Part shown: positions 1 through 26,983 of the stretch, piece by piece
How the letters are laid out: each line of letters starts with the position of its first letter
Numbering within the stretch: the first letter of the stretch is position 1
The notes under the pieces: generated by a model
What the model saw: the letters and a program-made list of their open reading frames with translations, nothing else
What the model was told of the DNA's origin: nothing
The model's database searches: none
DNA from: a virus
DNA: 26,983 nucleotides
Reading direction: 5' to 3' (one strand)
IMG/VR virus record: IMGVR_UViG_3300013101_000068
Coordinates: 1 to 26,983 of that record
Translations under genes and position numbers: made by a program

Positions 1-153
1 AGTTAATAACCCAACAATCAAAAAATCACAATGTATTTTTGCTTCTTGTAACATTATTACATGTCCAGCGTGTAACAAATCAAAAGTAGACGCAGTAAAG
101 CCTACTATTTTATTCTGTTTTTTTAAATTGTTTATTTTTGTGAATATATTCAT
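1..153 (-). CDS. Cytidylyl/adenylyltransferase-family protein (partial, N-terminal 51 residues)
   Basis: Only the N-terminus is in the window; the gene continues past base 1. Reading from the ATG at 153 gives a Rossmann-type start GFTASTFDLLHAGH (about residues 19-32), followed by a predicted helix and the strand CDFLIVGLLT. The HAGH sequence matches the HxGH nucleotide-binding motif of the nucleotidyltransferase superfamily that includes glycerol-3-phosphate cytidylyltransferase, RfaE/HldE domain II and FAD synthetase. Such enzymes transfer CMP or AMP from CTP or ATP onto a phosphorylated small molecule. The start overlaps the stop of the upstream kinase/phosphatase gene as ATGA (150-153), so the two are probably translationally coupled and may act in one pathway. 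The substrate cannot be told from this fragment. Family assignment is firm; CTP versus ATP use is unknown. Confidence 0.85.
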   Translation of the reverse strand, partial: MNIFTKINNLKKQNKIVGFTASTFDLLHAGHVIMLQEAKIHCDFLIVGLLT

Positions 154-1187
154 ATTATAAAACTCAATAATTCTTTAGTTTTTTTAATTATATCTTCTTT
201 CATTACTGGATCCGGAATATATTTTATGATTCTAATCCATTGAGTCACTTCAAGTAATCTCATAGTATATTCATCAACTCCTTTTTTAAGCCATGAATTA
301 AAAAAGACTTGATATTCAAACATTCTATCATATTTTCTATATGAATGTAACATCTTCGAAATGTCAAGTAAATATGAACTCCATTGATCTTCTTTATAAA
401 TTGGATCAATTAAGAATAAACCTTTATCTGTTTGAATTAAATTTTCTAATGATAAATCCCCATGCATAAATGATGATTCAATATTACAATAAGACTCAAT
501 ACGTTTTAATAAAACCATGATTTTTTCTGAATCACTCTTTAAGCTTTCATCCATTACATCTACATGCTTTTGAACTCTATCTATATACGTAGAAAATGGT
601 ATTGAAGTTTTATATAAAGAAAATTTATCAATATTAGAATTAATCTCATCTATTTTAAAATATGATCCATTATCTTCTAGATATTCTAAACATAAGGTTT
701 GCCCTATCATTGAATGAACTATTGGAACATTTACTAAAGGCGCTGCTTTATTATACCAAGATGCAGCATCTATTGAATCGTGATGTGTTTTAAATATTCT
801 ATCACCTCTTTTTTCAACAACGGCTCCAGACCATCCACTTTTAATTTTTATTATCTCTAAATCCACAAATTCTTCTGGCAATAATGCTTTATCATCTATA
901 TAATAAGCTGCTAATCTTTTTTCAAATGAAAGTTTATGATATTTTACTCCATGCGTAGCTAACCAAGATTCTATAGATTTCCTATATTTTTTGTCTGCTT
1001 TTATAAAATCTCCCTCACAAGATAATTGACCTCTAGCTGTTATAATCCACACTTCCCAACCGTCATTGTATAAATTATTAATTTTATTTATAACATCTCT
1101 GTGGGGTATAGCAGAATCCCAGTCACGTGTCGTTGTGGTTGCTATAGTATCATCAAAATCTACTATAATCCTATTATTATAATCCAT
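150..1187 (-). CDS. HAD phosphatase / aminoglycoside-phosphotransferase-like kinase fusion protein
   Basis: A 345-residue two-domain protein. The N-terminal domain (about 1-105) has HAD motifs: DFDDT at 10-14 (nucleophile Asp10, acid/base Asp12), IITARG around Thr50, and YIDDK with Asp98/Asp99. The C-terminal domain (about 115-345) looks like an APH/choline-kinase-type phosphotransferase: a glycine-rich loop region near 117-124, the candidate ATP-binding Lys133, the Brenner motif HGDLSLEN at 242-249 (catalytic Asp244, Asn249), and LIDP with metal-binding Asp261. One chain may therefore both phosphorylate and dephosphorylate small molecules. It sits directly upstream of a nucleotidyltransferase with an ATGA overlap. 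Known pathways with kinase, HAD phosphatase and nucleotidyltransferase steps make NDP-activated sugars or polyol or choline phosphates for surface polymers. That use here is inference. The start is the ATG at 1187, 7 nt after the previous gene. Confidence 0.85.
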   Translation of the reverse strand: MDYNNRIIVDFDDTIATTTTRDWDSAIPHRDVINKINNLYNDGWEVWIITARGQLSCEGDFIKADKKYRKSIESWLATHGVKYHKLSFEKRLAAYYIDDKALLPEEFVDLEIIKIKSGWSGAVVEKRGDRIFKTHHDSIDAASWYNKAAPLVNVPIVHSMIGQTLCLEYLEDNGSYFKIDEINSNIDKFSLYKTSIPFSTYIDRVQKHVDVMDESLKSDSEKIMVLLKRIESYCNIESSFMHGDLSLENLIQTDKGLFLIDPIYKEDQWSSYLLDISKMLHSYRKYDRMFEYQVFFNSWLKKGVDEYTMRLLEVTQWIRIIKYIPDPVMKEDIIKKTKELLSFII

Positions 1188-1194
1188 GAATATT

Positions 1195-1458
1195 TTAAGA
1201 TTTTTCTTTGTAATTATTTAATGCTCCTAAATAAGCGACAGCATCTAATAAATTATCTTCTTTGTGATTATATGATTGTCTAGATAATTTTAATGCGACA
1301 AGACATAAAAACATATCTTCTGCAGTTAAATCTTTTCCAGTAGAACCGCTTGCAATTTTTGCTGCTCTTTCCATTCCTTCTCCAAATGGACCATAAGCTC
1401 GTTCTTTTTCTTCTGATCGTTTATTAACAATTTCATTAGCAGTTTCTAATATATTCAT
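1195..1458 (-). CDS. DUF6378-like small phage protein
   Basis: The start is placed at the ATG at 1458 (MNILETANEI...), giving 87 residues; a TTG two codons upstream is less likely. The preceding AAAGAAA is at most a weak ribosome-binding site. The protein carries the pattern I associate with the phage family DUF6378: an N-terminal helix, RAYGPF near 21-26 (the RxxxYG-type signature), a helix with MERAAKIA, LTAEDMFLCLVALKLSR in the middle, and HKEDNLLDAVAYLGAL near the end. It is short, soluble and entirely helical by appearance. The fold resembles small helical phage proteins around nucleotide metabolism, but the biochemical function is unknown. It is 7 nt before the HAD/kinase gene and probably in the same transcript. 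Family assignment is from memory of the consensus, so moderate. Confidence 0.75.
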   Translation of the reverse strand: MNILETANEIVNKRSEEKERAYGPFGEGMERAAKIASGSTGKDLTAEDMFLCLVALKLSRQSYNHKEDNLLDAVAYLGALNNYKEKS

Positions 1459-1501
1459 ATGCAATTTCTTTCATATTATATACTAAATCATGCTAATAGT
1501 T

Positions 1502-1792
1502 TTACCAATCAAGCTCTAAATTATCAGCAGCACAAAAAATATTAGTGATATAAAGTAACATACGATCTAACTTATAAATCTTCTCTACATGATTTCGATA
1601 ACTTCTTTTTTTATGTACACTAATTTTTTTACTGTTATTAATTGCATTCATAAAATCTGTTTTCAATATATTGAGATCTGTATAAGACTCAGCCCTTTGA
1701 ATAATATCAATCATCGCATTTCCAGCGGTTCCTTCTATACCAGATAAATTTGGTCTAGCTTGCATTCTAATATTTTTAACTTTTGTTGACAT
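1502..1792 (-). CDS. Hypothetical basic small protein
   Basis: A 96-residue protein that I do not recognise. The N-terminus is basic and polar (MSTKVKNIRMQARPNL). A second basic segment (NNSKKISVHKKRSYRNHVEK, about 53-72) is followed by a helix rich in Leu, Met and Ile (LDRMLLYITNIFCAADNLEL). The composition would suit a small nucleic-acid-binding or adaptor protein, but no motif supports that. The ATG at 1792 overlaps the end of the newly read 56-codon gene by 17 nt, which suggests co-translation. A 37-44 nt spacer separates it from the next gene downstream. Nothing suggests a membrane segment or a signal peptide. Confidence 0.7.
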   Translation of the reverse strand: MSTKVKNIRMQARPNLSGIEGTAGNAMIDIIQRAESYTDLNILKTDFMNAINNSKKISVHKKRSYRNHVEKIYKLDRMLLYITNIFCAADNLELDW

Positions 1793-1946
1793 CTTTAATA
1801 ATTTTAGGTAAATTTTCTATTATTTTATCAAAAAATTCTGATCTATATTTATCAATTTCAGTATGATGCAAATCTTTAGCATGCTTAGATCCTTCATCAT
1901 ATGCAACTTTCATAAATAATCTTAATTGACTTTCGCTTAATATCAT
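1776..1946 (-). CDS. Hypothetical 56-residue protein
   Basis: Read directly from the minus strand: ATG at 1946, then an uninterrupted 56-codon frame to TAA at 1776-1778. The protein begins MILSESQLRLFMKVAYDEG and ends IIENLPKIIKDVNKS; it is mainly helical with alternating charged and hydrophobic residues and has no recognised motif. The strongest evidence that it is real is position. Its ATG overlaps the TGA of the upstream 63-residue gene as ATGA (1943-1946), the same junction used repeatedly in this cluster, and it fills what would otherwise be a 150-nt gap. Its 3' end overlaps the next start by 17 nt. Function unknown. Confidence 0.75.
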   Translation of the reverse strand: MILSESQLRLFMKVAYDEGSKHAKDLHHTEIDKYRSEFFDKIIENLPKIIKDVNKS

Positions 1947-2134
1947 GGTAAAACATTATTAGGGTCTGCTTTTTCTAATATAACCAACATTCTACCATCA
2001 TTTCTAGATGTAGTTGCAGTTGTTACTGCAAATCTTTTCATTTTTTTTACTGTCCAACCATCGCTCAATAAATCGTTTAATTCGTCTGCTGATTCTTCAC
2101 TAGCTCTAACTATTTTTGATAATTGTTGTTTCAT
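1943..2134 (-). CDS. Small phage protein, copy 2 of a tandem paralogous pair
   Basis: A 63-residue soluble protein. It has a helix (ADELNDLLSDGW, about 16-27), a strand (TVKKMKRF), a Thr-rich loop and a final strand MLVILEK, ending NNVLP. This helix, GW, strand, loop, strand layout resembles small domains of the DUF4177/DUF1737 kind, but I cannot assign it to one. It aligns with the upstream 61-residue gene: both have L-N-x-x-L/Y-x-D/N-G-W-x-V-K, a central Ser/Thr-rich segment, a glycine, LVI and a C-terminal LP. The two probably arose by tandem duplication. Both junctions are ATGA overlaps (1943-1946 and 2131-2134). Function unknown. Confidence 0.75.
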   Translation of the reverse strand: MKQQLSKIVRASEESADELNDLLSDGWTVKKMKRFAVTTATTSRNDGRMLVILEKADPNNVLP

Positions 2135-2316
2135 GGTAATATAGTATCGTTTGAAATATCTGAAATTATAACTAAAAAATTACCGTATAAATGCGCTGTT
2201 GAACCAGTTGAAACATTCTGGGGAGAAATATGTTTGACTCTCCATCCGTTATCTAAATAATTTGAATTTAGATTTAAAACATCAGTTGAATCTGCTATCA
2301 TTATTGCTTTATCCAT
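2131..2316 (-). CDS. Small phage protein, copy 1 of a tandem paralogous pair
   Basis: A 61-residue soluble protein with the same layout as its downstream neighbour: an N-terminal strand (MDKAIMIADS), a helix, NGWRVK at 23-28, a Ser/Thr-rich loop (NVSTGSTAHLYG), the strand FLVIIS and a C-terminal TILP. Sequence identity to the 63-residue gene is low but the spacing of GW, V-K, G, LVI and LP is kept. Its start codon lies in ATGGATAA, so its first eight bases overlap the end of the small membrane-protein gene upstream. The stop overlaps the next start as ATGA. No function can be assigned. Confidence 0.75.
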   Translation of the reverse strand: MDKAIMIADSTDVLNLNSNYLDNGWRVKHISPQNVSTGSTAHLYGNFLVIISDISNDTILP

Positions 2317-2479
2317 GATTAATATATTTTTTAATGGATTTAATCCCTATTCCTAATAAAATTCCTGAACCTATTAATATAGAAAATTGCGTGGGCTGCA
2401 CTATTATCCCTAATGCTAAGGTCAATAAGCCAAAGCATAATGATGTTAATGCAAAATTGCGCAATTTTCTCTTATTCAT
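2309..2479 (-). CDS. Small two-helix membrane protein, 56 residues
   Basis: Read directly from the minus strand: ATG at 2479, 56 codons, TAA at 2309-2311. The protein starts MNKRKLRNFALTSLCFGLL and contains two predicted membrane helices (about 9-27 and 33-48) around a short polar turn with VQPTQ, followed by a basic tail IKSIKKYINHG. The positively charged N- and C-termini suggest that both ends face the cytoplasm. It resembles the 79-residue gene immediately upstream: K/Q-LR-x-F, an alanine/leucine helix, a central IV, then GxLLGxG and a basic end. This suggests another tandem duplication. Its start overlaps the upstream TGA as ATGA (2476-2479). Small hydrophobic pairs like this can be holins, antiholins or superinfection-exclusion proteins, but nothing here decides. 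Confidence 0.75.
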   Translation of the reverse strand: MNKRKLRNFALTSLCFGLLTLALGIIVQPTQFSILIGSGILLGIGIKSIKKYINHG

Positions 2480-2715
2480 TTGGTTCCTTGTGGAGGATTT
2501 AAAGTCATTTCTTCGTCAGCTTTACGCTCTCTTACTCTTTTTAATACGCCCACCATACCAGCAGTTCCTAATCCGAATAATAATCCAGTGAATACAAATG
2601 CATATGCATTTCCAATTGGATCTAATGTTACTATCAATGCAAAGATGAATGAACATAATCCTGCAAATAATAATGCAAAACTAAATGTTCTTAATTGTTT
2701 TGTTTCTGGTCTCAT
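2476..2715 (-). CDS. Small two-helix membrane protein, 79 residues
   Basis: A short protein with a polar basic N-terminus (MRPETKQLRTF), two membrane helices (about 12-30 and 38-56) separated by DPIGNAYA, and a charged C-terminal tail with VRERKADEEM. It is a probable paralogue of the 56-residue membrane protein encoded just downstream. The start at 2715 overlaps the previous stop as ATGA, and its own stop overlaps the next start in the same way. It is one of five consecutive membrane-protein genes between 2309 and 4991, broken only by the soluble 106-residue gene. The function is unknown; a role in the host inner membrane is inferred from topology only. Confidence 0.75.
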   Translation of the reverse strand: MRPETKQLRTFSFALLFAGLCSFIFALIVTLDPIGNAYAFVFTGLLFGLGTAGMVGVLKRVRERKADEEMTLNPPQGTK

Positions 2716-3032
2716 AATATTTTTTTAATTTTTTTTAATAAATTGTTTTTTTTAAGAACTAGAGTTTCTTCAAATATCATACCAACTACTAATTCTTTAT
2801 GTTCGTGTTTTGGCTCCCAGGAGCTCATTAGAGCTTTAGCATATAAATATGCTTTTTCTTTCCATGAGCCCTTAACGTCCTCTTGTAATTCAATTTCTCC
2901 ACCATTAAAAAATAGTTCACTGAATTTTTGTATACCTTCTTTTGGATTTCTTTTTTTAGCTTCCTCTAATAATTCTGGAGTTGTATTTAATACCATAGAG
3001 GGTTCCGGAAATTTATATTCAGATAATTTCAT
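2712..3032 (-). CDS. Hypothetical soluble protein
   Basis: A 106-residue protein with no recognised domain. It begins MKLSEYKFPEPSMVLNTTPE, then runs through a Lys/Glu-rich helix (LLEEAKKRNP), a middle segment with SELFFNGGEIELQEDV, a Trp-containing segment, and a strongly basic end (VLKKNNLLKKIKKIL). No membrane helix is seen, unlike its neighbours on both sides. It overlaps both neighbours by the four-base ATGA junction, so its synthesis is presumably tied to the membrane proteins. It may be a cytoplasmic partner of one of them, but this is only suggested by gene order. Confidence 0.7.
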   Translation of the reverse strand: MKLSEYKFPEPSMVLNTTPELLEEAKKRNPKEGIQKFSELFFNGGEIELQEDVKGSWKEKAYLYAKALMSSWEPKHEHKELVVGMIFEETLVLKKNNLLKKIKKIL

Positions 3033-3262
3033 AAAGCTAATTGTTTTTCTAATTTATTCATGTTCAATTCAAATGTGGGTCTACTAAAGATCAACATTGT
3101 AATTTCAAATAGGAAATGCATACCAGCAAAGGCATAATGTAATATTCCTAAAATTAAAGATATAAAGAAAAAGATAACATAATTCGTAGTTTCTTTAATT
3201 CCCATAATTCTATTCCAAAATTTGAGTTCTTTTTTCCAAAATACATTAAATAGTCTCTTCAT
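3029..3262 (-). CDS. Small membrane protein
   Basis: A 77-residue protein with a basic, aromatic N-terminus (MKRLFNVFWKKELKFWNRIM), followed by a long hydrophobic stretch from about 27 to 59 that could form one long or two short membrane helices. It ends in a polar tail (FELNMNKLEKQLAL). The N-terminal arrangement of Lys/Arg and Trp looks like an amphipathic helix lying on the inner face of the membrane. The start at 3262 overlaps the upstream gene by 17 nt and the stop overlaps the next ATG as ATGA. No family recognised. Confidence 0.7.
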   Translation of the reverse strand: MKRLFNVFWKKELKFWNRIMGIKETTNYVIFFFISLILGILHYAFAGMHFLFEITMLIFSRPTFELNMNKLEKQLAL

Positions 3263-3773
3263 CTTCTGTTTGATTTAAGGTGCTAAATATAAATGATACA
3301 ATTGCAATATTATTCTTATCATTAGGGATATACGCTGTATACATTCTATTCATATACGGTATTCCCCAATCTGCTATCCATAAATATGAATCTATATCTC
3401 GTTCATATTGAGTAACAATAACTCTAGGAATTGTGTCATGAACACTTAAAAATTTAATAGTTATTTCATCAGAACTAAAATATTCGTCTGATTCAATATA
3501 AATATCTCGTGTTTCTCTGTTAAACCCTATAGAAGCATTAATCCTAGTATCTTCAAAAGGACTACTAACTCCATTTAATACATGGGTTGCATATATAACT
3601 CGCTTCAATGGATATTTTTTAGATATTAAACCACTTGCAACAGTATATAATACTAAGGTACCTATTCCTATAATCATTATAGACGTTAATCTTTTGCGAC
3701 CAAATGTTTCTTGCTTAAATAAAATATAGCATAGTGCTAAAAGAAACCCGGCAATTAATGTAAATGTAATCAT
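3246..3773 (-). CDS. Hypothetical membrane-anchored protein
   Basis: A 175-residue protein with two N-terminal membrane helices (about 2-19 and 30-50) separated by a short basic loop (KQETFGRKRLTS). A soluble domain of about 125 residues follows (51-175) and looks mostly beta. It contains acidic and aromatic segments such as YIESDEYFSSDE and WIADWGIPYMNRMY. With two helices and a positive loop between them, the large domain would be expected on the same side as the N-terminus. No enzymatic motif is visible. It is the second gene of the membrane-protein run and is separated from the 393-residue protein by 36 nt. Function unknown. Confidence 0.7.
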   Translation of the reverse strand: MITFTLIAGFLLALCYILFKQETFGRKRLTSIMIIGIGTLVLYTVASGLISKKYPLKRVIYATHVLNGVSSPFEDTRINASIGFNRETRDIYIESDEYFSSDEITIKFLSVHDTIPRVIVTQYERDIDSYLWIADWGIPYMNRMYTAYIPNDKNNIAIVSFIFSTLNQTEDEETI

Positions 3774-3809
3774 TGTTCTAGTTTATTTGTTGGCAATTTA
3801 TTTTTAAGT

Positions 3810-4991
3810 TTATAGTTCATCTCCATGAGCTATATCTGATTCGTCTTCATCCCACTCAATACCAGGACAATAATCTCCTTTAGTAGATCCAAAATATTGA
3901 CCAAAGATACCACCAAATTCAATAAATCCATTTTTTAATCCAATTACAATAGCTTTAAATCCATAGTATAGATTTTTTAGTATTAATTCCCAAACAAAAT
4001 AGTATAGCACGATTTTTCCAGGTAAATATCCAATGTAATACGCAGGGTAGCCTATAGTATACATGAATAATTGTCCCCACCAATAATCTTTCCATCCATA
4101 TTTATTTGATAATTCTAATAATTTAACTATACCATTTATAATACCTAATAGTATCGCCATTGCTAAAACAAATATTGATACAACTAAAACTTGATTCAAA
4201 CTAGTATTTGCAACTATAGCTAATATTCCTTTACTTGCAAATGTAATTCCAATAAATGATACGCCACTTAAAACTATAGTTATAATTAGTCCAACAACTC
4301 GTTTTGTCCATAATATGATAGAGCTTAATGATAAAATATAATCACGTACCCCAGTTGCTGAATCACCAACACTATTTCTAAAATTATCTAAAGATTTCTC
4401 GAATTTCTCTTTCTTTTCGTATTTTGCAGCTTTAAGAGCATTTCTTTCTTTACGTATTTTATTTACCCATTTTTGATACGACTCATCATCTTCCCAATTA
4501 TTATTATTTGATGCATCAGATAATATTTGTTTTTTAAGGAACCATCGCATAGAAAATAATTTAACAATATCATATTCATCTAAATAAAATCCCTCATCAT
4601 CTTTAATACTTACTCCCATATTTGTTAAAGATCTACGCATATATTTCAAGCGTTTAGAAGAATGATAATCAGTATCAGTTATCATATACATTTCAGTATC
4701 TGTTAAATTATCAAACCAATGACCAACAGATGAATTTAATATAGGCTCAGCTATATACTTATCAATTAATTCTGAAACTCTGTATATAACATTCCAAAAA
4801 GCTCTGAATGGTAATACAAATGGCGACGCTAATAACGTTGCTGCTAACATCCAAAAATAGGGGCATAAATTAAACATGTTATTTTTATTTGGAGCTAAAC
4901 TATCAGTCCAAAACCAATTCATGTATCGATAATGCCAATCCTTTGAGCTGAGCTTAATCCCAGCTTGTTCATTTAATTTTTCGTTTTCCAT
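3810..4991 (-). CDS. Multi-pass membrane protein of unknown function
   Basis: A 393-residue protein. The N-terminal part is polar and Trp/Tyr-rich (residues 15-45), followed by a first hydrophobic segment at about 44-66. A long charged cytoplasmic-looking region (about 90-215) contains a Lys/Glu-rich helix near 176-203. Then come three or four membrane segments (about 231-261, 268-292 and 305-335). The chain ends in an acidic tail, YCPGIEWDEDE at about 374-384 and beyond. Large phages of this type often carry such proteins without known function. It directly follows the CCA-adding-type gene with a 6-nt spacer. The ATG at 4991 is the only sensible start because the next upstream codons fall in the spacer. 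No homologous family can be named. Confidence 0.75.
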   Translation of the reverse strand: MENEKLNEQAGIKLSSKDWHYRYMNWFWTDSLAPNKNNMFNLCPYFWMLAATLLASPFVLPFRAFWNVIYRVSELIDKYIAEPILNSSVGHWFDNLTDTEMYMITDTDYHSSKRLKYMRRSLTNMGVSIKDDEGFYLDEYDIVKLFSMRWFLKKQILSDASNNNNWEDDESYQKWVNKIRKERNALKAAKYEKKEKFEKSLDNFRNSVGDSATGVRDYILSLSSIILWTKRVVGLIITIVLSGVSFIGITFASKGILAIVANTSLNQVLVVSIFVLAMAILLGIINGIVKLLELSNKYGWKDYWWGQLFMYTIGYPAYYIGYLPGKIVLYYFVWELILKNLYYGFKAIVIGLKNGFIEFGGIFGQYFGSTKGDYCPGIEWDEDESDIAHGDEL

Positions 4992-4997
4992 TTTTTA

Positions 4998-6212
4998 TTA
5001 ATTTATTATTTCTTCTTTTACAAATTTTAAAGATGCTTTTCTGCTAGTCCAATCAAATCGACCTAATAATGCTTTATCTCTAATAAAGTCTAAAGCCTTT
5101 CCAATGCTAGGGCCTATTACATGAAATATCTCTTGGATATCATTACCAGATATTTTTAGATCTTTTGTTGATTTTGGTATAATACCGTTATTCATTAATC
5201 CTATTATATGTTCTATAGAGTATGGTAATATTTTAGCAAATTCTATAGAAGGTGATTTTTGGATTGCATTAAATACTGCTAATCTTAATTTTAAAGATGA
5301 TGGAGGTGCAGAATGCAATGCTTCAACATCTAATAAAATATCTAATCTTTTAAGGGCTTCAAATGTTTTTGTATCTCCCTTTAAGAAATCATTATAGAAA
5401 TCAGATGGGATTTTACCTCCAGCTATTCCTAATACGTAGAAAAATGATAAAGGATCTAATTGTTCTAATCCATCAAATCCTATTAATTCTTGACCAAAGA
5501 TTTCTTGAGCTAAACCACTATCATTTATTAATTTAAATGCTATGTTAGTATCTCCATCCTTTTTAACTATTTTCTGGAGTTCATCTAATATTCTTTCATG
5601 AGCTATCTCAGATATATCAGCTGCATTATCGCGCATCATATTTAGTGTATTTGGTTCTATATCAAACTCAAATCTAGATGCAAATTGAATGCCTCTTAAT
5701 ATTCTTAAAGGATCTTCAGTAAATGCTATATCATTAGTAGCTTTTAATAATCTACGTTTTAAATCATTGATTCCATTAAATGGATCTACAAGACTATTAT
5801 CATTTATATTAAATGCCATAGAGTTTATTGTAAAATCTCTACGTTCTAAATCTTCTAATATATTTTTTGCTTCAATTGATTCAAATCCTTTATGACCTGA
5901 TCCAACCTTTATATCTTTACGAGGGATTGCTATGTCAAATGGCTCTCCTTTAAATCCTTTAGGTTTAAATATTACAACCTTAAATGATTTACCTTCTTCT
6001 AACACTTTTCCGAATGGTTTAAGTGTTGACATAATATCTGAAACTTTCATTCCTTCTATTACTAAATCTATATCTTTGGACGATTTATTTAAAAATGCAT
6101 CTCTAACAATTCCTCCTACCATATAAATGTTAGAACTCTTTTGTATGAGAGATTGCATCCATTCATTAGATTTTAAATCCTCTCCTAATATTTTTAATTT
6201 TCTTAAAGACAT
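4998..6212 (-). CDS. cca: CCA tRNA nucleotidyltransferase / poly(A) polymerase family protein
   Basis: A 404-residue class II nucleotidyltransferase. Visible motifs are GGIVRD at 33-38, the metal-binding pair in DIDLV at 47-51 (Asp47, Asp49), a third carboxylate in FDIA (Asp93), RRDFTINSMA at 124-133 (ribose and nucleotide binding), and EDPLRILRGIQFASRF at 166-181. The helical body follows with HERILDELQKI at 205-215. The enzyme adds CCA or part of it to tRNA 3' ends from CTP and ATP without a template; family members may instead add only A or C residues. The length is close to bacterial CCA enzymes and no HD phosphohydrolase domain is evident. The next upstream gene is a KptA 2'-phosphotransferase, so the pair suggests repair of damaged tRNA during infection (inference). 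A TATATTTG element lies 4 nt before the ATG, predicting its own promoter with little or no leader. Confidence 0.9.
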   Translation of the reverse strand: MSLRKLKILGEDLKSNEWMQSLIQKSSNIYMVGGIVRDAFLNKSSKDIDLVIEGMKVSDIMSTLKPFGKVLEEGKSFKVVIFKPKGFKGEPFDIAIPRKDIKVGSGHKGFESIEAKNILEDLERRDFTINSMAFNINDNSLVDPFNGINDLKRRLLKATNDIAFTEDPLRILRGIQFASRFEFDIEPNTLNMMRDNAADISEIAHERILDELQKIVKKDGDTNIAFKLINDSGLAQEIFGQELIGFDGLEQLDPLSFFYVLGIAGGKIPSDFYNDFLKGDTKTFEALKRLDILLDVEALHSAPPSSLKLRLAVFNAIQKSPSIEFAKILPYSIEHIIGLMNNGIIPKSTKDLKISGNDIQEIFHVIGPSIGKALDFIRDKALLGRFDWTSRKASLKFVKEEIIN

Positions 6213-6216
6213 AGAA

Positions 6217-6224
6217 CAAATATA
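6217..6224 (-). promoter_or_regulatory. Candidate Bacteroidota-type -7 promoter element (TATATTTG)
   Basis: On the minus strand TATATTTG matches the Bacteroidota -7 consensus TAnnTTTG and ends 4 nt before the ATG at 6212. The same element with the same spacing occurs at 8587-8594; the two sites share TAGTnTTATATTTGT. A good -33 TTTG is not seen at the usual distance, so activity is uncertain. If used, the transcript would be nearly leaderless. Confidence 0.45.
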
Positions 6225-6248
6225 ATACTATTTTTTAAATATAAAAAA

Positions 6249-6788
6249 TTATTGCAAAAATTGTTTTGGTACAGCTTCTGTTAGCCATACATTATTTTCA
6301 CTTAAATAAAACTCATAACCCATATTATGCATTTGTAATGCAGGAATTCTAAATATGACTAAGTTATTCTGATATTTAGCATAACGCATCCCTACTTGAG
6401 TTGCTACAGATATATCACTACTTAAATGTACATGATTCCTCCGCATTTTCTTTAAACCGCCACTTTTTAAAATCTGTTTTTGACTTGATTTAGAGGTTCC
6501 ATGATATAATATTTCAGGGGGTGTCATTCGCTTAAAATCATCTTTAACTTTAAGCGAATGCCCCTGACTAGCCTTTATTCTTAATTGATTTTTATCATAT
6601 CGAAATCGCTGTTTATCATTTTCTAATACAATATAGTCTAAATCTTCTTTAGACATATCTATTGCTTTTAGCAAATCTTTAACAAAACACCATCCATATT
6701 CATCTAATTTTAGATTTGCCTTTTCGGGGGAATGGCGCAATAATAAGCTTAAATACCTACTCTTGTTTTTTATATTTTTGTTTTTCAC
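6249..6788 (-). CDS. kptA: RNA 2'-phosphotransferase (KptA/Tpt1)
   Basis: A 179-residue protein, the usual length of bacterial KptA. Conserved signatures are in order: SRYLSLLLRHSPE at 10-22 (the LRH motif at 17-19), GW at 32-33, the QGHS motif at 75-78 with the catalytic-type His77, YHGT at 95-98, HVHLS at 119-123, GMRYAK with Arg135, FRIPA, and SENNVWLTE at 163-171. The family transfers an internal RNA 2'-phosphate to NAD+, giving ADP-ribose 1'',2''-cyclic phosphate and nicotinamide. Some members also ADP-ribosylate RNA or DNA ends. A phage copy beside a CCA-adding-type enzyme suggests repair or editing of tRNA ends after host nuclease attack (inference). The start at 6788 overlaps the upstream gene by 32 nt; no later Met precedes the conserved RHSP. 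Confidence 0.93.
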   Translation of the reverse strand: MKNKNIKNKSRYLSLLLRHSPEKANLKLDEYGWCFVKDLLKAIDMSKEDLDYIVLENDKQRFRYDKNQLRIKASQGHSLKVKDDFKRMTPPEILYHGTSKSSQKQILKSGGLKKMRRNHVHLSSDISVATQVGMRYAKYQNNLVIFRIPALQMHNMGYEFYLSENNVWLTEAVPKQFLQ

Positions 6789-7056
6789 GTTTTCTTTGAG
6801 TTAAAAATTCTTTTAATGATAGTTGCTTATTTTCAGTAGCTGGGCATATACAATTCTCTTTAATCCCACGATTATAATTACGTATAATATTTAAAAGTTC
6901 TATATTTTCTTTGCTTTGTCCGTTACTAACAATATCAATTCTTAAAAGTCGTATCACAAATTCTGTAATACTCATCTTTTTTAAATAATATTGGAAAAAA
7001 GCGTTGGTAAATAATTCACGTATAACGCTTGGTGTATTTTTATTTTTATTCTTCAT
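6757..7056 (-). CDS. Hypothetical basic protein
   Basis: A 99-residue protein ending in TAG, one of only two minus-strand genes I noted with that stop. It has a basic start (MKNKNKNTPSVIREL), an aromatic helix (FTNAFFQYYLKK), a middle with NIIRNYNRGIKENCICPATENK and a very basic end with FLTQRKREKQKYKKQE. The short CIC is not enough for a zinc site. It overlaps KptA by 32 nt and the upstream gene by 11 nt, so all three are probably co-translated. No family recognised. A link to RNA repair is suggested only by position and charge. Confidence 0.65.
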   Translation of the reverse strand: MKNKNKNTPSVIRELFTNAFFQYYLKKMSITEFVIRLLRIDIVSNGQSKENIELLNIIRNYNRGIKENCICPATENKQLSLKEFLTQRKREKQKYKKQE

Positions 7057-7702
7057 CTAAATATATGTCTAGGGCGTTCCCTAGTTGAATCATTTTTTTA
7101 ACTTCAAAACTTTTACAACCAATCTGAACTGTAGAATCTGAAACTTCTATATCGTAAGTCATATCATACGAGCCATAACCATAGCTTGTTCTTGAAGATT
7201 TTATTTTAATATGACCAAAACTATATGGCTCACGTGTTTTTGTTACGTATCCATGTTTTATCAATGATGTTACATCTAATACTCCAAATTGTGTTGTGAT
7301 TGTATTATTGTATATTTTAGTAATTGTTGCCCCCTTTTTAATCTCGGCAAAATCTTTCAAAAATGTTATGGTGGTTTTTTGTCCACGTTCAACTAATGAA
7401 ACATGTTTTTGTTTCTTACCTGTTTTTATATAAGCGCATATATCTTTCACGTATAGTAACGGTATTGATGCTCCATCCATTCTAACACATTCGCCCTTAG
7501 ATTTTAGTGTTTTGATTTTTTGAAATTTATACCCATCAGAATATGGTACTAATACTTCGCCTTCTCTTAATTTTTTGAGCATTGAAGTAGATGTAATCTT
7601 AGATCTTGTACAAACCCCAGACTCTAATAATTTTTCAGTAGCTTTTCCAGCCAATGATAAATATATTTCTTTATCTCCAAATTTTAATAATTCTAATCCC
7701 AT
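7046..7702 (-). CDS. Hypothetical soluble protein
   Basis: A 218-residue protein that I do not recognise. It is rich in predicted beta strands, Lys, Thr and Ser. The N-terminal part (1-60) includes GDKEIYLSLAGKATEKLLES and a segment LREGEVLVPYSDGYKF. The middle (95-150) contains TTITFLKDFAEIKKGATITK and repeated Thr/Ile strands. The C-terminal part has SYGYGSYDMTYDIEVSDS and ends in DIYLDEE. No catalytic motif, membrane helix or signal peptide is evident. Its 3' end overlaps the next gene by 11 nt. It lies within the tightly packed group that leads into kptA and cca, but a functional link is unproven. Confidence 0.7.
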   Translation of the reverse strand: MGLELLKFGDKEIYLSLAGKATEKLLESGVCTRSKITSTSMLKKLREGEVLVPYSDGYKFQKIKTLKSKGECVRMDGASIPLLYVKDICAYIKTGKKQKHVSLVERGQKTTITFLKDFAEIKKGATITKIYNNTITTQFGVLDVTSLIKHGYVTKTREPYSFGHIKIKSSRTSYGYGSYDMTYDIEVSDSTVQIGCKSFEVKKMIQLGNALDIYLDEE

Positions 7703-7713
7703 GTTTGTTTGTT

Positions 7714-7926
7714 TTAAACGTTATATGTTTTGCCAGGAGTATCTTTAAACCACCAGCTTGTTATGTTTTCATTTTCTTTTTTAATAGCTTTCATATATGC
7801 CATTGGGTTTTTAACCTTATCATATTCACAAACTCTTCCATTTGCTTCTTTCACACAAACTACTACACCACCAGGTTTTAATGATAGTGGGCTTGTTCTA
7901 TAGTCATCTCCTACTCTAAATCCCAT
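7714..7926 (-). CDS. Hypothetical 70-residue protein
   Basis: The start is placed at the ATG at 7926 (MGFRVGDDYRTSPLSLKPGG), giving 70 residues. The frame is open farther upstream, but that extension would run 113 nt into the preceding HAD-like gene and encode an atypical hydrophobic, Cys-containing sequence. The A-rich stretch ahead of 7926 is typical of starts in this genome. The protein has a strand pair around LKPGGVVVCVKEANGRVCEY that resembles a small SH3-like barrel, then a helix and SWWFKDTPGKTYNV. The turn pattern recalls KOW/SH3-type small proteins, but this is weak. It is 16 nt after the HAD-like gene. Function unknown. Confidence 0.7.
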   Translation of the reverse strand: MGFRVGDDYRTSPLSLKPGGVVVCVKEANGRVCEYDKVKNPMAYMKAIKKENENITSWWFKDTPGKTYNV

Positions 7927-7942
7927 ATTATTTTGTTTTATG

Positions 7943-8416
7943 TTAATATTTAGTAGACCACTTAGGGTCTGGTTTTTCTCCTCTTTCTTTCCATCGCAAC
8001 AGATAAGCATAAATATTCTCCCATTCAGCAATATCAAATCCAGCTTTATCTTCAAACATTACATTAAAATAGAACTTATCCTCATAATATCCGAAATTAC
8101 CTTTATTAGACGATATCTCAGGGTTATCACCAATATAATTAAATTTAATATCATGTTCTTTAAATAATTTTTGTATTTCTTTAATTTCTCTTGGATATGA
8201 ACTAGTCCACATAATCATAACTATATTATCTAATTTTGATAATATTTGTAATGTTTCCTTTGCAAAAGGAAAAAAATCTTCTTCTGTGGGTGCTCTATTT
8301 AAATCATAATTAGCTTTAAGTATCGTATCGTGTATATCAAACACCCAATACGTTTCATAATATTCTTTTATTTGACCTATTTTAAAAGTCTTCTTTATTT
8401 GATTTAAAACGCTCAT
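7943..8416 (-). CDS. HAD-superfamily hydrolase-like protein
   Basis: A 157-residue protein with HAD motifs: WVFDIHDTIL at 24-33 (candidate nucleophile Asp27), MIMWTSSYP with Thr71 or Ser72 as motif II, a lysine near 105 as motif III, and FNVMFEDKAGFD with Glu122/Asp123 as motif IV. Unlike the canonical DxDxT, the position two after the nucleophile is His29, followed by Asp30. This residue is normally the general acid/base, so phosphatase activity may be altered or lost. Small phage HAD proteins include 5'-nucleotidases and polynucleotide 3'-phosphatases; the substrate here is unknown. The cap is short. The start at 8416 is one base after the stop of the upstream 54-codon gene. A 3'-phosphatase role in the RNA-repair block is possible but speculative. 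Confidence 0.75.
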   Translation of the reverse strand: MSVLNQIKKTFKIGQIKEYYETYWVFDIHDTILKANYDLNRAPTEEDFFPFAKETLQILSKLDNIVMIMWTSSYPREIKEIQKLFKEHDIKFNYIGDNPEISSNKGNFGYYEDKFYFNVMFEDKAGFDIAEWENIYAYLLRWKERGEKPDPKWSTKY

Positions 8417-8417
8417 A

Positions 8418-8582
8418 TTACCATTTAAAATGTTCAGTTATCATTTTTTCTGAGATATGCTTTCTATTAGTAAAAATGTAAAACGGTTGTCGGACAAACA
8501 TAGTAAATAATTGATATGCATCTCTCCAAATTCCCTTTTTGTTATACATCCATTTATATAATGCAGATCTTTTTAATCTCAT
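8418..8582 (-). CDS. Hypothetical 54-residue basic protein
   Basis: Read directly from the minus strand: ATG at 8582, 54 codons, TAA at 8418-8420, one base before the ATG of the HAD-like gene. The sequence starts MRLKRSALYKWMYNKKGIW and ends KHISEKMITEHFKW. It is basic and aromatic and predicted helical, with the hydrophobic segment LFTMFVRQPFYIF in the middle, too short and polar for a confident membrane helix. A TATATTTG element 4 nt before the start and the tight spacing to the next gene support it as real and as the first gene of a transcript running through the HAD-like gene. Function unknown. Confidence 0.7.
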   Translation of the reverse strand: MRLKRSALYKWMYNKKGIWRDAYQLFTMFVRQPFYIFTNRKHISEKMITEHFKW

Positions 8583-8586
8583 AATA

Positions 8587-8594
8587 CAAATATA
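8587..8594 (-). promoter_or_regulatory. Candidate Bacteroidota-type -7 promoter element (TATATTTG)
   Basis: Minus-strand TATATTTG ends 4 nt before the ATG at 8582, the same geometry as at 6217-6224. Flanking bases are also shared (TAGTnTTATATTTGT). It lies in the 39-nt gap after the tail-fibre-like gene, so it could restart transcription for the small-gene/RNA-repair block. The -33 element is not obvious. Confidence 0.45.
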
Positions 8595-8621
8595 AAACTA
8601 ATTATTGTGAAATGAAACTAT

Positions 8622-9299
8622 CTAGGAAATATTTTTGGAAATTTCATTAACTCTATCAACTAGTTCGTTAATAGTTTGTTGTTGATCTTGTATAATTTGG
8701 AGAGTCTCTTTAAATGTAATAGATCCATTTATCTTAATATCATTTACATGAACCATGCCTTGTTGATCTACTAGAAATTCATATTCATCATATTTACTAG
8801 ATGTTATACCAAGTATTGGTCGATTCCCTTTAGGTGATAATCCGCCAACAATAACTAATGGAATGTTAGAACTAACATCACTTTTAGTTTTTCCCATGAA
8901 ATAGAGACCTGCATCATTTTCATCAGCGCCCATACCAATTATTTCTGGTATAAAACCTTTTGAAGTCCCATTACCCATTGAAAATCCATATGACCCATCT
9001 CCTATATGAATAATGGTTTCTAATTGATCGACATTTGCTTCCAGATCAAATTTAGCATTAAAGTTTGGACTTCTACCAACTCCAATATTAGAATCTTTAA
9101 AATATAAATTAGTATTACGTAATCTACCCTTTAAATCTAAAGGATTTGGGGTGTCCCAATGTAATGAACCCTCAACATCTATTGATAAATGTTTTGTTTC
9201 TAGACCAAAATAATCTGGAGATATTTCAACTATACGTTTACCAGCACTATCAATTTGTATTTGATGAAATAAGATATTATGATTTTTCATCTTTTTCAT
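8622..9299 (-). CDS. Putative virion protein, tail-fibre-like
   Basis: A 225-residue protein with features of phage fibre or baseplate components. It is beta-rich and Gly/Asn-rich, with DSNIGVGRSPNFNAKFDLEA at 69-88 (recalling the 'IGIGxxP...KLDV' pattern common in fibre proteins), IHIGDGSYGFSMGNGTSKGF, and GADENDAGLYFMGK in the middle. A final region with HVNDIKINGSITF leads into a coiled coil (about 198-225, heptads in LQIIQDQQQTINELVDRVNEI). No intramolecular chaperone catalytic motif is seen. It would be a trimeric structural protein (inference). The start at 9299 overlaps the upstream gene by 23 nt; a second ATG three codons later is equally plausible. A 39-nt gap with a promoter-like element follows. 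Confidence 0.65.
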   Translation of the reverse strand: MKKMKNHNILFHQIQIDSAGKRIVEISPDYFGLETKHLSIDVEGSLHWDTPNPLDLKGRLRNTNLYFKDSNIGVGRSPNFNAKFDLEANVDQLETIIHIGDGSYGFSMGNGTSKGFIPEIIGMGADENDAGLYFMGKTKSDVSSNIPLVIVGGLSPKGNRPILGITSSKYDEYEFLVDQQGMVHVNDIKINGSITFKETLQIIQDQQQTINELVDRVNEISKNIS

Positions 9300-10107
9300 C
9301 TTTTTTGTCTATATCTTGATTCTTAGTTTTTTCAGGTATTTGTTTAGGCTCTTTGACTTTCTTATTTTTCTTAATATACTTTTTCCATGCCTTAATATAA
9401 TTGTTTATAGATGTACACAATTCGTAATTTTCAACACTCTCAAAATAATCAATAAAAGTTTTCATTAAATGAATTACATTTTTATCTTCTACTATCACAA
9501 TCATTTTTAAATCTGCATAGATAACACAAGTATTATCATCCATCTCTAGATTTTCAATAAAAAATTGATTCCAATAATCTTGAACTTTGTCTGAAAATTG
9601 ACTAAAATTATTTGGTTTAAAAAAATCTTTGCTTTGTTTATGCTGATTAAATTCAAACAAAACTTTTTTATCTTTAGTTGGACCTAATGTAGTTAAAAAC
9701 ATTAAATTATCTGACGATTCTCCATCAAGAGGAGTTTTTTCAGTAGTTAATACATCTTTAGCTATATCATCAATAAATAATAAGACATCATTTTTAAAGT
9801 CTTCATATGAATTGAGAATAATTGGATCATTTAAATTCCAAGCTGGATCTAGCTCACCGTCATGAATCATTACCATTGGCGAGTTAATATCTTCTCCTAC
9901 AATGCCTGTTGCTATTCTATTAAATTCTATTGGATCTGAATCATCACTATGACCCCATATGCACCAAGTATTTGGAACCTCTATTAATCGTAGAGTTCTT
10001 ATATCATCATATCCTGCTAAAATATCAAGAAGTTCATTATCTGTAAAAGTTAAGCCTTCAGCTTTGAAGTCTTCGATAATTCCATTGCTATATTGTAAGA
10101 TCGCCAC
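9277..10107 (-). CDS. Hypothetical acidic protein with lysine-rich tail
   Basis: A 276-residue protein beginning with GTG at 10107 (MAILQYSNGIIEDF); no ATG lies upstream in the 68-nt gap. Residues 1-230 are acidic and globular in character, with Trp-containing segments such as NTWCIWGHSDDSDP and LDPAWNLNDPIIL. The C-terminus (about 240-276) is a highly charged Lys/Glu/Asp tail probably disordered. No family is recognised. Its position directly upstream of, and overlapping, the tail-fibre-like gene suggests a structural or assembly role, but that is inference. The antisense GIY-YIG gene now separates it from the acidic DUF2693-like gene, with which it may once have been contiguous. Confidence 0.7.
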   Translation of the reverse strand: MAILQYSNGIIEDFKAEGLTFTDNELLDILAGYDDIRTLRLIEVPNTWCIWGHSDDSDPIEFNRIATGIVGEDINSPMVMIHDGELDPAWNLNDPIILNSYEDFKNDVLLFIDDIAKDVLTTEKTPLDGESSDNLMFLTTLGPTKDKKVLFEFNQHKQSKDFFKPNNFSQFSDKVQDYWNQFFIENLEMDDNTCVIYADLKMIVIVEDKNVIHLMKTFIDYFESVENYELCTSINNYIKAWKKYIKKNKKVKEPKQIPEKTKNQDIDKKDEKDEKS

Positions 10108-10175
10108 CGTTTGTCTTTATTTAAATTATTTATTTTAATATATATCTTATATAATCTAAACCTAAAAATGTTTTC

Positions 10176-10931
10176 ATGAAAAAAATTTATATTTATTTAA
10201 CCTCAAATCAATTAAACAATAAACAATATGTTGGTAAACATGCTTCTAATAATATTGAAAATGATACATATTTAGGTAGCGGAAATATAATAAGTGCAGC
10301 TATAAAAAAATATGGCAGAGAAAATTTTAAAAGAACAATTTTAGAAGAATGTACCAAAGATAATTGGGTATCAAGAGAAGGATATTGGATAAAAAAATTA
10401 AACTCTATGAGTCCAAATGGTTATAATTTAACGTATGGAGGTGAAGGGGGTTTCGACACATATTCCCTCTTATCTGAAGAAGACAAACAAAAATGGAGAG
10501 ATAAATCATCAAAAACTCATAAAGGTAAAATATTATCTAAAGAAACTAGAGAAAAAATTAGTAAATCACGTATGGGTATGTCTCCTTCAAATAAAGGAAT
10601 TCCACATTCTGAAAAAACTAAAGAATTAATGAAAAAGGCTTGGGAGACAAGGAATCCTGTTACTGAGGAAACTAAAGAAAAACACAGACAAAATAAGATA
10701 GGAACACATCATTCTACAGTAACTAAAGAAAAAATAGGATACGCTAATTCTTTAAGAGTTTGGAAAGAGGAATCTAAACTTAAAATAAGCGCAGCTAATA
10801 GAGGTCTTAAAAGATCTCAAGATGTTATTGATAGAATGAAAATTAAATACAAATGTATTCATTGTGGAAAAGAGATGAATAGATCTAATTTAACACGTTA
10901 TCACAATGATAATTGTAAGATTAAATCTTAA
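10176..10931 (+). CDS. GIY-YIG homing endonuclease with NUMOD3 repeats and C-terminal zinc finger
   Basis: The only plus-strand gene here, 251 residues. The N-terminal GIY-YIG nuclease domain (about 1-95) shows IYIYLTS at 4-10, KQYVGKH at 16-22, and REGYWIKKLN with catalytic-type Glu68, then NGYNLTYGGEGG. Residues 105-215 hold several NUMOD3-type DNA-binding repeats: SKETREKISKSRMG, SEKTKELMKKAW, TEETKEKHRQNKIG and a similar fourth. The C-terminus has a CxxC...H...C zinc-binding pattern (Cys227, Cys230, His243, Cys247). This is the layout of free-standing phage homing endonucleases of the SegA/Mob type, which cut genomes lacking the gene and spread by repair. It is inserted antisense between two minus-strand genes and its stop overlaps the stop of the DUF2693-like gene. 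The upstream gap holds AT-rich sequence with TATATAAT-like promoter possibilities. Confidence 0.93.
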   Translation: MKKIYIYLTSNQLNNKQYVGKHASNNIENDTYLGSGNIISAAIKKYGRENFKRTILEECTKDNWVSREGYWIKKLNSMSPNGYNLTYGGEGGFDTYSLLSEEDKQKWRDKSSKTHKGKILSKETREKISKSRMGMSPSNKGIPHSEKTKELMKKAWETRNPVTEETKEKHRQNKIGTHHSTVTKEKIGYANSLRVWKEESKLKISAANRGLKRSQDVIDRMKIKYKCIHCGKEMNRSNLTRYHNDNCKIKS

Positions 10932-11953
10932 AATTCGTCTTCTTCTGATTCTATTTCTAAAGGTGGTTCTTTAGTTGGAAAAGATGGTTGAACAAATGGG
11001 TGTTCAGTATTTATTTGTCTAGGAAGTAACACGGTTTCATCTCTCATAGCTTCCGGAGTTTCTACTGGTTTAACATTCGTTATTGATGATCTAACAATTG
11101 GTTCAACTTTAGGTTTAGTATCTATTTTATGAGCATCTTTTATTTTCCAACCATATCTAGCGTGTTTTTGTTCAACTTCAACTGGATCAACCTGAGGTTT
11201 GCTAATTGGCTTAAGCTTTGGTTTACTAACAGCTCTAATCTTTTCAATGTCAGGATCATTAGAATTATCATAGAATGGGTCCTCTTCCTCTTCATCTTCA
11301 TCATCGTCCCAATCAAAATCATCATCTTCAAAATCAAATTCTTCTTCATTATCAAATTCATCAGATGGATCTATATCAAAGTCAAATTCGTCATCTGATC
11401 CTTCAGCGTCAGGACTAACATAATCAAAATCAGTATCTTTATCGCCAGTTGATGTTGGTTCTGAAAAATCTGGTTCTTCAGTTTTTGATACATTATCATC
11501 ATCTGGATCTTCATCTGGATCTTCTTTATCTCTTACAATAAAAACAGGTTTTTTTGGTTCTCCTTTTTCAGAGAATGCATATTTAAGTACTATTTCTTTA
11601 GATCTTTGAGAAACACTTCTCCACGCTTTCTTTTCTAAATCAAAAAATGTTGCGACTTTTTTAGAAGATGGTCTTATTCCTTTTGGATGATCTGGTGTTG
11701 GAATATATTTCATCATCGTAGTGCCTTTAGCCTTACGAACTTCCCCATCTAATTTAATAAATTCAAAATTAAGTATTTTATTTCTTAAAATCTTTCTTAA
11801 TTCGGGAACCCCTACAGGCTCCCCAACTAATAACTTCTCTAAAAGTAGTTTATCATAAAAAAAATCAACCATAGACTGTTGATTAGCAGATTCACATAAT
11901 CTGCTATCATACAATACTTCAGTTAATATTTGTTTAATTTTAAATTTGTCCAT
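10928..11953 (-). CDS. DUF2693-like SH3-fold protein with long acidic tail
   Basis: A 341-residue protein. Residues about 48-122 match my recollection of the DUF2693/SH3-fold family common in Bacteroidota phages: ILNFEFIKLDGEVRKAKGTT at 60-79, MKYIPTPDHPKG, and VATFFDLEKKAWRS at 100-113. Residues about 140-235 are a disordered, extremely acidic region dominated by Asp, Glu and Ser. The remainder (236-341) is Pro/Lys/Val-rich linker with VKPVETPE and a C-terminal ESEEDEF. The N-terminus (1-45) is helical and contains RLCE-SAN, which fits a T4-type prohead-protease site pattern. Its ATG overlaps the AAA+ gene stop as TAATG (11951-11955), so the two are co-translated. The acidic part could act as a DNA mimic or an electrostatic tether. 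Function unknown. Confidence 0.75.
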   Translation of the reverse strand: MDKFKIKQILTEVLYDSRLCESANQQSMVDFFYDKLLLEKLLVGEPVGVPELRKILRNKILNFEFIKLDGEVRKAKGTTMMKYIPTPDHPKGIRPSSKKVATFFDLEKKAWRSVSQRSKEIVLKYAFSEKGEPKKPVFIVRDKEDPDEDPDDDNVSKTEEPDFSEPTSTGDKDTDFDYVSPDAEGSDDEFDFDIDPSDEFDNEEEFDFEDDDFDWDDDEDEEEEDPFYDNSNDPDIEKIRAVSKPKLKPISKPQVDPVEVEQKHARYGWKIKDAHKIDTKPKVEPIVRSSITNVKPVETPEAMRDETVLLPRQINTEHPFVQPSFPTKEPPLEIESEEDEF

Positions 11954-13803
11954 TATTTTCTTGAAGAAGATGTTATGCTTCCATATTTGTCCATAAATAT
12001 TTCACCACCTACATGATATTTAGTTAAAACTTTTCCATTAGCATCTTTTATAGTACCATCAACAGAATCATTTATGTATGGATGAGCAGCAATCATTAAT
12101 TTAAATGCTTGCGTTGCAAATGCGCCATTATCTAGTTTAACAAGATATTTGGCAAATCCTTCCCACAATTTAGGTGGCAATTGTTTTTTCTCATCATAAT
12201 CCATTTTTGTATAAGACGCGATAATTCCCATAAGAGCTCCAGCTTCAGCTAAATCAAGACCTGTACCTTTATCACCTCTTGTAGGTATCTTCGCTTTTTC
12301 TGGATGTGTTAAAATATTTTTTATATCTTGAGTAGTATATTTCATCAATAATAATAAGAATTGTGCTACTACATCAGCAGCTTCAACGCCTACAGCCTCT
12401 GCAACAGCTATATGAATATCCCTTTTAGTTAATGCTATTCCGTTTTCTTCTGCATATTGTGTTTGCGCAGCTAAATTCATTGAGCAGGCTTCCCAAGTTC
12501 TTGGCGTTGGTGAAGCAATCATTTTATCAGGATTTTTAAGGGCACGGTAAAACCATTTGTTGGGATCATTAAATTCTAAAAATGATAAAATTTTCATATC
12601 TATTTTTCCAGATTTAATTGCCCATTCTTTCCATTCTTCAAAGGTTGGTACAAAATTAACATGATTAAATCTTCCTGCTAATGCATTACCTACACCAGTA
12701 ACTCCTTCTGCTTCATCTTGTGTTCTGTTAGATGCAGCAATTATTGTCCATAAAGATCCTAATTTGTATTCACCCATAACTCTTTCTTCTACAAGTTTAA
12801 GACATGTATTCATAACCATAGGATCGGCTCTTGATAATTCATCTAAAAATAATACTCCGCCATTACCTTCATTCGCAGCATCATTTCTTCTTTTATCTAC
12901 TTCTGGATCCTTTGGATTTGTTGTTGGTAACCAAACTGGTAACCAGAATTTAGGAATATCTACATTTCGTAATGGCATTGGGGGCATAGCGCCTCTTCCT
13001 CTGCCAGCTTCTTCAGAAGCATCTCTATCTTTTCTAGTACCCGGAACCTTTCCATCATCATATTCTATATGAATATTAGGATCTTGGATAGTTGGAAGCA
13101 TCCAATCTTCTGGAGCCATTTTACTTGTTTGTACATCAATAACTCGTCCCCAATCAGTTCCAGCATTTACAACTTGATTTACGATTTGAGTTTTACCTAT
13201 ACCAGGTGCTCCCCAAATCATTAATGATTTATACGCAGTGTTTCCTTTACGGATTTGGGAAATTGTAATATTTATTTCTTTATGTAACTCAGTTGATTTT
13301 ACTGTTGTGACATTAGATATTTCTTCATCCCATTTTAAATCAATTAAATCAAATTTTTCATCAATATCTTTAACTACTTCGTTTAATTTATTATTTAATG
13401 ATTCACGAACTAAATTCTTATTATCTTCATTATTTTCTCCTAATAAACTATATGGATATAAAACTAATGCATCTATTTTCTCTTCATGATCGCCTGATCG
13501 TTTACTTAAAGATGTTTGTAAATTACCATTTAATCCAGGTTCTAAATTTTTATCTACATCATCTGGTATAAATGAAATTGCTTTAGTATTAATTCTATTT
13601 TGCTTAGCAAATAATCCTATATTTGTAGGAAGAGAAACTCCACCGATTGGTTGCCCATTAAATATAATACTAAAATGATCTCCAATTTTTTTGATTAAAC
13701 TGAGCATTTTGCTTTTGATTCCCTGCAAAATTCCTTCATTAATATGATTTGCATATGAATCATGCGCTGATTCTGAAACTATTTTATTTTTCATTGTATT
13801 CAT
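11953..13803 (-). CDS. MoxR-type AAA+ ATPase
   Basis: A 616-residue protein. The N-terminal 165 residues are specific to this protein and include SYANHINEGILQG (about 16-28). The ATPase core has LMIWGAPGIGKT (Walker A, 198-205), GGVLFLDELSRAD (Walker B, 315-327), IIAASNR (sensor 1 Asn359) and NALAGRFNHV with Arg378 as the likely arginine finger. The sequence between Walker A and B contains an insertion rich in Pro, Arg and Trp (260-300). A C-terminal helical domain follows. MoxR-type ATPases work with VWA-domain proteins as remodelling or maturation chaperones. Here the VWA/metallopeptidase gene lies immediately upstream with a 16-nt gap, giving the classical pair. The substrate is unknown; virion assembly or host-complex remodelling are both possible. 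Confidence 0.85.
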   Translation of the reverse strand: MNTMKNKIVSESAHDSYANHINEGILQGIKSKMLSLIKKIGDHFSIIFNGQPIGGVSLPTNIGLFAKQNRINTKAISFIPDDVDKNLEPGLNGNLQTSLSKRSGDHEEKIDALVLYPYSLLGENNEDNKNLVRESLNNKLNEVVKDIDEKFDLIDLKWDEEISNVTTVKSTELHKEINITISQIRKGNTAYKSLMIWGAPGIGKTQIVNQVVNAGTDWGRVIDVQTSKMAPEDWMLPTIQDPNIHIEYDDGKVPGTRKDRDASEEAGRGRGAMPPMPLRNVDIPKFWLPVWLPTTNPKDPEVDKRRNDAANEGNGGVLFLDELSRADPMVMNTCLKLVEERVMGEYKLGSLWTIIAASNRTQDEAEGVTGVGNALAGRFNHVNFVPTFEEWKEWAIKSGKIDMKILSFLEFNDPNKWFYRALKNPDKMIASPTPRTWEACSMNLAAQTQYAEENGIALTKRDIHIAVAEAVGVEAADVVAQFLLLLMKYTTQDIKNILTHPEKAKIPTRGDKGTGLDLAEAGALMGIIASYTKMDYDEKKQLPPKLWEGFAKYLVKLDNGAFATQAFKLMIAAHPYINDSVDGTIKDANGKVLTKYHVGGEIFMDKYGSITSSSRK

Positions 13804-13819
13804 TTTTTTATTTTTTTAT

Positions 13820-15808
13820 TTATTTAATATCATCTTCATCGGCAATCTTTAAAATTTTACCCCACGGAAATCTTTCTCGCATTTCTTTCATTTCCATGCT
13901 ACCATATAATAACCATATAAATTTATTAGAAAATGTTGGAACCTTTAGAGTTGAATTATCATGATTAAATCCATCTGTCGCAAATACAACTAGACTTGGA
14001 TTCTTTAGAAATTTTTCAACATAATCTAATGGATGCTGAAATACAGTACCTCCGCCTCCTGGTACTTCCCCATTTTTTGGAATCCAAGGTTGATTACCAC
14101 CTTTTATTTTTTGAATAGAGGGAAGATGAACATTGCCATCAAAAAATATAACGGTAATCTCTTTAACCTTTTTAGAAAACACAATTTGGTTAATTTCGTT
14201 TAGTATTCTTGTTTGCCAATCTCTGTTCATAGACCCTGATACATCAACTAACACTACAACATTATTTATAGCGTCACGTTGTTTTTTAGCGCCGTATCTT
14301 AATATTTTTTGGCCAGCTCTCATATGACGTCTATTACCTAATTGCCATTTTTTATTACTAGATAATGCAGTAGCTACAAAGTTAGCAAATTCTTCTTTCC
14401 AATTAACGTCTCCCTTAAACATTCTTTTAAGAGCTGCTTTAAGCATTCCACCAACTGATGTACCTCCTGACTTTGCATCGATGGCATCGATGTCGTCCAT
14501 TAATTTTCGAGCGTTATTACTCCATTTTCTTTCAGAATCTTCATCATCTATTGCACCATGTCCAGCATTACGCGCAATTTGTTTTCCTCTTTCTTTAGAA
14601 ATTAAAATACCAGTATTTCCAGGATCTGCGTCGACAGTGACTATAGTTTTACCGCCGCTTAATTCAACTTCTTTACCATCTTTGAATCCTTTAGCTTTTC
14701 CGTCGCCTTTACCTTTTTTATCTTCTCCTTTATCGTCTTTATTTTCTTTTGGGGGTAATTTGTATTCAACTTCTGGACCTGTGCCTCCACCTCCATCTCC
14801 ACCTTCTGGTGGTCTACCTGGTAAAATTGGAATTAATTCTTCACGTTTATACGTATTAATTTTATCATTATATACGCCTGAACGATCACCTTCACCATAA
14901 CTCTCATTCACATCTATTGGAGTGACTTCAAATGTGCCATCAGGATTAGTTGAAACGATACGACCAACACCGCCTGTTGATTTTATTCTAACTTCATCAC
15001 CAACAGCTAATGGTCCCGGAGGTTGAGGTGGGGGTGGTGGTCCGCCACCTGGTGGTTGTTTTGGATCTGGTTCACCGTCCCCTGGTTGAGGAGGCATGTC
15101 AAGTGTTGGTGTTTCATCATAAATCATATCGTATATGGTTTCAACTGGCATATTAAGATATTTAACATCATATAATCCATGAATGGATTTTACGGTTTCT
15201 GGAGAAAAATGCTTTGAAAGAGTATCTACTATAAGAGCATTTATTTCATAATCTGCAGCAACATTAAATAAAGATACATTTTGTGATGTTGGATTACCAT
15301 TTGCATCTTTCCCTGTCATAACTAAGGTTGCATTACGACCTTTCATTCTATCCATATGATTCATCACACAATGCATGATTTCGTGTATTAAAACGAAAAT
15401 TCTTTGGGAGAATGTTAAACCTTGAGCAAATTGAGGATTAACAAATAATCTAACCCCATCAGTTGCCATCGTTTTAATTTCAAAAGTATAAATTGGCGTA
15501 AATTCATTAACATAAGGTCCAAATAATGGAGCTTGACCAATGATAGTAACATTAGCTTTTGTCATAACTTTATTTAATGCCGCTATATCAATTTCTGTAC
15601 CATCTGGTGATATAACTACATCACAATCTTCTATTAAAGTTTTGCCAGCAATAATTTGTTCAGATTCATAAATAAAATTATCAAGACTTGGATAAAAACT
15701 TTCTTCTATAACAGATAATTTATCGTTAGGATCCGGATATATGATATTAACAGGAATATCTATTTTAGATAACTCTGCAAAAAAATCTTGTATTGTTGGA
15801 TAAAACAT
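13820..15808 (-). CDS. DUF2201-like metallopeptidase/VWA-domain protein (MoxR partner)
   Basis: The start is set at the ATG at 15808 (MFYPTIQDFFAEL), giving 662 residues. A start 13 codons upstream is open but would encode AT-driven residues and overlap the previous gene. The N-terminal half has FVLIHEIMHCVMNH, an HExxH zinc-metallopeptidase motif (142-146), and NVAADYEIN about 40 residues on, as in DUF2201-type proteins. A Pro/Gly-rich stretch with an inserted SH3/KOW-like segment (VGDEVRIKSTGGVGRIV) and a charged linker follow. The C-terminal VWA domain has the MIDAS sequence VDVSGSMN (Asp522, Ser524, Ser526), GGGGT and FATDG. The order peptidase-like then VWA matches proteins encoded beside MoxR ATPases, and a MoxR gene follows here. 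Whether it hydrolyses peptides is not known. A TATAAATA element lies 17 nt before the start. Confidence 0.85.
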   Translation of the reverse strand: MFYPTIQDFFAELSKIDIPVNIIYPDPNDKLSVIEESFYPSLDNFIYESEQIIAGKTLIEDCDVVISPDGTEIDIAALNKVMTKANVTIIGQAPLFGPYVNEFTPIYTFEIKTMATDGVRLFVNPQFAQGLTFSQRIFVLIHEIMHCVMNHMDRMKGRNATLVMTGKDANGNPTSQNVSLFNVAADYEINALIVDTLSKHFSPETVKSIHGLYDVKYLNMPVETIYDMIYDETPTLDMPPQPGDGEPDPKQPPGGGPPPPPQPPGPLAVGDEVRIKSTGGVGRIVSTNPDGTFEVTPIDVNESYGEGDRSGVYNDKINTYKREELIPILPGRPPEGGDGGGGTGPEVEYKLPPKENKDDKGEDKKGKGDGKAKGFKDGKEVELSGGKTIVTVDADPGNTGILISKERGKQIARNAGHGAIDDEDSERKWSNNARKLMDDIDAIDAKSGGTSVGGMLKAALKRMFKGDVNWKEEFANFVATALSSNKKWQLGNRRHMRAGQKILRYGAKKQRDAINNVVVLVDVSGSMNRDWQTRILNEINQIVFSKKVKEITVIFFDGNVHLPSIQKIKGGNQPWIPKNGEVPGGGGTVFQHPLDYVEKFLKNPSLVVFATDGFNHDNSTLKVPTFSNKFIWLLYGSMEMKEMRERFPWGKILKIADEDDIK

Positions 15809-15825
15809 ATTTAAGTACTTTAATT

Positions 15826-15833
15826 TATTTATA
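15826..15833 (-). promoter_or_regulatory. TATAAATA element, possible T4-type late promoter
   Basis: Minus-strand TATAAATA, identical to the T4 late promoter -10 box, lies in the gap between the 369-residue gene and the VWA gene, 17 nt before the ATG at 15808. A second copy is upstream of nrdJ. In such AT-rich DNA this octamer occurs often by chance, so confidence is low. Confidence 0.3.
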
Positions 15834-15836
15834 TAT

Positions 15837-16946
15837 TTAATTATCAAGATACTTAATTAACCTATGAACTAAGTCAGTATAAGTTGCCATTACGTTTTTA
15901 TAAATGCTACTACTATGAATGGATAATTTAAGTGTGCCTATCTTATATATCATATAAGTTCGACCACGATGGCTTGGATTTATAGATGGTAAATACGCCT
16001 TTATAGTACCATTTTTCTTTTGTCTATCAGTTGATTGTATAATAAATCCATGATCTGTTAATAATTTAAGTGCTTGCTTAAGATTTTTCTGTCTAAATTG
16101 ATCTGATCTATTAGCAAATGAATCCATTTTAGATTTTGCTCCAAATGCTGCAACGAAAAGTTCAGGTATATTATTTTTAACATATATGACTAATGAGCCA
16201 TCAGATTTAAATTTTTGCATATACTTTATTGCTGTATCAGGGAATTTTTTATATAATGTTTCTATATTTAAATTATATGCTAACCAATTTTTTCTAACAA
16301 TTGCAGTTTTCAAATATTCTGTTAATACTTGATTTGACCATGATGAATCAACAATAAAATCAAATTCAGAATAATTTTTTCCAAGCATATATGCTGGTTT
16401 TTGAATTAATATTTCGCGAGCTCTTTTTTCACTTAAATCTAACACTAAAAAATTATCTGGAGTTATGTATTTGTTTACATTTTTATTAAATATTTCTATA
16501 GCTTTATCTATGAATTGATCCGGGATTTTATTTTGTTTTAAAGCATAATCTAAAAAATCGGTTTCTGAGTTAAATGTCCAATATAATTTTTTATTTTTTA
16601 ATATACTCGGAAATATATAATTTTTGTCTATTCGCCATTGATACATGTTTCTTATTGCATCAACAAAATCATATATAACATCTATTGTGCCTGGCACTAA
16701 TTCTGCATTAGCAAAAATTGTGCCATCAGGCGGGTTATTAACCCAACCTGAATTAAATTTTAATTTAATATAATTATCTTCAAGTATTAAATTAAAATTT
16801 CTGTTAGTTGTGGAATAATTATCTATATAATTATTAAAATCGTCTAATGCTTTTGATATTAAATAAGAGTGCCCAGTATTAAGAGCTTGATATGAATCCA
16901 TATCTTCTTCAAACTCAAAAAGTCGCGGATAGAAATTTTTAGACAT
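15837..16946 (-). CDS. Hypothetical protein, first gene of the MoxR-VWA block
   Basis: A 369-residue soluble protein that I do not recognise. The N-terminal region (1-130) is rich in Asn, Tyr and Phe with acidic patches; the middle (150-260) contains helices such as FIDKAIEIFNKNVNKYITPD. The C-terminal part (about 285-350) has FRQKNLKQALKLLTDHGFII followed by a strand pair and RGRTYMIYKIG, resembling a helix-turn-helix or winged-helix layout but without a secure match. It is the first gene after the terminator at 16974-17002 and thus probably leads the transcript with the VWA protein, the AAA+ ATPase and the DUF2693-like protein. MoxR-VWA systems often have an extra adaptor or substrate gene, a role this protein could fill (inference). 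Confidence 0.7.
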   Translation of the reverse strand: MSKNFYPRLFEFEEDMDSYQALNTGHSYLISKALDDFNNYIDNYSTTNRNFNLILEDNYIKLKFNSGWVNNPPDGTIFANAELVPGTIDVIYDFVDAIRNMYQWRIDKNYIFPSILKNKKLYWTFNSETDFLDYALKQNKIPDQFIDKAIEIFNKNVNKYITPDNFLVLDLSEKRAREILIQKPAYMLGKNYSEFDFIVDSSWSNQVLTEYLKTAIVRKNWLAYNLNIETLYKKFPDTAIKYMQKFKSDGSLVIYVKNNIPELFVAAFGAKSKMDSFANRSDQFRQKNLKQALKLLTDHGFIIQSTDRQKKNGTIKAYLPSINPSHRGRTYMIYKIGTLKLSIHSSSIYKNVMATYTDLVHRLIKYLDN

Positions 16947-16973
16947 GTAAATATTTTATTTTATATATCTCAT

Positions 16974-17002
16974 AAAAAAAGACTGATTAATAATCAGTCT
17001 TT
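16974..17002 (-). terminator. Rho-independent terminator after nrdJ
   Basis: The minus strand reads AAAGACTGATT, a 3-nt loop, AATCAGTCTTT and then further T residues (seven-T tract at 16974-16980). The 11-bp stem with a T-run lies 23 nt after the nrdJ stop and upstream of the 369-residue gene. It should end the replication/nucleotide transcript. Confidence 0.85.
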
Positions 17003-17024
17003 GTGAGGGATGAACATATTAATA

Positions 17025-20000
17025 TTAACATCTCGAATAACCACAAGATATACATTGCACACATCCTGATTCAGTTATGAGTTTATCACCACATTCTGGA
17101 CATGCCTCTCCATCAATTTCATAAGCATCAGCATATCTAGATAAATATCTTCGAACTACTGAAGAGAATGATGAAATATTTTCATCTACTTTCTGAACTA
17201 TTTTATTAATATAATCAACCTTAACTCCGTGTCTTAACATAGCTGATATCGTTAATGTTAATGATCGTTCCTCGATTCTATTAGATGCTAATTCTAAATT
17301 ATCGATTTCGAAATCACCATTAATAAATTTATAATGCCCTTTTCTAATTTTAATTATTTTACCTCTAGTATTTTTATCACTAGGAGGATTTTCAAATGCA
17401 AAAAATTCATATGGCTTATTTTTATATAGTCCTACAATAACTGCAAACTTTTTACCTTGCGCTGTTGCTGAATAATAATCTGCTGGCAATTCTTTAGGTC
17501 TTTTAGGCGATGTTGTTTCTAAGAAATCTTCCTCATTACTTTTCTTTTTAGTTGATAAAACTCCAGATCTAGAACCTTCTCTATAAATAGTACATCCTTT
17601 ACAACCAGCTTTCCATGCTTGGAAATAAATGTCATTAACTGCTTCCACAGAAATATCTTCAGGTAAATTATGAGTTACTGAAATTGCATGATCTACCCAT
17701 TTCTGAATAGCACCTTGCATATTTACTTTCTCTTTATAATCAATATTATGGGACTCACTTCCAGCCCATGGGGATTGTGCAACTAACTCATTTAATTCTT
17801 TTTCATTTAATAGTTGAGGATCTATCTCTTTTTCATTTTTGCACCATCTTTCAAATGGTGCATGTAATACATAATATTCTTCCCATGAATCTCCGTTATC
17901 ATCAACATAATCAACTTTAACATTTTCTTCATTAGCATTAACTTTACGAACCCTATAAAAGAAACATTTAAATACTGGTTCCATACTGGAAGTTGTTTGA
18001 GCTTCAATAGCTAATGAACCAGTTGGAGCAATAGATAAATTAGCAATATTTCTACGACCAGTATTTAGATATTGCTCATATTCTTTATTATCAAAGTTAT
18101 TAGAAATAACTCTCATAATAAATGGATTACCTGCTTCTTTGTCAGCATCCCATAATAAAAATGCGCCTCTTTCTTTTGCAAGATTTACACTTTCTCTATA
18201 TGAATTAATTGCCATCACTTTAGCTATCTCTTCTGCAACCTTAGTAGCTTTTTTACTACCATATGTAATTCCTAAAGACGCTAATGCATCGCCTAAGCCG
18301 AGCATCCCTAAACCAGTTCTACGACCGTTTTGAAGTACTCGTAATACTTCTGCCCATAATTCTATTTCAGTTCTTTTTATATTTTTTGCTTCAGGATCTT
18401 TCTTAAGTTTTTTAAGAATTTTATTAATTTTTTCTTCTTCTAAAGTTATAACATCATCCATAAATCTTTGAGCCATTCTAGTCATCCGAGCTAATTCTGC
18501 CCATTTAACTCTAGCTTTAGATGTATATGGTTTATCAATAAATGCAGCAATGTTAATTGAACCTAAACGACATGAATCATGTGAGCTTAAAGGCACTTCA
18601 CCACAATTGCGAATAGTTATGCCAGAAGAGACAACATAATTATCATCTTCATATTTTGTTATTATGTCATAATTATGGTTGTCATCAACTGTTATATTAA
18701 ACACATCTTCGTATCCATAAAATTCAATTGATTTAACTTTATGATTTTCACAAACTTGATGTTTAAAATTTGTAAAAGATTTAAATCTAAAGTCATTTCC
18801 TATATTTTTAGGCATACCAGTTTGTTCAGCATATGCATACCATAATTTCCTAGTAAATTTCCCTTTTGCTTTAAATATTTTTTTTGCTTCAGTTAATATT
18901 TCATTATTTGTAAACCCACTATATTTACCATTTGATTCTCCTTTATGTGAAGCAAAATTTCTTTTCCATTCTGCAGTCATTTTATGATATGGATTTAAAT
19001 CTCCTCTCATATTTTTCGCATGAAATTCTCTATGATCTTCATGTGTCATTTCCATCAAATTATCATATGCATCATTTTTATTATTGCAATCTTTATGATG
19101 TATAGCATAAATTTTAGAATCTGGTGCACTGCCATTATAAAATTCATATATAGTTCTATATTGGCGTCTATTACGGTAATTGCCCCCGATCATTTTAGCC
19201 CCTACGCCAGAAATTTGTCTATAATTATTAGAATCAAAGGAATAAAATGGTGTTATAGAATCTCCAACTCTCAAATCTTTTAATTCTACATAATTTAAGT
19301 CTTTAGTTAATACACTATGATCAGGCGTTGCAATTAGATGACTTCCATCATCTAATGTTAATTTCCAAACTTTAGTTTTTGATTTAGTTAATCTTGGATT
19401 ACGTGCCCATTTTATTTGTTTTTGACCCGAATTAGGATTAGTAGAATAAACAGGTACATCTCTACCCTCTTCAACTAATTGTTTTATAGAAACTGCATTT
19501 CTTCCATCGGCAACAGCAATTAATGTATCACCGGTAATACAAGGATTTGTTCCTCTCGTTTCAAAACCATCGTCAGCATACATATCTGCTGGTGATTCTT
19601 TTATAATGTTATCCCAGAATAATACACCTGGTTCTGCATTCTTATGCGCCATTTTTATAATACCTTCCCATATATCACGAGCTTTAACTCGTTTTACGTA
19701 TGAACCATCTGATTGAATTCTAGTTTTATTATAAGGTATTTGTTCATCTATAGTTGGTTGTCCCTTTTGGATGGGCCATGCAAGATAAAAATCTTGATCA
19801 TTTTTAGCAGCTTCCATAAATTCATCTGTCATTTTAACAGATACGTTAGCTCCAGTTATTTGAGTTAAATCATCTTTAGCATTTATAAAATCTTCTATAT
19901 CTGGATGTTGAACGTGTAATGAAATCATTAAAGCGCCGCGTCTTCCATCTTGAGCAACTTCTCTAGTTGTATTAGAATAACGATTCATAAAAGAAACAGC

Positions 20001-20468
20001 CCCTGTAGAACTTTGTGCTGAATTATTTACTGATGCGTATTTTGGACGAAGATGTTCTAATGTTATACCGACGCCTCCTCGTCTTTTCATTAATTGCGCA
20101 ATGGATTCATCTAAATTAAAAATGCCACCATAAGAATCAGCTTCATTATCAATAAAAAAGCAATTTCCTAAAGAAACTGCATTGGGATTACCAGATCCGA
20201 AAAGTATTGAGCCAGCAAATATAAAATTCTTAAAATTCTTTAAATTTTTATAAATCTCATCATATGATAGAGGATTTGGAAATTGATCTTCAGCTCTTTT
20301 AATTTCAGTTGCTACTCTTTTTATAGTATCATCTGGACTTATTTCTACGTATTCTCCATTAATTTTAAGAGCGTATTTGTTCATCCATACTTTTGCAGCA
20401 AGTTCATCATTATTGAAATATTCGAGGGCTGATTTGTGTAATTGGGATTCAGAATATGTTTGAGTCAT
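17025..20468 (-). CDS. nrdJ: Adenosylcobalamin-dependent (class II) ribonucleoside-diphosphate reductase, intein-containing
   Basis: A 1147-residue precursor: extein 1-309 and 622-1147 (835 residues after splicing) plus a 312-residue intein. It reduces ribonucleotides to deoxyribonucleotides for DNA synthesis using a thiyl radical made with B12. Landmarks are SLGNCFFIDNEAD with redox Cys103, RRGGVGI at 129-135, TNPC/CGEVPLSS with the radical cysteine at 622 after splicing, DSCRLGSIN with partner Cys633, SIAPTGSLA, and GCKGCTIYREGSRSGVLS typical of NrdJ. The C-terminus has a TSCPD-like region and the zinc-ribbon-like tail CPECGDKL...GCVQCISCGYSRC. No ATP-cone is seen at the N-terminus. It lies 97 nt after the polymerase gene and is closed by a terminator. 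Splicing is required for activity because the radical cysteine is separated from its NP context. Confidence 0.93.
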   Translation of the reverse strand: MTQTYSESQLHKSALEYFNNDELAAKVWMNKYALKINGEYVEISPDDTIKRVATEIKRAEDQFPNPLSYDEIYKNLKNFKNFIFAGSILFGSGNPNAVSLGNCFFIDNEADSYGGIFNLDESIAQLMKRRGGVGITLEHLRPKYASVNNSAQSSTGAVSFMNRYSNTTREVAQDGRRGALMISLHVQHPDIEDFINAKDDLTQITGANVSVKMTDEFMEAAKNDQDFYLAWPIQKGQPTIDEQIPYNKTRIQSDGSYVKRVKARDIWEGIIKMAHKNAEPGVLFWDNIIKESPADMYADDGFETRGTNPCITGDTLIAVADGRNAVSIKQLVEEGRDVPVYSTNPNSGQKQIKWARNPRLTKSKTKVWKLTLDDGSHLIATPDHSVLTKDLNYVELKDLRVGDSITPFYSFDSNNYRQISGVGAKMIGGNYRNRRQYRTIYEFYNGSAPDSKIYAIHHKDCNNKNDAYDNLMEMTHEDHREFHAKNMRGDLNPYHKMTAEWKRNFASHKGESNGKYSGFTNNEILTEAKKIFKAKGKFTRKLWYAYAEQTGMPKNIGNDFRFKSFTNFKHQVCENHKVKSIEFYGYEDVFNITVDDNHNYDIITKYEDDNYVVSSGITIRNCGEVPLSSHDSCRLGSINIAAFIDKPYTSKARVKWAELARMTRMAQRFMDDVITLEEEKINKILKKLKKDPEAKNIKRTEIELWAEVLRVLQNGRRTGLGMLGLGDALASLGITYGSKKATKVAEEIAKVMAINSYRESVNLAKERGAFLLWDADKEAGNPFIMRVISNNFDNKEYEQYLNTGRRNIANLSIAPTGSLAIEAQTTSSMEPVFKCFFYRVRKVNANEENVKVDYVDDNGDSWEEYYVLHAPFERWCKNEKEIDPQLLNEKELNELVAQSPWAGSESHNIDYKEKVNMQGAIQKWVDHAISVTHNLPEDISVEAVNDIYFQAWKAGCKGCTIYREGSRSGVLSTKKKSNEEDFLETTSPKRPKELPADYYSATAQGKKFAVIVGLYKNKPYEFFAFENPPSDKNTRGKIIKIRKGHYKFINGDFEIDNLELASNRIEERSLTLTISAMLRHGVKVDYINKIVQKVDENISSFSSVVRRYLSRYADAYEIDGEACPECGDKLITESGCVQCISCGYSRC
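18606..19541 (-). mobile_element. Intein with HNH homing endonuclease inside nrdJ
   Basis: The intein covers precursor residues 310-621. Block A is CITGDTLIAVADGR starting at Cys310; block B is DGSHLIATPDHSVLT with the TxxH motif. An HNH nuclease follows: IHHKDCNNKNDAYDNL with His457/His458 and Asn470, then THEDHREFHAKN. A DNA-recognition-like helical region lies at about 521-570. Block F is YEDVFNITVDDNHNYDI and block G is VVSSGITIRN followed by extein Cys622. The intein removes itself by protein splicing, joining NP to CGE. The residue before the terminal Asn621 is Arg rather than the usual His. Insertion at the most conserved active-site position is typical of RNR inteins, since it is hard to delete cleanly. 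Confidence 0.92.
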
Positions 20469-20523
20469 ATCTATAATTGTGAATTATTTTAGTTATTATT
20501 TTAGGTAAAAAATAAATGTGGAA

Positions 20524-20531
20524 TATTTATA
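20524..20531 (-). promoter_or_regulatory. TATAAATA element upstream of nrdJ
   Basis: Minus-strand TATAAATA in the 97-nt polymerase-nrdJ gap, 55 nt before the nrdJ ATG. It resembles the T4 late -10 box and also a generic AT-rich -10 region. It follows immediately after the inverted repeat at 20537-20558. Chance occurrence cannot be excluded. Confidence 0.3.
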
Positions 20532-20536
20532 TAGTC

Positions 20537-20558
20537 TTAACAAAAATTAATTTGTTAA
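20537..20558. repeat. Inverted repeat between the polymerase fragment and nrdJ
   Basis: Perfect 8-bp arms TTAACAAA and TTTGTTAA around a 6-nt loop AATTAA, starting 7 nt beyond the polymerase stop. No T-run follows on the minus strand, so it is a poor terminator. It could be a weak attenuator, an RNA-processing hairpin or a scar of rearrangement at the polymerase split. Confidence 0.5.
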
Positions 20559-20565
20559 AGTGTAC

Positions 20566-22011
20566 CTACGCCATACTTTCTGAAATATTTTTTTGTCTTT
20601 TTTTCAAGATTTTTTTCAATTCATCTGCTTCTATTGCAGCTTGTTGAGAAATACGCTTTTCATCTTTTCTCTGATTATAATAATTTGTTAAAATTTCAGA
20701 TAAAAGTGGTTCATTAGTAGCGTCAAATACAGCGCCGCTAGAACATTTAATTTGATTTGCACTAGTCTTATAGTTTTTATCTTTAATTATGAAATTTTCT
20801 ACTGAAATCTCGAATTGTCTCATAATAGATGGATATAGAGAAGCAAAATCAAATGATACAACCCATTCATAAAGATTTGACGTAGGATCATAAACAAAAG
20901 CTCCTTCATAATTTCCTCTAACAAAGTCTCTTTTAACTTTAGGAAATACCCATTTACGTTTATATGCATATCGTGTTAGAGTAGCCTCCAACATATTAAT
21001 AGGAGAAAAAGCTTTCATAGCCTCAACTCTCGTGATATTACTAAGACCTAAGAATGTTTCCATCGTCTTAAGTTTATTATGAATCTCTTCAACTAAAATT
21101 GTATCAATTGCATTATAAAATACATATTGATCAAAATCTTTAGTATATAAATCTTGGAATGATCCAGGATATTTTACTTTAGAGATTCCTAATGCTGCAC
21201 TAGATACAAAATCTAAAGAATCATTTTCTTTTATATCAATTGTTCTATCCCATTTCTTATAAACTTCCATATAATCAACAATAAGCTTATGCTGTGGAAG
21301 CATCAATTCTATCTTTTTGCCTCTTTCCATACTTCTATGCTTATACCATTGTTTGGTTGGGCTCATCCAAGATATATCGATATTTAATCTATTACATCTA
21401 TTGTAAATATATTGCCAATCATAATTCCAAAAGTTCCATCCAGTTGTTAATGGTGCATGACGCATATAATTATAAAGAAAATCATGTAACATCACTGCTT
21501 CATTTTCATATACTTTATATAAAAATTTATATGATTTACCAAGTGGCTTTAAGTGTTTATCTAATTTCTCTTGAATTTCATTTAATTCTCTTTCTGATAA
21601 TTGTTTTAATCCAAATACAGTAACATCTGGAAAATGACTCCATGCAATAGTATTAATTCTATTATTAGCTGGACCAGCCTCTGGAAATCCATCATCAGTA
21701 ACATCAACTTCAATATCACAAGAATAAACTTGTGGCATATTATGTTCGAATAATGGCGCAACAAGATCCTCTCCTGCGTCCATAAAAAATTCTTGTATTC
21801 TATATTTAGTTAAAAAATCTGTGGGTGATTTACGTACCTTTTTATTATTCCAAGATTGAACATTAGGGGTAGCCGAATTTTGATATTGAGATTCCAAATA
21901 AAGATATTGTTGATTATCTGGAATATTTAGCTTCATATAAGCTACTTCTCCTTTTTTATCAATATATGAAATTATTAAGTTGCCTTTGCGTTGTTCTATA
22001 TTTAAAATCAT
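20566..22011 (-). CDS. Family B DNA polymerase, N-terminal part (exonuclease plus palm motif A), split
   Basis: A 481-residue protein ending in TAG. The 3'-5' exonuclease domain has Exo I in YSCDIEV (Asp99, Glu101), Exo II in TGWNFWNYDWQYIYNR (about 190-205, Asp198) and Exo III in YNAIDTILVEE (Asp303). The YxGG-like YEGAFV lies at 368-373, and palm motif A is SFDFASLYPSIMRQ at 386-399 (Asp388). The chain then enters the fingers region (TNYYNQRKDEKR, then KKILKKRQKN) and stops. Motif B (KxxxNSxYG) and motif C (YGDTDS) are missing and are not encoded elsewhere in this window. Translation past the TAG gives no polymerase sequence. Split T4-type polymerases encoded as two polypeptides are known in some Aeromonas phages, so a separate second gene is likely. 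Alone this part could only act as a nuclease. Confidence 0.9.
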   Translation of the reverse strand: MILNIEQRKGNLIISYIDKKGEVAYMKLNIPDNQQYLYLESQYQNSATPNVQSWNNKKVRKSPTDFLTKYRIQEFFMDAGEDLVAPLFEHNMPQVYSCDIEVDVTDDGFPEAGPANNRINTIAWSHFPDVTVFGLKQLSERELNEIQEKLDKHLKPLGKSYKFLYKVYENEAVMLHDFLYNYMRHAPLTTGWNFWNYDWQYIYNRCNRLNIDISWMSPTKQWYKHRSMERGKKIELMLPQHKLIVDYMEVYKKWDRTIDIKENDSLDFVSSAALGISKVKYPGSFQDLYTKDFDQYVFYNAIDTILVEEIHNKLKTMETFLGLSNITRVEAMKAFSPINMLEATLTRYAYKRKWVFPKVKRDFVRGNYEGAFVYDPTSNLYEWVVSFDFASLYPSIMRQFEISVENFIIKDKNYKTSANQIKCSSGAVFDATNEPLLSEILTNYYNQRKDEKRISQQAAIEADELKKILKKRQKNISESMA

Positions 22012-22069
22012 AAGTTGTCATTTATTGTTATATGTAATTTGTAATATGGAGTTTATATTTTAACTCAAT

Positions 22070-22438
22070 TTAACTTGATTTTAAATCTGGTTCAAAGTTT
22101 AAAACTTCTTCAGCAGTATTAAATCTGTAAACTGGAATACCTTCTTCCATTGCAGTTTGTTCTTCTAAATCAGCGCCTCCACTTAATATTTCTTCACCAT
22201 TTTTATCATATGGTACAATACGAATTAAGGCATCACATGTTTTTAACCATGCTAAATCCCATTCTAACCATGATTTCTCTGATCTTTGATGAACTAAGTG
22301 TAAAAAATGAGTTAATAATGGAATAAAAGGGGTATGACCTTGATCTAATAAAATATCTGCGACATCCATTTGTCGTCTTACATTTGTAGCTTGATTACCA
22401 TTAGTATATGGAGAAGCTATATAGATTTTTAATTTCAT
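22070..22438 (-). CDS. Nucleoside 2-deoxyribosyltransferase-like protein (DUF4406 type)
   Basis: A 122-residue Rossmann-like protein. Features are KIYIASPYTNG at 4-14, a helix with NVRRQMDVADILLDQGH, the strand and loop TPFIPLLTHF, WLEWDLAWLKTCDALIRI in the middle, and SGGADLEEQTAMEEGIPVYRF near 86-106, which matches the substrate-binding SxGAxxE pattern of this superfamily. Relatives cleave or exchange the base of deoxynucleosides or deoxynucleotides; many phage copies are uncharacterised. Its place between dUTPase and the polymerase/NrdJ genes supports a role in nucleotide metabolism. Its ATG overlaps the upstream stop as ATGA (22435-22438). The spacer to the polymerase start is 58 nt. Confidence 0.8.
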   Translation of the reverse strand: MKLKIYIASPYTNGNQATNVRRQMDVADILLDQGHTPFIPLLTHFLHLVHQRSEKSWLEWDLAWLKTCDALIRIVPYDKNGEEILSGGADLEEQTAMEEGIPVYRFNTAEEVLNFEPDLKSS

Positions 22439-22719
22439 TTTATTAATTCTTGTAATTCGTGTAATTTGTTCAGTTCCAAATTGATTTCGGACTGTTCTAT
22501 TTTTTCTCGACTAAAAACTTCAACCTTTGTGTCTTGATTTTTCACAGGCATAATTAATACTTGATATGTTTTTTTCAGAGATACAATATCTTCTGAATTT
22601 CTCAAGCGTTTAATATATTGAGCTGTGTTAGCTTCAGAATTAGTGCCTATGTTAATATACATAACTAAAAGCATTTTATCTTTAGTCGTTGGTATTGGTT
22701 TAGGTAATAAATAACCCAT
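22435..22719 (-). CDS. Hypothetical 94-residue protein
   Basis: A small soluble protein with a strand DKMLLVMYINIG at 14-25, a helix with EANTAQYIKRLRNSEDI, the strand YQVLIMPVKNQDTKVEVFS and a C-terminal Glu/Leu-rich helix. The order beta, alpha, beta and the phrase QVLIMPV resemble a small ferredoxin-like or anticodon-binding fold, but no family is recognised. It is linked to both neighbours: its ATG overlaps the dUTPase stop as TAATG (22717-22721) and its stop overlaps the deoxyribosyltransferase-like start as ATGA. The strict coupling suggests a contribution to nucleotide metabolism, which is inference. Confidence 0.7.
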   Translation of the reverse strand: MGYLLPKPIPTTKDKMLLVMYINIGTNSEANTAQYIKRLRNSEDIVSLKKTYQVLIMPVKNQDTKVEVFSREKIEQSEINLELNKLHELQELIK

Positions 22720-23405
22720 TATTTCTCGTCACTTGATCCAAATCCTCCTTCTCCTCTATCACTTGAGAATCCACCTTTATAAAATTTAATAGCATCTTTA
22801 ACGCTATCACCTTCAGTTATATCAATATCAGATTGATATATTGGGGTTTCAATAAACTGAATTAGTTTTTGACCTTGAAATACTTTAACTATTTTTGTTG
22901 ATGTATTAATTATGCTAATATGAATTTCACCTTGATATGTAGAATCAACTACTTGTGCTCCATATACAAATCCAAGTTTTGTAGCTACGCCACTTTTATT
23001 AGCAGCAATTAATGCTCTATCTGGTGATGCCATTCTAGACTTAATGCCTGAAGGTATCATCACTCTATTATGTGGTAATAAAAGAAAATACGGTCCTTTT
23101 TCAGGATCAAATCCTATTAATTCCTCATCATCTTTAGTCGCATCATCAATTGTGTTATAATTAACTGTTGTAGTATTACCGCTATTAATTGATATTGAAG
23201 AACTTGTTCCGCAAACGCCTGCATAAATCATTCCATTATCATTATGATTGGATGAATCCTCAAATAATTGCGGGTTTTTATCTATTAATTGTTCAACAAA
23301 ATCTGCATTAAATGTGGGTACAAAGAAATCTATACCCGCATCTTCTTTATTGGCTCTAACTGGAGATTTAACATCTCTAATTTTTAGAAACTTAATTTTT
23401 GACAT
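22719..23405 (-). CDS. dut: dUTPase (deoxyuridine 5'-triphosphate nucleotidohydrolase) with an insertion
   Basis: A trimeric-type dUTPase of 228 residues, longer than the usual 140-160. It hydrolyses dUTP to dUMP and pyrophosphate, keeping uracil out of DNA and supplying dUMP. Motif I is DAGIDFFVP at 22-30, motif II region PSGIKSRM at 118-125, NKSGVA at 136-141, motif III GAQVVDSTYQGEIHI at 149-163 (Asp154, Tyr157), motif IV FQGQKLIQFI at 176-185 and motif V DRGEGGFGSS at 216-225. Residues about 34-104 are an extra Asp/Asn/Ser/Thr-rich segment between motifs I and II that is not part of the normal fold. It lies in the nucleotide cluster and is translationally coupled to the next gene. Activity is likely because all five motifs are present. 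Confidence 0.92.
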   Translation of the reverse strand: MSKIKFLKIRDVKSPVRANKEDAGIDFFVPTFNADFVEQLIDKNPQLFEDSSNHNDNGMIYAGVCGTSSSISINSGNTTTVNYNTIDDATKDDEELIGFDPEKGPYFLLLPHNRVMIPSGIKSRMASPDRALIAANKSGVATKLGFVYGAQVVDSTYQGEIHISIINTSTKIVKVFQGQKLIQFIETPIYQSDIDITEGDSVKDAIKFYKGGFSSDRGEGGFGSSDEK

Positions 23406-23454
23406 ATTTTAATTATTTTATTTAATTTTTATATGTCGTAAATTGAATGAAGTT

Positions 23455-23913
23455 TTAATTTTTTGAGAGATTAACTAAACTATCTTTTATTGCATTAATA
23501 GCTAATTCTAATTTATCATTCACTTTAATCTGAGTTTGAATAAAGCTCTCATGATTTTTTTCTAATCTATCAATAAGATCTAAGATTTGATAATTTTGAG
23601 AGTCTATAGAATATAGAAGATTTTTTTGATTAGTTTTAATTTCTATTAATTCTTTTTCTATATCTACTATACGTTCTTGAGAACTTTTGAAGTTATTGCT
23701 AATATCATCATCATCATTATCTATTTTAAGTTCTAATTTATTAACTTTAATAGCTAATTGTTCTAATATTTGAATCGTTGAATCAATTACTGAATCTCTT
23801 TTACTAATTCTCCATAATACTCCAAGCAAAGCAATAAAACCACCGCCAAAAACGAATATTATTAATAATTGAAAAACTGTAAATCCTTCTAAAAATACGT
23901 CTGCACTACCCAT
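23455..23913 (-). CDS. Membrane-anchored coiled-coil protein
   Basis: A 152-residue protein with one N-terminal membrane helix (about 12-34, TVFQLLIIFVFGGGFIALLGVL) followed by a long coiled coil (about 42-150) with heptads such as LEQLAIKVNKLELKI, RIVDIEKELIEIKTN and LIDRLEKNH. A short acidic stretch DNDDDDIS interrupts the coil near 65-72. The topology resembles i-spanins and other phage envelope proteins, but no lysis gene is nearby, so the role is uncertain. It sits 11 nt after the Lar-like gene. A 49-nt AT-rich gap separates it from dUTPase. Confidence 0.7.
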   Translation of the reverse strand: MGSADVFLEGFTVFQLLIIFVFGGGFIALLGVLWRISKRDSVIDSTIQILEQLAIKVNKLELKIDNDDDDISNNFKSSQERIVDIEKELIEIKTNQKNLLYSIDSQNYQILDLIDRLEKNHESFIQTQIKVNDKLELAINAIKDSLVNLSKN

Positions 23914-23924
23914 ATGAATAATAA

Positions 23925-24380
23925 TTATTTTTGAGTACTAATAAAATCGTCAAATGTTTGAATTTTAATATTTGATGATTTTTTTTTCTTCTTTTTCTTT
24001 TTATCTGCAGTGCTATTATCAAATTTATCCCCACTACCTTTTACTGCATCACTAGTGAATTGAGCCCCTGTTGTTGCTGCTGTTGCTGCTGGTACTGCAT
24101 TACCAATACCAGGAGTATTATTAAGAGTAGCCATAGGAGCTGACACACCGCCCATAGCTTCTTCACCTAAATAAGTATCAATATCTTCTGCCATATCAAT
24201 CTTAGATAACTGGCCATTCCAAAGATCACGAGCCATATCATGATTTTTACCAACTGGTCCTCTAGATCCACAAACTTTACATTGAACATAAAATGTTGGT
24301 TTATTATCTTCATATCTATCTTGTACCCAACCTTCATCGTAATTACAAAATGGACAAGGTCTAATCTTTTCGTGAGTCAT
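23925..24380 (-). CDS. Lar-like zinc-ribbon protein with Ala-rich and poly-Lys tail
   Basis: A 151-residue protein. Residues 1-56 form a zinc ribbon of the restriction-alleviation Lar type: PCPFC with Cys9 and Cys12, YVQCKVCGSRGP with Cys34 and Cys37, then MARDLWNG at 49-56. Lar of the Rac prophage modulates type I restriction; most phage relatives are uncharacterised. The rest is unusual: an Ala/Gly/Thr-rich segment (78-118), a run of eight Lys near 128-135, and a C-terminal IQTFDDFISTQK. That ending resembles NLDQFINESQT near the start of the neighbouring acidic protein. It is the first gene downstream of the terminator at 24424-24455. Restriction evasion is a family-based guess. Confidence 0.7.
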   Translation of the reverse strand: MTHEKIRPCPFCNYDEGWVQDRYEDNKPTFYVQCKVCGSRGPVGKNHDMARDLWNGQLSKIDMAEDIDTYLGEEAMGGVSAPMATLNNTPGIGNAVPAATAATTGAQFTSDAVKGSGDKFDNSTADKKKKKKKKSSNIKIQTFDDFISTQK

Positions 24381-24423
24381 CTAAAAATTGTTATTTTCTA
24401 AGTTATATATCATCAATTAAACA

Positions 24424-24455
24424 ACAAAAAAGGGCTCTAATTCTAGAGCCCTTTT
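24424..24455 (-). terminator. Strong rho-independent terminator after the acidic protein gene
   Basis: The minus strand reads AAAAGGGCTCTA, loop of 4 nt, TAGAGCCCTTTT and then TTGTTGTTT. The 12-bp perfect stem with a GC-rich core (GGGCTC) lies 23 nt beyond the stop of the acidic-protein gene and before the Lar-like gene. It is the most stable hairpin I found in the window. Confidence 0.9.
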
Positions 24456-24478
24456 CTATATCATTATATAAAACTAAA

Positions 24479-26188
24479 TTATTTTTTAGCGCCATATAAT
24501 ATTTTAGCACACTTAGTACCAATAGATGCAGCAGCTGCAGCTTCTATCATTTTCTGTGTACAGATTTTACCACGATTTTTGCAGTCTTTCTTAGTTGCTG
24601 CAATATTTAGTTTAGCCGCACTCTTTTGTTTAGCAGTTAAATCTTTAACATTATCCGGAAAAATTTTGGCTGATTCATTAACATCATCTGAATCATCATC
24701 TGAATCATCATCTGAATCATCATCTGAATCATCGTCACCAAGATCGCCTGATTCTAAATCTGAATCATCTTCATCAGCTACTTCAAGGTCATCAGTATCT
24801 CCTTCTCCTTCGACTTCGACTTCTCCACCAAGTACATCATCTACGTCAACGCCTTTATCTTCTAACCAACCCTTAAGACCAGGGAAATCTTCAGCACTTA
24901 CGCGTATTTCTTGAGAACCCATTTCAACGGTTTCTTCTTCATCTTCAAGATCCGCACCTTCATCTTCTAAAGATAAATCACCATCCATTTCGAAATCGTC
25001 TTCGCCTTCAAGATCCATTCCGCCTTCTAAGTCTTCAACACCTTCGCCTTCTTCACCTAATTCAATAGCTTCAACTTTATCTTCAAGAGCATCTAATCTA
25101 GCTGCTAAATCATCTGTTTCGCCATCTTCAGAAAGAGTAGATCCAATTTCAGCACCTTCTTCTAATTCAAGATCATCTCCGGCTAATTCTTCGTCTTCAA
25201 ATTCTCCACCGCCATCTAAATCTCCTTCAAGATCAAATTCATCATCTTCGCCTTCTAATTCAGCGTCAAATTCACCTTCAGCGTCTATATCTAATTCTTC
25301 GTCTTCAAATTCATCTCCAGCTTCATCTTCAACCGCTTCAGCAGTAACACCAAGAGCTTCTAATTCTGCAATTGCTTCAGCTGCATCATCAACAGTGATA
25401 ATAAATTCTGAGATTTCAACTTTTTCAGTATCTCCACCTAAATCATCATCTTCAAGACCTGCGTCATCAAGATCTTCTTCTGCATCAGCATCAAATTCAT
25501 CATCACCTTCTTCTTCATCACCTAAATCAAGATCATCAAAAGATAATTCATCAGAAGAATCTAAGTCTTCATCTTCATCTTCATTTAAAACATCTCCTTC
25601 AATAGATTCTAATACTTCTTGTAATCTAGCAATACGACCTTTTTTAGTTGTAGATTCATGTACTTCTGACCAGTGATCTTCGTTTTCATATTCTCCTTGA
25701 TCTTCGCCATATTCAATATCTCTATCGCCTATTTCATTAACTTCTGCATCATCTTGAGCTGAATCATTAATCCCAGGTCTTGCGTAACCTTTTTTAGTAT
25801 CTACAAAATCATGATCATCTTCTCTAGCTTCAGAAATAACATTTAATCTAGATGTTAATCTTTTTCCTATAGTAGAAAGTTTTAAAATGTCTTCTCCATT
25901 TCTGCTTTCAGATACAAAGAATTTTTGATTTCTTTTTAACCACATAGTAGCAGATGACATAGGTCTCTTTGAACCTTCATTTAATCCTGCTATAAAAGAT
26001 CTTAGTTTTTTTCTTGAAACGCTTTTACTTTCCGCGACATATTGTAATATTCTGTCTCTTAGTGGAGCTTTTGCTCCTACATTCACGCCAGGCTTTCCTC
26101 TATATCCTCTTTTAAGATTAATAGTTTGGCTCTCGTTGATAAATTGATCCAAATTAGTTGGAACATAACCACCATTTCTTTTTTTCAT
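24479..26188 (-). CDS. Highly acidic protein with winged-helix-like N-terminal domain
   Basis: The start is set at the ATG at 26188 (MKKRNGGYVPTNLDQFINES), giving 569 residues. An upstream in-frame ATG at 26233 lies within an inverted repeat and would add only AT-driven basic residues. After a basic N-terminus, residues about 38-115 look like a winged helix (LRDRILQYVAESKSVSRKKL, then MWLKRNQKFFVSES and LSTIGKRLTSRL). About 350 residues follow that are mostly Asp, Glu, Gly and Leu. Two short ordered-looking segments break them (ISEFIITVDDAAEAIAELEALG... and GSQEIRVSAEDFPGLKGWLEDKG...), possibly related to each other. A (DDDS)n run comes from a 12-nt tandem repeat. The C-terminus is basic and has three cysteines. 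It may be a scaffold, internal head or DNA-mimic protein; none is proven. Confidence 0.75.
   Translation of the reverse strand: MKKRNGGYVPTNLDQFINESQTINLKRGYRGKPGVNVGAKAPLRDRILQYVAESKSVSRKKLRSFIAGLNEGSKRPMSSATMWLKRNQKFFVSESRNGEDILKLSTIGKRLTSRLNVISEAREDDHDFVDTKKGYARPGINDSAQDDAEVNEIGDRDIEYGEDQGEYENEDHWSEVHESTTKKGRIARLQEVLESIEGDVLNEDEDEDLDSSDELSFDDLDLGDEEEGDDEFDADAEEDLDDAGLEDDDLGGDTEKVEISEFIITVDDAAEAIAELEALGVTAEAVEDEAGDEFEDEELDIDAEGEFDAELEGEDDEFDLEGDLDGGGEFEDEELAGDDLELEEGAEIGSTLSEDGETDDLAARLDALEDKVEAIELGEEGEGVEDLEGGMDLEGEDDFEMDGDLSLEDEGADLEDEEETVEMGSQEIRVSAEDFPGLKGWLEDKGVDVDDVLGGEVEVEGEGDTDDLEVADEDDSDLESGDLGDDDSDDDSDDDSDDDSDDVNESAKIFPDNVKDLTAKQKSAAKLNIAATKKDCKNRGKICTQKMIEAAAAASIGTKCAKILYGAKK
24682..24729. 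repeat. Four perfect tandem copies of a 12-nt unit (catcatctgaat)
   Basis: Exact 12-bp repeats inside the acidic-protein gene, in frame, encoding repeated Asp/Ser tetrapeptides on the minus strand. Copy number could vary by slippage, changing the length of the acidic run without a frameshift. Confidence 0.9.
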
Positions 26189-26342
26189 AATTGTTTTTCT
26201 TTTTAATTTAATTTTTTTTAGGTGTAACATCATTTGTTACATTTTATAATATGCACAAAAATTGTAAACGTTATCTCTAACTCATATAAATATATATCTT
26301 CAAAAAATATGGAATTTTTTACACGTTAATGTAACATCATTT
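26189..26342 (-). promoter_or_regulatory. Leader/promoter region of the acidic-protein gene with repeated GTAACA elements
   Basis: The longest intergenic stretch in the window (154 nt). It holds a 13-bp direct repeat TGTAACATCATTT at 26223-26235 and 26330-26342. The first copy forms an inverted repeat with TGTTACA at 26235-26241 (7-bp arms, 5-nt loop). A TTACA/TGTAA pair (26319-26334) surrounds the second copy. AT-rich segments such as TATTATAA (minus strand) could be -10 boxes. The symmetry suggests a protein-binding site or an mRNA 5' hairpin. No ORF is credible here. Confidence 0.45.
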
Positions 26343-26750
26343 TTAATTTACTGAATCTTCTGGATGTGCATGTGGAGGAATAGTGGGTGCTACATTTATA
26401 TTAGTATTAGGCTGTTCAGCACTATTTCTTTGATTTCTATCTAAAATTACTTTTATATCGCCTTTCATCAATGCTTGATCTAAACGAATTATGGTGGTAA
26501 TATCTAAAACTTTATCTAATTTAGTATCCCATTCATCTTCCACGTCTTCAAGAAATTCAGTTTTTTCTTCATTTGATATTTCAACAGAAGCTTTTAATTC
26601 AGATCTTAAATCCAAATAAAGATAGCCTAATACAATATATAAAGCCCCGAAAATCCAAGCTAATGTTTTTATATTAAACTTGATTAGTGTATTACCACCT
26701 ATAACTTTATCTCCTACTTGTATTTCTTTATCTTTTAATTCTTCTGACAT
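26343..26750 (-). CDS. Small single-pass membrane protein
   Basis: A 135-residue protein: a charged N-terminus (MSEELKDKEIQVGDK), one membrane helix at about 28-47 (KTLAWIFGALYIVLGYLYL), an acidic, helical region rich in Glu, Asp and Lys (50-105), and a Pro/Asn/His-rich tail (PNTNINVAPTIPPHAHPEDS). By the positive-inside rule the N-terminus is probably cytoplasmic, but charges are mixed. No family recognised. The gene is 3 nt after the Tyr-rich protein's stop, so the two are in one transcript, and its end reaches the repeat-containing leader of the acidic protein. Confidence 0.7.
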   Translation of the reverse strand: MSEELKDKEIQVGDKVIGGNTLIKFNIKTLAWIFGALYIVLGYLYLDLRSELKASVEISNEEKTEFLEDVEDEWDTKLDKVLDITTIIRLDQALMKGDIKVILDRNQRNSAEQPNTNINVAPTIPPHAHPEDSVN

Positions 26751-26753
26751 TTT

Positions 26754-26983
26754 TTAATAAACGCTCATTTTATTTACGTTAAACGTAACACTAGTCAAAG
26801 TCTCAGATCTCATCCACATGAAATATTGTTCTTGCCTTGTAACTAACATATATTGACTACTAGTTATATATTGGTCATTCATATATCCTTGGATTTCAGT
26901 TAAATAAGTTGATGCTGGTTGACCATTAGAATAATATGAATTACTAAAAAACCAAAAATAATAGTAATAATAATAATTACCAT
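26754..26983 (-). CDS. C-terminal part of a Tyr-rich protein (partial, 5' end outside window)
   Basis: Read from the minus strand in the frame that stays open to the window end and stops at TAA (26754-26756). The visible 75 residues include NYYYYYYFWFFSN, a run of six tyrosines from a trinucleotide-repeat-like sequence. GQPASTYLTEIQGYMNDQYI and a C-terminus rich in Met, Tyr, Phe and Thr (QYFMWMRSETLTSVTFNVNK) follow. Aromatic, Asn/Gln-rich sequence of this kind is common in phage structural proteins, but no family is recognised. A different frame starting with ATG at the very edge gives only 27 codons and is less credible. The stop is 3 nt before the next gene's start. Confidence 0.65.
   Translation of the reverse strand, partial: GNYYYYYYFWFFSNSYYSNGQPASTYLTEIQGYMNDQYITSSQYMLVTRQEQYFMWMRSETLTSVTFNVNKMSVY

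Follow-up and report, generated by a model that had tools for sequence, protein, structure and literature searches.

NAD+-dependent RNA repair has been described for jumbo phages. According to the sections on RNA repair in two published accounts, cleavage by metal-independent host RNases produces 2',3'-cyclic phosphates, which a 2H enzyme opens to a 2'-phosphate that is then removed by KptA with NAD+ (PMC9503650), and tRNA 3' ends are restored by CCA enzymes (PMC7824862). The occurrence of KptA and CCA enzymes in jumbo phages, their presumed role in tRNA repair and the idea that they act against tRNA-targeting nucleases are already found in these sections (PMC7824862, PMC9503650). KptA enzymes, including that of E. 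coli, also erase an internal 2'-phosphate of tRNA (PMC9095486).

Here, we describe a viral locus in which a kptA gene lies directly beside a gene for a CCA-adding-type enzyme, a pair that seems to be a recently arisen variant of an already known type of viral RNA-repair island. The window, by which we mean the whole stretch of DNA analysed, is a 26,983-base IMG/VR virus record (IMGVR_UViG_3300013101_000068, positions 1 to 26,983). The features of the locus are the following:

3029-3262, minus strand: 77-aa syntenic anchor, with orthologues in relatives L300 and L302
3810-4991, minus strand: membrane-protein gene, with 29-31% orthologues that follow the ligase of L300 and L302
4992-4997, minus strand: 6-bp junction between the CCA gene and the membrane-protein gene, the slot of the RNA ligase gene in relatives
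4998-6212, minus strand: predicted class II CCA-adding-type tRNA nucleotidyltransferase, 404 aa (PF01743 and PF12627, PHROG 2244, fold)
6249-6788, minus strand: kptA/Tpt1-type RNA 2'-phosphotransferase, 179 aa, GTG start (PF01885, PHROG 5470, 7kw8)
6757-7056, minus strand: 99-aa basic orphan ORF from the ORF list, with a 32-nt overlap with the kptA start
7046-7702, minus strand: 218-aa orphan ORF between HAD and kptA, with no Pfam or PHROG match
7714-7926, minus strand: 70-aa ORF between HAD and kptA from the ORF list, with a weak homologue in L296
7943-8416, minus strand: HAD-type phosphatase whose motif I is DxH[DG], a conserved neighbour of the CCA gene in relatives
8622-9299 and 9277-10107, minus strand: two syntenic anchor genes upstream of the HAD gene, in an order shared across relatives

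A first-pass annotation of this DNA had claimed adjacent genes for KptA and a CCA-type enzyme on one strand, each with its complete family motifs. Both identities were confirmed, and both genes are intact, on the minus strand and separated by a 36-bp gap. More specifically, KptA matches Pfam PF01885 (E=1.5e-46, residues 8-171, profile positions 5-176 of 177) and, over its whole length, PHROG 5470 (E=2.1e-55); its top solved relative is 7kw8, labelled 'tRNA 2'-phosphotransferase' (E=6.6e-40). All KptA motifs are present (R18-H19, R61, QGHS 75-78, YHGT 95-98, R117, H121 and R135), and every residue invariant across ten aligned phage KptAs is kept. Judged by these residues, which cover the active-site set of the family (RH, R, R, YHGT and the H of VHLS), the window KptA is catalytically complete, with NAD+-dependent removal of 2'-phosphates as its predicted activity. 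Its identity to any relative found is at best about 47-51%, and its top viral match, in G001, is 47-48% identical. In the KptA tree, phage and bacterial proteins are interleaved with at least four forced changes, and the tree gives no settled position for the window KptA. The GTG start sits inside the preceding ORF. A compositional sign of recent kptA insertion was looked for and rejected, the GC content of kptA being 0.302 against 0.299 for the window.

The CCA-type protein matches PF01743 (E=1.8e-25), PF12627 and PHROG 2244 'tRNA nucleotidyltransferase' (E=1.2e-59). Its motifs are likewise all present (VGGIVRD 32, KDIDL 46, RRDFTIN 124 and EDPLR 166), and the corresponding polymerase-beta head motifs (GGxxRD, DxD, RRDxxxN and EDxxR) are conserved with little or no change across nine relatives. 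An AlphaFold2 model built on nine relatives reached a pLDDT of 89, and the top 15 Foldseek matches to it are all CCA-adding enzymes, with TM scores of 0.65-0.73 over the full length. The same model gave TM scores of only 0.48-0.52 with 3aqk, 3aql and 3aqm, which are labelled poly(A) polymerase, and the poly(A) polymerase signature was not found in the protein; a poly(A) polymerase identity is rejected by fold and signature. Past about residue 240, its C-terminal half, the protein has no Pfam family match, and it scores under every NCBIfam equivalog cut-off. On its modelled fold and complete catalytic motifs, it is a predicted class II CCA-adding-type enzyme. Single-protein scans with the CCA-type protein, the 13820-15847 protein and the 218-aa ORF product returned no relatives. 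The Bacteroidota-like promoter element TATATTTG occurs at window positions 6220 and 8590 (minus strand), exactly 12 nt before the cca and 8582 starts; as two sites against 1.5 expected are no excess, a separate Bacteroidota-type promoter for cca was rejected.

The source of the window can be placed by its polymerase, which is 56-66% identical to the polymerases of ten IMG/VR contigs, including G030 (259,840 bases), G036 (322,902 bases) and G038 (162,358 bases), and by a gene block running from 24479 down to 8622, whose order is kept in the window's relatives. The polymerase relatives and the conserved block suggest that the window comes from a jumbo phage and is only a part of its genome, with a full size of 260-320 kb going by those relatives. 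Prevotella Lak phages are the closest named records by polymerase (about 39% identity). Because of these Lak relatives, and because several of the nearest bacterial KptA rows are Bacteroidota, a Bacteroidota host is plausible.

Several other genes were observed in the window. The Family B DNA polymerase gene (20566-22011, 481 aa) stops after the start of the polymerase domain, is full length to PHROG 2062 and is probably a split polymerase. A ribonucleotide reductase (17025-20468) carries an intein and an HNH domain; some relatives match in two blocks that leave out the insert, and others (L260 and L261) align throughout. The sole large plus-strand gene (10176-10931) encodes a GIY-YIG/NUMOD3 homing endonuclease, related copies of which are scattered through G030 and other relatives. 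At 11953-15847, a MoxR-like AAA ATPase adjoins a DUF2201/VWA protein, a chaperone-like pair.

In this lineage, the CCA gene occupies a fixed place after the orthologues of genes 9277 and 8622, two anchors whose order is common to L256, L257, L258, L293-L297 and L302, and its syntenic orthologues in six relatives are 41-47% identical to the window protein. Five relatives (G036, G035, G038, L300 and L302) share the order HAD - CCA - RNA ligase, with HAD orthologues of 47-57% identity directly upstream of the CCA gene (loci L293 in G036, L295 in G035, L297 in G038, L300 and L302). The lineage ligase consists of PF09414 plus a PHA02142 OB fold; in G038 it is fragmented among homing-endonuclease-like matches, and in L300 and L302 it is followed by orthologues of window genes 3810 and 3029. 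The window order is HAD - three small ORFs - kptA - CCA - (6 bp) - 3810 ... 3029. Compared to its relatives, the window has kptA and the small ORFs as extra genes, and the ligase is gone from its usual slot. The comparison of gene order in related phages, which the first-pass annotation had proposed, shows that the adjacency of kptA and CCA is not kept and that the CCA gene belongs to an order, HAD-CCA-RNA ligase, that is conserved. In other phages too (L310 and L315), the CCA gene adjoins an RNA ligase gene.

The kptA-CCA pair is absent from every close relative examined, with the proviso that G035, L300, L302 and G038 are partial, so that absence of kptA cannot be claimed for their phages. 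In the sister genome G036, kptA (at 222 kb) and the CCA gene (at 99-100 kb) lie about 120 kb apart, and kptA is flanked by tRNA genes in a tRNA array, the genome carrying 51 tRNA genes. G030 has its CCA gene in the same place, with no kptA, tRNA gene or ligase match and with a tmRNA only, which implies that the CCA enzyme can work without the rest.

The HAD-like and small basic proteins upstream had been put forward as possible extra parts of the system. The HAD gene at 7943-8416 is real and conserved beside the CCA gene in relatives; no relatives of the small ORFs were found beyond the weak 7714-7926 match; for the 218-aa ORF, none was found among viral contigs. The best match of this HAD is a weak one to an NCBIfam BT0820-type HAD phosphatase, and its model is poor (pLDDT 58). 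A second HAD protein (150-1187, 345 aa) has capsule-biosynthesis phosphatase matches and a weak kinase match, and is 67% identical to a G036 gene at 192 kb. A PNKP-type RNA phosphatase is unsupported for either, the former being weakly BT0820-like and the latter capsule-phosphatase-like. A search of the flanking sequence for RNA ligase, PNKP and tRNA genes came back empty in this 27-kb window of a probably larger phage: neither RNA ligase nor PNKP was found among the scanned window proteins, with no ligase match at E<1, and there were no tRNA genes, also with a phage-tuned tRNA model, and no Rfam families. Two marks of an RNA-repair island, a ligase nearby and phage tRNA genes nearby, are hence both missing inside the window.

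To what extent the adjacency occurs elsewhere was assessed across viral and bacterial loci. Within 10 kb of kptA, a CCA gene is found at 2 of 62 viral kptA loci (L029 and L077) and at none of 80 bacterial kptA loci, and none of 72 viral CCA loci has kptA. CCA genes are present in 15 of 38 kptA-bearing records, mostly tens of kb or further from kptA. A conserved two-gene kptA-CCA operon is rejected by these counts and by the unlinked genes of G036. Linkage does recur in the unrelated contig L029, where the CCA gene overlaps kptA by 4 nt and comes first, the reverse of the window order; the refuting case named in the first-pass annotation, that the two genes are never linked, thus does not hold. 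Within that contig (L029:4674-7284), a GIY-YIG-like endonuclease ORF splits the CCA gene into two ORFs, directly upstream of kptA.

The surroundings of phage kptA genes bear on the substrate. In a sample of 19 kptA-bearing records with tRNA genes, picked mainly for length, a tRNA gene occurs no more than 2 kb from kptA on 7 of the 19 long contigs, where randomly placed positions on those contigs would give 1.5 (P about 3e-4); for a distance of 10 kb, the numbers are 9 of 19 observed and 3.9 expected (P about 0.006). The tRNA positions are good to about 0.1 kb, and two contigs chosen for local tRNAs are excluded from these figures. G036, discovered later and independently, agrees with this proximity. 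Because kptA lies near tRNA genes beyond chance, the result points to tRNA as the substrate of phage KptA. Mean tRNA density per 10 kb is 2.10 at viral kptA, 0.53 at viral CCA and 0.21 at bacterial kptA loci, means that mix phages of different size and are descriptive only. An RNA ligase is encoded somewhere in 18 of 35 kptA-bearing records; in G001, kptA is 2.8 kb away from an Rnl1-type ligase, and the region holds 16 tRNAs. Genes recurring within 10 kb of phage kptA include RNA ligases (two families), Thg1, NADAR and NAD synthase/NMN adenylyltransferase, and further NAPRTase, isochorismatase and PRPP synthetase. NAD+ biosynthesis genes were seen near kptA in L008, L035, L040, L004 and L072, and directly adjoin it in Bacillus phage G. 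The CCA enzyme of G001 (L017:772-2556) is extended at its N-terminus by about 200 aa, in which a ParB-like DGHHR motif was noticed by eye.

We hypothesize, with a probability of about 0.5, that the locus is an ancestral tRNA-repair island entered by kptA. The usual set in this jumbo-phage lineage is an RNA ligase, a HAD phosphatase and a CCA-adding enzyme, which would rebuild tRNA 3' ends after trimming or damage; the window phage would have gained kptA between the HAD and CCA genes, and the ligase gene is missing from its usual place. KptA would most likely strip a 2'-phosphate from tRNA (or other RNA) onto NAD+, releasing ADP-ribose cyclic phosphate, and this 2'-phosphate would stem either from breaks by host nucleases leaving 2',3'-cyclic phosphates or from re-ligated junctions. 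From the gene context, we infer a tRNA substrate, a counter-defence role and cooperation of both enzymes. The first-pass annotation had suggested that the two enzymes could together restore damaged tRNAs. A repair setting is supported by the HAD-CCA-ligase order of relatives and by kptA near tRNAs, but a dedicated KptA-CCA pair does not hold up, given that no close relative has it and that about 120 kb separate the genes in G036. The island reading is weakened because no ligase, kinase or tRNA lies in the 27-kb window, because kptA and CCA are unlinked in G036 and nearly all other phages, and because G030 keeps its CCA gene with none of the other components. With the ligase gone from its slot, the window KptA may heal ends for a ligase encoded elsewhere, clean re-ligated junctions or erase an internal phosphate.

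The alternative that survives best, although we consider it unlikely, is that the two genes are fortuitous neighbours, kptA being a single acquired gene that came with small ORFs and is functionally unrelated to CCA, and the CCA enzyme serving ordinary 3'-end maintenance of phage or host tRNAs. The rarity of the adjacency (two of the 62 viral kptA loci and none of the 80 bacterial ones), the location of kptA elsewhere in G036 and its absence in G030, and the interleaving of phage and bacterial KptAs with its forced changes speak for such a chance acquisition. Chance accounts less readily for a landing site that is tied to RNA repair in relatives, for the independent contig L029 with its overlapping genes, and for phage kptA genes lying near tRNA genes above expectation. 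It is improbable that KptA instead erases an internal tRNA 2'-phosphate set by an ArkI-like RNA kinase, as a host modification or attack, with no strand break involved. Published work shows KptA, that of E. coli included, removing U(p)47 both in vivo and in vitro, and shows that tRNA is phosphorylated by bacterial ArkI homologues (PMC9095486); the window, with kptA and without a ligase, would suit this role, but no ArkI-like kinase was seen in it and ArkI is known mainly from thermophilic archaea.

Several kptA-bearing phages have tRNA genes with short anticodon-loop inserts. In fungi and plants, a KptA-type enzyme clears the junction 2'-phosphate in tRNA splicing. By analogy, phage KptA might be a true tRNA-splicing enzyme that clears this phosphate after protein-based excision and re-ligation of such inserts, an idea we regard as highly improbable. 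In the kptA-bearing phage G014 (543 kb), tRNA-Gly(GCC) and tRNA-Thr(GGT) carry homologous 39/40-nt inserts (L238:130-240 and L239:89-203) that start just after the anticodon and whose removal leaves 7-nt loops, TTGCCAA and TTGGTAA; clean anticodon loops are restored only in these two cases. The anticodon loop of a tRNA-Arg(TCT) in L041 (13389-13542) holds a whole nested tRNA-like element including CCA, and its counterpart in L066 (14164-14240), a tRNA-Arg at the corresponding place, has no interruption. Other tRNA-like genes, in L235, L236 (G009), L237 (G012, two), L040:14494-14621 and L143:13920-14037 and 14184-14297, have acceptor, D and T arms, and in the position of the anticodon arm show an A-rich stretch and a short hairpin together with a shared GCAAWTT-like motif; these are perhaps Y-RNA-like or a new RNA. 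L143, found via CCA, likewise carries odd tRNA-like genes. L234 scored 39.6 bits against YrlA, under the 69-bit cut-off, and L240 and L241 resemble long-variable-arm tRNAs.

There is also only a slight chance that KptA, instead of removing 2'-phosphates, ADP-ribosylates RNA or DNA ends (giving a 5'-phosphate ADP-ribose cap) or consumes NAD+: some Tpt1/KptA-like enzymes do so in vitro (PMC11833690) and several phage kptA genes lie amid NAD+ biosynthesis genes, but this is a side activity, and the window protein keeps the residues invariant in ten phage KptAs and is closest to the 2'-phosphotransferase 7kw8.

Returning to a repair island entered by kptA, the window, G036 and G030, with and without kptA and ligase, offer ready comparisons for tRNA-targeting defence and counter-defence. 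We know of no settled natural substrate for bacterial and phage KptA; with kptA near tRNA genes and in the locus that holds CCA and ligase in relatives, the search for one narrows to tRNA.

Compared with known systems, the window KptA resembles the Tpt1/KptA family (PF01885, e.g. 7kw8) in its full-length match and complete active-site residues, and differs in being viral. The CCA-type protein shares all catalytic motifs and the full-length fold of class II CCA-adding enzymes (PDB 1miv, 6q52 and 3h38), but unlike them has a C-terminal half without a Pfam match and falls below the NCBIfam equivalog cut-offs. With T4 Pnkp/Rnl1 tRNA repair, the locus would share a presumed purpose, countering tRNA-cutting host defence, whereas the window has no kinase-phosphatase or ligase and its HAD is BT0820-like. 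ArkI/KptA reversible tRNA 2'-phosphorylation (PMC9095486) is similar in that KptA takes a 2'-phosphate off tRNA, and differs in that no kinase partner is seen in the window. The nearest likeness is to jumbo-phage NAD+-dependent RNA repair (PMC7824862 section 3.4.9; PMC9503650 section 3.7.3), in which KptA, a CCA enzyme, RNA ligases and HAD phosphatases are proposed to restore RNase-cut tRNAs; those sections describe neither kptA beside cca nor a HAD-CCA-ligase order, and unlike those systems the window has kptA inside the island and the ligase absent from its slot. As far as those sections of PMC7824862 and PMC9503650 show, the HAD-CCA-RNA ligase order, the gain of kptA where the ligase is absent, and the measured association of phage kptA with tRNA genes are new.
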